This document shows, one piece after another, positions 1 to 64,000 of a DNA stretch of 64,000 nt (its first letter is position 1; the number at the start of each line of letters is the position of its first letter). A program made the translations under genes and the position numbers. This DNA comes from Nitrosovibrio sp. Nv4 (GTDB lineage Bacteria; Pseudomonadota; Gammaproteobacteria; Burkholderiales; Nitrosomonadaceae): positions 1,240,001 to 1,304,000 of the forward strand of contig NZ_OCMZ01000002.1 in the NCBI RefSeq assembly GCF_900215485.1, read 5' to 3'. The notes beneath the pieces are model-generated. The model searched no databases, was not told the origin of the DNA, and saw only the letters and a program-made list of their open reading frames with translations.

Positions 1-113
1 TCCACGCTCATTTTCAGCATCAAGCCCCGCACTTCGCCTGTCGCTCGCACACCCTCGAGCATCATGGGTTCGCCATGTCTTGTTTCCAGACGTGGATGGC
101 CGTACTGATCCAT
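1..113 (-). CDS. VIT-domain protein, N-terminal fragment (runs off window)
   Basis: An open frame starts at the ATG whose complement is at 111-113 and runs off the left edge; 37 codons are visible. The residues MLEGVRATGEVRGLMLKMSV resemble the start of a VIT (vault/inter-alpha-trypsin) domain, which is usually followed by a vWA domain in secreted or surface proteins. A purine-rich stretch (complement of about 117-126) lies just upstream and can serve as ribosome binding site. The gene follows the MerR-type gene on the same strand with an 18-base gap, so the two are probably one transcript. The family call rests on about 25 residues and is tentative. Confidence 0.5.
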   Translation of the reverse strand, partial: MDQYGHPRLETRHGEPMMLEGVRATGEVRGLMLKMSV

Positions 114-131
114 TTTCTTCTCCCTTTTGTT

Positions 132-581
132 CTAGTTATTGCTCTTGTCCTGCTCTAGTCTCACGCCGCCGCTGACCTGAGCAAATACCCCCATGATGCC
201 TTTCACCAGCCTACGCACCTGCTCAGGCGATAAACCCGCCCGGCCCGGCTCGATCACCACTTCAATCCCATCCGCCACTGTCAGATGGCTGCATACCTCG
301 ACCGATCCAACGGCCCGTGGACGAGGAGGAATCGGCGCCTGTTCGCCCCGGAGCAGTTCGCGGATGCGCTCCAGGGACACACCGGCTGTCGTCCACTTCT
401 TGATCAGCAACAATTGTTCGAGATGCCGCGGACCGTAGCGGGCAGCGCGCGTCTCGCCTTCGGGCCGGTCAACGAGGCCGATCTGAACGTAGTAACGAAC
501 GGTCCGGGGAGGCAGATCCGCAAATACGCAAAGTTCAGCCAGCGAATAGCTGGGTTCCGTTGAGGCTTTTTCTGATTTCAT
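132..581 (-). CDS. MerR-family transcriptional regulator
   Basis: The N-terminal winged helix has the MerR pattern: YSLAELCVFADLPPRTVRYY, then GLVDRPEG, then a dimer-helix region with LLIKKWTTAGVSLERIRELL. The remaining half is short and has no cysteine cluster typical of metal sensors, so the ligand is unknown. The frame can be extended upstream to 617, but I prefer the ATG at 579-581: the conserved HTH starts about 12 residues later, and a perfect 17-bp palindrome abuts this start. The 18-base gap to the VIT-domain gene suggests co-transcription and that this protein controls that operon and itself. Confidence 0.8.
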   Translation of the reverse strand: MKSEKASTEPSYSLAELCVFADLPPRTVRYYVQIGLVDRPEGETRAARYGPRHLEQLLLIKKWTTAGVSLERIRELLRGEQAPIPPRPRAVGSVEVCSHLTVADGIEVVIEPGRAGLSPEQVRRLVKGIMGVFAQVSGGVRLEQDKSNN

Positions 582-597
582 GTAATACATTATTACA
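581..597. promoter_or_regulatory. Perfect palindrome at MerR-type gene start, likely autoregulatory operator
   Basis: TGTAATACATTATTACA is a perfect inverted repeat with 7-bp arms and a 3-bp centre. It abuts the preferred start codon of the MerR-type gene. MerR-family proteins bind dyads in their own promoter regions, so an operator is the natural reading; the function is inferred from position only. Confidence 0.5.
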
Positions 598-746
598 CCA
601 ATGCTGTATGAAAACAAGTGTCTTAATATCAGCGCAGAACGTGTCGAACTTATATTCCTACCGCAGCAAAGAGGGTTCTGGACGTAGCTATATTTAACTG
701 ATTGATGTTATTATTTCATCGAAATCGATCAACAATAAACCCAACA

Positions 747-1016
747 ATGATTACTTGTCGACTTTCTACCATTCTTGGCACTCGACGCATTAAGGTCGCC
801 GATGTTTGCCGCGCGACGGGCATTGCTCGCGCGACGCTCGATCGCTACTATTACGACCGGGTAAACAGCTTTGATCGCGGCGTATTGGAAAAACTTTGCA
901 AATTTTTACAAGTGCAGCCAGGCGAACTGCTGATGATGGTCGACCAGCAGGACCTGTTTGAACCATGGGACATACGTGGTCCCGCTACCGGGTTATTGCT
1001 GGGCAAGAAAACATGA
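747..1016 (+). CDS. Small Cro/C1-type helix-turn-helix regulator
   Basis: A protein of about 89 aa (frame extendable upstream to 702). It contains a compact XRE-like fold: STILGTRRIKVADVCRATGI, then ARATLDRYYYDRVNSFDRGVLEKLCKFL and VQPGELL, the pattern of the HTH_26/YozG-like regulators. The ATG at 747 gives the usual start a few residues before the first helix. Its stop overlaps the next start (ATGA at 1013), so the two genes are translationally coupled. The C-terminal tail after the HTH (about 20 aa) is unremarkable. Confidence 0.75.
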   Translation: MITCRLSTILGTRRIKVADVCRATGIARATLDRYYYDRVNSFDRGVLEKLCKFLQVQPGELLMMVDQQDLFEPWDIRGPATGLLLGKKT

Positions 1017-1234
1017 TAGAGCGTGAAGTGAAACTTTTGCTTAATGCCAGCGCCGTAAAGCGGGTGCAGGTGCATTATGCGGTAATGTCCGAGGGCTATA
1101 TGGTAGTGATCGATGGCCAGCCGCTGGAAACAGCAAGACGCGAAACCCGCGAATTCAAAACACTCGATGCGGCAGCCAGGTTGCTCTTCAAGATAGGCAT
1201 CGCGGATTTTTCGGTTAAACTCAAGACCGGTTAA
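1013..1234 (+). CDS. Small protein of unknown function coupled to HTH gene
   Basis: A 73-aa protein, MIEREVKLLLNASAV..., with alternating hydrophobic pattern compatible with a small alpha/beta fold (VQVHYAVMSEGYMVVIDG, then a helix RREFKTLDAAARLLFKIG-like, then FSVKLKTG). No signal peptide or membrane segment is seen. It overlaps the HTH gene by four bases (ATGA). Small HTH/partner pairs of this layout are found in plasmid-maintenance or toxin-antitoxin modules, but I do not recognise the family and assign no function. Confidence 0.6.
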   Translation: MIEREVKLLLNASAVKRVQVHYAVMSEGYMVVIDGQPLETARRETREFKTLDAAARLLFKIGIADFSVKLKTG

Positions 1235-1264
1235 TAACCAGTTCAGGGGCTTCTTTAGCGCACA

Positions 1265-1720
1265 GTGATCCAGAAAATAATTTCAGGTGGACAAACCGGC
1301 GCTGATCGCGCTGCGCTGGATTGGGCCATAGCCCATGATATACAGCATGGTGGCTGGTGTCCGGCTGGGCGGCGAGCAGAAGATGGGATAATTCCGGATT
1401 GCTATCGCTTGCAGGAAACAGTGGGACGCAACTACCAGCAGCGTACGAAATGGAACGTGCGCGACAGCGATGCCACGCTGATTGTTACGCTGGCGCCAGA
1501 GCTGACAGGGGGATCACTATTTACGCAGGAATGGGCAAGAAAAATCAATCGGCCATGCCTGCATGTTTATCCCTGCGATGAATGGCGTAAATGGATCAGC
1601 GCTTTCCTGAAAACAAACCGGATCAGGATACTGAATGTGGCGGGACCGCGTAATTCAAGCGCGGCAGGCATTGAACGATTTGTTCATGAAGTATTGGATG
1701 AAGCATTCATGAAGACTTGA
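1265..1720 (+). CDS. SLOG-fold putative molybdenum carrier protein
   Basis: The 151-aa protein begins IQKIISGGQTGADRAALDWA with a GTG start and continues with GGWCPAGRRAEDG and later ATLIVTLAPELTGGSLFT. This is the signature of the putative molybdenum-carrier (pMoCo carrier) branch of the SLOG/Rossmann superfamily, where the glycine-rich loop GGQTGAD binds a nucleotide-like ligand. Family length is about 150-160 aa, so it is complete. It is 30 bases after the preceding small gene and on the same strand. The biological role in this organism is unknown. Confidence 0.8.
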   Translation: MIQKIISGGQTGADRAALDWAIAHDIQHGGWCPAGRRAEDGIIPDCYRLQETVGRNYQQRTKWNVRDSDATLIVTLAPELTGGSLFTQEWARKINRPCLHVYPCDEWRKWISAFLKTNRIRILNVAGPRNSSAAGIERFVHEVLDEAFMKT

Positions 1721-1803
1721 TCAGGCGAAAAACGCGCCCCATGGTTACGGTTACGAAATTGATTCAAAAAGAATAACAGCATGAGCATGTTCATCGGACG
1801 CGT

Positions 1804-4800
1804 TCAAGCGTCCAGTGTCATCAGGCTGGCATTTCCCCCGGCGGCGGCCGTATTCACGCTCACTACGCGCTCTACCGTTAACCTATACAGGGGAAAATTT
1901 TTGCCCGCGGCTGATATCAACGGCACCCGCGCACCGTCGCGAGCCGCAAGTTCGTTTCTCAGCCGGTAGGCGTCGTCCGCAGAACCCACGTGCAGCACAA
2001 CGTCGGGTGCGGCTTGCATCCAGTCCTGCTCAATCCGCAACTGCTCTCTTACCGCTGGCGGCAGCGTGTGGACCAGCGCCCGTGGTATCGAGCCGTCCGC
2101 GAGCAGCACGCGGTTGCCGGTTGCCAAGGCTCCGGCAATCTGCTCAAGCAGCGTTTCCTCGTCATTCGCAAGGCAGGCTACTTCCCCGCGTGGCGCGAAC
2201 ACGAGCGTATTGCTCTCACCGGTTGGACCCGGCAGCGGGATGCGATACCTGAGCGGCGTGCGCGCCCTGTAATCCTGGCAGAGTTCAAAGAGCGAGACGC
2301 GCCCTGTCTGCTGCGCCCAATCGCCGAGAGCCCGCAGCGCCGCCAGCGCCTCCGGTTCACCCTGCTGGTTCCGTTCGCCGTTTTCATGTACGCCGCCGAT
2401 GCGCTCGAGCGACACCAGCGCTTGCCGTAGCAGACGGTACAGATAGAGCGGCCCGCCTGCCTTGGGTCCGGTGCCCGATTTACCTTCGCCGCCGAACGGC
2501 TGGACCCCCACCACAGCCCCGATCATATTGCGATTCACGTAAATATTGCCAACATGCGCGCGAGTCACGATGAAATCGATGGTCTCATCGATGCGGCTGT
2601 GAATGCCGAGCGTAAGCCCGTAGCCGGTCGCGTTGATACTGTTGACCAACTCGTCCAGCCGGTCATGCGCAAAACGGACAACGTGCAGCACCGGACCGAA
2701 CACCTCGCGCTCCAGCTCGCTGATATCGTTAATTTCGATCAGGGTCGGCGGTACAAAGGTACCGTTTGCGCATACATGCGGCAGTGGCAATTGGAACATC
2801 GCATGGCCCGCGACATGCATTTTCTCGATATGCGCGAGCAGTGCACCTTGCGCCTCGACGTCGATCACCGGGCCGACATCCGTAGCCAGCCGCCCTGGAT
2901 TGCCGAGCGCAAGTTCCTGCATTGCTCCCTTCAGCATTTCCAGCGCGCGGTCGGCAATTTCTTCCTGCAAGCACAGTACGCGCAGCGAGGAGCAGCGCTG
3001 GCCCGCGCTGTCGAACGCGGACACCAGCACGTCCTGCACCATCTGCTCAAGCCGCGCGGATGAATCGACGATCATTGCATTCTGTCCGCCGGTCTCGGCG
3101 ATCAGCGTAACCTCGCCCTCGTGCGATCGCTCGGCGAGCGTGCGGTGGATGAGCTGCGCGACCTCGGTCGAGCCGGTGAAGATCACGCCGCGCACTCGCC
3201 CATCGCCAATGAGGTGTGCCCCGACTGTTTCGCCGCGCCCCGGCAGAAGTTGCAGCGCCGCGCGCGGAATGCCGGCCTCATGCAGCAGCCTGACTGCGGC
3301 GGCTGCGATCAGCGGTGTCTGCTCGGCCGGCTTCGCAAGTACCGGGTTACCAGCGGCGAACGCGGCGCTCACCTCGCCAATGAATATCGCAAGCGGGAAA
3401 TTCCATGGACTGATGCAGACCACCGGCCCCAGCGCTTCTGGCTTGCTACTGCCTGCAAACTGACTGCGAAGCTGCTGTGCGTAATAGCGGCAGAAGTCGA
3501 CCGCCTCGCGCACCTCGGCGAGCCCATTCGGCAGGGACTTGCCGGCTTCACGCACCGCGAGTCCGATCAATTCTGATCGGTGCGCCTCAAGCGCGTCAGC
3601 TGCGTGCTCAAGCAGCATCGCGCGGTACCCTGGCGGCGTCGCCTGCCATTCGGGCGCGAATGCCTGGGCGGCGGCAAGCGCTGCCTCTACATCGCTATCG
3701 CTCGCCTCAATCACTGTACCGACGCAATCAGTCCGATCGGCAGGATTCAAAACCGGCAGCCGCTCCCCGTCGTTACGGTCGCCGTCGGCGAGCATCGGCA
3801 CGGCCGACTGGTCCAGAGTATCCTTCCCCGAAAATTCGGCGAGCTCGGCGGCCAGTCTGGCAAGCGCGTGCTCATCGCTGAAATCGATACCGGATGAGTT
3901 CCTGCGCTCGGCGCCGTAAAGCTCGCACGGCAGCGGAATCGCTGGATGCGGCCGCGCACCTTCGCGCTCGACCTGGGCGAGCGGATCGGCGACCAACTCG
4001 TCTATGCTTACGTCTTCATCGACGGTGCGGCTGACGAAGGACGAATTTGCGCCGTTCTCGAGCAAGCGCCGCACCAGGTAGGGAAGCAGCGTCTCGTAGT
4101 TGCCAACGGGCGCATAAATGCGGCAGGGCTTTGCGAGCTGGCCCGCCCCCACCACCTGGTCGTACAACGCCTCACCCATCCCGTGCAGGCACTGGAATTC
4201 GTAGTCGTCAATCCGCGCATCCTGCGCCATCTGGTAGACCGCCGACAGCGTGTGGGCATTGTGCGTCGCGAACTGAGGGTAGATCGCATCCGGCGCGCCA
4301 AGCATCTTCTGTGCGCAGGCGAGGTAGCAAACGTCCGTATGCACCTTGCGTGTATAGACCGGATAGTCCTCCAATCCCTCGACCTGCGCACGCTTGATCT
4401 CCGCGTCCCAATACGCGCCCTTTACCAGCCGCACCATGATCCGGTGACTGCTGCGGCGCGCAAGGTCAATAATCCAGTCGATTACGGCTGGACAGCGCTT
4501 CTGATAGGCTTGGACGACGAACCCGATACCATCCCAGCCGGCCAACTCAGGGTCGAACGCGAGCGCTTCCAGCAGATCGAGCGAGAGCTCAAGCCGGTCG
4601 GCTTCCTCGGCATCAATGTCCAGCCCGATGTCATATTGCCTGGCGAGCGCCAGCAACGACTTAAGTCGAGGCAGCAGCTCGGCGATTACACGCTCGCGCT
4701 GGGCGCGGACGTAGCGCGGATGCAGCGCGGAAAGCTTGACGGAGATGCCGGCTCCCGCGTGGACACCCTGCCCGGCGGCTGCCTTGCCAATGGCGTGAAT

Positions 4801-5493
4801 TGCGGCCTCGTACGATGCATAGTAGCGTTCGGCGTCGGCTGCGGTGAGAGCAGCTTCGCCCAGCATATCGTAGGAATAGCGGTAACCGCGCGCCTCATGC
4901 TCGCGGCTGCGCTCGAGTGCCTTCTCGATCGTCTCGCCGATCACGAACTGATGACCCAGCATGCGCATCGCGAGATCCATGGCCCTGCGAATCAGGGGTT
5001 CGCCGCCCTTCTCGACCAGACGTGTCAACGTGGCCGTTAATCCGCCCTCGCTGTGGGTCGACACCAGCTTGCGGGTAATCAGCAAGCCCCATGCTGCGGC
5101 ATTCACAAATAGTGATGGGCTGTGCCCGAGATGCGCGTCCCATCCGCCCCCGCTGATCTTGTCCCGGATGAGGCGATTGGCGGTTTCCCTGTCGGGGATG
5201 CGCAGCAGCGCCTCGGCGAGGCACATCAGCGCGATGCCTTCCTGGCTGGATAGCGAAAATTCATGCAACAGCGCATCGACCCCGCTGGCATGGGTACGCT
5301 TGCCGCGCACCGCGGTGACGAGTCTGCGTGCGCGTTCCTGCACCTGGTAACGGCTTGCGGGCGGCAGATTGATCTGCCCCATCAGCTCATCCAGGCTCTG
5401 TGCCTCGTCGCGCCGGTAGGCATCGATAATTGCGGCGCGCAATGACGATTGCGGAGTATGGAGTTCGAATTGGAGAGGAGTATTGCGGACCAT
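1804..5493 (-). CDS. putA: Bifunctional proline dehydrogenase / glutamate semialdehyde dehydrogenase PutA
   Basis: This 1229-aa enzyme oxidises proline to glutamate in two steps. A helical N-terminal segment leads to the FAD-dependent proline dehydrogenase barrel (roughly residues 120-450, with MVRLVKGAYWDAEIKRAQVE). The NAD-dependent aldehyde dehydrogenase domain (roughly 540-1010) has the FTGSTEVA and ETGGQNAMIV motifs and the catalytic cysteine in SAGQRCSS near residue 834. A further C-terminal domain of about 200 aa follows, as in long PutA forms. There is no N-terminal ribbon-helix-helix domain, so unlike the E. coli protein it should not repress its own gene. It is monocistronic, and no strong Shine-Dalgarno site is visible before the start. 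Confidence 0.95.
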   Translation of the reverse strand: MVRNTPLQFELHTPQSSLRAAIIDAYRRDEAQSLDELMGQINLPPASRYQVQERARRLVTAVRGKRTHASGVDALLHEFSLSSQEGIALMCLAEALLRIPDRETANRLIRDKISGGGWDAHLGHSPSLFVNAAAWGLLITRKLVSTHSEGGLTATLTRLVEKGGEPLIRRAMDLAMRMLGHQFVIGETIEKALERSREHEARGYRYSYDMLGEAALTAADAERYYASYEAAIHAIGKAAAGQGVHAGAGISVKLSALHPRYVRAQRERVIAELLPRLKSLLALARQYDIGLDIDAEEADRLELSLDLLEALAFDPELAGWDGIGFVVQAYQKRCPAVIDWIIDLARRSSHRIMVRLVKGAYWDAEIKRAQVEGLEDYPVYTRKVHTDVCYLACAQKMLGAPDAIYPQFATHNAHTLSAVYQMAQDARIDDYEFQCLHGMGEALYDQVVGAGQLAKPCRIYAPVGNYETLLPYLVRRLLENGANSSFVSRTVDEDVSIDELVADPLAQVEREGARPHPAIPLPCELYGAERRNSSGIDFSDEHALARLAAELAEFSGKDTLDQSAVPMLADGDRNDGERLPVLNPADRTDCVGTVIEASDSDVEAALAAAQAFAPEWQATPPGYRAMLLEHAADALEAHRSELIGLAVREAGKSLPNGLAEVREAVDFCRYYAQQLRSQFAGSSKPEALGPVVCISPWNFPLAIFIGEVSAAFAAGNPVLAKPAEQTPLIAAAAVRLLHEAGIPRAALQLLPGRGETVGAHLIGDGRVRGVIFTGSTEVAQLIHRTLAERSHEGEVTLIAETGGQNAMIVDSSARLEQMVQDVLVSAFDSAGQRCSSLRVLCLQEEIADRALEMLKGAMQELALGNPGRLATDVGPVIDVEAQGALLAHIEKMHVAGHAMFQLPLPHVCANGTFVPPTLIEINDISELEREVFGPVLHVVRFAHDRLDELVNSINATGYGLTLGIHSRIDETIDFIVTRAHVGNIYVNRNMIGAVVGVQPFGGEGKSGTGPKAGGPLYLYRLLRQALVSLERIGGVHENGERNQQGEPEALAALRALGDWAQQTGRVSLFELCQDYRARTPLRYRIPLPGPTGESNTLVFAPRGEVACLANDEETLLEQIAGALATGNRVLLADGSIPRALVHTLPPAVREQLRIEQDWMQAAPDVVLHVGSADDAYRLRNELAARDGARVPLISAAGKNFPLYRLTVERVVSVNTAAAGGNASLMTLDA

Positions 5494-5986
5494 AGTTGGA
5501 AATTAATGGTCAACCTGCTTGCTTCCGGATATGACCTTGACGCATGCAGCGACCGTTAACTGCTAATAATGCCACGTAACGACGAATAACATTTTCCACC
5601 GTCACTTGTTTCCAATCGCTTGGGCGGTTTTCTATTGTCCGCTTCGGACCCTTCAACTCTTTTAAGGTCCAAAGTTGCCTGCTAATCCCAGAGCTACCCA
5701 ACCGGTCCAGTATATAAGGATAGAGTTATAACAAAATAATAAAAACTTTATCATGGCACATCCATCGAATAACCATTATTCTCGTCTTTCTCTTTTAGGT
5801 CTGTGCGTCATGCCTCATAAATTTGAATGTCCCTTTCCTGCCTCGAATAGATAAAATCGAGCCATGTCCAACAATCTGCCTGCCGCGAATCGGTGATCCG
5901 GTGGGCAACGGGCGATTCGGAACTTCTGGCGTTCAACGTGAGGCCCACAGGCGAAATTCGGGTTGGATGACTGGAGAGATAAAACC
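5494..5986. other. Intergenic region between divergent putA and the toroid-protein gene
   Basis: About 490 bases, AT-rich in the middle (around 5710-5760). It must hold the promoters of the two divergent genes. A 63-codon minus-strand frame (5510-5701) has no homology-like features and no ribosome binding site, so I leave it out. I see no clear repeat or terminator. Confidence 0.4.
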
Positions 5987-7048
5987 ATGAAAACAGCAGA
6001 GTTGCTGACGCAGCGTTTGGAGCTCGTCTACCGATGGTACAAGGGCATGGTCAACCCAGATACCGGGATGCTCGAGTACCTCTACATTCCCCGGGACGAC
6101 GAATTCATCCGCGAGAAATCCCCCATCCGGGATATCGCTTCCGTGTGGGACGTGCAAATGCTCAGCGATTTCCTGAAAAGGCACGAGCTTCGACCACTGG
6201 TCGAGAAGTCGTTGCGGCACTACGGGGATTACCTCGTGGAACGCGACGGGTACCTGATCCTCGACCCCCGCCGCCTGGAGGAGCCTTCGTCCATCGCCCA
6301 CAGTGCCTTTATGATCCTGGCCCTGCTGCACGCCTCGCCGCCCCGCAGGACCCGGCAGATCGCTGCCCTCGCCGAGGGGATACTCCAGCAGCAGAGGCCA
6401 GACGGCTCCTACAAGGTGTACTTCCACGACCTGCCGGACCACGGAGAGGAACTGTACGCCGGCGAGGCCATGCTCGCTCTTCTGGAAACCTACCGGCAGT
6501 TACAGAACACCCGGTACCTGCATAGCGCGGAACGCGGCTTCTCCCATTATGATGTGCAGTACTTCCGGCGCGCTCGTGTAGCGGAGGACGTGCTTGTCTT
6601 CTTCGCCAACTGGCAATCCCAGGCCTGCCGCCTCTTGTTCGAATGCACTCAGAGCGCTGGAATCAAGCAGGAAGTCGCGGACTACGTCTGCCGCATGCAC
6701 GACCAGATCATTGAGCAAGGCTTCTACGAAAACGTCGAGGGCAACCCGACTCAGCAGGTGTCGGTGGAGGTGGCCTGCGCCTTGGAAGGACTCAACGACG
6801 CCTACGCGGTCACACACACCTCAGACGATAAGCGCGCCAAACGCTACCACCAGTGGATCTGCACGGGGCTGGCATATCTGCTCAGGTTGCAATGCACCCG
6901 CAACGGAACAGAAACGGAACGGGGCGGGTTCGGCCTGACCCCTGAAAATCGGACGCAGAGGATTGACATTACGGGCCATGCAGCCAACGCCTTCATGAAG
7001 AGCGTAGAGAATGGCATCGAATGCCAGCTGCCGTCCGCTAAACATTAA
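5987..7048 (+). CDS. Alpha/alpha-toroid (six-hairpin-like) protein of unknown function
   Basis: A 353-aa soluble protein starting at the ATG at 5987, which has GGAGAG about ten bases upstream; the frame opens earlier at 5963. The sequence is a series of paired helices separated by glycine-rich turns such as QRPDGSYKVYF, GEELYAGEAMLALLETY and GNPTQQVSVEVACALEGLNDAY. That pattern is typical of alpha/alpha-toroid folds (glycoside-hydrolase-like six-hairpin or squalene-cyclase-like). There is no signal peptide. No catalytic residues can be assigned safely. It stands alone between divergent and intergenic DNA. Confidence 0.6.
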   Translation: MKTAELLTQRLELVYRWYKGMVNPDTGMLEYLYIPRDDEFIREKSPIRDIASVWDVQMLSDFLKRHELRPLVEKSLRHYGDYLVERDGYLILDPRRLEEPSSIAHSAFMILALLHASPPRRTRQIAALAEGILQQQRPDGSYKVYFHDLPDHGEELYAGEAMLALLETYRQLQNTRYLHSAERGFSHYDVQYFRRARVAEDVLVFFANWQSQACRLLFECTQSAGIKQEVADYVCRMHDQIIEQGFYENVEGNPTQQVSVEVACALEGLNDAYAVTHTSDDKRAKRYHQWICTGLAYLLRLQCTRNGTETERGGFGLTPENRTQRIDITGHAANAFMKSVENGIECQLPSAKH

Positions 7049-7347
7049 CATTCCTGATGTTTCACGTGAGGATTTTAGTTTGGCTTGTCATGATATGATC
7101 GGCCAAGCTTGGTCTGTTACCCCAGCCAAATCCGTTTCCTCGCCTTTTGATCAGATTAGACTCCGCTTATGAGATTTATAATCAGGAAATACTTGAGGTG
7201 CCCACATCTTGAACAGTTAGAAGCCATACGCTGATTCTATCGGTTATAGGTAAATGTCCAACGCTACCATCCAGGTTTGCGCACATTTACAAACCCTCCC
7301 GAAGAAACTCCGATAATAACTTTCCTTACCCTTAGATTTTGTAACAC

Positions 7348-8328
7348 GTGATAGCACGAACAAACACCGCTGGGGTGGATACTTCACCGATCCGACTGGT
7401 GATTCACGGTGGCGCCGGTACTATCACGCGCAGCAAACTGACAGCGGAACTCGAACAGGCTTATACGCAAGTGCTTGCGCAATCGTTGACTGCCGGCCAT
7501 ACGGTGCTTGAAGCGGGCGGCAGCAGCATTGACGCCGTGATTGCAGCGATCGTGGTCATGGAAGATTCGCCTTTATTCAATGCGGGCAAGGGGGCGGTGT
7601 TCAGTAATGCCGGCCGCATTGAATTGGACGCATCTATTATGGATGGTTCCACACTCATGGCAGGTTCTGTTGCCGCGGTTACGACAATACGCAACCCCAT
7701 CCGCGCTGCGCACGCCGTGATGACTAATAGCGCGCATGTGATGCTGATGGGCCAGGGCGCTGATGCCTTTGCCGCCGAGAAGGGCCTGGAGATCGTTGAT
7801 TCATCTTATTTCTATACCCAATTCCGGTGGAATCAGTTGCAAAAAGCCATTGCCGAAGAACATCTGCTGCAGGACCATGACGTGCTTCCCGATACGCCGC
7901 AGCCTGACGCGGATGAAAAGCGCGGAACGGTGGGTGCCGTGGCGCTGGACCGTCACGGCAATCTCGCCGCCGGCACATCGACTGGCGGGCTTACGAACAA
8001 GCGCTTCGGGCGCGTAGGAGATTCGCCCGTCATCGGCGCCGGAACCTACGCGGACAATCGTTCGGTTGCGGTATCCGCGACTGGCACGGGAGAAATATTC
8101 ATCCGCACAGTAGCTGCGTTCAACACGGCGGCGCAGGTACGGTTGCAGCACATTCCGCTTACCGAGGCGGCGGATAATACGCTGGCGGAAATCGCAGGCA
8201 TCGGCGGTGATGGCGGCTTGATCGTGCTGGATGCAAAAGGCAATTATGCAATGCGTTTCAACACCAGAGGCATGTTCCGCGGCACTATCGGCAACGACGG
8301 CATCGTGCGGGTGGGCATTTTCTCCTGA
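7348..8328 (+). CDS. Isoaspartyl peptidase / plant-type L-asparaginase
   Basis: A 326-aa Ntn-hydrolase of the type that self-cleaves into alpha and beta subunits and removes isoaspartyl residues from damaged peptides. The N-terminal motif IHGGAGTI and the autocleavage site KRGTVGAVALD are clear; Thr194 would be the new N-terminus and nucleophile. The following GNLAAGTSTGG loop is also a family hallmark. The start is a GTG at 7348. Length matches the family (300-330 aa). No signal peptide is seen, so it is cytoplasmic. It is not in an operon with the convergent P-loop gene. Confidence 0.92.
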   Translation: MIARTNTAGVDTSPIRLVIHGGAGTITRSKLTAELEQAYTQVLAQSLTAGHTVLEAGGSSIDAVIAAIVVMEDSPLFNAGKGAVFSNAGRIELDASIMDGSTLMAGSVAAVTTIRNPIRAAHAVMTNSAHVMLMGQGADAFAAEKGLEIVDSSYFYTQFRWNQLQKAIAEEHLLQDHDVLPDTPQPDADEKRGTVGAVALDRHGNLAAGTSTGGLTNKRFGRVGDSPVIGAGTYADNRSVAVSATGTGEIFIRTVAAFNTAAQVRLQHIPLTEAADNTLAEIAGIGGDGGLIVLDAKGNYAMRFNTRGMFRGTIGNDGIVRVGIFS

Positions 8329-8354
8329 ACTATTACCCAGGACGGCGTCCCTTT

Positions 8355-8783
8355 TTACATCGGCATGATTTCAAATCTGCCTTTATCTGCATGTACGAGG
8401 AATAGCTGGTCGAAGCCTTCCTCGATACTAGGCCGCTCCAAGTGCTTCAACGTGCCGAAAAGACCCGGAGAGGGAACGCGGTGCTTTTGGCTCCGGCCTT
8501 GGTTGCGCTCATACGAGGCTTTCGGGTCGGGCTCGAAGAAATAACCGATCACGCGATACCGAGCGTTTCGTGCCGGTTCAATATAACGTGCACGGTCTGC
8601 GCGAGTCGGGTTGGTATTGTCAATAACAAAGCGCTGCTGCGTTGCCAGACAGGTCTGCATGAAAACGCTTTCGCGATTGCGTGTTCGCAATAGATCCATA
8701 CTGATGCGAACATGGGTTTCAAAAAAACGTTCGAGGTAAAAAGTAGTTTTGCCGGAAGCCTGAATGCCGATAAGAAGGATCAT
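8355..8783 (-). CDS. P-loop ATPase / polynucleotide-kinase-like protein
   Basis: About 142 aa. The protein opens with a strand and Walker A loop, MILLIGIQASGKTTFYLERF, which resembles the kinase domain of T4 polynucleotide kinase and related zeta-toxin-like kinases. VIDNTNPTRADRARYI matches the second conserved region of that group, and the region around FEPDPKASYERNQGR provides the lid arginines. The frame extends eight codons further upstream, but the ATG at 8783 puts the P-loop at the usual distance from the N-terminus. The substrate is unknown. It converges with the asparaginase gene with a 26-base gap. Confidence 0.8.
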   Translation of the reverse strand: MILLIGIQASGKTTFYLERFFETHVRISMDLLRTRNRESVFMQTCLATQQRFVIDNTNPTRADRARYIEPARNARYRVIGYFFEPDPKASYERNQGRSQKHRVPSPGLFGTLKHLERPSIEEGFDQLFLVHADKGRFEIMPM

Positions 8784-9382
8784 TTCCACGAGCGTGTCAC
8801 CATCCAAGGCAATAGTCTTTTGGTCATGAAGCCATTCACTCTATTTTTATTATTTTAATTGACCGGTTGTGGACAGCTCAACACAACGACAGCCGCCTCC
8901 GAGCTTTTTTTGTGCCTTCTCCGTTTCCCGTCGCCGGCAGTACAGCAGTGTCCATTCCCAGTTCACCCCGTGCAAATCCGCCTCAATATCAATACAGAAG
9001 GTGGGGCACAAGAGTGCGGGGTGTGGCGAGTGCCCCTTTATTCATAGTATGGAAAATCGGCTCACTCTCGATAAAACCGGTTCGCCTGGGCGGTCAGCCC
9101 AAAGGCAATCATGCCGCATGCCCGACGATTGCTCAACGCCGCGGCATGGACTTATGTTGTCGCTTCCCTGATGACACTCCTCAATATGGCGCGTTGGTTG
9201 GCGATCCTGCGTCGATAATCGAAGTTAAAATAGGCAAAATGCGGCGTCAGATTGAATGCAAGAAGAATCTCGTCAAGCATTTTTCCTGATCCCTTCCATA
9301 CTCCAGATTATAGCGATTAGCAGGTGCTATTACATTTGCAGGTACTATCTGAATTCGCCCACTCAAGATAAGCAATCCCCTA
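8784..9382. other. Intergenic region upstream of hflX
   Basis: About 600 bases. Short frames on the plus strand (for example 8867-9289) have no ribosome binding site and a composition unlike real proteins here. No repeat, tRNA or terminator is evident. Confidence 0.4.
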
Positions 9383-10714
9383 ATGCAAAGAGAAGCTGAA
9401 GAGAAATCCAGGTACGCCGTCGTGGCGGCCGTACAACTGCCGAGCGTGAGCGATAGCGAGTTCGAGGCGTCGCTGAGCGAGCTGCGCGAACTCGCAAAAA
9501 CACTGGGGTATGAAGTCGTCCGCACGTTCGTGCAGAAGCGCTCTGGCTTTGACATGACGGCATACTTGGGTGCCGGCAAGCGGCAGGAACTACGCAGCTT
9601 CGTGAACAAGGAGCCCGCAGGGTTCGAGGAAACAGCCGCTAACCCTGACAGCCGGGATATCGATACCATCCTGATCGACCACGAAATCTCACCATCGCAG
9701 GCGCGCAACCTTGAAAAAGAGGTCGGCTGCGAGGTAATGGACCGCACTATGGTCATCCTCGAAATTTTTCATCGCAATGCCCGCTCTCGCGCTGCGCGCG
9801 CCCAAGTGGAGATCGCGCGCCTCGGGTACATGGCGCCACGCCTGCGCGAGGCGGCGAAGCTTGCGGGGCCGCAAGGGCGGCAGCGCAGCGGCGTCGGTGG
9901 CCGGGGCGGCGGCGAGTCGCACACTGAATTGGACCGACGCAAGATCCGTGATCGCATCGCCGAACTTCAACAGGAAATCGTCGCGATGGATGCCGAGCGC
10001 AAGACGCAGCGTGCGCGGCGGCAAGAGCGCCAAGGACTCGCCAGCGTGGCGCTCGTCGGCTATACAAACGCCGGCAAGTCCACCTTGATGCGGGCTCTCA
10101 CGGGAAGCGAAGTGCTGGTCGCGAATAAACTTTTTGCTACGCTTGATACCACAGTGCGTGCCCTTCAACCGGAGAGCGTGCCACGCGTGCTCGTCAGTGA
10201 TACGGTCGGTTTCATAAAAAATTTGCCACACGGACTGGTCGCTTCGTTCAAGTCAACACTAGACGAAGCGCTTGATGCATCCCTGCTGCTGCACGTCATC
10301 GATGCAAGCGATCCCGGTTTTGAGCGTCAGCTCGAGGTCACCGAGGGAGTGCTTGAGGAGATCGGTGCGAATGTCGTGCCACGTATCCGCGTATTCAACA
10401 AGATCGACCACGTCGGCGATGCAGCAGCGCAAGCTGAACGCGAAGAGGCATTGCGAACACAGTACCCGAATTGCGTCGTGATGAGTGCACGCCGCCCTGA
10501 CGAAATCGCGAAGCTCCGCCAGACGATCGTCGCGTTTTTCCAGCAAAATCTGGTTGAGGCCGAGCTTTTTCTTCCCTGGTCGGCACAGCAACTGCGCGGG
10601 GAAATTTACGCAAGCTGCCAGGTGCTGGGGGAGTACTCAAACAGTGAGGGCGCCTTCTTTCGGGTTCGCGGCGAGCCCAATGCCGTGAAGAACCTGCGCG
10701 AGCGGTTCAGCTAG
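9383..10714 (+). CDS. hflX: GTPase HflX, ribosome-associated
   Basis: A 443-aa GTPase of the Obg-HflX superfamily that binds the 50S subunit and rescues stalled or stress-damaged ribosomes. The N-terminal glycine-rich domain has GAGKRQEL and the conserved IDTILIDHEISPSQARNLEK region. The G domain has G1 GYTNAGKSTL near residue 228, G3 DTVGFIKNLPHGLVASFKST near 272 and G4 NKID near 338. It lacks an hfq neighbour, unlike the gammaproteobacterial hfq-hflX order. Sequence just after the stop carries a cytochrome P450 fragment from elsewhere. Confidence 0.95.
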   Translation: MQREAEEKSRYAVVAAVQLPSVSDSEFEASLSELRELAKTLGYEVVRTFVQKRSGFDMTAYLGAGKRQELRSFVNKEPAGFEETAANPDSRDIDTILIDHEISPSQARNLEKEVGCEVMDRTMVILEIFHRNARSRAARAQVEIARLGYMAPRLREAAKLAGPQGRQRSGVGGRGGGESHTELDRRKIRDRIAELQQEIVAMDAERKTQRARRQERQGLASVALVGYTNAGKSTLMRALTGSEVLVANKLFATLDTTVRALQPESVPRVLVSDTVGFIKNLPHGLVASFKSTLDEALDASLLLHVIDASDPGFERQLEVTEGVLEEIGANVVPRIRVFNKIDHVGDAAAQAEREEALRTQYPNCVVMSARRPDEIAKLRQTIVAFFQQNLVEAELFLPWSAQQLRGEIYASCQVLGEYSNSEGAFFRVRGEPNAVKNLRERFS

Positions 10715-10735
10715 TCACGGTAAATCAGCTTCGGA

Positions 10736-10945
10736 TGACCGAATAGATAAAATTGGTGTGTAACTAATCTGAAGCTGACCAAGTCACCCATAACCTCGCT
10801 GCCAGTCAACAAAGGGCTTGAAACGGATTCGCAATCATTTGGAGTAAATTGCCCAGCAAAAAATCGCCCTTGACCTGTGGAACTGTTTTGTTATGCGACA
10901 TCGTCAATACAGTTAGAAGTTTCAATTACGATTTCATTAGCATTC
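10736..10945 (-). pseudogene. Cytochrome P450 N-terminal fragment, decayed copy
   Basis: Read on the minus strand this segment encodes a broken version of the N-terminus of the P450 at 38811-40208: VPQVKGDFLLGNL, then ANPFQALC, then a frameshift before the W-Q-R-x-Y-G stretch and FYLFGHPK. Matching plus-strand segments include 'cagcttcggatgaccgaat' at 10736 and near 39985, and 'ggcttgaaacggattcgca' in both copies. No other part of the P450 is present. It is a non-functional partial duplicate lying directly after hflX. Confidence 0.85.
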
Positions 10946-11101
10946 AATGCGACGTATGCATCAATCAGAATAAGCCAAACAAAAGCAACTCACGATCTGT
11001 TCTATGCCATGATCAGTCATCGACCGGTAAACAACTCAGAATTTGATCAATTCTTGTCCGGTGATAACAACTGTACTCGGCTCGACAGCTTGTCGCGAGC
11101 T

Positions 11102-11290
11102 TTATTTTTCTGCTACAGATTGGCATTTATCAACAAATGCTTGCCGCTCAGCTTCGTTTTCGAAAGTTGGAAGTACCGCCTGCATTCCTATGCCAGAACA
11201 ATTCGTGGAATTTACTTCAGGAACCGCGCCACCACAACTAATCAAAGCGGCACTAAGGGCAATAATCAATACAATATATTTAGAACTCAT
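11102..11290 (-). CDS. Small lipoprotein of unknown function
   Basis: A 62-aa protein with a short basic start, a hydrophobic stretch IVLIIALSAALI and a lipobox-like LISC near residue 19, followed by a 44-residue mature part with two further cysteines. A good ribosome binding site (AGAGGAAG) lies about eight bases before the ATG. It would be exported and lipid-anchored. It sits between the P450 fragment and the first tmRNA-end repeat. The family is not recognised. Confidence 0.65.
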   Translation of the reverse strand: MSSKYIVLIIALSAALISCGGAVPEVNSTNCSGIGMQAVLPTFENEAERQAFVDKCQSVAEK

Positions 11291-11480
11291 TAAATTCTTC
11301 CTCTTTAAAAATCATCAACATGGCGCTGATTCAAGTCAAAATGCAACTAGTGGTTGCTTGGTCTAGCTCACCGACACCCCGAAGGATACCTCATCAGGAG
11401 TTCTAAAAACCAAGGGGAAGTTAGAAAGGTTTCAACCCGGACCGAACAAGTTCGTCGCATTTCAGATTAATACGAGATCC

Positions 11481-11538
11481 AATTAAAAAGCCACCCGCTG
11501 GGGTGGCTTTTTAATTGGTGGGCGGCGGGAATCGAACC
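11481..11538. repeat. tmRNA-end repeat copy 1 (putative distal att site) with terminator hairpin
   Basis: A perfect 16-bp-stem hairpin (AATTAAAAAGCCACCC / GGGTGGCTTTTTAATT, loop GCTG) at 11481-11516 is followed by GGCGGCGGGAATCGAACC at 11521-11538. The latter is identical to the 3' T-arm/acceptor part of the tmRNA gene at 22696-22713. Sequence upstream (from about 11425) also resembles the DNA downstream of tmRNA. This is a displaced copy of the tmRNA 3' end, as expected for an integration site. Confidence 0.75.
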
Positions 11539-11600
11539 AGAACCCAACACGACCGCGTCAGTGCTTAATGTTAGCCGAAAATATATGGTCCGATTCCCGG

Positions 11601-11624
11601 TAAATACCCTCAAAAATACCCCCA
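11601..11624 (+). other. Possible integrase arm-type sites
   Basis: Two close direct repeats, TAAATACCCT and AAATACCCCCA, about 10 bases apart, sit just inside the distal att copy. P4-type integrases commonly bind such short arm-type repeats next to the core site. The assignment is by position and type only. Confidence 0.35.
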
Positions 11625-11660
11625 GCGTGATTGGACGGCTTCGACTATGATCACACGTGC

Positions 11661-11684
11661 TCCGGAAAAGCCGGGTTAGCTCAG
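11661..11684. repeat. 24-base repeat shared with 40462-40485 (IS-end-like)
   Basis: This segment, beginning TCCGGAAAAGCCGGG, is identical over 24 bases to one at 40462-40485. There it lies beyond a dead IS3-type orfA upstream of the P450. It contains a short dyad (CCGG-AAAAG-CCGG) and may be the end of an insertion sequence. Both copies are near a P450 N-terminal segment. Confidence 0.6.
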
Positions 11685-12086
11685 GATTACATTAATGATG
11701 ATCTTTGTCATGATGGCTTTTCTGTTCTCTTTGCCCGAAATGCAATTGCAATCCTATTAATACGCCTTTCTATTTTCATTTTAAGGGATTTGCTCCTGAC
11801 ATACGCCTTCCGACCTACCTCTCAATAACTAGATTAAATAACCACTTTGACACTCCGGTGTACCTCAGGACAGTAGCTAATACTGTTGAGTTAGATAAAA
11901 TAGTCTACCAACCCCACCCGAAAACTTTGATTTTCGTACATAAATAAGCTCGATACCTAAACAAAAATTAGAATAAAAGAGCAAGGGGAAAATGCGCGTA
12001 CTCCGTAGATCATCTTGCATTAGAACAAATAGCTGGGGATTCCGGTAAGTCATCTTCTTAATACTTCAGGAAAAGAGCTGCTGACA
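11685..12086. other. Intergenic region upstream of the Hhe-type gene
   Basis: About 400 AT-rich bases with no supported gene. It presumably holds the promoter of the large helicase-nuclease gene. The 65-codon frame at 11631-11828 crosses the IS-end-like repeat and is not credible. Confidence 0.4.
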
Positions 12087-15000
12087 ATGGGAAATAATAT
12101 TTCATTTAAGGAAGAAAGGGCCGAGAGTAACGCGATCATATCTATCAGAGATCGTTTGCTGAAGGAGCGACATGCGCTGCTCGATCTTTCGTCGCGTAAT
12201 CGTTTGCTTAACACGCCCCTTCGAACGCGCAACAATCGTGCCCTTGAGATCGTCGATGAAAAAGCTTCAGAAGTATTCCGGCTCCTCACATCAGGTAAAA
12301 CCCTCAGCTTTTTACCGGGTGTTCAATTAAGTGAGGAGGAGCGTGCTGCTTTGGATCCCGAGGATGACGTTACCGGGGGCATTCCGCAGCCTGACGAGGA
12401 AGAAGTTAATGGGCAAGGTGTGGCCTCGCGCCACACTGATCTCCGCCTGCAGACCCGTCTCACATCTGGAGGCCTCCAGAAGCGGCTCTTCGATGTCTGG
12501 TATGACGCACAGATGCTTGAACAGGAACAAGGCGTCAATATTCTTTATCTTGCCATCGGTCTATTACGCTGGTTCGATAGCGATAGCTCTGATGTGGGAA
12601 AAAACGCCCCGCTCGTTCTGCTTCCAGTCAAGCTGGAGCGTAGCAGCGTTGCAGACAGGTTCAAGCTCAGATGGAGAGAGGAGCCGCCATCCCCAAACCT
12701 GACTCTTCAGGCAAAGATGAAGATCGAATTTGGATTATTGATAGAAGATTTCAAGGACGAGGACGAAGTTGATCTGGCGACCTATTGCACTCAGGTAGCG
12801 GAGACTGTTTCGAATCAAAAGCGGTGGGAAGTTTTGCCCGATGCCATGGTTCTCGGTTTTTTCTCATTCTCGAAATTTCTTATGTATCGTGACCTTGATC
12901 CGGACAATTGGCCGGAAGAGAGTGGAATCGATACTCATCCAATGATCTCCGCACTTTTACGGGATGGGTTTCCGGAAAGCGCTCCTCTTGTTAACGAGAC
13001 CGCCAGGATCGATGACGTCATCCTTCCCATCGAACTCCATCATGTCGTGGACGCTGACAGCTCTCAGACCGTAGCAATTGCTGAGGCAGCCCGAGGACGA
13101 ACGTTGGTCATTAAAGGGCCTCCGGGTACCGGAAAGTCGCAAACAATCACAAATATTATTGCTGCCTCTGTCGCAAATGGAAAGAAGATATTGTTCGTCG
13201 CCGAGAAAATGGCTGCGCTGGAGGTGGTACATAGACGGCTCCGTCAGGTAGGACTTGGTCCACTCACACTAGAGCTTCACTCGAACAAGGTGAACAAGCG
13301 ATCCGTCTTGGAGGAGCTCAAGCGTACCCGCGACGCTCAGCCTAGATCATCACGTAGCGACTTTACAATCATTCAGAAACTTAGCGACACAGGCGCCACC
13401 TTAAACGATTTTGCAAGCCGGCTCCACAGCCCGTTGCAACCTTGTGGCCTCTCGCCACATGCTATTCTCGGCCGTCTATCTCGCGTGCTGCAGCAAGATG
13501 ATCTTCCACTCAAATTTGATGGTGCGGATGTCTGGACTTGGGAGAGTGTAGCGCACCGGAGGGCGGTGGTAAAAGATATTGTCGAAAGGTGGCGTGGTAT
13601 AGGCCATGTTCCACAGCACATCTGGCGCGGCGTTCGACGTGGTCCGCTAGATCCAGTGGAACGGACAGCGTTATCCCGAAAGATCGAAGAATTGGCTGGT
13701 GTTTTACAAGAAGTAAGAACTCATGCCGCAGCTGCTGTGAAGCATTTGAATTGCCCAGAGCTTCGCACTTGGGACGATCTAAAATCAGCTTTAACGTTCC
13801 TTGCAGCGATCCCCTTTCCGCCAGACCTGGATCGCTCTGCCCTAGTATCTCCCGCCTGGAAAGAACATGATGTACAAGGCCTTAAAGCTCTTGTTGCGAC
13901 AGGGCGCTCCTACTCTACTGCTTGGAAAGAGGCTGAGGAACTCTTCAATGACGCTGGCCGCACTGCCGATTATACTTCCATACGCAGAGCAATCGTCACA
14001 AAGGGCACGGGCTTATTCCGGTTTCTGGATAGCAGCTACCGTGCGCAGATATCCTTGTTACGCTCATACCTGAAAGCTCCGCTTCCGAAGGGACAAAGCG
14101 AGCGATTGTTCCTCGTTGACAAGATCATTTCCGCACAGGCAGCAAAGACCGGATTTACGCAAACGCAAGCGACAGGGCAAGCCTTCGGTAATGTGTGGAA
14201 GGATGAACGCTCCAATTGGGATGTGTTAAATCGAATTCTCATGTGGCGGGCCGCGAATGATCATCTGCCAAGTTTTATCTGGAACCGATTGGCTGAAGTT
14301 GCCAACATAGACGAGATTGAGTATGCCGGAACGATCCTCTCGTCTACTTTACCAACATTGAAGGCCCATTTTGATGATTTGGTTACGTGTCTTGATCTTG
14401 ACATGAAGCCTGCTTTCGGTGTCAACAGCTCAGACGACATTCCGCTTGACGAGTTAGCAAACCACCTAACTGACTGGCGTAACGATATGGAAGGACTGAG
14501 CCATTTCATCACCTTCGCTGCACGTGGCAGATATCTTGCTGGACTCGGATGCAAGCCACTGGTAGATGCCATCCATGACGGAGTTCTGAAACACGATAAT
14601 GCGGTTAGTGTATTTGACCGGAGCTATGCAGAAATCATAAGGATTGCACTGTTCGATGCTTGGCCTGAACTGAAGGCGTTCGATGGGGAAGGACACAACA
14701 ACTTGGTAATGCTTTTTCGCCAGTTGGATCGCGAGCGCATTGAACTAGCCCAAGAACAAATCGTGGCCGAACATGCTAAGGGACGGCCACGCGGAGCTGC
14801 GGGCATTGGTCCTCTTGGCGTCCTGAACGCAGAAATCGCTAAAAAACGTGGCCATCTGCCTATTCGCCTACTCCTCGAGAAGGCTGGGGCTGCCATTCAG
14901 CAATTGAAGCCCGTCTTTATGATGAGCCCACTGTCCGTAGCCCAGTTTCTAAAACCCGGTGGCCCTACGTTCGACCTCCTTGTCATGGATGAGGCTAGCC

Positions 15001-16904
15001 AGATTGAGCCCGTAGATGCGTTGGGCGCCATCGCCCGAACTAGCCAGATAATTATCGTCGGTGACGAACACCAATTACCTCCAACCGCGTTTTTTAAAAA
15101 GTTGACGGGAGAGCAAGATCCAGAAGAGGTCGAGGATGGCGTCACAATCCAGGCCAAGGATGCGGAGAGTATTCTCGAACTCTGCCTTGCCAAGGGTGTG
15201 CCATATCGGATGCTGAGTTGGCATTATCGATCCAGGCATCAATCGCTTATTGCGGTTTCAAACCGGGAATTTTACGAAAACAAGCTCTTCATTGTTCCAA
15301 GCCCCTACGACGCTGTTGCTGGAATGGGGCTGAAGTTCAATCTCTTGAAGGATGCGCCTTACGGCCGGGGTGAATCCCGAACTAATCCTAGGGAAGCCAA
15401 GGCAATCGCGGAATCCGTGATCCGCCACGCGCGGGCGTGCCCGAATCAAAGTCTCGGCGTCGCGACTTTCTCTGTGGCTCAACGGCAAGCTGTGCTGAAA
15501 GAACTTGAACTGCTAAGACGGGCCAATCCAGAGGTGGAAGAGTTTTTCAGTGCGGCTTCCACCGAGCCATTTTTTGTAAAAAATCTGGAGAACATCCAAG
15601 GCGACGAACGTGATGTCATCCTCATCTCCATCGGATATGGTAAGACGGAACAAGGCTATCTGGCTCATGCATTCGGTCCACTTAGTGGGGAGGGCGGGGA
15701 GCGACGATTGAACGTTCTGATCTCTCGCGCCAAGCTGAGGTGCGAGGTATTCTGTAATTTTACCGGTTCAGATATCGATTTGGAAAGAACGCGAGCTCGC
15801 GGTGTAGCAGCACTCAAACTGTTTCTGACTTTCGCTGAAACGGGCAATTTTGGATTGGGCGAACCAACGGGAAAGGATTTCGATAGCGAGTTTGAGATTC
15901 AGGTATGTGAGCGTCTACAATCTCTTGACCACGATGTAAAACGTCAGATCGGGGCTTCAGGCTTTCGCGTCGACTTGGCCGTATCTGATCCAGAACGGCC
16001 GGGGCGCTTTATCCTTGGCATAGAGTGCGATGGTGCACAGTTTCATTCATCACGATCAGCACGTGATCGTGATCGACTACGTCAACAAGTTCTTGAGGCA
16101 CATGGATGGATCATCCACCGCGTGTGGAGCGCCGACTGGTTCCTGCGGCCGCAACGAGAGATGAAGAAAATCGAGGAGGCGATCGACCGAGCAAAATCTG
16201 TTTGGCGGGATCGCGACGAGGAAAGCACCCGACCGGCGCGCGCTGTACCGCTTACCTTTGAAGGAGAGAGAATTGATGACACAGAAGTGGTTACCGCCGT
16301 AGTGGACAATGACACGATCGATTCCTCTGCACTGGAGCGCCATTTCTATGTCGAGGCCAACTTCCCGGTAAACCAACAGTACGACCCACACGAAACTCCT
16401 TTGGCGGATATGGCAACATATGTTGTTAAGATTGTGGAAGTTGAAGGCCCAATCCATCTTAATGAGATCACGTCAAGGATTCGAATTCTTTGGGGACTCG
16501 GCCGGGCGGGGGCACGTATACGGGCGGTCGTCGCGCGCGCGGCCGAAGTCGCTGCCAAACGTGGGCTAATTGAGGGAAAAGATTTTTACAATTTTCCCGG
16601 TAAACCCATCACTATCCGTGATCGTTCCATAGTTACGTCTCCTACGTTACGTAAACCTGAGATACTCCCGCCTGTCGAGATAGACGAAGCTTTGTTGCGC
16701 ATTATCGACGACAACTTTGGTGCAGGTCGGAATGAGTTGATTCAAGCGGTTTCCCGAGCATTTGGGTACTCTGCCACTAGCGCACAGCTTCTTGGGGTAA
16801 TAGCGGCAGGAATTGATCGCTTGATGGCCACCGGAGGAATCGTTGAGAAAGATAACATTCTCGTACGTACCAAAGTGGCGGCTTCAGGTGTTGCAGGGCA
16901 ATAA
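12087..16904 (+). CDS. DUF4011-helicase-Vsr defence protein (Hhe type)
   Basis: A 1605-aa multidomain protein. An N-terminal DUF4011 region (LLDLSSRNRLLNTPL near residues 35-50) is followed by a superfamily I helicase core: Walker A IKGPPGTGKSQT near 344-354, the DEAS motif in LLVMDEASQIEP near 965, GDEHQLPPTAF, and a late motif LNVLISRAK near 1210. Next comes a Vsr/DUF559-like nuclease domain near 1265-1365, with FRVDLAV and GIECDGAQFHSS as likely catalytic strands. A DUF3320 domain (near 1445-1510) ends the protein. This architecture is the single-gene anti-phage system reported as DUF4011-helicase-Vsr (hhe). It lies in the tmRNA-associated island, fitting a defence role. Activity here is inferred. 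Confidence 0.88.
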   Translation: MGNNISFKEERAESNAIISIRDRLLKERHALLDLSSRNRLLNTPLRTRNNRALEIVDEKASEVFRLLTSGKTLSFLPGVQLSEEERAALDPEDDVTGGIPQPDEEEVNGQGVASRHTDLRLQTRLTSGGLQKRLFDVWYDAQMLEQEQGVNILYLAIGLLRWFDSDSSDVGKNAPLVLLPVKLERSSVADRFKLRWREEPPSPNLTLQAKMKIEFGLLIEDFKDEDEVDLATYCTQVAETVSNQKRWEVLPDAMVLGFFSFSKFLMYRDLDPDNWPEESGIDTHPMISALLRDGFPESAPLVNETARIDDVILPIELHHVVDADSSQTVAIAEAARGRTLVIKGPPGTGKSQTITNIIAASVANGKKILFVAEKMAALEVVHRRLRQVGLGPLTLELHSNKVNKRSVLEELKRTRDAQPRSSRSDFTIIQKLSDTGATLNDFASRLHSPLQPCGLSPHAILGRLSRVLQQDDLPLKFDGADVWTWESVAHRRAVVKDIVERWRGIGHVPQHIWRGVRRGPLDPVERTALSRKIEELAGVLQEVRTHAAAAVKHLNCPELRTWDDLKSALTFLAAIPFPPDLDRSALVSPAWKEHDVQGLKALVATGRSYSTAWKEAEELFNDAGRTADYTSIRRAIVTKGTGLFRFLDSSYRAQISLLRSYLKAPLPKGQSERLFLVDKIISAQAAKTGFTQTQATGQAFGNVWKDERSNWDVLNRILMWRAANDHLPSFIWNRLAEVANIDEIEYAGTILSSTLPTLKAHFDDLVTCLDLDMKPAFGVNSSDDIPLDELANHLTDWRNDMEGLSHFITFAARGRYLAGLGCKPLVDAIHDGVLKHDNAVSVFDRSYAEIIRIALFDAWPELKAFDGEGHNNLVMLFRQLDRERIELAQEQIVAEHAKGRPRGAAGIGPLGVLNAEIAKKRGHLPIRLLLEKAGAAIQQLKPVFMMSPLSVAQFLKPGGPTFDLLVMDEASQIEPVDALGAIARTSQIIIVGDEHQLPPTAFFKKLTGEQDPEEVEDGVTIQAKDAESILELCLAKGVPYRMLSWHYRSRHQSLIAVSNREFYENKLFIVPSPYDAVAGMGLKFNLLKDAPYGRGESRTNPREAKAIAESVIRHARACPNQSLGVATFSVAQRQAVLKELELLRRANPEVEEFFSAASTEPFFVKNLENIQGDERDVILISIGYGKTEQGYLAHAFGPLSGEGGERRLNVLISRAKLRCEVFCNFTGSDIDLERTRARGVAALKLFLTFAETGNFGLGEPTGKDFDSEFEIQVCERLQSLDHDVKRQIGASGFRVDLAVSDPERPGRFILGIECDGAQFHSSRSARDRDRLRQQVLEAHGWIIHRVWSADWFLRPQREMKKIEEAIDRAKSVWRDRDEESTRPARAVPLTFEGERIDDTEVVTAVVDNDTIDSSALERHFYVEANFPVNQQYDPHETPLADMATYVVKIVEVEGPIHLNEITSRIRILWGLGRAGARIRAVVARAAEVAAKRGLIEGKDFYNFPGKPITIRDRSIVTSPTLRKPEILPPVEIDEALLRIIDDNFGAGRNELIQAVSRAFGYSATSAQLLGVIAAGIDRLMATGGIVEKDNILVRTKVAASGVAGQ

Positions 16905-17391
16905 AGTCAACTATAGATCGCAATCAGGACATGGATTTGCAACGATCTCAAGCTAAAAATCGGTACGTCAGCGCAATGGTGTGAACCCTCCAGTGTCAAT
17001 ACGGTTGAGGCTAGTTAGCAAGCAGGACCGAGACTACGGTGGACGACTATATTCGCCTTGGCATTGGATAGACACGCTCATTTCCAACGGAAGAGTTGAA
17101 TGGAAGGCGGTTTTTGGAAGTCAATAATTTGGATCCAGAGAATACGGGAAGCATTTGTTGACGACAGCTTAAGTATGGGAGAAAACAACGTTATCTGTGG
17201 GTAGCGCTTTCTGTCGATATATTTTCCTTATTGTTTCTAAGGCTTTACAGATGCGTAAGCTGAGAGGCAAATTATGAGGTCATCAATGAATCAACTAGTT
17301 ATCTTGAATCTGCATGCTTCACTATTTTCAATGGTACGGATCAGTAGACCCGTCTGATCTGTTAGCTACTCATAGTAAAGGGGTTATTTAA
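16905..17391. other. Intergenic region between Hhe-type and coiled-coil genes
   Basis: About 490 bases with no supported gene, RNA or repeat. The length argues that the following gene has its own promoter. Confidence 0.4.
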
Positions 17392-18396
17392 ATGGGATGG
17401 AAAGGTACAGTTCGCTCTATTGGTGTTGCATACCGAGCGGCAGAAAGGGATGCAAAACGTCGCCAACGTGGACTCGAACAGCAACGTAAACAATACGAAA
17501 AAATGCAAGAACTAGAACAAGCCGCATATGAAGTAGATGTATATCAAAATCATATTGATGTAATCCAATCAGTACACAAGGAGTGTGGCACACTGGTGGA
17601 TTGGAAAGCAATGGCGTCTGCCCCAGAACCGGAAAAACCAAAAAATCTCAGGGAACGTGAAGCAAGAACAAAAGCCATTGCGGCTAATTACCAACCTGGA
17701 TTTACAGATAAACTTTTTAAAAGAGAAGATAAAAAGCGAAAGAAATTAGCGGATGAGATATCAAAGGCTATCGAAGATGACGAATCTGAAAATATAAACA
17801 AAATTGAGAATTGGGAAAGAGAGTATAGCGATTGGAGTAAAGACGCTCAATTGGCTCGTGGAATCCTTAATAATGACATAAAGTCAAAACTGACGGCAAT
17901 TGAGAAACTAGACCCTTTTTCCGAGATTTCGACACTAGGATCGAGCTTGTCATTTAAAATTGCAGAGAACTCAATGATAGAAACTACAATCAATATTTAC
18001 GGGGTTGAGGTTATCCCAAATGAGGTAAAAAGCTTGTTAAAGAGTGGCCATCTATCCGTGAAGCAAATGCCAAAAAGTCAATTTAACGAAATTTATCAAG
18101 ATTATGTGTGTAGCTGTGTTCTTAGAGTAGCAAACGAACTGTTTTCCATTCTCCCTGATGAAATGGTTTTTGTAACAGCGGTTGATAAATTACTGAATAG
18201 CAAAACAGGGCATCTAGAAGAAGCTCCGATTCTATCTGCTTGTGTATCACGTAATACACTGCAATCGCTCAACATGGATAATATTGATTCATCTGACTGT
18301 ATGAGTAACTTTATCCATAATATGTCGTTTAAAAAAACGAAGGGATTCGAGGCGGTAGAACGCCTTGAACCCGGATGTTTGCAAAACCGGACCTGA
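17392..18396 (+). CDS. Coiled-coil protein of unknown function, defence-island neighbour
   Basis: A 334-aa protein. Residues 15-55 (AAERDAKRRQRGLEQQRKQY..., ELEQAAYEV) and 85-160 are highly charged and helical, likely coiled coil. The C-terminal half is a mixed fold with no recognised motif. There is no signal peptide or membrane segment. The gene is AT-rich compared with core genes, in keeping with acquisition, and follows the Hhe-type gene on the same strand after 487 bases. The last residues run into unrelated-looking sequence (EPGCLQNRT), so the true C-terminus may have been replaced at a recombination junction. Confidence 0.6.
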   Translation: MGWKGTVRSIGVAYRAAERDAKRRQRGLEQQRKQYEKMQELEQAAYEVDVYQNHIDVIQSVHKECGTLVDWKAMASAPEPEKPKNLREREARTKAIAANYQPGFTDKLFKREDKKRKKLADEISKAIEDDESENINKIENWEREYSDWSKDAQLARGILNNDIKSKLTAIEKLDPFSEISTLGSSLSFKIAENSMIETTINIYGVEVIPNEVKSLLKSGHLSVKQMPKSQFNEIYQDYVCSCVLRVANELFSILPDEMVFVTAVDKLLNSKTGHLEEAPILSACVSRNTLQSLNMDNIDSSDCMSNFIHNMSFKKTKGFEAVERLEPGCLQNRT

Positions 18397-18554
18397 GCGA
18401 AAAGCCTCGCAAGCCGGTGATTATAAAACTGTGAATGTCTGCTTTTGGGAAGATTGCATGGTGGCTTGTATCGAAAACTGCCTGCCGTCCGAAAGTTACC
18501 CAGCTAATCGGTAACAGCAGTAACAATTCGCGTAAGATACGCGTAACGTTCAAT

Positions 18555-18990
18555 TCACAGGGTATTCCCCATTACCGCAAAATGAAATCGGTTCGAATAT
18601 ATCCGGTAACGGTGGTACGGTAACAGGAGCGCCGGGCAGCGGCAGCCAGCTTTTCGCAGTAAATCCGTTTCGTGCCTCCCCCATGGCCAATCCATGTTGC
18701 TGAGGGTAATGGGTTCGGACTGCCAGAAGAATTGTGCGAGAGGTTTGTGCTGTATGCTTTTGAGCCAAGTGGCGAAGTTTGAAAGCTTGACTTCGCTCTC
18801 TTCCAGCCCTTCCTCGCTACGGGAAACCAGTTTCAGAACACCGTTAGCTCCAATGCTGCCTTTAGCCATAACAAGCAAGTCGTCAAATTGACGTGGACGC
18901 TCCTTAAACAACCTCGCGGGTTGAGGCTTATCAAAAAGCTGGAAGTTACCCGGATCAAGATCGCAAGCAGTGCAACAGCATGCCAGAGTC
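18555..18990 (-). pseudogene. Remnant of an unrecognised mobile-element gene
   Basis: The minus-strand frame from about 18990 contains a cysteine cluster (TLACCCTACDLDPGNF) followed by RPRQFDDLLVMAKGSIGANG and SRSEEGLEESEVKLSNFATW. The amino-acid usage looks like real protein, but there is no start codon before the cysteine cluster. The last part (after about 18650) looks like out-of-frame sequence. It lies between the coiled-coil gene and an integrase remnant, so it is probably a decayed gene of the same element. Confidence 0.4.
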
Positions 18991-19099
18991 TCGCCTGCTT
19001 AGCCGATTTCCAGCTGTCCCAAGGTGGGCTTGCGAAGCGCCCAAAGGTCTTGTTCAGCTGAAAAAAGATTAGGGGCGTTATCTTCGCTCATGGTTTGCG

Positions 19100-19309
19100 C
19101 TAGGCCACGCCACTCAAGGGGATAATCTCCGCACCGGCTCTCAGCTTATCCAGGTGGTCTGCCCAGTATTGCATCATCTTGCGGCGTTCAGGTAGATGCG
19201 CCGTGCGATTATAGGCGCGGCCATTCGGGTCTCTAACCGAGTGAGCTAGTTGGTGTTCGATAAAATAGGGACGAAAACCCAGCACTTCATCAAGTATGGT
19301 TCGCGCCAT
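19100..19309 (-). pseudogene. P4-type integrase, C-terminal remnant
   Basis: Only the last 69 residues of a tyrosine recombinase are left: ARTILDEVLGFRPYFIEHQLAH, then GRAYNRTAHLPERRKMMQYWADHLD, with the catalytic tyrosine in GRAYNR. The break comes just before the HGFR box that carries the catalytic histidine and arginine. The same motif order ends the intact integrase at 50075. The remnant faces the tmRNA-end repeat at 19431, the usual place for the integrase of an island inserted at ssrA. Confidence 0.85.
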
Positions 19310-19337
19310 AGCAGGAAAGCCGAAGAGAAGAAATGGG

Positions 19338-19482
19338 GCCAGACACGATTGATCGTAACCATAGTGGAGATTAGAAAGGTCTCAACTCGCACCGACCAAC
19401 AAGTCCGTATCCCGTCTCATAGGGGATCCACCAATTAAAAAGCCACCCGCAGGGGTGGCTTTTTAATTGGTGGGGGGCGGCG
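19338..19482. repeat. tmRNA-end repeat copy 2 with terminator hairpin (putative middle att site)
   Basis: A direct repeat of 22565-22703, beginning with 'cagacacgattgatcgta' and 'ttagaaaggtctca' and ending in the hairpin CCAATTAAAAAGCCACCC / GGGTGGCTTTTTAATTGG at 19431-19470 and GGCGGCG at 19476-19482. Similarity to the tmRNA gene stops there. It is an imperfect copy of the tmRNA downstream flank and 3' end, as left by a second integration. Confidence 0.75.
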
Positions 19483-19704
19483 TCAATTGAATAGATCAGT
19501 CAAACCCTTATTAATACTATGTTATGTAATTTATCTATTCCAAGTTACTGTAAAAGTTACTGCATTCCCTATTCGCTACCGCCTTAGTTTGTGTGCTTTT
19601 CGACGACTTTAATTTCCTTTTACTGTTCTTTGTTTTTGTCTTTCTCACCCCACGGGAACCATCCTCATAGAAAAGATAACCGCCAATCACCGGAAACGTT
19701 ACAT

Positions 19705-21077
19705 GAGCTATGCTCGAAACTTGTGTATGACGAGGGTTGAGAGGGTGGCGTATTCTTGATGGTCGACCAAGATCATCAACTTCAAAAGAAGGAGGAATAC
19801 GCCATGAGTAAAGATAACGTTTTAGCATTAAGAAATCCAGGGATTGTGAGCGAAGTGTCGGATGGATTGACGCAAGTGCTGCGCGACGGAGCGCAGCAGA
19901 TGCTGGCGCGAGCGATCGAAGCGGTGGTTGCAGAATTTCTCGAACGCTATCGTTTCGATGTGGATCAAGCGGGGCGCGCGCGCATGGTACGCAATGGATA
20001 CTTGCCGGAGCGGACGATCCAGACGGGGCTAGGCGAGGTTGGCATCAAAGCGCCGCGGGTGCGGGATCGGGCAAGCAGGATTCGGTTTACCTCCGCGATC
20101 CTGCCGCCGTATTTGCGGCGCACCAAGACCATTGAGGAATTGCTGCCGTGGTTGTACTTGAAAGGCATCTCGACTGGCAATTTTTTTGAAGCCCTGGCAT
20201 CCCTCCTGGGACGGGATGCGCCGGGATTGGCCGCAGCCACGATCAGCCGCTTAAAAGCAGTCTGGCAAGATGAGCACGCGCAACAAGCAATATGTGTATT
20301 GGTGGGTGGACGGCATTCATTTCGGCGTGCGGCATGAGGAAGCGAATCAATGCATCCTGGTAATCATAGGTGCCACGGCTGAGGGCAAGAAGGAATTAGT
20401 CGTTTTGGCGGACGGTTTTCGGGAATCGGAGCAATCGTGGAAAGAAGTATTGCTGGACTTGAGAAGCCGCGGTCTCACAATCGATCCCAAGCTTGCCGTC
20501 GGCGATGGGGCATTGGGTTTCTGGAAAGCGCTGCCGCAAGTGTTTGGCAAAACCCGTGTACAGCGCTGCTGGGTGCATAAGACCGCCAACGTATTGAACA
20601 AACTGCCCAAGCATTTGCAACCCAAAGCCAAATCGGATTTGCAGCAGATCTGGATGGCGGACACACGGGAGAATGCACGCTTGGCCTTCGATCTGTTCGT
20701 ACAAACTTACCAGCCGAAATACCCGAAGGCGGCTGAGTGCCTGAATAAGGATAAAGACGCATTGCTGACCTTTTATGACTTTCCGGCGGAGCACTGGATT
20801 CATCTTCGTACCACCAACCCGATTGAATCAAAATTTGCCACAGTGCGGCTGCGAACCGCCAAAACCCGGGGCTGCGTCTCGCGGACAAGTATTTTATCCA
20901 TGGTATTTAAACTGGTGAAGAGCGCTGAACACCGCTGGCTGCTTCTGCGAGGATCTGAATTAATCGCCAAGGTTATTGCTGGCATTCAGTTCAAAAACGG
21001 GATCATAACGAAAGCAGAAAATCATCAACGAATCGCCGCCTGATCATGCCGCCGTACACAACATTTGAATATTTCTC
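19705..21077 (+). mobile_element. IS256-family insertion sequence, inactive
   Basis: A transposase frame is bounded by imperfect inverted repeats of about 30 bp: 19705-19734 (containing ACTTGTGTATGACG) and 21048-21077 (complement containing ATGTTGTGTACGGCGG). The total of about 1.37 kb fits IS256. I could not find a target duplication, so the flanks have probably rearranged. The element lies inside the tmRNA-associated island. Confidence 0.75.
19804..21043 (+). pseudogene. IS256-family transposase, frameshifted
   Basis: Two overlapping frames make one transposase. The first (from the ATG at 19804 with AAGGAGG upstream) covers the N-terminal helical region to ISRLKAVWQDEHA. The second, joined near 20275, starts at KQYVYWWVDGIHFGVR with the first catalytic Asp, continues through VGDGALGFWKALPQVF and RCWVHKTANVLNKLP, and ends in the TTNPIESKFATVRLRT box with the catalytic Glu. 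A short deletion that is not a multiple of three around 20270-20285 breaks the frame. The protein is therefore not made intact. Confidence 0.9.
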
Positions 21078-21245
21078 TAGGCCGCTCGGCTCATATACTT
21101 TTCCCTTAATTGATCTAAGATAAGTTGTGAGAAATGGTAGCCGGGCAGTCATCTTTGACGCAGGGGACCGCGCTGTCGGCACGCTTTTCACAACTCAGCA
21201 GAAGCCCCGAATCTTTAAAAATTCTCCCTTACTGGAGAGAAAATC

Positions 21246-22382
21246 ATGAAAATTACGCATAGCTCTACAATCCAAAGCTTGATTCTGGCCGCAGCCCTGA
21301 GTATAGGGCTTGGTTTTGTTTCCCCTGTCTTCGCACAGGAACATGCATTCATCGTAGACTCCAATGGCAAATCACTGACCGATCTCGGGACGTTGGGTGG
21401 AAGTAATAGTTACGCCTCTGGCATCAACGACGCCGGGCAGGTGGTGGGGTGGTCCGACACGGCCGCAGGTGCTCGCCATGCCTTTATCACCGGCCCCAAT
21501 GGCGTGGGCATGACCGATCTCGGGGCGCTGGGTGGAAGTGGCAGTGTCGCCCTTGGCATCAACGACGCCGGGCAGGTGGTGGGGTACTTCACCACGGCCG
21601 CAGGTCCTTACCATGCCTTTATCACCGGCCCCAATGGCGTGGGCATGACCGATCTCGGGACGTTGGGTGGTGGAGGTGACAGTCTCGCCTATGGCATCAA
21701 TGACGCCGGGCGGGTGGTGGGGGACTCCATCAACGCCGCAGGTACTGCTCGGCACGCCTTTATCACCGGCCCCAATGGCGTGGGCATGACCGATCTCGGG
21801 ACTCTCGGGACGCTGGGTGGTGGAGGTTCCAGTCAGGCCTTTGGCATCAACGACGCCGGGCGGGTGGTGGGGGTCTCCGACACGGCCGCAGGTGATCAGC
21901 ACGCCTTTATCACCGGCCCCAATGGCGTGGGCATGACCGATCTCGGGGCGCTGGGTGGAAGTGGCAGTGTCGCCCTTGGCATCAACGACGCCGGGCAGGT
22001 GGTGGGGTACTCCACGACAGGTCCTACTGCCCATGCCTTTATCACCGGCCCCAATGGCGTGGGCATGACCGATCTCGGGACGTTGGGTGGAAGTGACAGT
22101 GCCGCCCTTGGCATCAACGACGCCGGGCAGGTGGTGGGGTACTCCAGCACAGCCGCAGGTGATCAGCACGCCTTTATCACCGGCCCCAATGGCGTGGGCA
22201 TGACCGACTTAAACTCGTTGGTGAGTCTGCCGGGCGAAAATGTTCTAATCACCGCGACGGGGATCAATAACCTGGGGCAGGTCGCCGCCGTTGGCCAAAT
22301 CCCCGAACCCGAAACCTATGCCATGCTGCTGGCCGGTCTGGGTTTGCTGGGCTTTATCGCGCGCCGCCGCAAGACTGCTTAA
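21246..22382 (+). CDS. HAF-repeat protein with PEP-CTERM sorting signal
   Basis: A 378-aa exported protein. A signal peptide (residues 1-30, ending near VFAQ) leads to seven units of the HAF repeat, each about 44-49 aa, with the core HAFITGPNGVGMTDLG followed by LGGSGS-x-ALGINDAGQVVG. The C-terminus PEPETYAMLLAGLGLLGFIARRRK is a PEP-CTERM signal (motif, hydrophobic segment, basic tail) read by exosortase. GGAGAG precedes the ATG. The repeats are almost identical at DNA level, a sign of recent expansion or gene conversion. Likely a surface or matrix protein; function unknown. Confidence 0.88.
   Translation: MKITHSSTIQSLILAAALSIGLGFVSPVFAQEHAFIVDSNGKSLTDLGTLGGSNSYASGINDAGQVVGWSDTAAGARHAFITGPNGVGMTDLGALGGSGSVALGINDAGQVVGYFTTAAGPYHAFITGPNGVGMTDLGTLGGGGDSLAYGINDAGRVVGDSINAAGTARHAFITGPNGVGMTDLGTLGTLGGGGSSQAFGINDAGRVVGVSDTAAGDQHAFITGPNGVGMTDLGALGGSGSVALGINDAGQVVGYSTTGPTAHAFITGPNGVGMTDLGTLGGSDSAALGINDAGQVVGYSSTAAGDQHAFITGPNGVGMTDLNSLVSLPGENVLITATGINNLGQVAAVGQIPEPETYAMLLAGLGLLGFIARRRKTA
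21481..22213 (+). repeat. Tandem coding repeats of 132-147 bp in the HAF gene
   Basis: The 20-base string starting 'cctttatcaccggccccaat' occurs at 21481, 21616, 21757, 21904, 22036 and 22171. The spacings are 135, 141, 147, 132 and 135 bases, all multiples of three, so copy-number change keeps the frame. Confidence 0.9.
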
Positions 22383-22521
22383 GCAGAGTTTGATGCCGAG
22401 CCACAAAGGGGCAGACGCGCCCCTTGTGGCTTATTCGTTTTCGCGCCCGAGGGCCGCTTCCCGGCACTTGGCGGCAGTTCGAATCTGACATTGTTTGTCG
22501 GATCAAATCGAAACTACTACA

Positions 22522-22551
22522 AATAAGGATAAAGACGCATTGCTGACCTTT
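22522..22551 (+). repeat. 30-base scrap of the IS256 transposase
   Basis: Thirty bases starting AATAAGGATAAAGACGC are identical to 20744-20773 inside the IS256 transposase. No other transposase sequence surrounds them. This is a relic of recombination or of a second, now lost, copy, just upstream of the tmRNA-end repeat. Confidence 0.75.
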
Positions 22552-22650
22552 AAGGGATAATAGGGTCAGACACGATTGATCGTAGCCAAAATGGAATTAG
22601 AAAGGTCTCAGCTCGGGCCAACAAGCTCGCATTTCGTGTCATGCAGGGCT

Positions 22651-22693
22651 CACCAATTAAAAAGCCACCCTTAGGGTGGCTTTTTAATTGGTG
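22651..22693 (-). terminator. Rho-independent terminator of tmRNA
   Basis: A long perfect hairpin (CACCAATTAAAAAGCCACCC / GGGTGGCTTTTTAATTGGTG, loop TTA) starts at the CCA end of the tmRNA and carries a T-run on the minus strand. It is the original copy of the hairpins at 11481 and 19431. Confidence 0.85.
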
Positions 22694-23049
22694 GAGGCGG
22701 CGGGAATCGAACCCGCGTCCGCAAGTCCTCTACAGGCAGTTCTACATACTTAGCCATGTTATTTAATTTAACCTGGAATCCGTCAACTGGCGGACTGATG
22801 ACAGGCGAGTCACCTATTTTTTAGCGCTCTGTAAAGTGACCCTACCGAGCGCGATCCTCGTTAATGGCTCCGCTGTCTGTTGTCAGACCCGACGTTGAGG
22901 CCCATCGGTGCGGAGTCCAGCCGGATTAAGCGGCTAGAGCGTAACGTTCGTCGTTTGCGACTATTGGTTTCCAGATGTATTTACGAGGTAACTGGTCCTC
23001 GGTATGCCCTGCTTTGCTTTGCAACCCACGTCGAAGCCAGGTCGCCCCC
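22689..23049 (-). ncRNA. ssrA: tmRNA (ssrA), tag ANDERYALAA
   Basis: The minus strand starts GGGGGCGACCTGGCTTCGAC, the classical tmRNA 5' end, and ends with the T-arm GGGTTCGATTCCCGC and CGCCTCCACCA. The 7-bp acceptor stem GGGGGCG/CGCCTCC has one G-U pair. The resume codon GCA (complement of 22956-22958) opens the tag A-N-D-E-R-Y-A-L-A-A with stop TAA at 22926-22928. The RNA frees stalled ribosomes and marks the nascent protein for proteolysis. Its 3' end is the target of the island repeats at 11.5 and 19.4 kb. Confidence 0.97.
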
Positions 23050-23152
23050 GGCATTCTGTAAGTAAAGATTAGATGTGAATTAGACGGAAGAGTTCAATTC
23101 CCTCTTTCAAGCATCCAGCCACAGGTTCACTATAACAGAAACCAACAGGTAA

Positions 23153-23800
23153 CTACAGGTAACCAAGCAGTTCCTGCGGCTGATCTATCAGGTACCTTGC
23201 ACCCCAGGCTTCAGGAGCCCCTACGTTCCCGAGATAACCGTATCTGGCAATAACGGGCTCCATGCCGGCAGCCAGACTGGCCTGCACGTCGCGCAGGTCG
23301 TCGCCCAGGTAGATGCAATCGTCCGGCGCTACATCCAGTGCTTTGCTCGCGGTCAGCAGCGGCTCTGGATGGGGCTTGGAATGAGTTGTATCACCCCCGC
23401 TGACGAGGCATGCGGCACGGTTGCTCAAGCGCAGCTCCTGCATCAAGGGTATGGAGAAACGCGCGGGTTTGTTGGTCACGATTCCCCAGGGAAGGCCGCG
23501 AGCATCGAGCTGATCGAGCAGTTCCGCCACGCCTTGAAACAGACATGTTTCCTGGCACAGCCGTTCGGCGTAAAAATCGAGAAATTCGGCACGCATTGCG
23601 TCGTAATCCTGATCGCCGGGTTTGATATTGAACCCTAGACCCAGCAGGCCGCGTGCGCCGGCTGAGGCTTCGATACGAATGAGCTCTATCGGCAGGGCTG
23701 AGAGGCCGCGTGTGATGCGCTGACGGTTGAGGGCGTAGCCCAGATCGGGCGCAGTGTCGGCGAGAGTGCCGTCAAGATCGAAGAGAACGGCTTTGATCAT
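23153..23800 (-). CDS. gph: Phosphoglycolate phosphatase (HAD superfamily)
   Basis: A 215-aa HAD hydrolase with motif I FDLDGTLADTAPD, motif II GIVTNKP, and motif III/IV in HPEPLLTASK and YLGDDLRDVQASLAAG. It dephosphorylates 2-phosphoglycolate, made by Rubisco oxygenation or DNA repair. Length and cap-domain size match Gph. It lies downstream of ubiG on the same strand in an arrangement common in betaproteobacteria, separated by a tandem repeat. Confidence 0.9.
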   Translation of the reverse strand: MIKAVLFDLDGTLADTAPDLGYALNRQRITRGLSALPIELIRIEASAGARGLLGLGFNIKPGDQDYDAMRAEFLDFYAERLCQETCLFQGVAELLDQLDARGLPWGIVTNKPARFSIPLMQELRLSNRAACLVSGGDTTHSKPHPEPLLTASKALDVAPDDCIYLGDDLRDVQASLAAGMEPVIARYGYLGNVGAPEAWGARYLIDQPQELLGYL

Positions 23801-23894
23801 GGATGAGCTATCGAATATCTCGTTGGGTGAGACGCGAACGGGCCTTGGATTCGAGTAGGCGTAGGCAGCACGGCGTTGCAGGCGATTGCAGGTA

Positions 23895-23921
23895 GTGTAG
23901 GTGGTGTAGGTGGTGTAGGTG
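23895..23921. repeat. Short tandem repeat, 3 x GTGTAGGTG
   Basis: Three perfect copies of the 9-mer GTGTAGGTG with partial copies on both sides, in the gap between ubiG and gph. It is probably a slippage-prone locus with no coding role. Confidence 0.9.
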
Positions 23922-23950
23922 GTTTAGAGCAAATTGGCTGACTTCACGAT

Positions 23951-24655
23951 TCAGGCACGAAATACCATGATGTAGTTGACGTCCGAATCCGCTTCCAGCG
24001 CGTAGACTTTAGTGATGGGGTTGTACGTCATGCCAGTGATCTCTTCCACATCCAGTCCTGCGGCACGCGCCATGCGCGCGAGTTCCGATGGCTTGATGAA
24101 TTTTGCGTAATCGTGCGTGCCGCGCGGCAGCAGATTCAGCACGTATTCCGCGCCTATGACGGCAAACAGATACGATTTGGGGTTGCGGTTGATGGTTGAG
24201 AAAAAAACCCAGCCGCCAGGCTTGGCAAGTTGAGCGCAAGCCTTTACGGTGCTCGCGGGATTTGGCACGTGCTCCAGCATTTCCATGCAGGTGACCACAT
24301 CGTAATGATGAGGCTGCTCGATGGCGAGTTCTTCCACTGCAATCTTGCGGTAATTCACTCGCTTGCCGCTTTCCAGCAAATGCAATTTAGCAACTTTCAG
24401 GGCTTTGTCGCCAAGATCGATGCCAGTGACCTCTGCACCGCGCTCGGCCATGCTTTCCGACAGGATGCCGCCGCCGCAGCCGACATCCAGTACGGTCTTG
24501 CCTGCCAGCTGGGCAAAGCGGTCAATATAATTCAGCCTTAACGGATTGATTTCATGCAACGGCTTGAATTCACTGTTGGGGTCCCACCAGCGGTGCGCAA
24601 GCTGGCTGAATTTATCCAGTTCCAGCGGATCGACGTTTACATTTTTACTTTCCAT
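23951..24655 (-). CDS. ubiG: Ubiquinone biosynthesis O-methyltransferase UbiG
   Basis: About 234 aa. The SAM-binding motif [16 protein letters not shown] and [20 protein letters not shown] at the N-terminus are diagnostic for UbiG, which carries out both O-methylation steps of ubiquinone synthesis. A TTG four codons upstream (24667) overlaps the stop of the previous gene as TTGA; I prefer the ATG at 24655 but either could be used. Translation is coupled to the amidohydrolase gene. [17 protein letters not shown] is also conserved in the family. Confidence 0.95.
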
Positions 24656-24659
24656 TGTT

Positions 24660-26000
24660 TTACTCAATATTTTGAGGCCCGGTTGTCATTCGTTCCCGCC
24701 AGAATTCTGCCCTGAGCAATAATTCCTGCTCGTCCAGCGTGGTCAATTCTCCGTCATTAAGCAGAAGTTTACCATTTACCCACACATGGCTCACATGTTC
24801 GCGCCCCGCGACGTAGACGAGATGCGAAAGTGGGTCATAACAGGGCGCGAGTTCCAGGCTGGAAAAATCCACAGCGGTGATGTCAGCGGCTTTGCCCGCC
24901 ACCAGTGAGCCGGTAACCGCGCCCAAACCCAGCGCCTGGGCGCCGTTGAGCGTCGCCATTTGCAATACCTGCCAGGCTGGCAACATATCCGCTTTGCCAC
25001 TTTGCGCTTTTGCAAGCAGTGCCGTAAACCGCATTTCCTCGAACATATCAATGCGATTATTGCTGGCGGCGCCGTCCGTCCCGAGACCGACGTTAACCCC
25101 TGCGCCTAGCAGCGTTGCCACAGGCGCCAGCCCATTTGCGAGTTTGAGGTTGGAAGAAGGGCAATTTGCCACGGTACAGCCCTGCTGCGCCATGAGCCCG
25201 ATTTCATCACTGTTCAGATGGACCATGTGTACCGCGATCAGATTCGGGCCGAGCAGGCCGAGCTTGTGCAGGCGTTCTATCGGACGCACGCCATGACTTT
25301 TCAGGCTATTCCTGATTTCGTCCTCGGTTTCATGCAGGTGAATATGAACAGGAAGATCAAGCTGCTCGGCATAAGTGAGAATGCTGCCAAACACCCTGTC
25401 GCTCACCGTATAAGGCGCATGGGGTGCGAAACAGAACGATAGCAGTGGGTGCTGGTTATAATCGTCGCGCAGGGCCAGACCTTTTGCCAAATAATCGTCA
25501 GCATCGCTGGCGTAAGCGGTGGGGAAATCAATTGCGATCATGCCGATGCTGGCACGCATGCCGGATGCAACCGCTGCCCTCACCGAGGCTTCTGGGAAAA
25601 AATACATGTCGTTAAAGCAGGTGATCCCGCCTCTCAGCATCTCTGCGCAGGCAAGCCGGGTTCCATCGAAAACGAAACCGGAATCGACATGCCGGGTTTC
25701 CGCAGGCCAGATATGATTGTTGAGCCACTCCATCAACGGCAGATCGTCCGCAATTCCGCGCATTAACGACATCGCCGCATGCGTATGGAGATTGACCAGG
25801 CCCGGCATCAGCGCGTGGTTGCCAAGAACGATACGCTCTTGAGGCGAGAATTGCATTTGCGCCTCAGCACTAGGCACTATTGCCCGGATCTTGCCCCGGT
25901 CAATTGCAATGGCATGATCGCGCAACACTACCCCGGCGGGTTCCACCGGAATAACCCAGCGCGCCTCCAGCAATGTATCGATTTTTTCGGGATAGACCAT
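24660..26000 (-). CDS. mtaD: 5-methylthioadenosine / S-adenosylhomocysteine deaminase (TRZ/ATZ amidohydrolase)
   Basis: A 446-aa metal-dependent amidohydrolase. The first metal site is [15 protein letters not shown], the second histidine is in [11 protein letters not shown], and the later ligands lie in VAVHMVHLN-type and GTDGAASNN motifs. The family deaminates MTA and SAH in methyl-group recycling, which suits the adjacent SAM-dependent UbiG. The position before ubiG and gph is conserved in betaproteobacteria. The exact substrate (MTA, SAH or other) cannot be told from sequence. Confidence 0.88.
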
Positions 26001-26019
26001 TTATTGGAAAGCTTAGCAA

Positions 26020-26052
26020 AAAAAAACCCTGCGCGCGGCAGGGTTTGAATTT
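26020..26052 (-). terminator. Terminator downstream of the OmpA-like gene
   Basis: The stem AACCCTGC / GCAGGGTT with a 5-base loop has an A-run on the left, giving a T-run on the minus strand. It lies between the end of the OmpA-like gene (26068) and the start of mtaD. Confidence 0.8.
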
Positions 26053-26067
26053 TTGTGTTTAAAAGAA

Positions 26068-26736
26068 TTACTGTACTGTTGCCTTCGTGCCGGCTACTTC
26101 GACTTCAACGCGGCGGTCAGGTTGCAGGCAAGCGATCAATGCCTTGGTTTTCTTGTTGCCTTTGCACGAATCGCCGGTCACGGGATTGGCTTCGCCTTTA
26201 CCATCGGTGAAGACCTTGTCTGCCGGTATCCCTTTTTCCTTAACCAGATAGGCCTTGACAGATTCAGCGCGACGCATGGAAAGCTTCTTGTTGTAGTCAT
26301 CGGCACCGAGACGGTCGGCGTAACCGATTGCAACTACGGTGTCGTATTTGACATCCCCAAGTTTGGCTACAAGGTCATCCAGAGCCTGTTTCCCCTCAGG
26401 TTTCAGGACAGCCTTATCGAAATCGAATAACTGGTCGGCGGAGAGCGATATTTTTTCAGGTTCGGTGTAAACAGGAGCAGGAGCAGGAGCAGGTTCAGCA
26501 GGTGCTTCGACTGTTTTTTCAGGTTTTGGCATCAGTTCAGGATCGCATTCGTAAGTTGCCATGGCGGGTGTCCAATACCCTGTGCGCCAACAGTCGCCGG
26601 AGGAGTCTCTGGCAACCTCGCCACGGCTATCCGCCGCGTATGCTTCGGGTCTTTCCTCAGCCATGGCCGCTCCTGAAAACAGCACCGGCAAGACAACCGC
26701 CCCAAGCAAGAGTTTTTTCGCTACTGAATTTTTCAT
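26068..26736 (-). CDS. OmpA-family outer membrane/peptidoglycan-binding protein
   Basis: A 222-aa exported protein with a signal peptide (ending near SGAAMAEE). A proline/alanine linker around residues 75-92 precedes a C-terminal OmpA domain: LFDFDKAVLKPEGKQALDDL, then IGYADRLGADDYNKKLSMRRAESVKAYL. The domain binds peptidoglycan. Unlike E. coli OmpA there is no beta-barrel part; the ~50-residue N-terminal mature region is short. AAAGGGGC lies before the ATG. Two cysteine-containing segments (GDCWRTG, ATYECDPEL) are typical of betaproteobacterial homologues. Confidence 0.9.
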   Translation of the reverse strand: MKNSVAKKLLLGAVVLPVLFSGAAMAEERPEAYAADSRGEVARDSSGDCWRTGYWTPAMATYECDPELMPKPEKTVEAPAEPAPAPAPVYTEPEKISLSADQLFDFDKAVLKPEGKQALDDLVAKLGDVKYDTVVAIGYADRLGADDYNKKLSMRRAESVKAYLVKEKGIPADKVFTDGKGEANPVTGDSCKGNKKTKALIACLQPDRRVEVEVAGTKATVQ

Positions 26737-27038
26737 GCTATTGCCCCTTTTTTCAGAAAAACTTCAATTCAAAATCAAATCATCCCTTTAGTCATGCAAA
26801 TAACAAGCGCAGCTATTCTACTTGGCTATGGCTCATTATTGCATATCCCCGTATCGATTATCTATTTATATATCTGTTCTTGTCAAACATGTTGTTGCAT
26901 ACGGCATGAAAACCCGAATGCGCGGGTGACTTCAACACGTCCGGCATGCTAAAATCAAAGGCTTTACGTATGGCTATCCGAGACGGCATCCGGGACAGAA
27001 TACATACTATAACTCGTTGTCTCAACTGAAAATTGGTA
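26737..27038. other. Divergent promoter region ompA-like / gyrA
   Basis: About 300 bases, AT-rich in the centre (26760-26900). It must contain both promoters; I see no unambiguous -35/-10 pair and no gene. Confidence 0.4.
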
Positions 27039-29588
27039 ATGGATCAATTCGCTAAAGAAACTCTGCCCATCAGCCTCGAAGAGGAGATGCGCCGCTCCTA
27101 CCTTGATTACGCCATGAGCGTAATTGTCGGGCGGGCATTGCCGGATGTCCGGGATGGTTTGAAACCGGTGCACCGCCGCGCGCTATTCGCCATGCACGAA
27201 CTGTCCAACGACTGGAATCGGCCCTATAAAAAATCTGCGCGTATCGTCGGCGACGTGATCGGTAAATATCATCCGCACGGCGATACCGCGGTATATGACA
27301 CTATCGTGCGCATGGCCCAGAACTTTTCGCTGCGTTACATGCTCGTGGACGGCCAGGGAAACTTCGGTTCGGTAGACGGCGATAATGCGGCGGCAATGCG
27401 GTATACCGAGATCCGGATGTCGCGCATCGCGCATGAGCTATTGGCGGATCTCGACAAGGAAACGGTGGATTTCGGCCCGAACTACGACGGATCGGAAAGA
27501 GAACCGCTGATTCTGCCTGCAAAAATTCCCAATCTGCTTATCAATGGCTCTTCCGGCATCGCGGTCGGCATGGCGACCAATATTCCGCCGCATAATCTGA
27601 ACGAAGTGGTGGACGCCTGTCTCGCACTGCTGAAAGACCCTGAAATCGGTATTGAAGAATTGATCGAAATCATTCCCGCGCCGGATTTTCCGACCGCCGG
27701 CATCATCTATGGCGTCGCTGGCGTAAAAGAAGGTTACCGCACGGGGCGCGGCCGCGTGGTCATGCGCGCACGAACCCACTTTGAGGATATGGAAAAGGGG
27801 GGCAGCCGCCAGAGCATCATTATCGACGAGCTGCCCTATCAGGTGAACAAGGCCAATTTACTGGTCCGCATCGGAGAATTGGTACGGGACAAGAAAATTG
27901 AGGGCATTTCCGATTTGCGCGATGAATCGGATAAATCCGGCATGCGTGTGGTCATTGAACTCCGGCGCGCAGAGGTGCCGGAAGTGGTGCTGAACAACCT
28001 GTATAAAGAAACACAGATGCAGGACACCTTCGGCATGAACATGGTTGCCCTGCTGGATGGTCAGCCGCGGCTGCTGAATTTGAAGCAAATGCTGGACGCC
28101 TTCCTGCGTCACCGCCGCGAAGTGGTGACGCGGCGCACCGTGTTCGAACTGAAAAAAGCGCGAGAACGCGGCCATCTGCTAGAGGGCCTCGCGGTGGCGC
28201 TATCAAACGTGGACGAAGTGATCGCGTTGATCAAGGCGGCGCCGACCCCCGCGGTCGCGAAAGATGCCCTGATGTCCAGGGTATGGCATTCCACCCTGGT
28301 GGAGGAAATGCTTGCTCGCGCCTCAGTAGACGCGAAGGCATTCCGTCCTGACGGATTAGCGCCCGAATTCGGCTTGTCGCAGGAAGGATACCGCCTGTCC
28401 GATGCGCAGGCACAGGCCATTCTGGAATTGCGTTTGCAACGGCTAACCGGGCTGGAGCAGGACAAGATCGTTGGCGAGTATAAGGAGATAATGGAAAAGA
28501 TTGCCGATCTTATCGACGTCCTTTCCAAGCCGGAACGTATCACAGCCGTCATCACCGGGGAGCTTCTTGCTATCCAGCAACAATTTGGTGATAAACGGCG
28601 CAGCGAAATCGTCATTAATACTCAGGACTTGAGTATGGAGGATCTGATCGCATCTGCGGATGTGGTCGTGACGCTATCGCATAGCGGCTATATCAAATCG
28701 CAACCGTTGGACGACTACCGGGCGCAAAAACGGGGTGGACGTGGCAAGCAGGCGACCGGCACTAAAGAAGATGATTTCATTGATAATCTGTTCATCGCCA
28801 ATACTCATGATTACATCCTCTGCTTTTCCAGCCGGGGACGGGTCTACTGGATCAAGGTGTATTCAGTGCCGCAGGGCGGCCGGGCGTCGCGCGGCAAACC
28901 CATCGTCAACCTGGTGCAACTTGAGCAAGGCGAAAAGATCAATGCTGTTCTTCCTGTAAAGGTGTTCGACGAGAATCGCTATATATTTATGGCGACCTCC
29001 TTCGGTACAGTGAAGAAAACACCACTTTCGGAGTTTTCCCGCCCTCGCGCCAGCGGCATTATCGCGGTGGGCCTGGACGAAGACGATTTTCTGATCGGTG
29101 TCGCACTAACGGAAGGCAAGCATGATGTAATGCTCTTCTCAGACGGTGGAAAAGCAGTGCGTTTCGATGAGAACGACGTGCGGCCGATGGGCCGGGGTGC
29201 GCGCGGAGTACGTGGGATGAAGTTGGGCAAGAATCAGAAAGTCATTTCGCTGCTGGTGGCAGAGAGTGAGGAACTGGCGGTCCTGACCGCAACGGAAAAC
29301 GGCTATGGTAAACGCACGCCGATAGGCGAATACACCCGCCATGGTCGCGGCAGCCAAGGCATGATTGCAATCAAGACCAGTCAGCGGAACGGAAAAGTCG
29401 TTGCGGCAAAGCTTGTCAGGGAGGATGATGAAATCATGCTCATCACCACTGGCGGCGTGCTGATCCGCACTCGCGTCAAGGAAGTTCGCGAGATGAGCCG
29501 CGTTACTCAGGGTGTAACGTTGATTAACCTGGATGAGGGTGAGAAACTCGCCGGACTGGAAAGAGTGGTTGAGACCGACGAGGAATAG
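27039..29588 (+). CDS. gyrA: DNA gyrase subunit A
   Basis: An 849-aa protein. The frame opens at a TTG six bases earlier, but [29 protein letters not shown] is the family start. The breakage-reunion domain has the quinolone region [11 protein letters not shown] with Thr83 and Asp87; Thr at 83 is a natural variant of the E. coli Ser. The catalytic Tyr is in [10 protein letters not shown] near residue 122. The C-terminal domain forms a beta-pinwheel with the GyrA box RGGRGKQ. It heads the serC-to-tyrA gene block on the same strand, 266 bases upstream of serC. Confidence 0.98.
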
Positions 29589-29854
29589 GATTTGGACTCA
29601 GGGCACTTCTAAAAATCCGAAGTTGCGGGTAAGCTCATTTACCGGGAAACAAAAACGTTAACCGGAATTTTGGCCCGGATACACTTTGATGTGTAAGAAA
29701 CCATTTTTTGAAAGTACGAATTTTTTCGGGCGCAGGAAGCATTTGCAAGAGAAGATAGGAAAGATAGGCTGAGAATCTGGAAAGCGGGCCATGCAGGTCA
29801 TGGCAATTTTTGGCTTTTACAGGCAAAAGCGTCCCGTAGAGATAAGGAACTTTA

Positions 29855-30946
29855 ATGGAACATATATATAACTTTAGCGCAGGCCCGGCGGTATTGCCTG
29901 CGGAGGTGCTGCAACAGGCGCGTGATGAGATGCTCGACTGGCATGGCAGCGGCATGTCGGTTATGGAAATGAGCCATCGCGGCAAGGAATTCATGTCCAT
30001 TGCCGCCAGGACAGAAGCGGATTTGCGTGAATTGGCGGGCGTTCCCGCAAACTATAAAGTGCTCTTTCTGTCAGGCGGCGCTTCCAGTCAGTTTGCCATG
30101 GTGCCGATGAATCTGCTGCGTGGCAAGAAAAGCGCCAACTACATCAATACGGGCGAGTGGTCCAAAAAAGCCATCAAGGAAGCGAAGAGATATTGCACCG
30201 TCAATGTCGCCGCTTCCTCCGAGGATGCGAACTTCACTTACGCGCCGACGCAGGACACATGGAATATCGATCCCGACGCCGCTTATCTGCACTACACACC
30301 CAATGAGACTATCGGTGGCGTGGAGTTCAATTGGACGCCGGCCCTGCCGCAGGCGAATGTTATGCCGCTGGTCGCGGACATGTCCTCCAGCTTTATGTCA
30401 CGCCCGCTGGACGTGTCCCGGTTCGGGTTGATTTATGCGGGAACGCAGAAAAACGTGGGGCCCGCCGGATTGTGCATCGTCATCGTGCGTGAGGATTTGC
30501 TGGGTACAACCGTGCCCGGCACCCCGACCATGTTCGACTACAAAATTCACGCCGATAACGACTCCATGTATAACACCCCGCCGACCTATGCGATGTATAT
30601 TACCGGCCTGGTGCTGGAGTGGCTGAAAAAAAGAGGTGGACTGGAGGCGATGGAGAAAACCAACATTGCTAAGGCCAACCTGTTGTACGGCTTTCTGGAT
30701 ACCACCGATTTTTATCACTGTCCCGTAGCCAGGCGTGACCGTTCGCGCATGAATATACCGTTCACCTTAAAGGATAAAAGCCTCGACGAAGAGTTTCTGA
30801 AACAGGCGCAGACACGCGGACTGATCCAGTTGAAGGGGCATCGTTCAGTTGGAGGAATGCGGGCTTCGATATACAACGCCATGCCCCTTGAAGGGGTAAG
30901 GGTCCTGGTGGAATTCATGAAAGAATTTGCGAGCAATCATGCCTGA
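29855..30946 (+). CDS. serC: Phosphoserine aminotransferase
   Basis: A 363-aa PLP enzyme that converts 3-phosphohydroxypyruvate to phosphoserine and also serves pyridoxine synthesis. NFSAGPAVLPAEVLQQA starts the protein. The PLP lysine is in AGTQKNVGPAGL and the terminal RSVGGMRASIYNAMP binds substrate phosphate. AAGGA lies six bases before the ATG. Its stop overlaps the start of the next gene by eight bases. Presence at the head of an aromatic amino-acid block is the classic serC-pheA-tyrA 'supraoperon' arrangement. Confidence 0.97.
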   Translation: MEHIYNFSAGPAVLPAEVLQQARDEMLDWHGSGMSVMEMSHRGKEFMSIAARTEADLRELAGVPANYKVLFLSGGASSQFAMVPMNLLRGKKSANYINTGEWSKKAIKEAKRYCTVNVAASSEDANFTYAPTQDTWNIDPDAAYLHYTPNETIGGVEFNWTPALPQANVMPLVADMSSSFMSRPLDVSRFGLIYAGTQKNVGPAGLCIVIVREDLLGTTVPGTPTMFDYKIHADNDSMYNTPPTYAMYITGLVLEWLKKRGGLEAMEKTNIAKANLLYGFLDTTDFYHCPVARRDRSRMNIPFTLKDKSLDEEFLKQAQTRGLIQLKGHRSVGGMRASIYNAMPLEGVRVLVEFMKEFASNHA

Positions 30947-32141
30947 ACGCGCACATAAAGTTTTCCGGATACTCACACTCAACCAGATTTCCCCGCTCGG
31001 GCTGAAGCTTTTCGATATCGGTCATTACAAGGTCGGCAGCGATATATCCGAGCCGGATGCAATCCTGGTACGTTCGCACAACATGCTGCAAATGGATATT
31101 CCGGCCAGCGTAAAAGCGATAGGCCGGGCGGGTGCAGGCACAAATAACGTCCCGGTGAAAGAGATGAATGTCCGTGGCGTGCCTGTTTTCAACACCCCCG
31201 GTGCAAACGCCAATGCGGTGAAAGAACTGGTGCTGGCCGGGTTGCTGATGGCATCGCGCAATCTGATTCCCGCGATTCGCTTCACCGACGGTTTGCAGGG
31301 GGACAACGCGACGTTGCACAAACTGGCCGAAGAAAGCAAGAAGCAATTCGCCGGAATTGAATTGCCGGGACGCACTCTCGGCATCATAGGCTTGGGTGCT
31401 GTCGGACGACTCGTAGCGGATGCAGCCCTGCGGCTTGGCATGAAAGTGATGGGCTACGACCCGAATATAACGGTAGATGCGGCCTGGAATCTATCTTCGG
31501 AAGTTAAACGAGCCGAAAGCATCGAAGATCTCCTGCGTAACAGTGAGTTTGTAACGTTGCATGTGCCGCTGCTGGACACGACTCGCCATCTGATTAATCA
31601 TGAGCTCGTGCGGAATATGAAAAACGGCACGATCCTGCTCAATTTTTCCCGCGATGGCATAGTCGACGAAAATGCGGTACTTGAGGGAATCGAGTCCGGC
31701 AAAATAAGATATTACGTTTGCGATTTTCCCAGCCAGCTATTGCAGCATCATGAGGCCGTGATCACGCTGCCGCACCTGGGCGCTTCGACGCTGGAAGCGG
31801 AAGAAAATTGTGCAGTAATGGTTGCGAACCAGATGATAGATTATCTGGAGCACGGCAATATCATCAATGCGGTCAATTTCCCCAACATAACAATGGAACG
31901 CGGATCCCCCTACCGGCTGGCGGTTGCCAACGCCAATGTACCCAACATGCTGGGACAGATTTCCACCGGCATGGCTAAAGCAGGTCTTAATATTCACAAC
32001 ATGGGTAATAAATCCCGGGGTGAGATGGCCTACACGCTGGTCGACGTCGATAGCCCGGTACCACAAAAAACGATAGACGAGATTGCGGCAATCAACGGCG
32101 TATTGATGGTGCGCTACTTGCCAATACTGGCGGGGCAGTAA
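30939..32141 (+). CDS. serA: D-3-phosphoglycerate dehydrogenase (SerA-like)
   Basis: About 400 aa. The NAD-binding Rossmann motif LGIIGLGAVGRLVADAA and the catalytic VITLPHLGASTLEAEENC box place it among D-2-hydroxyacid dehydrogenases. A C-terminal ACT domain (GNKSRGEMAYTLVDVD) marks a serine-pathway enzyme with possible serine feedback. It provides the substrate for SerC, with which it overlaps by eight bases. The ATG at 30939 is preferred to the upstream in-frame one at 30927. Confidence 0.92.
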   Translation: MPERAHKVFRILTLNQISPLGLKLFDIGHYKVGSDISEPDAILVRSHNMLQMDIPASVKAIGRAGAGTNNVPVKEMNVRGVPVFNTPGANANAVKELVLAGLLMASRNLIPAIRFTDGLQGDNATLHKLAEESKKQFAGIELPGRTLGIIGLGAVGRLVADAALRLGMKVMGYDPNITVDAAWNLSSEVKRAESIEDLLRNSEFVTLHVPLLDTTRHLINHELVRNMKNGTILLNFSRDGIVDENAVLEGIESGKIRYYVCDFPSQLLQHHEAVITLPHLGASTLEAEENCAVMVANQMIDYLEHGNIINAVNFPNITMERGSPYRLAVANANVPNMLGQISTGMAKAGLNIHNMGNKSRGEMAYTLVDVDSPVPQKTIDEIAAINGVLMVRYLPILAGQ

Positions 32142-32165
32142 AAGCCATATAAAAATTCATTCTCG

Positions 32166-33233
32166 ATGACCGGCCAACTCAAACAGCTACGCGACAAGAT
32201 AGATGCGATTGACAGCGAGTTGCTCAAATTGATGAGCACCCGCGCTGCGCTTGCCCGGGATATTGGGCAAATCAAAAACGGCATGGCATATCGCCCCGAG
32301 CGCGAAGCCCAGGTGTTGGCCCGACTGTGCGAACTGAATCCCGGGCCGCTGGCAAATGAACACGTTATACGACTATTTACCGAAATCATGTCCTTGTGTC
32401 GATCCATGGAAGAGCCTTTAACAGTAGCATACCTGGGCCCGCGAGGGACTTTTTCAGAAGAAGCCGCGTTAAAGCGCTTCGGTGCCGTAGTGACAACTCT
32501 CGCATGCAGCTCCATAGATGACGTATTCCGCAAAGTGGAGTCGTGTGAAGCCGGTTATGGCGTTGTGCCGGTGGAGAATTCTACCGAAGGGGCGGTCGGT
32601 AGAACCCTTGATCTGTTGCTGCAGACCACGTTAAAAGTGTGTGGTGAAGTAGCACTGCCCATACATCAGCTTCTGCTCGCGCACCATCCGGATCTTGCGC
32701 GCATCAAAAAAATCTACTCCCATCCTCAGTCATTTTCCCAGTGCCATGAGTGGCTCAATGTCAATCTGCCTCATTTGACGGGCTCGGCACGGATCAGCGC
32801 AGCCAGCAATGCGGATGCGGCACGATTGGCTGCGGAGGATGAGAATGCCGCTGCGGTAGCTGGCAAAAAGGCTGGAGAAGTATTCGGGCTCACTGTCTGC
32901 GCCGAGAATATTGAGGATGATCCCAACAATACCACTCGTTTTCTGGTAATCGGCGCGCAGGAAGTCGCTCCCTCCGGCAGGGACAAGACGTCGCTGGTAA
33001 TGTCGACCAGGAACCGTCCTGGGGCGGTACATGAATTACTGGCTCCGCTGGCGGACCATGGAGTGAGCATGAGCCGTCTGGAATCCCGTCCTTCCCGCGC
33101 CGGTTTATGGGAATACGTATTTTTTGTGGACATCGAGGGTCATCAGCAGGATGCAAAAATCGCCAAAGCGCTGCAGGAACTGCGGGATAAAGCCGCGTTC
33201 ATGAAAGTACTTGGATCGTATCCCGCAGGGTGA
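32166..33233 (+). CDS. pheA: Chorismate mutase / prephenate dehydratase (P-protein)
   Basis: A 355-aa bifunctional enzyme leading to phenylpyruvate. Residues 1-85 are an AroQ-type chorismate mutase (LRDKIDAIDSELLKLMSTRAALARDI). Residues about 90-270 are the dehydratase (AYLGPRGTFSEEAALKRFG, GVVPVENSTEGAVGRTLDLL and NTTRFLVIG). The end is an ACT regulatory domain with the phenylalanine-binding ESRPSRAGLWEYVFFVD motif. Feedback inhibition by phenylalanine is expected. It follows serA by 24 bases. Confidence 0.97.
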   Translation: MTGQLKQLRDKIDAIDSELLKLMSTRAALARDIGQIKNGMAYRPEREAQVLARLCELNPGPLANEHVIRLFTEIMSLCRSMEEPLTVAYLGPRGTFSEEAALKRFGAVVTTLACSSIDDVFRKVESCEAGYGVVPVENSTEGAVGRTLDLLLQTTLKVCGEVALPIHQLLLAHHPDLARIKKIYSHPQSFSQCHEWLNVNLPHLTGSARISAASNADAARLAAEDENAAAVAGKKAGEVFGLTVCAENIEDDPNNTTRFLVIGAQEVAPSGRDKTSLVMSTRNRPGAVHELLAPLADHGVSMSRLESRPSRAGLWEYVFFVDIEGHQQDAKIAKALQELRDKAAFMKVLGSYPAG

Positions 33234-33346
33234 CCTTCTTTTCGAGTTATTGAGTTTCACGCATGAGAATCCCGTAGCGTCCTAGTCCATTCTTTCCGTT
33301 TTTCGACTTTTTCTCTATGCTCTGTAATTTACGAGCCCTTGACCTT

Positions 33347-34510
33347 ATGAATCTTTGCGACCTCGCTCCTGTATATATCCGCGCAATCAGTCCTTATCAA
33401 CCCGGCAAACCCATTTCTGAACTGGCGCGTGAAATGGATATGGATGAACGCGCCATCATCAAGCTTGCTTCCAATGAAAATCCGTTAGGGCCAAGTCCGC
33501 TGGCATTGGAGGCGATGAGCAAGGCATTGAATGCGGTAGCGCTTTATCCGGATGGAAGCGGCTTCGAGTTGAAATCGGCATTGTCGCAACGTTATGGTGT
33601 TAGCAGCGATCAGATTGTGCTGGGCAATGGCTCCAATGATGTTCTGGAGCTGGCGGCCCGGGTATTCCTGAAACCGGGCGCATCGGCTGTTTATTCGCAA
33701 CACGCCTTTGCGGTTTATCCACTGGTCACGCAGGCAGTGGGCGCAAGCGGCATAACGGTTCGCGCCAGAAACTATGGCCACGACCTTGACGCCATGCTGC
33801 ATGCCGTGATGCCTGAAACTCGAATGGTATTCATCGCCAATCCCAATAATCCTACCGGCACATTGCTGACTGCTCACGAGGTACTCCGTTTTCTGGAACG
33901 GGTATCGCCGGATGTATTGGTAGTGCTTGATGAAGCTTATAATGAATATTTGCCAACCGCCGTCAAGGCTGACAGCATCGCATGGCTAGAGCGTTTTCCC
34001 AATCTGCTGATCACCCGCACTTTTTCCAAAGCCTATGGCATGGCTGGTGTACGCGTAGGCTTTGGGCTGGCACATCCGGACGTGAGCGGCCTGATGAATC
34101 GGGTACGCCAGCCGTTCAATGTAAACAGTATTGGTCTTGCTGGCGCGGTGGCCGCCCTGAATGATGAGGAATTTGTGAAACGCTCTTATGCGCTCAACCA
34201 GGCAGGGATGCTTCAGATTACCACCGGACTGCGACAACTTGGCATCGAGTACATTCCATCTTATGGTAATTTTTTGAGTTTCCGTGTACCGGGAAGCGCC
34301 CGGGCGGTAAATGAAAGCCTCTTGAAGCAAGGCGTTATCGTGCGCCCCATTGGTATTTACGAAATGCCCGAGCATCTGCGCGTGACCGTCGGGCTCGAAT
34401 CTGAAAATCAGAAATTCCTGAAATCCCTTGAGATAGCGCTTGGTACGACTCGCGACATCCCTGAGATAGCCCCTAGTCAGGCTGAAATGGTACGAGGAGA
34501 ATCCGTTTGA
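33347..34510 (+). CDS. hisC: Histidinol-phosphate aminotransferase
   Basis: About 387 aa, a class II PLP aminotransferase with [17 protein letters not shown], the NPNNPTG loop and PLP lysine in [15 protein letters not shown]. HisC enzymes in such blocks often also transaminate phenylpyruvate and 4-hydroxyphenylpyruvate, which would complete phenylalanine and tyrosine synthesis beside PheA and TyrA. The frame extends to 33317, but the homologous N-terminus begins near the ATG at 33347. Its stop overlaps the next start as TTGA. Confidence 0.93.
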
Positions 34511-35523
34511 TCATCGTCATGAACAGCGGCGCCACCGACGAGCAAATCGGCACCGTAATAGCTAAAATTCAAAGCTTCGGCCTGAATGCGAACGTCTCAC
34601 GGGGCACCGAACGCACAATCATTGGCGCGATTGGCGATGAGCGCAAACTCGATCCGGAAATGTTCGATTCCCTGAGCGGAGTCGAATATTCCATGCACAT
34701 TGTCAAACAGTACAAGATCGTATCGCGCGAATCTCATAAGCGCGATTCGATAATAGATGTGGGTGGAGTGGCGGTTGGCGGCACGCAGGTGCAGGTGATC
34801 GGCGGCCCGTGCTCCGTGGAAACGCAAGGCCAGATGGATTTAGCGGCGCAGCATGTCGCCACGGCAGGCTGCAAGCTGATGCGCGGCGGCGCCTTCAAGC
34901 CTCGCACCAGCCCTTATACGTTTCAGGGGAATGGTGAAGAAGGGCTGAAAATGTTCCGCCGTGCGGCGGATAAATACAACCTGCGCATCGTCACTGAATT
35001 GATGGATGCGCGCATGCTCGACACCTTCCTCAAGTATGACGTGGATGTGATCCAGATAGGCACTCGCAGCATGCAGAACTTCGAACTACTGAAGGAAGTG
35101 GGCCGTATCAACAAGCCGGTGATACTTAAACGCGGGATGTCAGCGACGATTTCCGAGTGGCTCATGGCGGCGGAATACATTGCAGCCGGTGGCAACCACA
35201 ACATCATTTTCTGCGAGCGCGGCATACGCACCTTTGAAACAGCCTATCGCAATGTGCTGGATGTGACCTGTATCCCTGTGCTGAAGAAAGAAACCCATTT
35301 GCCGGTTATCGTCGATCCGTCTCATGCTGGAGGCAAGACCTGGATGGTTCCCGCGCTCGCACGTGCGGCGATCGCGGCAGGCGCGGATGGCCTGCTGGTG
35401 GAAATGCACCCAAATCCGTGCGAAGCTTGGTGCGATGCGGACCAGGCGTTGAATCCCCAGGAATTCGAGACCCTCATGGGCTCGCTGAAAGGAATAGCGG
35501 AAGTAATTGGACGAAGTCTGTAA
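34507..35523 (+). CDS. aroF: 3-deoxy-7-phosphoheptulonate synthase (type I-beta)
   Basis: A 338-aa first enzyme of the shikimate pathway. The N-terminal ferredoxin-like domain ([20 protein letters not shown]) precedes the barrel with [39 protein letters not shown] and DPSHAGG. This is the Thermotoga-like beta group, where the extra domain gives tyrosine/phenylalanine control. A TTG start overlaps the hisC stop by four bases (TTGA); homologues begin at this same residue, so TTG is preferred over the ATG at 34519. Translation is coupled to hisC. Confidence 0.95.
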
Positions 35524-35573
35524 TCAATCGTAATCTGATCAGACATCGATCGCGGCACTAAACTGTTTCAAGG

Positions 35574-36494
35574 GTGGCGAAGGTGGCGAACGTCGTGATC
35601 AACAAACTGGTGATTATCGGTGTCGGCCTGATCGGCGGTTCATTCGGGCTGGCTTTACGCAAGGCAGCTCTGGTCAAGCATATCGCCGGCGTGGGACGCA
35701 GCCAGGAAAATATGCAGCGGGCGCTAAAGCTGGGGGCGATCGACGAAATCGCCGCCGACCTTCCCTCAGCGCTGAAAAATGCGGATATCGTATTCCTTGC
35801 CATACCGGTCGGGCAAACCGCGGAAATCATGGCGCAGATATCTCCATATCTCGAAGCTGACACGATCGTAACTGACGCTGGCAGCACTAAACGCGACGTA
35901 ATCATGGCGGCGCGTTCTCATTTGGCTGGACACCTGAAAAATTTTGTTCCCGGGCATCCCGTTGCCGGGGCCGAACAAAGCGGCGCAGGCGCCGCCCATG
36001 CCAACCTGTTCCGCGGCAAGAAAGTGGTGTTGACCCCTCTGGAAGAAACCTCTACCAAGGCGATAAAACGAATGACAGAATTTTGGGAGGCTTGCGGCGC
36101 GCAAGTCTTTCGAATGGACGCTCGCCAGCACGATAAAATCCTGGCATCGATCAGCCACCTTCCCCACGTGCTTGCATTCACGCTAATGAATCATGTCTCT
36201 GCGGTCCATCCGGAAGATCTGCCGGGCTCAAACGATCCACTGCGCTCCAGCGATCCGCTGAATTTTGCCGGTACTGGTTTCCGCGATTTTACCCGCATTG
36301 CGGGGAGCTCCCCCGAGATGTGGCGCGACATATGCCTCGCCAACCGTGAAGCACTATCCAGTCAAATCGATGCTTACCAACGCGAACTTGCAGACGTGCG
36401 AGAAATGCTGGCGCGCGGTGATGGGAAAGCGCTTGAAAGGGCGTTCGCGAACGCACGTGAAGCGCGGCGGCAATGGCTGAAAAATGTGTCTTGA
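35574..36494 (+). CDS. tyrA: Prephenate dehydrogenase
   Basis: A 306-aa NAD(P)-dependent enzyme. The Rossmann motif GVGLIGGSFGLALR, then VFLAIPVGQT, TDAGSTKRD and the HPVAGAEQSG active-site loop are all present. The C-terminal helical dimerisation region includes GFRDFTRIAGSSPEMWRDI. A GTG start is used; a second GTG nine bases later (35583) is possible. In related genomes aroA-cmk-rpsA commonly follow tyrA; here the operon ends and a minus-strand ferritin gene follows, so the block is shortened or rearranged. Confidence 0.95.
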   Translation: MAKVANVVINKLVIIGVGLIGGSFGLALRKAALVKHIAGVGRSQENMQRALKLGAIDEIAADLPSALKNADIVFLAIPVGQTAEIMAQISPYLEADTIVTDAGSTKRDVIMAARSHLAGHLKNFVPGHPVAGAEQSGAGAAHANLFRGKKVVLTPLEETSTKAIKRMTEFWEACGAQVFRMDARQHDKILASISHLPHVLAFTLMNHVSAVHPEDLPGSNDPLRSSDPLNFAGTGFRDFTRIAGSSPEMWRDICLANREALSSQIDAYQRELADVREMLARGDGKALERAFANAREARRQWLKNVS

Positions 36495-36580
36495 AGGATT
36501 GATCGGAGCAATAACAGCATGACAATCATTGTCCGCTCCATCCCTGAGGCTCATGCTGAATGAATAGCTGGAATGCGGAC

Positions 36581-36871
36581 TTATGTATCATGAGCGATAG
36601 GCTTGTCCCTGAACAAATATTCTTTCATTTCCCCGGAAAACACCGGGTCCCTGCGTCGAATCCATTCCAGAACCATGGCGGCGTGCTCTTTCTCCTCATC
36701 CCGATTGTGCGCAAGAATTGCCTTGAGGTCCTCGTCCTTGCACGCATCCACACGCTGGTTGTACCAGTCAACCGCCTCCAACTCTTCCATTAGAGAAACG
36801 ATTGCTCTATGCATATCCCGCGTTTCATCGGATAGCTCCTCGATGGGTTCGTGATAACCAACACTTGACAT
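36581..36871 (-). CDS. Encapsulated ferritin-like protein (EncFtn), no encapsulin neighbour
   Basis: A 96-aa helical protein matching EncFtn: HRAIVSLMEELEAVDWYNQR and LAHNRDEEKEHAAMVLEW. By alignment with the Rhodospirillum rubrum protein (E32, E62, H65) the ferroxidase ligands would be E30, E60 and H63. These proteins oxidise and deliver iron inside an encapsulin shell. The frame extends 75 codons upstream, but the ATG at 36871 with AAGGAGAA-like sequence before it is the true start. The protein ends soon after the second helix (IAHDT) with no recognisable encapsulin-targeting tail, and no shell gene lies in the window. Confidence 0.88.
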   Translation of the reverse strand: MSSVGYHEPIEELSDETRDMHRAIVSLMEELEAVDWYNQRVDACKDEDLKAILAHNRDEEKEHAAMVLEWIRRRDPVFSGEMKEYLFRDKPIAHDT

Positions 36872-36920
36872 TGCTTTCTCCTTATTCGTTCTGCGTATTC
36901 GTAGTGACCCGCGGGCTCCC

Positions 36921-37460
36921 CTATCTTTCGCCCGCCAGTCCTTCTCCTTCCGTATCGGCGAAGATTCGCTTGGCAATGTTCTCCAGCTCAAGTGGACCAT
37001 CGCGGCCGTAAGTGACGCACTTTTCATATTCCGCCACCGCGAAACAGACGCTGGTGCTTCCCGCATCTGCCATGCGTAATGCGGACGTCCCGACAATTCC
37101 GTCCTCTTTCAGGAAGATCGAATATCGGGTAGTGTACTTGACAGGGAGATCGAAAAAACGAATTTTGTAAAGCTCATTCAGGAGGATCATCAGATCCTTG
37201 GTTGCATAGGGGAATTGCACAAGCCGGCCATCGTGCTCCAGTGAAGCGCTGCCGGTGCCTGAAATGCTGATCCGCCGGATGGGGAAGGCGGAATTGCCGG
37301 GGTGGCGGGTCAGACGGAGCGTGACCTCATCAATGCGATAGGCGAGCGGCGGGCCGTTTGGTCCCAAGGTACGATCGGCAGCCATCGATACTGCCTCCGT
37401 AAAACACAGCATGAAAATTACGAGGCCACTACTCAGAAAAGAGCTGTGCGGTGCGTGCAT
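36921..37460 (-). CDS. Secreted protein of unknown function
   Basis: A 179-aa protein with a signal peptide ending near VSMAADR. The mature part (VTLRLTRHPGN..., ISISGTGSASLEHDG, LLNELYKIRFFDLP) resembles the DUF6438-type beta-rich domain in which a small sheet is followed by a helix and FFDLP, but the usual N-terminal cysteine pair is missing. It is 49 bases upstream of the EncFtn gene on the same strand and could share its transcript. Function unknown. Confidence 0.6.
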   Translation of the reverse strand: MHAPHSSFLSSGLVIFMLCFTEAVSMAADRTLGPNGPPLAYRIDEVTLRLTRHPGNSAFPIRRISISGTGSASLEHDGRLVQFPYATKDLMILLNELYKIRFFDLPVKYTTRYSIFLKEDGIVGTSALRMADAGSTSVCFAVAEYEKCVTYGRDGPLELENIAKRIFADTEGEGLAGER

Positions 37461-37526
37461 TGCCCGATACGCCGGATCATGAAACCGGACGCCCTTTGGA
37501 TACCAATAAGCAAGAGGGTTATAACG

Positions 37527-38549
37527 TCAGACCTGGCGACGCCGCGAAAGCCAGCCGAACAATCCCAGGCCCGCCAGCATCATCGCATAAATCTCAGGCT
37601 CCGGCACGACGGCCGCATAGCCGAGATCTTCGAGGATGCCAACCTCAATCGCACTATAGTCGCGGGCGTAAGGGCCTGTATCCGATGCCGCAAGCATCAT
37701 CATTCCGGCTAAAGCCGCGTTCTCATCGTCGAGGTGGGAGACACTGCTGCCCTCCTCCCATATCTCGGGCGTATACAAGCCAACCGGGTTACCGCCGTTA
37801 GCGGCCACGGCATTGGTGCCATTGAAGAACAGACCTTCAGCCGGACTGGCGCCGCCCACGCTGCCCGCGTCCCAGACCGCCTGATTCAGCGCAAAGTTTG
37901 CCGGATTGATAATGCTGACCCCGCTCTTGTCAACGATAAGGCGATCGAAAGCATTCCAGCTTCCTGCGGCTGACGTTCCGAAAAACGGGTCGCCTGATTG
38001 CTCGACAAATGAAGCGAAACCAAGCGTGTGCGTAAACTCGTGAAACATCGTGGAGTAGAAGTCGTATTTGGTATTCGAGGTCGGCGCATTGAAATTCAAT
38101 TCCCACGCGTTTCCGAAGTTGACATCCAGCGAGCCATCGACATCGTTTCCGTTCAGGTCTACGCCGGTTTGCAGTTTCGTGCGCACGACCTCTCCAAGAT
38201 TGAATCCGGCCAGCCCCGGATCGATAAGCTGGCTACCCGCCGCTGCCAGTGTTGTATTGTGGGGATCGTCGGTGGCGCTGGCCTCTAACACAATCGTGCC
38301 CGAATTGCTGAAGTGGTGGCCGAACATGCTGGAGAACGTACTGGCCGCAGTGTTCAGGGCAGCTTGACGGACTGGGCCGTCCGCCGGATCAAGAAATCCG
38401 GTACCTGGTTGATCAATATACTGGAACTGAAAAGTAACCGCCGCCTGGGCAGCAAGCCCGAACGACAGGCAGCCTGCCAACAGTATACTATTGACCATTC
38501 CCTTCACGCGCCCAGATCGCGCGGTCCCATTCTGTTCTTTGTTCTTCAT
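37527..38549 (-). CDS. PEP-CTERM zinc metalloprotease (NF038122-like)
   Basis: A 340-aa exported protein. After the signal peptide (to about residue 37, AAQAAV) comes a mostly beta region. The zinc site FHEFTHTLGF gives H170, E171 and H174, with a further ligand expected in the following loop. The C-terminus VPEPEIYAMMLAGLGLFGWLSRRR is a PEP-CTERM exosortase signal. This combination matches the NF038122 family of PEP-CTERM metalloproteases. No exosortase is in the window. It is transcribed towards the secreted unknown gene with a 66-base gap. Confidence 0.85.
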   Translation of the reverse strand: MKNKEQNGTARSGRVKGMVNSILLAGCLSFGLAAQAAVTFQFQYIDQPGTGFLDPADGPVRQAALNTAASTFSSMFGHHFSNSGTIVLEASATDDPHNTTLAAAGSQLIDPGLAGFNLGEVVRTKLQTGVDLNGNDVDGSLDVNFGNAWELNFNAPTSNTKYDFYSTMFHEFTHTLGFASFVEQSGDPFFGTSAAGSWNAFDRLIVDKSGVSIINPANFALNQAVWDAGSVGGASPAEGLFFNGTNAVAANGGNPVGLYTPEIWEEGSSVSHLDDENAALAGMMMLAASDTGPYARDYSAIEVGILEDLGYAAVVPEPEIYAMMLAGLGLFGWLSRRRQV

Positions 38550-38810
38550 ATGAAGGCCTCACTATGGATAATTGGTTAGCGAATTCTATACCTCAGCAAT
38601 AGAGCAGGACAATGTACCCCTGAAGAAGCTCAAGGTTGCACAAAATAAACAGCAGGAAACGCAGCCCGGCATTAACAAATAACAAAACCCGGGCATGTTA
38701 CACCGAAAAAGGCTGCGTTTATGCGTCTGGAAATTTTACGTGACGTTGCTCAAAGTCATGCTCTCCACGGCACCTGTAGATAACAGAAGCCACAGAACTG
38801 GAGATTGATT

Positions 38811-40208
38811 TTATCGCCTCTTTATCCGGACTGGAATTCCACCTTTGGGCCGCAGGGTTACCGCCATTTCAATCTCGGCTTCCTCAGCCTTAAGCAACTG
38901 TAAATCATAGTGCTGAACTATCATGCTTATCAATAGCTGGCTTTCCAGTAATGCAAAATGACTGCCGATACAGATGCGTTCGCCTGTCCCGAATGGCATA
39001 AATGAAAACCTGCGATTTTCGGGTATTAAAAACCGTTCAGGGTCGAATTTCTCCGGTTGCGGCCAAAAATCAGGATGATGATGAAGATTGAAAATGCTGA
39101 ATATCGCTAGCCTGCCGGCCTTTAAAAAAAAACCGTCAACCTCGGTATCCTTGTTGACTTTACGCAGAATAATGCCAGCCGGTGGACGAAAACGCATCGA
39201 TTCATTCAGTACGGCTCTTGTATAAACAAGCTGCTGCAAATCTTCGGCATCCGGTATTTTTCCTTGCAGCAGGCCGTCAAGCTCCTGGCGCAGTTTGGCG
39301 AGTACATCTGGATGCCGGGCCAGTAAATATAAAGTCCAGCTCAACAAATTCGCGGTGGTTTCATGGCCTGCACCAAAAATGGTAATGACTTCATCACGAA
39401 TCTGTTTGTCAGTCATTTTTTCGCCGCCGTTGTCATCGCTTGCTTTTAACAACATATCCAATAAATCGTTGTGCACAGATGATGTAGTGCGGCGTTGATC
39501 GATGATTCCGTAAATGACACCATCGATTATTCCCAGCGCCTGTTTGAATTTTTGATTGGCCGGGGTGGGTACATACAACGGAAGCGTCAAAGGACTCACG
39601 ATGGTTTTAGCGGCATACCTGAGCAAGGTATCCAAAGATGGAGATATCTGTTCTATTTTGTCGAGGACGCTGGTGCTGAACATGGTCTGGGTGATTCCCT
39701 CCAGCGTCAGCTGCATCATTTCCTGAGACAGGCTAACCTCCGCACGTTCACCTAATTTCCGCCATCTATCCAGCATATTGCTGCCAGCAGTGGCGATTTG
39801 TGGCAACAGCGTAGTTATATTGCTTCTCTGAAAAACCGGCTGCATCAACCGCCGTTGCCTTTGCCATAAATCACCCTGGCTTGTTACTAATCCCTGTCCC
39901 AACACCAACGCCAGGCCGGTCGGTTTTCCGGCATCGTGGATTTTTACAAAAACATCGCTTTGCTTGATCAGGGCTTGTTCAAACAGCTTCGGATGACCGA
40001 ATAGATAAAACTGGCGGCTAGCCAATCTAAAGCTGACCAGGCCACCGTAATCTCGCTGCCAGTCACAAAGGGCTTGAAACGGATTCGCACTCATCTGGCT
40101 TAGATTGCCCAGCAGAAAACTGCCTTTGACCTGTGGAATTGCTTTGTTAGGCGTCATGTCAATGCAGGTAGAAGTTTCAATGACGGCTTTCATTCTCGCT
40201 GCGCTCAT
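38811..40208 (-). CDS. Cytochrome P450
   Basis: About 465 aa, soluble. The oxygen-binding helix has FGAGHETTANLLSW, the ExxR motif is in LNESMRFRPP, and the haem loop is FMPFGTGERICIGSHFALLE with the proximal cysteine. The open frame extends to 40271, but the extra residues (GQLGKVGKEQAFHGPERKK) come from a decayed IS3-type orfA, so I place the start at MSAARM (40208) or MKAVIE (40193). The substrate is unknown; fusion of transposase and P450 frames suggests the native upstream region was replaced by the insertion sequence. Confidence 0.9.
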   Translation of the reverse strand: MSAARMKAVIETSTCIDMTPNKAIPQVKGSFLLGNLSQMSANPFQALCDWQRDYGGLVSFRLASRQFYLFGHPKLFEQALIKQSDVFVKIHDAGKPTGLALVLGQGLVTSQGDLWQRQRRLMQPVFQRSNITTLLPQIATAGSNMLDRWRKLGERAEVSLSQEMMQLTLEGITQTMFSTSVLDKIEQISPSLDTLLRYAAKTIVSPLTLPLYVPTPANQKFKQALGIIDGVIYGIIDQRRTTSSVHNDLLDMLLKASDDNGGEKMTDKQIRDEVITIFGAGHETTANLLSWTLYLLARHPDVLAKLRQELDGLLQGKIPDAEDLQQLVYTRAVLNESMRFRPPAGIILRKVNKDTEVDGFFLKAGRLAIFSIFNLHHHPDFWPQPEKFDPERFLIPENRRFSFMPFGTGERICIGSHFALLESQLLISMIVQHYDLQLLKAEEAEIEMAVTLRPKGGIPVRIKRR

Positions 40209-40430
40209 CTTCTTGCGTTCGGGACCATGAAAGGCTTGTTCTTTGCCAACTTTGCCAAGTTGCCCTGCCATTTATATAACTGGTTGCGGGCGATCCCCAG
40301 TTCCAAAGCAAGCTCAGCGGCAGTTTCTGTCCAAGCTCCAAAAGCCTGATCGCTTCCAGTTTGAACTCCTTGCCGAATCACTCTCGCTTGTGCTCATGAT
40401 TCTGCTTGCCATTGCTCTTCTTTATTTGAC
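40209..40430 (-). pseudogene. IS3-family orfA remnant, frameshifted
   Basis: On the minus strand, KEFKLEAIRLLELGQK, a frameshift, AAELALELGIARNQLYKWQG, then a second frameshift, LGKVGKEQAFHGPERKK. This is the helix-turn-helix OrfA of an IS3-group element. No OrfB remains. The last frame is continuous with the P450 frame, so annotation software may fuse the two. The 24-base repeat at 40462-40485 lies just outside and may be the element's end. Confidence 0.75.
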
Positions 40431-40461
40431 ACCTCCGTCACATTGTCTAGCTTCCAATGTG

Positions 40462-40485
40462 TCCGGAAAAGCCGGGTTAGCTCAG
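40462..40485. repeat. 24-base repeat shared with 11661-11684
   Basis: Identical to the segment at 11661-11684 (starts TCCGGAAAAGCCGGG). It adjoins the IS3-type remnant and so is probably an insertion-sequence end. Confidence 0.6.
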
Positions 40486-40529
40486 TCTGACCCCCTTTTT
40501 TCCTGCCGCTCTCCCATCCAAAAAGTCCC

Positions 40530-41474
40530 TCATGAATGAGTTGAAATCATTGCAAAACCACCCCAATTCACCAATGACGAGACATAGTTTCTGACTGGGC
40601 CCGCGGGGACAATCTCGTCAAGCCTCTTTTGAGTCAGAATTGGCCCAAAACCTGAAAGCAACATGTCTATATTTGTGCGGTTAATGTGTCCGATCACAGC
40701 ATCGGCCAGCAACATAGCTTCCGGTGTCTGAAACTGACTCAAGTCTTCGCTAAATTTTTCGCCCCATTGGCTGTGGGTTAAAGCATTTTCCACCTCAAGC
40801 AATGGCCTCACTTGCCAATTGAACGCCTTTGTTACTGTCATTTCCTTCGAGAAACGATCGTATATTTGATCAAGATTTTCAACGCCAATATGTCCGTCAA
40901 TATAAACGTACCTTCTAATTGGGTCTTTCTCGTCTTTTGGATTACAGTTTAAGTAATTAATATCCCCGCACTCTATTCCGTGAAAACCACTGCCGCCGGA
41001 AATGGTCACCCTATTGATTTCGGATATCAGCCCGTCTTTATTGCGAAACTCCACGTGCCCAAATGTATCCATGGAAAATACAAAATCAAATGAATCATCG
41101 GGAAAAGGGAGTCCTTGGATGAAGTCGCATTGAATGGCCATATCATAGCCATTTTCTAAACTTTCTTCGGTGCAAGCTTTGCTCATATCAACGCCAGTGA
41201 GACGGCAGTTTGGGAATACGCTTTTAATGTAAGCACCGAATCGCCCCGAGCCGCAGCCAATGTCGAGTACAGAAAATCCAGGAGCCTGACTGTGTAGAAC
41301 TCCGGCAATTTCCTCAGCAAGAAATTCAAACTTTTGAAAGCCTATTGCCCGCCTGCAGATAGGTCGAAGCGCCATGGGTTCAAATTTTCCACCGCCACTT
41401 GAAAAGCGGGTCGAATAAAAGGAAACCGGATCGATCTCAAAAAGATCGTAAGTAATATCAATTAGAGTTTTCAT
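40530..41474 (-). CDS. SAM-dependent class I methyltransferase
   Basis: A 314-aa protein. Residues about 60-170 form a Methyltransf_11 Rossmann fold: VLDIGCGSGRFGAYIKSVFP (motif I), LTGVDMSK (motif II), FIQGLPFPDDSFDFVFSMDTFGHVE (motifs III-IV). The N-terminal 60 and C-terminal 130 residues have no recognised domain. The target is unknown. The gene is AT-rich compared with the core genes and lies between IS debris and the integrative element, so it may be an acquired gene. Confidence 0.8.
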   Translation of the reverse strand: MKTLIDITYDLFEIDPVSFYSTRFSSGGGKFEPMALRPICRRAIGFQKFEFLAEEIAGVLHSQAPGFSVLDIGCGSGRFGAYIKSVFPNCRLTGVDMSKACTEESLENGYDMAIQCDFIQGLPFPDDSFDFVFSMDTFGHVEFRNKDGLISEINRVTISGGSGFHGIECGDINYLNCNPKDEKDPIRRYVYIDGHIGVENLDQIYDRFSKEMTVTKAFNWQVRPLLEVENALTHSQWGEKFSEDLSQFQTPEAMLLADAVIGHINRTNIDMLLSGFGPILTQKRLDEIVPAGPVRNYVSSLVNWGGFAMISTHS

Positions 41475-41914
41475 GTATTAAAACGCGCCGAGCTAATGAT
41501 TTCTGAATATTAAAAATGCGCAAAATTGCAATGGCCTCTATGGAAAACCAGCTGAAGACTTTTCAAAATCGGTGGGCACAGTAAGCAAGCTGCCCTTAAT
41601 ATCAAAACGCTGTCTGCTGGTTGCCATTTGATGAAATGGCAACTTAAACACGTAGTTCCGCGACTCCAGTGCTCGGATCTCGGCCTTGGACGCCGCCGCG
41701 CGGCGGCAGGGCTGCAACGCTGGCCGCAGCCGGCGTTGCGCTATGAGTTACGCCAGCGGGGAATGCCGGCAGGCCTTTACCGGAATTGTTAAACATGTGT
41801 TAAAGGGGCCGTTTTGTTCCCGGCGCAGGATGCCACTGAATTCGCCTTGAATGTGGTCAGCTAGAGTGTTTTTAGTGATCTGCATAACGCTTGAACCACA
41901 CTGGGCTGCTGTAT

Positions 41915-41927
41915 TGGCGGGGCGGTG
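41915..41927. other. Putative attL core (degenerate tRNA-Ser 3' end)
   Basis: TGGCGGGGCGGTG matches the tRNA-Ser 3' end sequence TGGCGGAGGCGGTG at 51480-51493 except for one missing base, in the same orientation. It lies 63 bases outside arm-type sites that match those next to the integrase. This is where the left end of the element is expected. Confidence 0.6.
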
Positions 41928-41989
41928 TCATTCACATTAAGCCTTGAAAGCCTTTCCATCACTCATTCTCTACATCACTTAAATATTAG

Positions 41990-42009
41990 TTACCACGTTT
42001 GTTACCACG
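41990..42009. other. Left arm-type sites (2 x TTACCACG)
   Basis: TTACCACG at 41990-41997 and 42002-42009, offset 12 bases. The same pair with the same 12-base offset occurs at 51346-51365 next to the integrase start. Paired arm sites at both ends are characteristic of tyrosine-recombinase att regions. Confidence 0.7.
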
Positions 42010-42044
42010 AATAGCGCGTCGATACCTCTTGTTGCAGACAGGCA

Positions 42045-42070
42045 AGGCCGACCTTAATAAGAGTCGGCCT
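42045..42070. terminator. Hairpin, possible terminator at left element end
   Basis: AGGCCGAC / GTCGGCCT with a 10-base loop. There is no long T-run, so terminator function is uncertain. It may insulate the element from chromosomal transcription. Confidence 0.4.
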
Positions 42071-42278
42071 GCTATCATTCATTGCCATCAGGCAGGCTTC
42101 ACGCTGGAGAAAGGTAGCAGGAATTTTTCTTACCGTTGAGGCAGTATAGTAGCAGGAAAAATTTCCCGCTACTTCTCCAAGTACAACAGGCGCCCTTTTT
42201 CAAGAAATCCGAGTGTGCCAATACAACCTCTCCGGCTGGCTGACTGTTGATGAATTCAACCAGTTCAAGTTGGTCAAT

Positions 42279-42521
42279 TTACTCGTCGCGCCCCTCTTTC
42301 CGTAAAATTTCTTCTAAAAGGCGGATATCGATTTCATCCATTCGCAACAGGCCGGGGCCTTCGTGATGGTGAGCCGATTCGTGGTGGTCCAGGTATTCGG
42401 TGAGCGCCAGGCTTGCCAGCTCGTTGAGCGATAAGCGGTTACGTTTCAGGTATACGTCCGTACGAGCCCTGATGTGCTTCGGTAGCCGGATGGTGGTTGT
42501 CTGATTTTTTTTGGCTACCAT
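42279..42521 (-). CDS. Ribbon-helix-helix (CopG-like) protein
   Basis: An 80-aa protein with TTTIRLPKHIRARTDVYLKR followed by LSLNELASLALTEYLD, the strand-helix-helix pattern of CopG/Arc-like DNA-binding proteins. A histidine-rich linker (HHESAHHHEG) is unusual and may bind metal. It is the leftmost gene of the integrative element and is transcribed outward. No toxin partner is adjacent, so a regulator is likelier than an antitoxin. Confidence 0.75.
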   Translation of the reverse strand: MVAKKNQTTTIRLPKHIRARTDVYLKRNRLSLNELASLALTEYLDHHESAHHHEGPGLLRMDEIDIRLLEEILRKEGRDE

Positions 42522-42671
42522 AAATTATTGTAACAATTTCTTGTTATGGACTAAGCACGCGGATCCTTCCCTGATCACGCACAGACATCTGTTACGTTTT
42601 ATAACTGTTTGTTTTACGGCTTGATTTAACGAAGATCAGGCATTAATCTACACGTAACATCGGGGTGATTG

Positions 42672-42788
42672 ATGGAAAAGAATTGATCAGAACTTGAAGC
42701 TAAAGACTTGGCGGAGGCCAACATGCTGCACAACCAACAAAAGCTCCTGTACAACGCGCCTAATAGTGCTGTCAGGGCAGTCAACTGA
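42672..42788 (+). pseudogene. Truncated 3' end of a phage-like gene coupled to the cupin gene
   Basis: In one frame the bases encode MEKN, a TGA stop, then SELEAKDLAEANMLHNQQ and KLLYNAPNSAVRAVN with a stop at 42786-42788. That stop overlaps the cupin start codon (TGATG). The composition and tight coupling look like the tail of a real upstream gene whose 5' part is missing or separated by the in-frame stop. An internal ATG (42723) could give a 21-residue leader peptide. Confidence 0.45.
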
Positions 42789-43123
42789 TGATTAAACACT
42801 ATTTCAGCGATGGGATATACGCTAAGCAGATGCGCATTGGCGCCGGTCAGTACATTGTGTCGCACAAACACAAGTACAGCCACATGAGCATTCTGGTGAG
42901 TGGCGAAGTTATGGTCAAGATTGACGGTAAAGAGGCTAGGTATGAGGCTCCTGCCTGCATAGAGATAGGCGCGGAACAGCATCATATGATCACGGCCATA
43001 AAGGACTCTGTCTGGTTCTGTATTCACGCAACAGCGGAAACAGATGTCGATCGAATTGATGAAACATTGATTTCAAATCCAGATATGAACGCTGTAGTTC
43101 AGCTTGTGACAGGAGGAAAATAA
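42788..43123 (+). CDS. Cupin-fold protein, phage-module type
   Basis: A 111-aa protein with the cupin pattern G-x-x-x-x-x-H-K-H-x-Y-x-H (YIVSHKHKYSHMSILVSGEVMVKIDG) followed by the second motif EIGAEQHHMITA. Small cupins like this are often encoded among phage head/tail genes. Its start overlaps the preceding stop by one base and its own stop overlaps the next start by one base (TAATG), so the three genes are translationally coupled. Ligand and role are unknown. Confidence 0.75.
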   Translation: MIKHYFSDGIYAKQMRIGAGQYIVSHKHKYSHMSILVSGEVMVKIDGKEARYEAPACIEIGAEQHHMITAIKDSVWFCIHATAETDVDRIDETLISNPDMNAVVQLVTGGK

Positions 43124-43824
43124 TGCCAGCGATATCACCGTGGCTAGTTGCCGCCGCCGTAGCATCTGCGCTTGCATCTGCCGGCGGCACGGTAGCGCAA
43201 ATGAGCGCCCAGAGCAGTATCCGGAATAAGCAAAAAACTGCACAAAATGCAGAGGCCGCCCGCCAGCGTGACATTGACCGGCGGCGCGATGCCGAGATGC
43301 AAAAGGTCTTGCCAAAGCATGAAGTTGAGTCTCAGCAAGAGAAACAACAAGGGATAGCTGACGAGTTGTACAAGTACATGACGCCAACGGTGGACACATC
43401 AACTGAATACATGGCTGACAACACGAATGCACCGCAAATAATCAAGGACACGATGCAACAGCAGCTTGTGGGCGCACTGCAGAAGGGGAAGAACTACGCG
43501 CGGAACTTGTCGCAAGTGTCGTCACTTGGCCGCCTCAATCTTGACAATAAACTCGGAATGAATCGCCTGGGCGAGCGTGTCGGCATGCTTAACAATGAGT
43601 CGGCACGGTCAAGCGGAATTCTGCCTCTGGAGTTGGACGACGCGAACCTTGCGGGCGTTGGAGCCAAGAATGCTGCGGGCGTCTTGAATGGTGTCGGTGG
43701 CATCGCTGACGCCATTGGACAGTATCAGATTTTGGATAAAGGAGGGATAAAGAATGCCCTCGGGCTAGGAGCAAAGCCGGCTGCGAAAGGATCTCCATTG
43801 CCGCTCAATTCAACCGTCGCCTAG
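43123..43824 (+). CDS. Phage internal-virion/ejection-like protein
   Basis: A 233-aa protein. An alanine/serine-rich hydrophobic N-terminus (LVAAAVASALASAGG) precedes a charged helical region rich in Gln, Arg and Glu (residues about 35-90), then glycine-rich helices and a C-terminal amphipathic segment. This layout resembles podovirus internal-virion or DNA-ejection proteins such as T7 gp14-type proteins, but similarity is of composition rather than motif. It overlaps the cupin gene by one base and precedes a lipoprotein gene by 11 bases. Confidence 0.5.
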   Translation: MPAISPWLVAAAVASALASAGGTVAQMSAQSSIRNKQKTAQNAEAARQRDIDRRRDAEMQKVLPKHEVESQQEKQQGIADELYKYMTPTVDTSTEYMADNTNAPQIIKDTMQQQLVGALQKGKNYARNLSQVSSLGRLNLDNKLGMNRLGERVGMLNNESARSSGILPLELDDANLAGVGAKNAAGVLNGVGGIADAIGQYQILDKGGIKNALGLGAKPAAKGSPLPLNSTVA

Positions 43825-43835
43825 CGGGAGCGAGC

Positions 43836-44180
43836 ATGTCGTCATATCCAAATCCATACGGTCCTGCTACCCGAATAGGGGTCGGGCTTTTTGTTCTCTT
43901 GCTTATAACTAGCTGTGCCGCCCCTATTACAGAGGAAGGGATGCAGGTACGCGAGATACAGCATGTAGTGACGGAAAGTTGCAAGTTTGTCGGGATGGTA
44001 GAGGCCGAAGGCGTAATCTTTTATTCCAGCAAACCCGAGGCCAAGCGGGACATGCTGAATAAGGTTCGCAACGAAACAGCGAGACTGGGTGGAAACGCTT
44101 ACGCGATTACTACCATAGAAATCGAGCGCGGATTCAGCCTGCCTTATGCGCAGGCAGACGCCTATATCTGCGCTGCTTGA
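43836..44180 (+). CDS. DUF4156-like lipoprotein
   Basis: A 114-aa protein with a hydrophobic segment and lipobox (GLFVLLLITSCAAP, Cys near residue 27). The mature part has CKFVGMVEAEG, an RDMLNKVRNETARLGGNAY helix and AYICAA at the end, which match DUF4156 lipoproteins. It would be an envelope-anchored protein made from the phage-like operon of the element. Whether it affects superinfection or surface receptors is open. Confidence 0.8.
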   Translation: MSSYPNPYGPATRIGVGLFVLLLITSCAAPITEEGMQVREIQHVVTESCKFVGMVEAEGVIFYSSKPEAKRDMLNKVRNETARLGGNAYAITTIEIERGFSLPYAQADAYICAA

Positions 44181-44243
44181 TGCCCAGGAGTATGGCAAGA
44201 GGATTTAAATCGATTGTAGAGCCTCGTGGAGAGGCCCTTGAGC

Positions 44244-44399
44244 ATGTGGAAGGTCCGCTCCGCGCCAGGTGCTGCTTCCAAAAAGGAAGGCGACCCGCAT
44301 ACGTCCGAAACGTTCGGAGCGCGACCAGATGAAAGCGTAGCAGAATTCCAGCCCTCGGATGAGAGGCAATTAAGCGGTGACCTCTTCAACTATCGATGA
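44244..44399 (+). CDS. Small protein of unknown function
   Basis: A 51-aa frame, MWKVRSAPGAASKKEG...GDLFNYR, with GGAGAGG nine bases before the ATG. Its composition is protein-like (GARPDESVAEFQPSDERQL) while the other frames are not. It continues the plus-strand cupin/virion-like/lipoprotein series after 63 bases. After it, frames at 44396 and 44405 are possible but less convincing, so the block may be decaying here. Confidence 0.45.
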   Translation: MWKVRSAPGAASKKEGDPHTSETFGARPDESVAEFQPSDERQLSGDLFNYR

Positions 44400-44584
44400 A
44401 GCAATGCGATTTCCTTCGATGGAGAGCGGCTCAGCAATCGGGGCGTCCTTCCCCTCAGTTAAGTACGGAACCGACCGGCAAGCGTCATGGGTTGATAGAG
44501 CACTTCCCCCACCCCGCCACCCCCGGCGCACGCGCGCTCACCTCCATTGAGGTCCCTCTCCAAAAATTTTGGATTTTCAGCGTT
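44400..44584. other. Short region with ambiguous coding potential
   Basis: A frame from 44405 encodes MRFPSMESGSAIGASFPSVK and continues to a stop near 44550; an overlapping frame starts at 44396 (ATGA with the previous stop). Neither can be preferred. A C-rich, proline-coding stretch at 44505-44540 hints at loss of coding function. Confidence 0.3.
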
Positions 44585-45073
44585 TCACCGGGGTATATTT
44601 AGGATGGATTTCACTATGGCACTCGACCGCGTCGGGTCCTGATGGCTAAGTCTCATGGCTTCTAGCCAGCTCGTAAACTCTTCCTGAGTCATCCCTGAGG
44701 AACGGATAAGCCGAGATAAGTCATCAAGCGTTTTTGCTTTTTCCCGAAGCGCGGTATTTTCTTTGGTAAGCTCAGTGAGCTGATTGTATAGGTCAGTTCT
44801 GCTATTTGATTCATCCGTTGAGCGTCGGATATCGCGCATTCTCTGTTGATATATTGCCGCCGTGGCAATTTCCCGACTCTCTATCGCGTAATTCTCCATA
44901 ACCTCAAGCCGATTCTGTGGGTTTAAGTTGTAGTGGGGAATGCGTGGCTGCCACGGCTGAGCGTTTCGCTCCATCTGTTCTGCGTTGATGCTGGTAAAGT
45001 CAGCTTGTGATTGTCCGCTTGCCAGCATTACCACTGCAACGAATGCTATCCTGAGTTTGAGCATGACCATCAC
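44585..45073 (-). CDS. Exported protein of unknown function
   Basis: A 162-aa protein with a signal peptide (LKLRIAFVAVVMLASGQSQA) and a mature helical part including RTDLYNQLTELTKENTALREKAKTLDDL, a likely coiled coil, then GMTQEEFTSWLEAM. AGGAGTGAT-type sequence precedes the ATG. A periplasmic protein is likely. It is convergent with the plus-strand phage-like block. No family is recognised. Confidence 0.6.
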   Translation of the reverse strand: MMVMLKLRIAFVAVVMLASGQSQADFTSINAEQMERNAQPWQPRIPHYNLNPQNRLEVMENYAIESREIATAAIYQQRMRDIRRSTDESNSRTDLYNQLTELTKENTALREKAKTLDDLSRLIRSSGMTQEEFTSWLEAMRLSHQDPTRSSAIVKSILNIPR

Positions 45074-45198
45074 TCCTTTGGTTATTGGTTATTGGGGGAT
45101 GCGTAGCCGGTCACTGCAACAATACAGCCGAATGTGCGGACGATCAAACCATAATAATCGTTCAGGCAAGTTAACCGGACGCGTGATCGCCTCTCGTT

Positions 45199-45582
45199 TC
45201 AGTGCAGCGTCCTTCTTTTCTTGCTGCTGGCAAACCCGCCAGCTTGCCCCTGAATCCGGACTTTCATGCAGCCATCCATGAGCAGCAGCTGCTCGACGAT
45301 ATCAAGCGCCGGGATAGGCGCATCATCCAAGCGCCGGGAAACTCGCTTAGGCCCGATCGACACGTCCCCGCGCTCTTTGCGTTCGCGCCGGCATCGCTGC
45401 GGCTGTTCCCCCTCATACAGTTTCAGCAGCTTCGGCGATAGCTTTACCTGCTCGCCCGTATCCGCATAGGTTAGATCAACACGTGCGCAATCATCGCGGC
45501 GCGACTCTTCCCAATATCTGTTTACCTTGGCAATGTGGCCAGATGGTGTTACTACCAGGTCACCGTTTTTGAAGTCGCTCAT
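45199..45582 (-). CDS. Small element-encoded protein with SH3-like N-terminus
   Basis: About 127 aa from the ATG at 45582. The N-terminus DFKNGDLVVTPSGHIAKVNR, then ARVDLTYADTGEQVKLSPKLLKLY, resembles a small SH3-like beta-barrel as in KOW-type or phage single-domain proteins. The C-terminal half is basic (RRERKERGD, SKKRRTLH) and could bind nucleic acid. Function unknown. Confidence 0.55.
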   Translation of the reverse strand: MSDFKNGDLVVTPSGHIAKVNRYWEESRRDDCARVDLTYADTGEQVKLSPKLLKLYEGEQPQRCRRERKERGDVSIGPKRVSRRLDDAPIPALDIVEQLLLMDGCMKVRIQGQAGGFASSKKRRTLH

Positions 45583-45647
45583 GATGCCTTCCAGCTCATG
45601 GTATCGTGACAATATTGAAGCGCTACAGCGCGCATCGGAGGAAGAAC

Positions 45648-45824
45648 TTGCCTACATCGAAAACTCCAGCACTCGACAAGTTGACGCCAGAAAAACGGAA
45701 GAAGGTTCTCGACCTGGCGGCGAAGATGACGGTGCTGAACCACATCAAGAAGCTGGTGGACGATATGCGAGCCGAGGCGATGAACTCGAATTCCAGCTCG
45801 AGCGACACCGGGAAGGAACCATAG
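45648..45824 (+). CDS. Small helical protein with TTG start, opposite strand
   Basis: A 58-aa frame starts at TTG 45648, preceded by GGAGGAAG six bases upstream. It encodes PTSKTPALDKLTPEKRKKVLDLAAK, then VLNHIKKLVDDMRAEAM and a serine-rich tail. The strong ribosome binding site supports this start over the ATG at 45606. It lies on the strand opposite its neighbours and converges with the zinc-ribbon gene (two-base gap). Function unknown. Confidence 0.55.
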   Translation: MPTSKTPALDKLTPEKRKKVLDLAAKMTVLNHIKKLVDDMRAEAMNSNSSSSDTGKEP

Positions 45825-45825
45825 C

Positions 45826-46374
45826 CTACCGAGCCCGCTTGGTAACTGGCTGGACCTCATACAATCTCCTCAGCCGCTCGGTCATCTTTTCGTCATGCTC
45901 AAGGCGACCCTCGATAGTCGCAAGGAACTGATCAGTTAGCCGTCTCCAAGTGGGCCAGCGCATCCATAACGGCTTTCCTTCCGGCTGGCTTGAGTCTTCA
46001 CTACCTCGGCGCTCATAAGCTCGTTTAAAGCGGCGGAATGCACGCTCGGACTCCCCTTCATTCTCAACAGGATGAGCCAAGTTCAGGCATTTCTTGCACC
46101 CATACTGATCCGAAGGCATCTCCCCCTTTGGGAAGCGGTAAAGGATGCAACAGCGCCCCAGGCAGCGTGGGCAGCGAAAATAGACGCGGTAACCGCCCAG
46201 GTGGCATGGCCTCCATTCCAGATCCACCGTTACACTGCCAGCAAGGATAAAGGCCTCACTGTTCGGGCGAAGACGATATTCACGGGACAGCTTCCGCACG
46301 TCCACCGAGCAGAAGTCATCGGTAAAAGCCTTGTCTCCGCGGCGCCAAAAACTTCGGATATCTAATTCATCCAT
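45826..46374 (-). CDS. Zinc-ribbon protein of the integrative element
   Basis: About 182 aa from MDELDIRSFWRRGDK (46374). A beta-rich N-terminal half with SVDVRKLSREYRLRPNSE and a four-cysteine zinc ribbon (YFRCPRCLGRCCILYRF... YGCKKCLNLAH) precede a basic helical C-terminus. Such proteins occur in phages and islands next to replication genes; the exact role is unknown. Its upstream region is the TGGGGA array, and its frame extends through part of it to 46512, but that extension is not protein-like. Confidence 0.6.
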   Translation of the reverse strand: MDELDIRSFWRRGDKAFTDDFCSVDVRKLSREYRLRPNSEAFILAGSVTVDLEWRPCHLGGYRVYFRCPRCLGRCCILYRFPKGEMPSDQYGCKKCLNLAHPVENEGESERAFRRFKRAYERRGSEDSSQPEGKPLWMRWPTWRRLTDQFLATIEGRLEHDEKMTERLRRLYEVQPVTKRAR

Positions 46375-46510
46375 GACAATGACTGAAAGAAAACAAGTTC
46401 GACCAAAGTTAGAAAAAATTATTGGGAAATGTTGCCCATGGTTCGAATCATACTTTATCAACTCATCACACCGAAACGCATCAGCTTCCCCATTCCCCAA
46501 ACCCATTCCC

Positions 46511-46530
46511 ATCCCCCCTAAAGGGGGGAT
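46511..46530. repeat. Perfect inverted repeat next to TGGGGA array
   Basis: ATCCCCCC / GGGGGGAT with a TAAA loop, at the left edge of the array. The C-rich side continues to about 46480 with several TCCCCA boxes, the inverse of the array unit. It could act as a replication hairpin or an operator. Confidence 0.75.
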
Positions 46531-46695
46531 TGGGGAAGATTGGGGACTAAATTGGGGAAAATGGGGACTTTGGGGACGTTTTGGGGACTTTTTTGGGGAC
46601 GTTTTGGGGACTCAAAATTTCAGTTTGGGGACATTTTGGGGAAAATGGGGCTTTTTGCCTATTTTTTAATCAGTAGATTGGGGACGTTTTGGGGA
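46531..46695 (+). repeat. Iteron-like array of TGGGGA boxes with ~11-bp phasing
   Basis: TGGGGA begins at 46531, 46541, 46553, 46562, 46571, 46582, 46594, 46605, 46626, 46637, 46679 and 46690, with a variant at 46646. Most neighbours are 9-12 bases apart and the larger gaps are 21 and 33, so the boxes face roughly one side of the helix. The consensus is TTTTGGGGACGT. The array lies directly downstream of the RepA-like gene, where plasmid-type iterons are found. The repeated GGGG tracts could also form G-quadruplexes. Confidence 0.8.
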
Positions 46696-46726
46696 CTATT
46701 CAAGAGTTCTTGATACCATTGTCATG

Positions 46727-47968
46727 CTATCGAATCCATATCCAGCCTTCTCGCAGTATCAGGCAACCGGCATTTACCAATCCTGTCACAGCAATCCTTA
46801 CCCGTTCCGGCACTCGATCATTTTCAACAGCCAGGCGACCACGGCAGGCCTCGATTAATTCATCCACGCGAGTACAAGGACGCCCGTTAGGCGCGCCACC
46901 CTTAGCAAAATCATTTGATGCCCGAAGCAGTTCGCCGGCCACGTCATATACCACTTTCTGATTTCCGCCCTTAGGGAGCTTCACGCGTCGTACAGAATCA
47001 GCGGTGCGTTCTTCTGGAGTGATGATGCACGAGGTTATCGGATCCCCGTCGGTATCCGTGCCCAACTCCACAGATGAAAGCCGGAATGCATGTTCTTCCC
47101 CGTCAACTCCGTCTTTTGATTTCGCCAGCCGCCAGGACCGCCGGTCATCCTCACGCCTTACTTCGATCACCGCATCACTGGCGGCGAGCAGGCTACTATG
47201 CCCTCGCATGCCCCTGGATGCGTCTTTTCCACTGTGATGGATAGGAATAACAACGCAATCGCACTCCTCCCCGATACGATGGAGAGTGTCTACAATTCTT
47301 CCCATATCTGGACTCGAATTTTCATCCGCCCCGGCTGCCGCAGCGCTCAAAGTGTCAATCATGATGATACCCGGGCAGTAGTTATCAGAGTGAAGATTAT
47401 TCACCTTTTCAATAAAGACTTCGACATCATGCGGGCTGAAAAGCGAGAAGGAGCCTTTAACAAACTGTACGGTCGGCTCAATAGCCTCATCCCGATAGTA
47501 TTCATAATAAGCTCGGACACGCTGTGCTAGACCGCCTTGACCCTCCAGGCATAAATAAACCGCATCACGCTGTAAAGTTCGGTGGCCATAAAATGGCCTG
47601 CCTTCCGAAATGGCAAAGGCCAGTTCAAGCGCCAGAAAAGATTTTCCACTGCTGGGCGGCCCGAAGATAGGGACCAGCCCATTTTGCGGAAGGATGCGTT
47701 TTACCAAATATTGCGCGGGTGGCATCGCTAGCAGATCCGCTGCCGTTTGAAATTCGAGGCGTTCAGGCTCCCGCCCCGTGATCGAATCTTGCTGGCTGTG
47801 CCATTTGACGCGCTTTCCGTTGACAACGAGTCTCGGCATCTCGATTAATTCCAGATCAGCGCAGCCCTCAAGGCCTCGGGGTATGTAATCCGCAATACAT
47901 TTTTTCTGCTCAACTTCGCTCAGCTTGCGCCATTCCTGGGATGATATTACTTTGCCTGCCGCATTCAT
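46727..47968 (-). CDS. RepA-like hexameric helicase / RecA-fold ATPase
   Basis: A protein of about 413 aa. The RecA-like core has Walker A PIFGPPSSGKSFLALELAFA near residue 106, VYLCLEGQGGLAQRVRAY, Walker B GIIMIDTLSAAAAGADEN and the arginine-finger region VVIPIHHSGKDASRGMRGHSS. This matches AAA_25 replication helicases related to RSF1010 RepA. The C-terminal 120 aa may be a winged helix. The start MNAAGK overlaps the preceding stop as ATGA. It is probably the replication protein of the integrative element and the TGGGGA array its origin. Confidence 0.82.
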   Translation of the reverse strand: MNAAGKVISSQEWRKLSEVEQKKCIADYIPRGLEGCADLELIEMPRLVVNGKRVKWHSQQDSITGREPERLEFQTAADLLAMPPAQYLVKRILPQNGLVPIFGPPSSGKSFLALELAFAISEGRPFYGHRTLQRDAVYLCLEGQGGLAQRVRAYYEYYRDEAIEPTVQFVKGSFSLFSPHDVEVFIEKVNNLHSDNYCPGIIMIDTLSAAAAGADENSSPDMGRIVDTLHRIGEECDCVVIPIHHSGKDASRGMRGHSSLLAASDAVIEVRREDDRRSWRLAKSKDGVDGEEHAFRLSSVELGTDTDGDPITSCIITPEERTADSVRRVKLPKGGNQKVVYDVAGELLRASNDFAKGGAPNGRPCTRVDELIEACRGRLAVENDRVPERVRIAVTGLVNAGCLILREGWIWIR

Positions 47969-48210
47969 TTGAGGGCTCTCCTCTGGCAATCTTGGCTTCT
48001 CTTCCACCAGTCTTCCACCTGTTCAGTCTTAGCAGCCTTGAGCGCTCGGGCTGCCGCTGGATCTCGGCGCTTGAGTAAGTAGTATTCCCATAACTCGGTG
48101 CCAGACCACGTTTCACCCCCACCCGCGTACATCTTCTCGGCGTTTCTCGGCGCGGGATTTCCGGATGGCAGAGCAGTGGAATGTATGGGAAATGTTCCCG
48201 CCGCACTCAT
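47965..48210 (-). CDS. Small protein of unknown function between AlpA-like and RepA-like genes
   Basis: An 81-aa protein, with WSGTELWEYYLLKRRDPAAARALKAAKTEQVEDWWKR as a likely helical C-terminal half. It overlaps both neighbours by four bases (ATGA), so AlpA-like, this protein and RepA-like are one translationally coupled unit. An accessory replication role is plausible but unproven. Confidence 0.6.
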   Translation of the reverse strand: MSAAGTFPIHSTALPSGNPAPRNAEKMYAGGGETWSGTELWEYYLLKRRDPAAARALKAAKTEQVEDWWKRSQDCQRRALK

Positions 48211-48443
48211 TGCAAGGTCTCACTGGATGCGTGACGCTTGACGGTCTCGCGGATATCTTCCACTCGCCACGCCGTCACGCGCTTGCCAAGAGTGCGCACG
48301 GGTTGCGGGAAACGGCCTGACTTCACTCCGTCCCACCAACAGGTTTTTTTTACGGGAATTATCGGGGGAATCGGCGGTTCCGCTTTGGGATCACCGATAA
48401 TTTGGTACAAACGAAGAAACCCGGTTTCGGGGAGTTTATGCAT
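48207..48443 (-). CDS. AlpA-like helix-turn-helix regulator
   Basis: A 78-aa protein: FLRLYQIIGD, then SVKKTCWWDGVKSGRFPQPVRTLGKRVTAWRVEDI-like text typical of AlpA/excisionase HTH_17 proteins (TCWWDGVKSGRFPQPVRTLG, RVTAWRVEDI). AlpA proteins activate integrase or replication genes of P4-like elements. Its stop overlaps the next start by four bases, placing it at the head of the replication operon. Confidence 0.85.
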   Translation of the reverse strand: MHKLPETGFLRLYQIIGDPKAEPPIPPIIPVKKTCWWDGVKSGRFPQPVRTLGKRVTAWRVEDIRETVKRHASSETLQ

Positions 48444-48565
48444 TTCGGTCGCCTCTTGTAAGTTACAGACGTCGAAATCCTATTGTGTCCGTTGATGTCC
48501 GTCACGACAGGAATTGGTCGCAATTAATGTCGCGCTTGAGGGCTATCTATAGGGAACCGCTGGGG

Positions 48566-49147
48566 TTACTGCTGTTTCTTTTTGTCGCGATACTTTTCAT
48601 CCAGTATTCTTTCGATTGCTACCATAGCGCCATATTTCTTGTAAGCACGCTCCACAGTTTTTATATCTACGAACTCATCGATATCCGTAAGAACTTTGTC
48701 TTTGGCTTCTTTGAGAGTAAGGGTATTGTCGTTAACAATGTAACGGTCGACCTGTTTGGCAAGGTCTTTATTACCTTCCTCTGTTTCCTTCGACTTGCGG
48801 CGACCCGTCTTTTTTCGGGGAATGCCGAAGGCTGCCAGCATCGCTTTTTTGTTTTGCAATAGGTGTTTTATCGGACTGATGAGAGATGCCAGCGCAATGC
48901 CGACAAGCCGCGTTTCTGTGTCAATTTTGATTTCTTCGCTGAGGCGCTCAGCGAATTTGAGTAGAGCGATCATTTCATCGGCGTCACCGCCTTCCGCATC
49001 AGATTTCATTTGCCGCACGCGGGCTCGGATACTCATTACTGGAATATTCAGCGGATCATCTGTATCCCCGCCTACCATTTCCGCGTCTATCATTTCCATA
49101 TCTTTAACCGGAAAATCCTCAGGCGAAGGTTCTTTATCGTCATCCAT
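48566..49147 (-). CDS. Element-encoded protein of unknown function
   Basis: About 193 aa from MDDDKEP (49147), which overlaps the Xis-like stop by eight bases. Acidic N-terminus, then a helical middle (RVRQMKSDAEGGDADEMIALLKFAERL, KHLLQNKKAML) and a basic C-terminal segment rich in lysine (PRKKTGRRKSKETEE, EKYRDKKKQQ). It looks like a nucleic-acid-associated regulatory protein, but no domain is recognised. Confidence 0.55.
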   Translation of the reverse strand: MDDDKEPSPEDFPVKDMEMIDAEMVGGDTDDPLNIPVMSIRARVRQMKSDAEGGDADEMIALLKFAERLSEEIKIDTETRLVGIALASLISPIKHLLQNKKAMLAAFGIPRKKTGRRKSKETEEGNKDLAKQVDRYIVNDNTLTLKEAKDKVLTDIDEFVDIKTVERAYKKYGAMVAIERILDEKYRDKKKQQ

Positions 49148-49475
49148 TTTTTGGCTTCCTGGCAGTTGGTGCCCCGATAGGTAAAGGCGCGCTATTGCTC
49201 TTGGGGCTCGTCCCTTGCTGGCCGATAGGTAGAGGTGATCCTGTACGAACTGATTGGCGTTCCCTCGATTCCTTTTCGCCATCTACTTTCTTGTTCACCA
49301 TCCCTGTTTCTACCCAGTCACGATATCCCTCAATGCTGATTAAAATGCGTCCGTCAGGTGCTTTTCGCCATACACGGTTTTGAAGCCATGCCCCACGCTT
49401 GATTTTGGTGCGAACTGCGTCCTCCGTATACCCAGTGAGCTCACAGAACTTCCAAATTTGCACGTAACCAGTCAT
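49140..49475 (-). CDS. Excisionase-like protein
   Basis: A 111-aa protein. The N-terminal half YVQIWKFCELTGYTEDAVRTKIKRG, then VWRKAPDGRILISIEGYRDWVE, matches the excisionase family found beside lambdoid and P4-like integrases. The C-terminal tail is low in complexity (SPLPIGQQGT..., APLPIGAPTA; the motif PLPIG is repeated). It overlaps the next gene by eight bases. It would steer the integrase towards excision. Confidence 0.8.
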   Translation of the reverse strand: MTGYVQIWKFCELTGYTEDAVRTKIKRGAWLQNRVWRKAPDGRILISIEGYRDWVETGMVNKKVDGEKESRERQSVRTGSPLPIGQQGTSPKSNSAPLPIGAPTARKPKNG

Positions 49476-49509
49476 GTTCTAGAATTTCCTTCCTGTTTGA
49501 GGCGCACTA

Positions 49510-49530
49510 AAAAGGGGCCGAAGCCCCTTC
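49510..49530 (-). terminator. Rho-independent terminator after the DUF3560-like gene
   Basis: On the minus strand AAGGGGC-TTCG-GCCCCTT followed by TTT. It ends the gene at 49541-49804 and separates it from the Xis operon. Confidence 0.8.
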
Positions 49531-49540
49531 CTGCCAGGCA

Positions 49541-49804
49541 CTAGGCCATCCGTTCATCTCCTATCTTTCCGCATAACTTGATCAAAAGCTCGATCGCGGA
49601 TCGCTTAATTGGAGCCACAAACACATAATGCTTGCTGTCCCATCTGAACCCGGCTTCCATCAAGCGGTTAAAAAGATTCTCGCTAACGTCTAGGTCGGGG
49701 GCAGGCGTAAAAAAACGCAGCTTTCTGTCAGCGGGGGAATATGTTGCTTCGAGGTAAACGGAATCTATTTCTGATGACACGGACGTGCCGGCGGATTTAG
49801 GCAT
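49541..49804 (-). CDS. DUF3560-N-terminus-like small protein
   Basis: An 87-aa protein from MPKSAG at 49804, with AAGGAG six bases upstream. SVYLEATYSPADRKLRFFTP, then LMEAGFRWDSKHYVFVAPIKRSA, resembles the N-terminal part of DUF3560 proteins found on plasmids and islands (AGFRW-x-x-K-x-x-FVAP). Only that part is present and the ends are clean, so it is a stand-alone version rather than a broken one. The frame upstream to 49930 has no support. Confidence 0.65.
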   Translation of the reverse strand: MPKSAGTSVSSEIDSVYLEATYSPADRKLRFFTPAPDLDVSENLFNRLMEAGFRWDSKHYVFVAPIKRSAIELLIKLCGKIGDERMA

Positions 49805-49962
49805 GGTATTTCTCCTTGTTAAGTTATTTAAGTTTTTCCGCCTCCCACTGTCAAATGGGTGGGCGGACACGTGCGGGTTGACAGACCGGAACAAGGACCG
49901 GCAGGGATCTCTCCCTCCCACACGAGCCACCCGTAAAGCGCATGTTCATGTTTAACGGGCGT

Positions 49963-49986
49963 AAAAAAACCGCTTGATGGCGGTTG
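49963..49986 (-). terminator. Rho-independent terminator of the integrase gene
   Basis: On the minus strand AACCGC-CATCAA-GCGGTT followed by a T-run, about 90 bases after the integrase stop. Confidence 0.8.
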
Positions 49987-50074
49987 TCCGCCTTGTTTCC
50001 CGAGCTGTCAAACCCGGCCCCTGAATTTGCAGAGGTAAGAACAGTATTGCTCCTATAAATAGGATTGTCAACAA

Positions 50075-51301
50075 CTACGCAACCTTGCCATGCAGCGGCA
50101 ATACGTTCGCACCGTGGGCCAATCCGTCCAGGTAATCCGCCCAATGCTGCATCATTCGCTTACGCTCGGGCAGATACTCCGCCCGATTATAGGCGCCTCT
50201 CACCTCGTTGCGTTCGCAGTGGGCTAGCTGGCGCTCGATCACGTCAGGATTAAAGCCGGTTTCATTAAGAATGGTCGATGCTACCGCCCTGAATCCATGT
50301 CCAGTCATCTTGCCCTTGTAGCCCAAGCGGTACAGGGCAAATAGCATTGTGTTATTGCTGATGGGCTTGTCGCGGTTACGCCCGGGGAATACGAAGCGGC
50401 TGCCGCTAGATATCTCCTTGAGTTCCGCCAGCATTGGGAGCGCCTGCTTTGATAGGGGGACGATATGCTCGGCTTTCATCTTCATGCGCTCGGCAGGGAT
50501 AACCCACAAGGCATTGTCCAGATCGAACTCTACCCACTCCGCGCCTATAAGTTCATTGGTGCGCACGAACGTTTGCGCCAGCAACTGAAGGGCAAGGCGG
50601 GTTTGCTTGTCGCCGATTTCGTCATAGCCAGCAATCGCTCTTAACAGTTCCGGCAATTCCTCGGAACGAACCGCGGATTGATGCTGTTTCTTGTGAGGGG
50701 TCAGTGCACCGCGTAAATCGGTTGAAAGGTTACGGGAGCAGCGCCCGGTAGCAATGCCATAGCGGAATACCTGTCCGCATACCTGCAAGACACGGTGGGC
50801 AAGATCATATGCGCCGCGTGCCTCTATCTTTCGTATAGCCTGGAGCAGTTCTGGCGCCTCAATCTCGCCGACGGGACGCTTGCCCAAGGTAGGGAAGATA
50901 TTGCTCTCCAGACGGCGCTTTACATCGCTGGCATGATGAGACACCCAAGTATGCACTTGCTTACCGTACCACTCGCGAGCCACAGCTTCAAAGGAGTTTT
51001 CCGCCGCCAACTTTTTCCGCAGGTTTGCGGCCTTGCGCTCGGCGGAAGGGTCAAGATCCGCTTGCAGTTGCTGGCGTAGCTCATCGCGCTTTTTCCGCGC
51101 ATCGCTCAAACTTACTTTGGGGTATACACCCAAGGAGAGGGATTTCTCCTTACTTGCCTGCCAGTAGCGCATCCTCCAGTACTTACGACCGTCCTGGTAA
51201 ACCCATAGGTAAAGGCCGTCGCCATCGTGCAACTTACGGATGCCCGCGCCATTGCTGGTGGCATTCTTGCACTCTGCAGCGGATAACAAATTGGTAGCCA
51301 T
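50075..51301 (-). CDS. int: P4-type tyrosine integrase
   Basis: A 408-aa recombinase complete with the DUF4102 N-terminal arm-binding domain (GIRKLHDGDGLYLWVYQDGRKYWRMRY), the SAM-like core-binding region and the catalytic domain: Arg in FVRTNELIGAEW, HGFRAVASTILNETGF and Tyr371 in RGAYNRAEYLPERKRMM. It is transcribed away from tRNA-Ser, whose 3' end it presumably uses. Paired arm sites lie directly upstream of its start. The same C-terminal motifs are left in the remnant at 19100. Confidence 0.95.
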   Translation of the reverse strand: MATNLLSAAECKNATSNGAGIRKLHDGDGLYLWVYQDGRKYWRMRYWQASKEKSLSLGVYPKVSLSDARKKRDELRQQLQADLDPSAERKAANLRKKLAAENSFEAVAREWYGKQVHTWVSHHASDVKRRLESNIFPTLGKRPVGEIEAPELLQAIRKIEARGAYDLAHRVLQVCGQVFRYGIATGRCSRNLSTDLRGALTPHKKQHQSAVRSEELPELLRAIAGYDEIGDKQTRLALQLLAQTFVRTNELIGAEWVEFDLDNALWVIPAERMKMKAEHIVPLSKQALPMLAELKEISSGSRFVFPGRNRDKPISNNTMLFALYRLGYKGKMTGHGFRAVASTILNETGFNPDVIERQLAHCERNEVRGAYNRAEYLPERKRMMQHWADYLDGLAHGANVLPLHGKVA

Positions 51302-51365
51302 CGTGGTAATTCCTCATCGTGGTAATATTTCATGTGATAAGTTTGTTACCACGTAAATTACCACG
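51302..51365. other. Right arm-type sites next to int
   Basis: CGTGGTAA at 51302-51309 and 51318-51325, and the inverse TTACCACG at 51346-51353 and 51358-51365. The second pair matches the left-end pair (41990) in sequence, orientation and 12-base offset. They overlap the int promoter region, so integrase binding may also repress int. Confidence 0.75.
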
Positions 51366-51479
51366 GTTTCAGCTCGGACTCAAGCGGATGTTACCGGACT
51401 GTTGCGGACTATAAAGCGGGGAAAGGCTACTGAAATTCAGGTACTTATGAACGTTGGCGGATGGGTTCGGATGTCATTC

Positions 51480-51569
51480 TGGCGGAGGCGGTGAGATTCG
51501 AACTCACGGTAGAGTTGCCCCTACGGCAGTTTTCAAGACTGCTGCCTTAAACCGCTCGGCCACGCCTCC
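51480..51569 (-). tRNA. tRNA-Ser (UGA)
   Basis: The minus strand folds as GGAGGCG acceptor, a D-arm, anticodon loop CTTGAAA with TGA, a long variable arm (type II), T-arm GTGAGTTCGAATCTCAC and CGCCTCC-G-CCA. The 90-base length with CCA encoded fits serine tRNA. Its 3' end (51480-51493) is the attR core of the integrative element. Confidence 0.97.
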
Positions 51570-51706
51570 TAACGCTGAGGCGAGGAATAATACCTTTTTG
51601 AGCCTTATTTTGCCAGTAGAGGACGCGCCTGAAATGTTACGATTGCAACTTTCCCTAAACATGAGTAGTCTTACACACGTATCAGTTCGTCAACCAAGGA
51701 GACGTC

Positions 51707-52402
51707 ATGCAACCTGAACTACGATATTCCAGCCGGAGCGCGCAAACGGGACTTGCTCTCGGCCGCAACAAGGTTCTGCGCAATACTTACTGGATGCTTG
51801 GCTTGACCATGATTCCGACGTTGTTCGGCGCCATGATTGGGATGAGCACCAATTTCGCTTTCCTCGCACAAGCGCCGATCATGGGTCCGCTGGTAATGCT
51901 GGCGGTCATGATGGGTCTGCTGTTTGGGGTGAGCGCCACACGCAACAGCATGATGGGGATCGCGCTGCTGTTTTTGTTCACTTTCGTCGCTGGCTGGTGG
52001 TTAGGCCCGATGCTGCAATATGCGCTTCATTTCAAGAACGGTGCACAAATTATCGGAACCGCTGCCGCAGGGACCGGAATGATTTTCTTCACGCTGGCAG
52101 GGATAGCCACGGTGACAAAGAAGGATTTCGGCTTTATGCAGAACTTCCTGTTTGTGGGGCTTGTGCTGCTGATCATCGCTTCCGTTGCTAACCTGTTCTT
52201 CGCCGTACCGGCAGCCTCACTCGCCATCTCGGCAGTTGCCGTGCTGCTGTTTTCCGGCTTTATTCTGTTTGACGTAAGCCGGATCGTTAACGGTGGGGAA
52301 ACCAATTACGTGATGGCGACGATGGGTATCTATCTCAGCCTGTACAACCTTTTCACCAGCTTGCTGCACCTGTTGTTGGCTTTCTCAGGTGAAAGAGACT
52401 AA
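51707..52402 (+). CDS. Bax inhibitor-1/YccA-family membrane protein
   Basis: A 231-aa integral membrane protein with seven predicted hydrophobic helices (for example MLGLTMIPTLFGAMIG, GPLVMLAVMMGLLFGV, FLFVGLVLLIIASVANLFF). The terminal VNGGETNYVMATMGIYLSLYNLFTSLL is the family signature with the conserved aspartate in LFDVSRI. YccA in E. coli modulates the FtsH protease. AAGGAG lies nine bases before the ATG. The terminator at 52429 ends it. Confidence 0.92.
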   Translation: MQPELRYSSRSAQTGLALGRNKVLRNTYWMLGLTMIPTLFGAMIGMSTNFAFLAQAPIMGPLVMLAVMMGLLFGVSATRNSMMGIALLFLFTFVAGWWLGPMLQYALHFKNGAQIIGTAAAGTGMIFFTLAGIATVTKKDFGFMQNFLFVGLVLLIIASVANLFFAVPAASLAISAVAVLLFSGFILFDVSRIVNGGETNYVMATMGIYLSLYNLFTSLLHLLLAFSGERD

Positions 52403-52428
52403 CGCTGGAAACATTTGTTAAGCAGGAT

Positions 52429-52457
52429 AAGGGCGGCTGACAACAGCCGCCCTTTTT
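52429..52457. terminator. Bidirectional terminator between YccA-like gene and rlmD
   Basis: AAGGGCGGCTG-ACAA-CAGCCGCCCTT followed by TTT. It lies between convergent genes and can serve both. Confidence 0.9.
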
Positions 52458-53788
52458 CATTTGTGCTCTCTTGCCTCAACAGTTTCTTTCTCAAACAGCG
52501 CAATGGATTCAACATGTGCGGTATGAGGAAACATGTTTACGATGCCCGCAGCCTTCAATGAATATCCGTTTCGGTGCACCAGTACACCTGCATCACGGGC
52601 CAGCGTAGCCGGATTGCAGGATACATAAACGATCCGCCGAGGCCTGATCTCTTCTTCTGCAAGGGAAGTAACCACAGCGATTGCGCCTTCCCGTGGCGGG
52701 TCGATCAGCATCTTGTCGAAATACCCCTGCTTATGCATCCAGGTTTCATCTATATCAAACAGGTTGGTTTCGATGAATTGCGTATTTCGCCCAAGCCCGT
52801 TGCGTTCCGAATTTTCGCTGGCGCGGCGAACCATGGCCGCGCCTCCCTCAAAACCTGCCACGTCCGCGCCGCGACGTGCGATCGGGAGAGTGAAATTTCC
52901 CAATCCGCAAAATAAATCCGCAATGCGCTCCCCCGGTTGAGGATCGAGCAGATTCAGCGCGCGCCTTACCAGTACCCGATTCATGGAAGGATTCACCTGT
53001 GTAAATTCGGTAGGATTAAACGGCATAACGATATCGAATTCCGGCAGGGTGTAATTCAATTCAGCCGCGTCTTTCGGATAAAAAGGATAGGCAGTCTCGG
53101 GACCGCCGGGCTGCAAGAAAAACTGAATGTGATGCTGATCGGAAAAATCCTTGAGTAATGCTTCGTCTTGCGGAGTCAACGGTTCGAGAATGCGCAAAAC
53201 CAGCACGTCTACATCCTCGCCCAGCGATACTTCGATCTGAGGGAGACGTTGACGGATAGACAGGCTTTCCACCAATTTCCGCAAAGGCATGATAAGCCGT
53301 GAAATGCGCGAAGGCATGATTTCGCAAGCCTGCATGTCGACCACGAAACTGCTGCGCTTTTCGCGAAAGCCCACCAGCACCGCATTTTTTTTGGCGACAT
53401 AGCGCACCGATAATCGTGCGCGGTATCGATAGCCCCATGCTGATCCATATACAGCCGGCAATATCAGTTCCGGCTCGACCTTGCCGATATGCTTGAGATT
53501 ATCTTCCAGAACACGCTGCTTCGCCGCCACCTGCGAACGAGCGTCCATATGCTGCAGACTGCATCCGCCGCATACACCAAAATGGCGGCATAGTGGCGCT
53601 ACCCGCGAAAATCCAGGCTTGAGAATTCGCCCAACCTGTGCCAGTTCAAAGCTTGATTTCTTTCGATATGCGTTATAGGTAACCAGTTCACTCGGCAGCG
53701 CGCCCTCGATAAAAATGACTTTGCCTTCCGCATGGGCAACGCCACGGCCTTCCTGATCAAGGGATTCGATGACAACGGGGGCAGGCAT
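52457..53788 (-). CDS. rlmD: 23S rRNA (uracil-1939-C5) methyltransferase RlmD
   Basis: A 443-aa RNA methyltransferase. An N-terminal TRAM domain ([20 protein letters not shown]) and the 4Fe-4S cysteines in [15 protein letters not shown] precede the Rossmann domain ([25 protein letters not shown]) with the catalytic cysteine in [13 protein letters not shown]. All RlmD hallmarks are present, so specificity for U1939 is likely. Its upstream region holds the REP-like repeat and IS4 element, which may have displaced its promoter. Confidence 0.95.
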
Positions 53789-53865
53789 ATTTGCGGTAGA
53801 CCGTTCCTGAAGTCGGGAACAAGCGTAAATCGGCTATTGATCCGGCAGGCAGACAGTACAAACGT

Positions 53866-53966
53866 CATACCAGCGGAAGCTGGTATCCAGCGGCCAGCGG
53901 AAACCGGCATCCAGCGGCGTGCAATGCATACCACTGTTGGTTTGGACTGGATTCCGGGTCAAGCCC
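53866..53966. repeat. REP-like repeat, left part (interrupted by IS4 element)
   Basis: The segment contains CCAGCGGAAGCTGG and two related CCAGCGG repeats, and ends with TGGATTCCGGGTCAAGCCC. Its right half, CCCGGAATGACG, is found after the IS4 element at 55284. Together they form the widespread 'ATTCCGGGTCAAGCCCGGAAT' type of intergenic hairpin. Confidence 0.75.
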
Positions 53967-55276
53967 CACTGCTGTCCGGAATAAATTTATCCATAAATCT
54001 GGAAAGGGTTGCAGGCATTGGTTTAAAGGGTTAAAACCCTGTTTGCCAACTTAAAAACCAAACCTGCAACCATGTTTAGGATAAGCCGATTTCAGGAATT
54101 AATGAAGGGGTTATCGCGTGGAGCGTTCGATCGCATTGTCGAGCAGCATCAAGCGGACAAATACAGCAAGAAATTCCGTTGCTGGGACCAACTGCTGACG
54201 ATGGTATATGGCCAATTAAGCGGAGCAGGCAGCCTGCGGCAAGTGGAGGCGGGTTTTAATAGTCACATTGCTCACCACTATCACCTCGATACCGGCTGCA
54301 TCAAGCGCTCCACCCTGGCTGATGCCAACGGCAAGCGCAAGGAAGCGGTGTTTGCCGACACCGCGCAGTTACTGATGGGACAGGCATCACGGCAAATGCG
54401 CAAGCAGGTCAAACAATTGCTGTATCTGCTGGATTCGACCTCGATCACACTCAAAGGAGCAAAGTTTGATACCTGGACATTGGAGAATCGCACTCGCAAT
54501 ACCCAAGGCATCAAGCTGCACGTGCTGTTGGCTTCAGAGCCGCATGCGCCGGTCTGGCACGACTTCAGTGCTGCCAACGTCAACGATGTAGAAAAAGCTA
54601 TCGCTGTGCCACTGCGGGAGGGGGCATTGTATGTGTTTGACAAAGGCTACTGCGACTACAACTGGTGGCATCGGATCGATGCGGCAGGGGCAAAATTCGT
54701 CACCCGCTTCAAACGCAATGCTGCGTTACGGGTCGAGCAGGAACTGCCTATCCCGCCGGAAGCTGCGCCCATCGTGCTGCAGGACCGGATCGTGCGCTTC
54801 AAGCACAAGCATCCACGCGGTGGCTGCGTGAACCTCTACGACAAGCCGCTGCGCTACATCAGTATTGCCAGATGCGACAAGCCAATACCCCTGATATTGG
54901 CGACCAACGACCTGCGCAGCACGGCACTGGAAATTGCGCAGCGCTATCAGGGTCGCTGGCAAGTCGAACTGTTCTTCAAATGGATCAAACAGCATTTGAA
55001 GATCAAGCAATTTCTCGGATGCAGTGAAAACGCCGTGCGCATCCAGATATTGACCGCGCTCATCAGCTATTTGCTGGTAGTGCTCTATAAACAGGTGCAG
55101 GGCTTGAAGCAGAGCCTATGGGAGTGCCTGTGCCTGATTCGCGCCACGCTATTTCAGCGTCCCGATATCGACGTTTCTTTATATCGAAGGCGACGATCCC
55201 GGCTTGAACAATTGGCACAGGTACAGATAGGGCTGTTCTCATGAATTTGTCAACAGATTTATTCCGGACAGCAGTG
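53967..55276 (+). mobile_element. Complete IS4-family insertion sequence
   Basis: The ends CACTGCTGTCCGGAATAAAT (53967) and its complement ending at 55276 are near-perfect inverted repeats. The 10-bp sequence GGTCAAGCCC flanks both sides (53957-53966 and 55277-55286) as target duplication. Length is 1310 bp with one transposase gene. The clean duplication says the insertion is recent and the element intact. Confidence 0.92.
54072..55244 (+). CDS. IS4-family transposase
   Basis: A 390-aa DDE transposase. An N-terminal DUF4372 domain (FQELMKGLSRGAFDRIVEQH) precedes the catalytic region: first Asp in LYLLDSTSITLKG, second in VFDKGYCDYNWWHRI, and the Y-(2)R-(3)E-(6)K signature in YQGRWQVELFFKWIKQHLKIK. 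The frame is full length without interruptions, so the enzyme is probably active. Confidence 0.95.
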   Translation: MFRISRFQELMKGLSRGAFDRIVEQHQADKYSKKFRCWDQLLTMVYGQLSGAGSLRQVEAGFNSHIAHHYHLDTGCIKRSTLADANGKRKEAVFADTAQLLMGQASRQMRKQVKQLLYLLDSTSITLKGAKFDTWTLENRTRNTQGIKLHVLLASEPHAPVWHDFSAANVNDVEKAIAVPLREGALYVFDKGYCDYNWWHRIDAAGAKFVTRFKRNAALRVEQELPIPPEAAPIVLQDRIVRFKHKHPRGGCVNLYDKPLRYISIARCDKPIPLILATNDLRSTALEIAQRYQGRWQVELFFKWIKQHLKIKQFLGCSENAVRIQILTALISYLLVVLYKQVQGLKQSLWECLCLIRATLFQRPDIDVSLYRRRRSRLEQLAQVQIGLFS

Positions 55277-55299
55277 GGTCAAGCCCGGAATGACGAAGT

Positions 55300-56097
55300 T
55301 CAAAGTATTTTCTCGCCGGATAAATAGGACCACTGACCGAGAAATTCCTGCCAGTGAGGTTCGGTAGATTTGCTCAAGGTGAGCCGCACCAGCTCGCATT
55401 CGCGCTGATACTGTTCGTTGTCAAAAACTCCTCGCATGAGCTGAAAGCGCAAAAATACAAGATAGGTATTCACCACATCCGTTTCACAATAGTTGCGGAT
55501 AGCGGCAATCTCGCCATTCTGGAACGCGCTCCACACCTGAGAACCGTCCATCCCGAGTTTTCCGGGAAAGCCCATCAATTTCACCAACTCGTCCAGCGGC
55601 ACGTTGGCGCGCGGCTGATACAGCGCGAGTATATCCATCAGGTCGAGATGGCGCGTATGGTAGCGGCTAAGATAGTTGTTCCATTTGAAGTCGCGGTCAT
55701 CATCACCCATGTCCCAGTAGCGGCGCGCCTGAAGGCCATGGATCAGGCTGCGATAATGAAGCACCGGCAGATCGAAGCCGCCGCCGTTCCAGGAAACCAG
55801 CTGAGGAGTATATTTCTCTATCCCTTCGAAGAAACGGCGGATGAGTTCCGCTTCGGAATCCAAGGGATTCCCCAAGGACCAAACGCGAAAATCATTTTTG
55901 TCACGCAGCACGCAGGAAATTGCCACAATCCTCTGTATATGCAATTGGAGAAAATCATTGCCGATAGCCTGGCGGCGGGACTGAAACGCCATCTCGGCAA
56001 TATCGGCCGGTGCAAGCTGCGGAGGGAGATTGTAAAGCCTGCGCAATCCCTCAATATCGGGAACGGTTTCGATATCGAAAACCAGTACGGGTATCAC
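55300..56097 (-). CDS. Predicted 3'-5' exonuclease (PolB_exo-like DEDD)
   Basis: A 265-aa protein. ExoI VLVFDIETVPD supplies the first D and E, ExoII SWNGGGFDLPVLHYRSL the next D, and ExoIII IRNYCETDVVNTYLVF a Y-C-x-x-D end. This is the predicted-3'-5'-exonuclease family related to the proofreading domain of family B polymerases. It is a repair- or RNA-processing-type enzyme; the substrate is not known. The IS4 element lies 24 bases after its stop. Confidence 0.88.
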   Translation of the reverse strand: MIPVLVFDIETVPDIEGLRRLYNLPPQLAPADIAEMAFQSRRQAIGNDFLQLHIQRIVAISCVLRDKNDFRVWSLGNPLDSEAELIRRFFEGIEKYTPQLVSWNGGGFDLPVLHYRSLIHGLQARRYWDMGDDDRDFKWNNYLSRYHTRHLDLMDILALYQPRANVPLDELVKLMGFPGKLGMDGSQVWSAFQNGEIAAIRNYCETDVVNTYLVFLRFQLMRGVFDNEQYQRECELVRLTLSKSTEPHWQEFLGQWSYLSGEKIL

Positions 56098-56156
56098 GAG
56101 AGGGGCTTCAAAGGGAATTTGTGAGCGATGAGTTTACAAGGCTGTGGGATGCGAGT

Positions 56157-56585
56157 CTATTTCCTGACCCAGGAGCCGCTTGCGTTCTGATACCACCACC
56201 CTGACCGGGCCAATTCAATCCACCGCTGGCCGAAAATGGAGCGAATATCCGCTTCCCATTCAGGATGGCTATTGGCGCGGGCGATTTCACGGTAAAGCGC
56301 GTTTCTGTCCTGGTTTTCAGCGGCGATCAAGGCGTTGACGGGCTGGCGCGCCGATAATGGCAACGCAGTGGCGTCGTGCATGGCGACAAGCCCATCACGC
56401 GTGAGCCCTATCGCACCTTTCGCATAATAGGGCTCGAGCTGGTTGTGGCGCTGCTGCATGCTCTGCTTGAGACTCGCAATCGCCGGGGTATCGATTTCGA
56501 TGTTTGCCTGGGTATAGCCAGGAAGCGGCATCAATGACAACAGCGTCAGCAGCATCAAACGGAAGAGAACGACTGGGTTACCCAT
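56157..56585 (-). CDS. ydbL: YdbL-family (DUF1318) periplasmic protein
   Basis: A 142-aa protein with a signal peptide (LMPLPGYTQA). The mature DUF1318 region contains IASLKQSMQQRHNQLEPYYAKGAIGLTRDGLVAMHDA and later EWEADIRSIFGQRWIELARSGWWYQ. In E. coli, YdbL is the chaperone-like partner of the YdbH-YnbE complex. Order here is ydbH-ynbE-ydbL on the minus strand, eleven bases after ynbE, which matches that operon. Confidence 0.85.
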   Translation of the reverse strand: MGNPVVLFRLMLLTLLSLMPLPGYTQANIEIDTPAIASLKQSMQQRHNQLEPYYAKGAIGLTRDGLVAMHDATALPLSARQPVNALIAAENQDRNALYREIARANSHPEWEADIRSIFGQRWIELARSGWWYQNASGSWVRK

Positions 56586-56596
56586 GATATTCGCCT

Positions 56597-56833
56597 TTAC
56601 TGTTGCGGTTGCTGCGGCCGTATGGCGGGTTGGGAAGACGGTTCGTCGGAAGGCGCGGATCTATCCGTACCTCCACTCTCCTCGGGTTTCTTCAGCTGCC
56701 ACACTTCTTCTATTATCTTGTCCGCTGCTTTTTCGGCAGCCGCCGCAGGAAAATAAATGTTAATGGTGACGCATCCCGCTAGCAACGAACCGGCCAACGT
56801 GAGCAAGCCCGCGTGAAAAAAATTATTCTTCAT
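56597..56833 (-). CDS. ynbE: YnbE-like lipoprotein
   Basis: A 78-aa lipoprotein with lipobox LLAGCVTINIYFPAAAAEKAADKII; the segment CVTINIYFPAAAAEKAA is highly conserved in YnbE. The C-terminal tail is Pro/Gln-rich and longer than in E. coli. In E. coli, YnbE multimerises by beta-strand stacking with the AsmA-like YdbH to bridge the periplasm for phospholipid transport. It lies seven bases after ydbH. Confidence 0.88.
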   Translation of the reverse strand: MKNNFFHAGLLTLAGSLLAGCVTINIYFPAAAAEKAADKIIEEVWQLKKPEESGGTDRSAPSDEPSSQPAIRPQQPQQ

Positions 56834-56840
56834 ATATACC

Positions 56841-58910
56841 CTACTGAAAGACAGGCTTGGCGTCTGGGTGAGTGATCCGCTGAAGGCGGCTCACCAATTC
56901 CCACCAGTCCACCTCGCGATTATAGCCTATCACCGTAATAGCCGGAATTCCGCCACCCTTGACGATAAGGTAACCATGCTGCAAGGGCTCCGACTCTATC
57001 CCGCCCATGCGGCAGGTCCCGTTGCGCAATGAACAGCTCCAGCCAATTTTCGAGTAACCGAAATCATCAAAAAAATGCAGGAAACTGCGCTGGATTGCGG
57101 CTGCAGCTCCAAACCCTCCCAGAGAGGAGATATTCTGCACTGCGGCCTGGCTGATGCGGCGTGGATAATTGCCTGGACTGCTCATGAGGCTTGCATCAAA
57201 CTTTACCGGTTTCCAGTTAAAAAGCTCAAGATCATGCACTGCGACATCCACGCGGCCCTGAATTTTGCCGAACGAAAACGTACCCGTAAGCAGATCGAGA
57301 TCGAGATTGCGCATATCCACATCTGCCATGAGTGATGCCGCGGGTCCAAAGGGATCCAGCACCTTCAGATTCCATAACAATACCGTGCCGTCAAATACCT
57401 TGAAAAGCAGGGCGCCCTGCACTTCGACGGTTGAGCCATTGTAGCTTACCACGGGTATTTCGCCCGACAGCGTGCCTTGCATCGGCTGCGTACCGAGTGC
57501 TTCGGTCAACTTTTGCATGGATACGGGCGAAAGCCCTCCACTGAATTGCCATCGCCAGCCCTGTAGCTTACCGTCGGCTTGCGGCGATGCGCTGAAGTTC
57601 TCAAGAGTAAGTTCCCCGTCAAGCACAGGCATCGTCAATCGCGGGATATTGAAATTCAACCCGTCCATTACCAGCGGAATGTGCAGTTGGCCTATTGGTA
57701 TCCGACCTAGCTCGCTGCCCTGGATATGGATATCCGCTTTCGTCGGCTCGTGGATCTTGTCCGCTCCCTGCACCTCCCACGGAATACGGGCATTAACGCC
57801 GCGAAATGCAAAGCGCTCGCGCTCATCTTCCACGGATACATCGCGCAAATTGATATGAAGCAATTCGTGGGCGCTGTTCCGGTAACGCCATTTGATTCCC
57901 GCGTGCCCGGCAGCTTTCAATTCGGCAAATGGAGTATTCACGAAAAACGGTTTCAGCACCCGGCTGAACAGCATGGATAACTCCAGATTATCAGCGCTCA
58001 AATCGAAATCACGCACCGTGTTCGCTGGCCGCTCTATCACACCCGATAAATCCACCTCGCCGATACCCGAGAGCACAAGTTTGCCGTCGAGAATGCGGAT
58101 GATGTTTTCATTCAGTTCTCCACTCGCGCTCAAACGCTGACCCTGGCCCGCGAAATAAAGCGGCTGCCAGAACACCTCGCCGCGCGGCCAGCTCGCATCC
58201 GCCTGCCATTTCCATAAAGGAGCCTTCTCGCTGCCCTCGCGCTGGGCCTTTGCGTTGATTTGGCCGCTAATATCCTCGCCGGCGTGCAAACCGCTGGCAT
58301 CGCTGAATGACAGCCCATCCACCGCCAGGTCCGCTTCAATTCCAGCAAGACCGCCCGCATCGCCATGCAGTTTGATGGCGCCATTGATCTTTCCCTTTCC
58401 CGTGACGGGGGTAGGTAAAATTTCTTTTTCACCAATCGGCACAAATTCTGCAATACGCGCGGCGCCCCCGTTTGCAATGGTCAGCATACCCTCCCAAATG
58501 GGCTTTCCCCACTGCACAGATAGCCTCCAGTCCTCGCTGCCCTCATTGGATGCAGTCCGGATTTTTATGTCGAGAGTCTTATGGCGGGAAGAAAACCGGA
58601 ATGACACAGGTAACGGTGCCGAACTGGCAAGCCTCAGCACACCCTCATCACAACGGATCAAACCGTCGGCAACCTGAAACTTGTGGCAGGAAAAGCGCAA
58701 ATCACGCCAAACCTTTCTCTGTACTGCGACTTCGCCCAACTGCACTTCCAGCAATGATGCTTTTGGACCTGTCAGGCTGGCTTGAATCCCTTTGGCATTT
58801 AAAACGGGACTTCGAACGTCATCGACAGAAAGGGTAATTGCAGGATCCGCATGTGCGGAAAAGGTAGCAGCAAGGAACACTGGCAATATGATGACGAGCA
58901 GCTTTATCAT
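56841..58910 (-). CDS. ydbH: YdbH-family AsmA-like envelope protein
   Basis: A 689-aa protein with an N-terminal signal-anchor (LLVIILPVFLAATFSAHA). Repeated beta-strands form an extended AsmA-like structure, ending in the DUF2911/dicarboxylate-domain region with RISQAAVQNISSLGGFGAA and GWSCSLRNGTCRMGGIE. YdbH is reported to act redundantly with TamB and YhdP in carrying phospholipids to the outer membrane. It is somewhat shorter than E. coli YdbH (about 880 aa), losing part of the N-terminal repeats. Confidence 0.85.
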   Translation of the reverse strand: MIKLLVIILPVFLAATFSAHADPAITLSVDDVRSPVLNAKGIQASLTGPKASLLEVQLGEVAVQRKVWRDLRFSCHKFQVADGLIRCDEGVLRLASSAPLPVSFRFSSRHKTLDIKIRTASNEGSEDWRLSVQWGKPIWEGMLTIANGGAARIAEFVPIGEKEILPTPVTGKGKINGAIKLHGDAGGLAGIEADLAVDGLSFSDASGLHAGEDISGQINAKAQREGSEKAPLWKWQADASWPRGEVFWQPLYFAGQGQRLSASGELNENIIRILDGKLVLSGIGEVDLSGVIERPANTVRDFDLSADNLELSMLFSRVLKPFFVNTPFAELKAAGHAGIKWRYRNSAHELLHINLRDVSVEDERERFAFRGVNARIPWEVQGADKIHEPTKADIHIQGSELGRIPIGQLHIPLVMDGLNFNIPRLTMPVLDGELTLENFSASPQADGKLQGWRWQFSGGLSPVSMQKLTEALGTQPMQGTLSGEIPVVSYNGSTVEVQGALLFKVFDGTVLLWNLKVLDPFGPAASLMADVDMRNLDLDLLTGTFSFGKIQGRVDVAVHDLELFNWKPVKFDASLMSSPGNYPRRISQAAVQNISSLGGFGAAAAIQRSFLHFFDDFGYSKIGWSCSLRNGTCRMGGIESEPLQHGYLIVKGGGIPAITVIGYNREVDWWELVSRLQRITHPDAKPVFQ

Positions 58911-59047
58911 GGTTGGCTCGGCTAAACACGACTCGGGCAGCTCGCATAGCGCTCCTGGCAGTGCGTGGTATTCCGGTCATACAGCTGTCGAGCGAGCCAT
59001 GGCCGTTTTCCCCGCCGTGGCTCGCAGGGAGGGCGCCGACTCCATGA

Positions 59048-59935
59048 TCAGGCTGGGAAAACCCCTGTGGAAAGGTAACGATCGCCCCGATCGCAAACGA
59101 TTGAGACAATCGTAGAATTTTCCACTTCGTCCGAAATCTTGAGCGCCGCCGCCAGCGCGCCTCCTGACGAAATCCCGGCAAAAATTCCTTCCTCGCTCGC
59201 CAACCGCCGGGTCATTTCCTCGGCTTCAGCCTGAGAAACGAGCATAATGGCGTCTACCCGATTGGCATCGTAGATTTTTGGCAGATAGGCTTCCGGCCAC
59301 TTGCGGATGCCCGGAATCTGCGCACCTTCTTCCGGCTGCACACCGATAATCTGAACCGCCGGATTTTTTTCCTTGAAATACCTGGAGCAACCCATAATGG
59401 TGCCGGTGGTACCCATGCTGCTCACCAGATGGGTAATTCCCCCCCCGGTATCTCGCCAGATTTCGGGAGCAGTGCCTTCGTAATGGGCTCGCGGGTTATC
59501 TGGACTGGCAAACTGATCAAGAATGATCCCCCGCCCCTCATCACGCATGCGCTCGGCTACATCCCGCGCTTCTTCCATGCTCCCCTCTTTTGAGGTCAGT
59601 ATGATTTCCGCGCCGAACGCCTTCATCGATTGCCGCCGTTCTATGCTCAGGTGCTCCGGCATCACCAGCACGATCGGATAACCCATTACCGCCGCGGCCA
59701 TCGCAAGCGCGATGCCGGTGTTGCCGCTGGTGGCCTCTATCAGCGTATCGCCCGGCTTGATATCCCCGCGCTCTTGCGCACGCGTAATCATCGACAATGC
59801 CGGACGGTCTTTCACCGAACCTGCCGGATTGTTGCCCTCCAACTTGACGAGGACGGCATTGCTGGTATTCCCCGGCAAGTGCTTGAGTTTTACCAGCGGC
59901 GTGTTGCCGACAAAATCTTCTATGGTTTTGTACAT
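59048..59935 (-). CDS. cysM: Cysteine synthase B
   Basis: A 295-aa PLP enzyme. The PLP lysine is in GSVKDRPALSM, with the TSGNTGIALAMAAA phosphate loop and HLVSSMGTTGTIMG. CysM forms cysteine from O-acetylserine and sulfide or thiosulfate. The terminal RGDRYLSTGVF is conserved. It precedes ydbH on the same strand by 137 bases and is probably separate. Confidence 0.93.
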   Translation of the reverse strand: MYKTIEDFVGNTPLVKLKHLPGNTSNAVLVKLEGNNPAGSVKDRPALSMITRAQERGDIKPGDTLIEATSGNTGIALAMAAAVMGYPIVLVMPEHLSIERRQSMKAFGAEIILTSKEGSMEEARDVAERMRDEGRGIILDQFASPDNPRAHYEGTAPEIWRDTGGGITHLVSSMGTTGTIMGCSRYFKEKNPAVQIIGVQPEEGAQIPGIRKWPEAYLPKIYDANRVDAIMLVSQAEAEEMTRRLASEEGIFAGISSGGALAAALKISDEVENSTIVSIVCDRGDRYLSTGVFPA

Positions 59936-60012
59936 GACGACGTAATTTGCAGAGGATTATGCCGGATTATCGCATACGTTCCGGCTTGAGCGACGTCTAC
60001 GATGGAATTAGC

Positions 60013-60089
60013 AGGATGGATGGAGCGAAGCACAACCCATCGATCCCTGATACGATGGATTGCAGATTGCGGCTTGCAGCCTCCATCCT
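60013..60089. repeat. Inverted repeat between comEA-like gene and cysM
   Basis: AGGATGGA at 60013-60020 and TCCATCCT at 60082-60089 face each other across 61 bases that also contain a TGCA-rich centre. It looks like a dispersed intergenic repeat unit; no gene lies in the 171-base gap. Confidence 0.5.
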
Positions 60090-60106
60090 ACCAATGCATT
60101 TGGTCG

Positions 60107-60400
60107 TTACCTGGGAACGGGCTTATTTTCCTTCTTGACCGCTGTGGTCCCGCCAACAGCAATATCCTTGCGAAGCCGTTTCATTGTTGCCGGACCAATG
60201 CCCTTGACATTTTCCAGGTCGCCCGGTGACTTGAACGACCCTTTTTTCTTTCGATGATCGATTATGGCCTTCGCTTTGGCCGGGCCTATCCCTTGAAGTG
60301 TTTCAAGCTCGGCTTGAGTTGCAGTATTGATATTGACGACCGCATAAGCTGCGCCGGTAAATGCGAACAGTGTGACAAGAAGCAGCAGCAGGTTCTTCAT
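60107..60400 (-). CDS. ComEA-like helix-hairpin-helix protein
   Basis: A 97-aa exported protein with a signal peptide (LLLLLVTLFAFTGAAYA). The mature part is a double HhH unit, VNINTATQAELETLQGIGPAKAKAII and FKSPGDLENVKGIGPATMKRL, which binds DNA in the periplasm during transformation. The tail is basic. The ATG at 60400 is preferred over the upstream frame to 60451 because it puts the signal peptide at the N-terminus. Confidence 0.9.
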   Translation of the reverse strand: MKNLLLLLVTLFAFTGAAYAVVNINTATQAELETLQGIGPAKAKAIIDHRKKKGSFKSPGDLENVKGIGPATMKRLRKDIAVGGTTAVKKENKPVPR

Positions 60401-60647
60401 GTCTTTTCTGAGAGATGACAGTTTGATTGGGTTAATCTCGGCGATTGTCATGTTTGGTAAAGAAGGCGTTCAGCGGAAAAAAAGTATATCAACGTTTTTT
60501 ACGACCGATTCCCCCATAACTATATAAGCCAGAGAGTGAATGGAAATGTCACTTCGTAACAAGCTATTCCTGCTCATCCAAAGACAACGCAAATTAGACG
60601 CCGAGTTTAACCGTGAGCTCTGTTTACTAATCTTTACTAGGTGTACT

Positions 60648-61106
60648 TTAAAACGGAATATCATCATCCATATCATCAAACCCGCTGCTGCTTCTGGCAG
60701 GGGCTTTACTACTGGATGGACTCGGCGCAAAACCGCCCTCCTCCCTATCCGCTCCTTCATAACTGCCGCTGCCGGGTTTGCTGCCCAGCATTTTCATATC
60801 GGTGGCAATAACGTCGGTGGTGTAACGCTCAACGCCCGCCTTGTCGGTCCATTTACGCGTTTCCAGCCGTCCCTCAACATAAACCGGACGGCCTTTTTTA
60901 AGGTATTCGCCGGCTATTTCGGCGAGTTTGCGATAAAAAGTGACGCGATGCCATTCGGTTTTTTCCTGCTTTTCACCGTTTTTGTCTTTCCACGTTTCCG
61001 TGGTAGCCAGAGTGATGTTTGTCACCGCATCGCCGTTTGGCATATAACGAGTCTCGGGGTCTTTGCCGAGGTTGCCGATGAGTATTACTTTGTTGACTGA
61101 TGCCAT
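60648..61106 (-). CDS. ssb: Single-stranded DNA-binding protein
   Basis: A 152-aa protein. An OB fold ([25 protein letters not shown], then [22 protein letters not shown]) is followed by a glycine/serine-rich linker and the C-terminal DDDIPF that binds partner proteins. It starts directly after the MFS stop (no gap) on the same strand and may be partly co-transcribed. The uvrA-MFS-ssb neighbourhood is common in betaproteobacteria. Confidence 0.97.
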
Positions 61107-62492
61107 TTAAGCTTCTCCCCCCAATAATTGAACAACGCCTTGTTCATCAAAACCGCTCATATCCACTTTCAGGTACGCCACGCCTTCGCTCGCGAGCACC
61201 AAGGCCTCATGCACACCGGGCAGCGCGGCTAATTGACGGGATAACCCTGTGGCCTTACCCGTATCCATTTCCTGCACATGGTACATTCTGGTGCGCACCG
61301 CGGCCGGCGCTTTCATGGTGAGCGCAAACATCAGCCATAATGCCAAAAGGATGCCACAGAAAGCAAACAGTGCGGTGCCGCCATGGTGCTGATACAGGTA
61401 GCCGCCCGCGGTTGCGCCGACAAATGCACCAAGAAATTGAACACTGCTATAGACACCGATGGCCGTGCCTTTTGCGCCAACCGGTGCAATCTTGGAGATG
61501 AGCGAGGGCAACGTGGCTTCCAGCAGGTTGAAGGCGGCAAAGAACACCAGCAGTGCCGTTGCGGTGCCCCATAATGAATCGGATGTATACGCCAGCAATA
61601 CCTGGCTCACCAGCAGGACGGCAATCGAAATGACGAATACTTGTTTGAGTTTTGCCTTCTTTTCGCCATAAATGATGACTGGGATAATCATTATCATGGA
61701 GATGAGCAGTACCGGGAGATATACCTGCCAGTGATGGTCTGCCGCCAGACCAGCCGTACGCAACGACAGCGGTACCACCAGCCATAGCGCCATCAAGACC
61801 GCATGCAAAGCAAAGACACCGAAATCCAGGCGCAGCAGTTGTGGATCACGCAATACATTATGGAATCGTCCTGCCGATGCTTCGGTATCGGAGTGAAAGC
61901 GGCTGATCACCGGATCGGGAACGATTCTGGAAACCACTGCCATCGCCAGTAGCGCCAGCACCCCTGTCATGACAAAAATGCCTGGTACCCCGATTAAACG
62001 ATTTAGCGCCGGCGCGACAATTAAGGAGACTGCAAAGGTTGCACCTATGGTCATCCCGATCGCAGCCATTGCCTTGGTGCGATGCTCCTCGCGGGTGAGA
62101 TCGGCGGCAAGCGCCATCACCGCGGCTGAAATCGCACCCGCTCCTTGAATGATGCGGCCAAAAATTACACCGTAGATATCAGTGGCGGATGCAGCGATAA
62201 AACTGCCGATGGCGAACAGAATCAGGCCAACGTATATGACGGGCTTGCGCCCGAACCGATCCGATAGCCAGCCGAAAGGAATTTGCAGTATCGCCTGAGT
62301 CAATCCGTACGCCCCAAGCGCAATACCCACCAGCGTATAGTTGCTGCCGCCCGGCAGATGCTCGGCATAAAACGCGAAGACGGGCAGAATGATGAACATC
62401 CCCAACATGCGCAACCCATAGATGCCGGCGAGACCGGCGGTCGCGCGCAACTCTATCGGTGACATTTTCTCGTGCGGAAGGGAGGACGACAT
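61107..62492 (-). CDS. YajR-like MFS transporter with C-terminal YAM-type domain
   Basis: A 461-aa drug/proton antiporter-family protein with twelve predicted helices. Motif A is GWLSDRFGRKPVIY and motif C is RIIQGAGAISAAVMALAADL. A soluble C-terminal part (residues about 395-461: GVHEALVLASEGVAYLKVDMSGFDEQGVVQLL) resembles the ferredoxin-like YAM domain of E. coli YajR. The substrate is unknown. It diverges from uvrA with a 167-base gap. Confidence 0.82.
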   Translation of the reverse strand: MSSSLPHEKMSPIELRATAGLAGIYGLRMLGMFIILPVFAFYAEHLPGGSNYTLVGIALGAYGLTQAILQIPFGWLSDRFGRKPVIYVGLILFAIGSFIAASATDIYGVIFGRIIQGAGAISAAVMALAADLTREEHRTKAMAAIGMTIGATFAVSLIVAPALNRLIGVPGIFVMTGVLALLAMAVVSRIVPDPVISRFHSDTEASAGRFHNVLRDPQLLRLDFGVFALHAVLMALWLVVPLSLRTAGLAADHHWQVYLPVLLISMIMIIPVIIYGEKKAKLKQVFVISIAVLLVSQVLLAYTSDSLWGTATALLVFFAAFNLLEATLPSLISKIAPVGAKGTAIGVYSSVQFLGAFVGATAGGYLYQHHGGTALFAFCGILLALWLMFALTMKAPAAVRTRMYHVQEMDTGKATGLSRQLAALPGVHEALVLASEGVAYLKVDMSGFDEQGVVQLLGGEA

Positions 62493-62659
62493 GAATCAGA
62501 TTGGGGAAACGCGGAAAGTTGCGTATATTAACAGGTTTGACCGGTTCTCAGGTAGCCTCAGCCTCAGGTTGTCTCAGTTGTTTTTGGGGCAGCCTGCATA
62601 CGTCTGTGCCTTGGCGTCTGTGCCTTGGGGAGCCGTGAGCACCCACATGGAAGCAAGCA

Positions 62660-64000
62660 ATGGAATTCATAAAAATTCGTGGTGCACGCACGCACAATCT
62701 CAAAAACATCAATCTTGATTTACCGCGAAACACGCTGATAGTGATCACCGGTTTATCCGGGTCGGGCAAGTCTTCACTCGCGTTCGATACGCTGTACGCG
62801 GAAGGTCAGCGGCGCTATGTGGAATCGCTCTCCGCCTATGCGCGTCAATTCCTGCAATTGATGGAAAAACCCGACGTCGATCTGATAGAGGGCTTATCCC
62901 CCGCCATCGCCATCGAACAAAAAGCGACCTCTCATAATCCCCGATCTACGGTCGGTACCGTTACTGAAATACACGATTACATGCGTCTGCTGTTCGCACG
63001 GGTGGGCGATCCGCAATGTCCAGAGCATGGCATCACGCTGACGGCGCAAAGCGTTTCGCAAATGGTCGATCATGTGCAGCAGTTGCCGCCGGACACCCGA
63101 CTGATGATACTTGCACCGCTGGTGGTGGGACGCAAAGGCGAGCAAATGGATTTAATCGATGAATTGCGCGCGCAGGGCTTCGTGCGGCTGCGGGTCGACG
63201 GTAAAGTATATGAAATCGATGCGCTGCCGAAATTGCAAAAAAACAAAAAGCATACCGTGGAGGTCGTGGTGGACAGGCTCAAAGTTTCACCCGAGTCCAA
63301 GCAGCGATTGGCAGAGTCATTCGAAACAGCACTGCGGCACGCGGACGGACGCGCTTTAGCGGTGGAAATGGACTCTGACCAGGAGCACCTTTTTTCTGCC
63401 AAGTTCAGCTGCCCGATATGCAGCTATTCCCTGCCGGAACTGGAGCCGCGCTTATTCTCTTTCAACAACCCGATGGGCGCCTGCCCCAAATGCGATGGTC
63501 TGGGGAAAATCACTTTCTTCGATCCCAAGCGCGTAGTCGCCTTCCCGCATTTATCCCTGGCTTCCGGCGCGATCAAAGGTTGGGATCGGCGTAACCAATT
63601 TTATTACCAGTTGCTTGCGAGTCTTGCCACCCACTACCATTTTGATCTGGAGGTACCTTTTGAGCAGTTGCCTTCGAATATCCAGGACATCATCCTGAAC
63701 GGATCGGGCAAGGAAAAGATCGTATTCTCGTATTTGAACGAAAGTGGTACCCGCAACTATCGGAAGCATACGTTTGAAGGCATCGTTCCCAATCTGGAGC
63801 GGCGCTACAAGGAAACCGAGTCGCTTGCCGTGCGTGAAGAGCTGTCAAAATACCTCAATTCCCAGGCATGTCCGGAATGTGCGGGTACCCGGCTGCGCCG
63901 CGAAGCTCGCCATGTTCGGGTAGGGGGTCAGGCGATTTATGAAATCAACGCACTGCCTCTGAAGGAGGCCAAGGCTTTTTTCGATCAGGTAACACTGACG
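62660..64000 (+). CDS. uvrA: Excinuclease ABC subunit A, N-terminal part (runs off window)
   Basis: 447 codons are visible. [20 protein letters not shown] and the Walker [21 protein letters not shown] open the first ABC ATPase, with [20 protein letters not shown]. The first zinc finger is [30 protein letters not shown]. UvrA scans DNA for bulky damage with UvrB. The ATG at 62660 has GGAAG upstream; the ATG at 62647 is in another frame. The gene diverges from the MFS gene, as in many betaproteobacteria. Confidence 0.97.

Follow-up and report, generated by a model that had tools for sequence, protein, structure and literature searches.

A phage satellite backbone at tRNA-Ser of Nitrosovibrio sp. 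Nv4 with a podophage-type cupin and a putative ejection-type gene

Short-tailed phages use ejection proteins to push their DNA into the cell. Phage satellites often carry packaging genes at the end opposite int, and the known ones redirect packaging or capsid size, or build their own capsids. Like the Gram-negative PICIs, the Nv4 element described here is about 10 kb long, encodes a possible AlpA-like regulator and a replication gene, and combines a specific attachment site with int at its end, a criterion for that group. PICI origins, according to section 6 of PMC6092414, have iterons immediately 3' of rep, in two sets flanking an AT-rich stretch, and the predicted iteron array of Nv4 follows this layout; the element differs from PICIs in having no recognised TerS or capsid-redirecting gene, and in that its end opposite int holds a cupin and putative ejection-type genes on the other strand. 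With P4-like satellites it shares a possible AlpA/Vis-like protein and a C4/isrK (CI/seqA-type) RNA locus, whereas no psu, sid or delta family was found among the 15 element proteins scanned, and its Rep, possibly related to the P4 alpha primase-helicase, is of the AAA_25 RepA type with helicase/primase PHROG matches (best named, phrog_906, 1e-36). PICMIs, the minimalist islands of Vibrio, are likewise small, with int, alpA-like and replication genes and no capsid-remodelling genes, but the Nv4 element sits at tRNA-Ser rather than fis, carries more genes, including phage virion-type ones, and has its AAA_25 Rep where the PICMI model has a DUF3987/DUF5906 primase. The cf-PICIs and the Streptomyces Mulch and Flayer satellites are precedents for satellites with their own virion genes; these genes are capsid or encapsidation machinery, whereas those of Nv4 would be of ejection type only. 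No satellite acting at DNA delivery was found in the open-access literature searched.

All coordinates are positions in the window, the whole 64,000-nt stretch of Nv4 DNA that was analysed, in which a 9.57-kb integrative element occupies the 3' end of tRNA-Ser(TGA) (41915-51480; Table 1). A first-pass annotation had proposed a bounded element at this tRNA with arm pairs at both ends, and both proposals were borne out by the tRNA position, the right-flank matches and the arm sites. The right flank was matched in 23/23 genus genomes, and in the 21 other than Nv4 itself and G018 the best match begins at query base 167 at the earliest (window at least 51466), the tRNA edge being query base 181. 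The left-flank search found no empty junction, because the flank past the P450 gene matched only G018 at full length. The proposed left copy of the core is present at 41915, but it is weak by itself (0.23 chance matches expected with one mismatch allowed; at least one match in 20 of 100 shuffles) and needs a one-base gap to fit the tRNA-Ser end; the arm sites settle the element ends. The arm motif TTACCACG has seven copies in the window, where 0.99 would be expected, and six of them lie at the two element ends. Wide occurrence of the pairs, which the first-pass annotation had named as grounds against its reading, was not seen: the Nv4 genome holds four copies of TTACCACG-N4-TTACCACG, which lie at both ends of this element and probably also flank one related-integrase island. 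Across the genus there are 19 copies in 10 of 23 genomes (reversed-pattern control, 0), and, as judged by eye, an GGTGTCCTTCACATT-like motif lies about 65 bp outside the pair in 14 of them, the other five being on the int side. Other islands, one of them 33 kb long, use integrases of this family and these arm sites as well.

Table 1. Features of the Nv4 element and its integration site (window coordinates)
Feature	Position	Strand	Basis or remark
Left attachment core TGGCGGGGCGGTG	41915..41927	+	weak alone, backed by arm sites
Left integrase arm-site pair	41990..42009	+	
80-aa small DNA-binding (Arc/CopG-like) protein	42279..42521	-	weak PHROG matches, best 3.9e-4; Arc-like repressor 8.2e-4
Cupin, podophage 'short tail fiber' kind	42788..43123	+	Pfam 1.4e-6; phrog_12032 6.4e-20
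ejecA, putative 233-aa ejection-type protein	43123..43824	+	position and architecture
DUF4156 lipoprotein	43836..44180	+	DUF4156 6.8e-7
Noncoding stretch	44255..44322	+	common to G018 and two TerS-carrying G008 loci
Protein, coiled-coil-like by eye	44585..45073	-	TMP_3 (tape-measure) match E 0.018, below cut-off
Protein, function not assigned	45199..45612	-	kept in G018, G020 elements
72-aa ORF	45606..45824	+	kept in G018
CxxC-pair protein, zinc-ribbon-like by eye	45826..46512	-	kept in G018, G020
Iteron array, probable replication origin	46530..46695	+	11 x TTGGGGA, sets of 9 and 2, AT-rich stretch between
Rep, AAA_25 RepA-type ATPase	46727..48007	-	3.5e-33; helicase/primase PHROGs
81-aa protein, function not assigned	47965..48210	-	98% in G018
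AlpA-like protein	48207..48443	-	Pfam E 0.019, below cut-off; relatives in several elements
238-aa protein, function not assigned	48566..49282	-	no family; relatives in G018, G020
Excisionase (Xis)	49140..49475	-	phrog_9668 1.8e-18
129-aa ORF	49541..49930	-	
C4 antisense RNA (RF01695)	49855..49938	-	55.9 bits vs gathering 45
isrK RNA (RF01394)	49963..50036	-	54.2 bits vs gathering 50
Possible C4 target c4-a1b1 (RF03163)	49997..50049	-	40.7 bits, below gathering 46.7
Tyrosine integrase, Arm-DNA-bind_3 domain	50075..51301	-	phrog_1 1.8e-60; three Pfam integrase domains
Two inverted arm-type sites upstream of int	51302..51325	-	
Right integrase arm-site pair	51346..51365	+	
tRNA-Ser(TGA), 3' end used for integration	51480..51569	-	

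Scanning the 15 element proteins against Pfam and PHROG profiles upheld the initial Int, Xis and RepA-like calls, while the AlpA match fell below the Pfam cut-off. As first noted, capsid, portal, terminase and conjugation genes were not found: no capsid, portal, terminase, lysis or relaxase/conjugation family, and no TerS or capsid-size/capsid-morphogenesis gene, was matched among the 15. The 238-aa protein was considered as a terminase small subunit and dropped without Pfam or PHROG support, and a PADLOC scan of six window proteins for a defence role of the cargo returned one weak match (REase_II, 8.4e-4). The annotated start of the 129-aa ORF overlaps the C4 RNA, so its true start may be further in. 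The C4 and isrK RNAs, both above their gathering scores, constitute a CI/seqA-type RNA immunity locus, a criterion for P4-like satellites, and adjoin int; the corresponding Rfam profiles, according to PMC10111431, detect relatives of P4 CI and seqA and match several PICIs. The RNA pair is also present in G018, and the Rfam search did not find it in the G020 element. Iterons lie immediately 3' of rep in Nv4 and G018, and different iterons occupy the same place in G020. The noncoding stretch at 44255-44322 was rejected as a structured RNA, since its fold did not surpass those of shuffled sequences (z -1.0, with 28 of 200 as good), and it had no Rfam match and no copy in plasmids or phages. What the analysis establishes is an integrative element with defined ends that encodes its own Int and Xis, has an iteron array next to rep and carries a C4/isrK locus. 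Int, Xis, an AlpA-like protein, Rep, iterons and C4/isrK together make up a Gram-negative phage-satellite backbone of PICI/P4 grade; the satellite reading offered at first pass is supported by C4/isrK adjoining int, by iterons 3' of rep and by related elements at two sites.

The end opposite int carries a virion-type cupin and ejecA, probably also of virion type, in an element where no head or lysis family was matched. The cupin is a podophage gene, with 136 relatives in viral contigs and up to 63% identity there. In 75 of 80 kept viral loci the next ORF begins between -11 and +2 nt of the cupin stop; of the other five, L095 yielded no cupin ORF, the contig ends within the cupin in L136 and L143, and L078 and L151 have no following ORF. 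Five of the 75 next ORFs are cut by a contig end (L088, L108, L115, L126, L153), and of the 70 that are complete, 69 encode a protein that is hydrophobic at the N-terminus, like ejecA. The gene after the cupin belongs to 'DNA ejection' families in VPMS1, Amaethon and P26218, and in the largest viral cluster the cupin comes after the large terminase and the next gene has no assigned family (L099). In the viral contigs an ejection-type gene usually comes after the cupin. The clusters of VPMS1, Amaethon, P26218, MW202898 and Mae-Yong1326-1 run from a small gene (cupin or acetyltransferase) through an ejection-type protein to a larger protein, as in the element; these phages, unlike it, also have terminase, portal, capsid and, in some, a giant downstream protein. 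Mae-Yong1326-1 is reported to have a long flexible tail and is therefore not a typical podophage. Of the cupin, virion-like and lipoprotein genes of Nv4, described at first pass as translationally coupled, the first two overlap by one base (TAATG); the lipoprotein ORF begins 11 bases after ejecA, close and not overlapping.

From position and architecture, and without significant homology, the 'virion-like' protein ejecA is most likely of ejection/internal-virion type: it directly follows the cupin, has a hydrophobic N-terminus and is mostly helical as predicted by a low-confidence model. That AlphaFold model (three sequences, all-helical) had a mean pLDDT of 51 and was set aside as a basis for fold searching. 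No homologue was found by tblastn in 50,697 phage records, none was confirmed in viral contigs, hhalign against phage ejection families was not significant, and the top hit to a named internal virion PHROG, made by the G018 copy, was not significant either (E 0.11). We also ranked 1,162 ORFs (2,341 before a similarity filter), including 22 ejection-slot ORFs whose labels were assigned by the analyst from viral cupin loci and annotated phages. Queried jointly, the three ejecA copies placed 11 ejection-slot genes in the top 15, a number reached by none of 30 shuffled queries (3-9); the Nv4 copy alone gave 8, within the shuffled range, so much of the ranking signal is composition. Retention of the genes in relatives lacking the element, which would have counted against the initial reading, was not seen for ejecA, which occurs in 3 of 125 family genomes, always inside such an element, and in one of 369 class genomes, Nv4 itself. 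Its dN/dS of 0.14-0.15 in three pairs says that the gene is maintained.

The two related elements share the backbone of Nv4: the G018 one lies at tRNA-Ser and the G020 one at tmRNA, where it has an exact att repeat of 70 bp. Neither contains the cupin, and the accessory slot of G018 matches RmrA/RmrT defence models, which we count in favour of the satellite account as well. In G020, ejecA is followed by ejecB, a second putative ejection-type gene, just inside the end opposite int, and the last 34 residues of ejecB are 68% identical to the corresponding-slot protein of Mae-Yong1326-1. In viral contig L156 this tail is found in that slot too, and in L157 it ends a 563-aa protein, portal-like by eye; full ejecB had no confirmed relative in viral contigs, the two coming from the end part alone, and the Mae-Yong1326-1 protein P0001, taken as a bridge, gave no further relatives. 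By eye, the first residues of the Nv4 lipoprotein resemble those of G020 ejecB. Loci L045 and L046 of the sister genome G008 carry TerS (PF03592, 3.5e-32 and 3.3e-34); L045, located at tmRNA, showed no exact 16-base attachment repeat.

A T7-like podoprophage, present in Nv4 alone among the 23 genus genomes, is a candidate helper; its 162-aa protein matched two viral contigs (one 100% identical) and one phage record, and no podoprophage-type portal gene was found in the ejecA-bearing G018 and G020. Element and resident prophage gave 10 short DNA matches (best E 0.09) against five for a control stretch (best 0.32), not clearly above control, and we take them to have no DNA in common.

For helper use, packaging and function, which we infer, the account we find rather probable is a tRNA-Ser phage satellite with an RNA switch, a podophage helper and a cupin-ejecA block acting on helper ejection. 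In the integrated state, the C4 RNA would base-pair with the int-proximal operon's leader, ending transcription of that operon early, like P4 CI RNA. Podophage infection or induction would lift this block, AlpA/Xis and Int would excise the element as a circle, and Rep would fire the iterons, the element DNA then being packaged in short-tailed helper particles. The cupin-ejecA block would make the satellite's own counterpart to part of the helper ejection machinery, its products entering or competing for the helper virion and either biasing DNA delivery to the satellite or spoiling the helper's. In Nv4, the lipoprotein seems to have taken the place of all but the first codons of the second gene (ejecB in G020), plausibly as a superinfection-exclusion function. 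A more specific version, a podophage-satellite family in ammonia oxidisers that provides the helper virion with ejection (pilot) proteins of its own, in place of capsid remodelling or a terminase subunit, and thereby governs DNA delivery by the hijacked particle, with the resident podoprophage as helper, is tentative and on present evidence somewhat doubtful.

Three other readings were weighed. An ordinary integrative island, mobile by other means such as generalised transduction, could carry the cupin-ejecA-lipoprotein block as anti-phage cargo, with ejecA as a decoy ejection protein and the lipoprotein at the surface, both stopping incoming podophages. The use of the same integrase family and arm sites by other islands, such as the 33-kb one, fits this, as do the RmrA/RmrT defence models matched in the G018 accessory slot, the lipoprotein adjoining ejecA and purifying selection on an ejecA whose virion role is putative; we nevertheless hold it to be unlikely, as the C4/isrK switch and rep-iteron module are more in keeping with a satellite that replicates than with a passive island and G020 ejecB retains a phage virion-type tail. 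It is less likely still that the element is a usual PICI-type satellite with an unrecognised packaging gene (the 238-aa protein, for example), with ejecA as an unrelated protein associated with the membrane and a cupin picked up by chance: the lack of significant homology of ejecA to ejection families and the TerS-carrying loci of the genus would agree, whereas a cupin followed by an N-terminally hydrophobic protein is the podophage order, and G020 has ejecA followed by ejecB. A decayed podoprophage, or an island with prophage debris whose cupin and ejecA are virion-gene leftovers, would account for the missing cupin in G018 and G020, the replaced ejecB in Nv4, the disrupted lipoprotein start in G018 and the lack of any other head or tail gene, but is improbable given that ejecA is intact in three elements under the constraint noted above, occupies the corresponding position in elements inserted at two sites, and sits in an element with no DNA clearly shared with the resident prophage.

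Returning to the satellite with a podophage helper, putative ejection-type genes where packaging genes often sit hint at a new route of helper exploitation. If this is true, a satellite bringing ejection proteins would act at DNA delivery, and would be a compact natural model in which to ask which ejection proteins determine the DNA that a podophage particle delivers. Because element and candidate helper occur together in the Nv4 genome, the idea is directly testable. Ammonia-oxidising betaproteobacteria matter for the nitrogen cycle, and the findings point to satellites under P4-type RNA control in these bacteria.

The first-pass annotation had described an integrative element at tRNA-Ser with both ends resolved, and its arm-type integrase sites bore this out. 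The window contains seven copies of the arm motif TTACCACG where chance predicts 0.99, and six of the seven lie at the element ends. Spaced arm-site pairs (two such motifs with an N4 spacer) were not widespread in the 3.27-Mb genome (n = 4, two flanking this element and two lying 33 kb apart on C2) and numbered 19 across 10 of the 23 genus genomes, with 0 matches for the reversed-pattern control; by eye, a GGTGTCCTTCACATT-like motif lay ~65 bp outside the pair in 14 of the 19 cases, the remaining five being int-side copies. The left core, claimed to match the tRNA end, fits it except for one missing base, but with 0.23 chance matches expected it is weak taken alone. The arm sites, not the left core, decide the boundaries, and because they fix the ends, the element measures ~9.57 kb; as a bounded unit it is a fact of the sequence. 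A right-flank query matched all 23 genus genomes, its match in the relative G018 running on into the element (97%) and the best match in the 21 other relatives beginning at window position 51466 or later, and the sequence immediately outside the tRNA varied among the relatives compared. The spacing between the P450 gene and tRNA-Ser, in the window and relatives, varied widely across the genus, as at an insertion hotspot.

Coordinates of the element and of related features (window positions unless a locus or contig is named)
Feature	Location	Coordinates	Strand	Remark
tRNA-Ser(TGA)	window	51480-51569	minus	integration site
Left core	window	41915
ejecA (233-aa ejection-type protein)	window	43123-43824	plus
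Shared noncoding stretch	window	44255-44322		possible packaging or replication site
TTGGGGA iterons	window	46530-46695		n = 11
P450 gene to tRNA-Ser	window	38811-51480		spacing varies across the genus
Probable ends of ~33-kb island	own genome, C2 (L044, L074)	1400196 and 1433337		tRNA-Ser(CGA)
T7-like prophage	own genome, C3 (L168, L169)	1726191 to beyond 1762714
Second, partial attachment repeat	G020, L038	2484-3638
tRNA-Gln(CTG), ARAGORN	G020, L038	5074-5164	opposite to ejecB	probably spurious
C4 antisense RNA	G021, L043	8595-8680
TerS-carrying locus	G008, L045	10502-11098 and 1756-7101
TerS-carrying locus	G008, L046	4988-5557

G018 carries the same element in the same tRNA (~12.1 kb), its main blocks being 91-96% identical to those of the window element and its ejecA block 80%; mid-element it matched the PADLOC models RmrA (3.2e-154) and RmrT (1.6e-55), the cupin was missing, and the start of the lipoprotein gene was disrupted. 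The relative in G020 sits at tmRNA between exact 70-bp repeats (copies 10,969 bp apart), encodes relatives of the window Rep (53%), CxxC protein (52%), AlpA-like protein (56%), 238-aa protein (35%) and Int (53%), and carries ejecA and a second ejection-type protein, the 395-aa ejecB, directly inside the end opposite int. Outside this G020 element lies the partial repeat copy (46-bp match stretch), separated from it by two small genes that look toxin-antitoxin-like by eye, possibly a tandem remnant, and a tRNA call falls within ejecB. The two remaining arm-site pairs of the own genome are probably the ends of an island whose integrase shares 86% protein identity with that of the element. Two loci in G008 encode a terminase small subunit (TerS; PF03592, 3.5e-32 and 3.3e-34), of which L045 adjoins an integrase at tmRNA and L046 gave no match to the window integrase; one of the TerS genes lies next to the gene for a DEAD-box protein of 1,781 aa that carries an MrfA Zn-binding domain. 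Both TerS loci share ~70 bp of noncoding sequence with the window element (L162, L163, L164), and elsewhere in the 23 genomes this stretch was found in G018 only, with one shorter G008 match to another part of the query; it is a possible packaging or replication site.

Starting at the tRNA and proceeding inward along the minus strand, the backbone opens with the integrase, which bears an Arm-DNA-bind_3 domain, and an RNA locus; these are followed by a 129-aa ORF, Xis, a 238-aa protein to which no family was assigned, an AlpA-like protein (Pfam match under the cut-off), a small protein, Rep (AAA_25, 3.5e-33), the iterons, a CxxC-pair protein and small ORFs. The RNA locus scored above gathering for C4 antisense RNA (RF01695, 55.9 bits against 45) and isrK (RF01394, 54.2 bits against 50), both also present in G018, and a c4-a1b1 match fell under its threshold (40.7 against 46.7). 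At gathering, neither family was detected in L038, L039, L040, L041, L042, L044, L045 or L046, and a search at E 0.1 of the 3.7 kb on the int side of L038 brought up neither. A C4 antisense RNA in G021 lies near sequence like the left part of the element, possibly another relative. These Rfam profiles detect P4 CI and seqA relatives and match several Gram-negative PICIs, according to part of PMC10111431. Just past the rep stop, the iterons form sets of nine and two around a 36-base stretch of 67% A+T, the motif occurring 20 times on both strands of the whole window; the array recurs in G018, and five copies of another repeat, TTCGGGAAA, occupy the corresponding position in G020. Section 6 of PMC6092414 describes Gram-negative PICI origins in such terms. 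Like the bounded element, the RNA-family matches and the iteron array are facts of the sequence.

At the opposite end lies the cupin, whose PHROG matches are "short tail fiber" families (6.4e-20). The gene belongs mainly to phages, since it matched 48 of 50,697 phage records (all <60% identity) and 136 stretches of viral contigs (up to 63%), compared with one of 125 family genomes and, at class level, three genomes out of 369, of which the two besides the present one reach 28-31%. Of the 80 viral cupin loci kept, 75 have an ORF starting between -11 and +2 nt from the cupin stop, and a simple threshold called a hydrophobic N-terminus in 69 of 70 complete downstream ORFs. The gene after the cupin belongs to "DNA ejection" PHROGs in Amaethon, VPMS1, P26218 and viral contig L133, and had no PHROG in L137 or in the representative of the largest cluster, L099; there the large terminase precedes the cupin, and in Amaethon the gene before the cupin is also of an ejection family. 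In the window, ejecA directly follows the cupin with a one-base overlap.

The named PHROG match of ejecA was "internal virion protein" 418 (E 0.11, G018 copy). Against 5,376 phage ORFs of at least 60 residues, the two best matches of an ejecA HMM (E 0.14 and 0.16) were neighbouring Mae-Yong1326-1 genes upstream of its ejecB-like gene, and in pairwise scoring against one of this pair, two ejecA copies beat 300 of 300 letter shuffles and the third 299. Equally good scores came from 1, 5 and 8 of 300 shuffles against the 162-aa protein of the resident prophage, and from 29, 31 and 136 against L174. In a de-duplicated ranking of 1,162 ORFs with the three copies jointly, ejection-slot genes took 11 of the top 15 places (8 with the window copy alone), compared with 3-9 in each of two sets of 30 shuffled queries, one set shuffled in full and the other with the N-terminus left intact; composition thus accounts for much of the signal and residue order contributes a little. 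The three pairwise dN/dS values were 0.150, 0.142 and 0.151; dS was 0.51 for the close pair and exceeded 2 for both remaining pairs, whose ratios are therefore rough. Element genes at the same place in relatives without int would have counted against the first-pass reading; ejecA occurred in three of 125 family genomes, each time within such an element. This distribution and the low dN/dS speak for ejecA as a functioning gene of the element and not a leftover, although an unseen phage lineage could account for some of that selection.

ejecB of G020 is tied to phage genes more securely than ejecA. Over its final 34 residues it shares 68% identity with a Mae-Yong1326-1 protein in the slot preceding the giant gene, and two viral contigs encode proteins that end in the same tail: in L156 a 632-aa protein in the corresponding slot, behind acetyltransferase-like and 228-aa genes, and in L157 a portal-like protein of 563 aa (these gene labels were assigned by eye). 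Mae-Yong1326-1 is not a typical podophage, because a long flexible tail is reported for it (PMC9503304, in part). By eye, the window lipoprotein start MSSYPNPYGPATRIGVGL resembles the ejecB start MPSYPNPYAYTNANIGAGL in the same position after ejecA, and ejecB has therefore probably been replaced behind its first codons by the lipoprotein in the window.

A candidate helper resides in the same genome. Of the 125 family genomes, two had the podophage portal family phrog_332, and this genome was the only one of its genus to do so, no such gene being found in G018, G020 or the rest of the 22 other genus genomes. The region surrounding this gene is a T7-like prophage: PHROG matches identify an integrase, a large terminase, the portal, tail proteins and a tail fibre, and inspection by eye adds lysis-type genes. 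IMG/VR contig UViG_2721756095_000001 (40,083 bp) contains the prophage's 162-aa gene with 100% identity and probably represents this very prophage. An acetyltransferase-like gene, the 162-aa internal virion protein (phrog_418, 1.9e-25) and genes of 510 and 1,238 aa follow one another in the prophage, an order matched in MW202898, and this slot is suggestive of a parallel to cupin-ejecA(-ejecB). The parallel is weakened, however, because no portal gene of this family was found in G018 or G020 and no DNA common to element and prophage stood clearly above the control.

Collectively, these features strongly indicate a satellite; more tentatively, a podophage would be its helper and ejecA may work in the virion. 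Among the open-access papers listed, no title or abstract opening described a podovirus satellite or one bearing internal virion or ejection proteins; other literature cited, in part, is PMC10803314, PMC4825925, PMC8628076 and PMC10690885. The proposed PICI- or P4-like identity held for the attachment features and origin layout, shared with Gram-negative PICIs, and for the RNA immunity locus, shared with P4, but the element is filed under neither because the recognised packaging genes of both are absent. In Nitrosovibrio, which like Nitrosospira is an ammonia-oxidising betaproteobacterium, it would be a new satellite variant of PICI/P4 grade.
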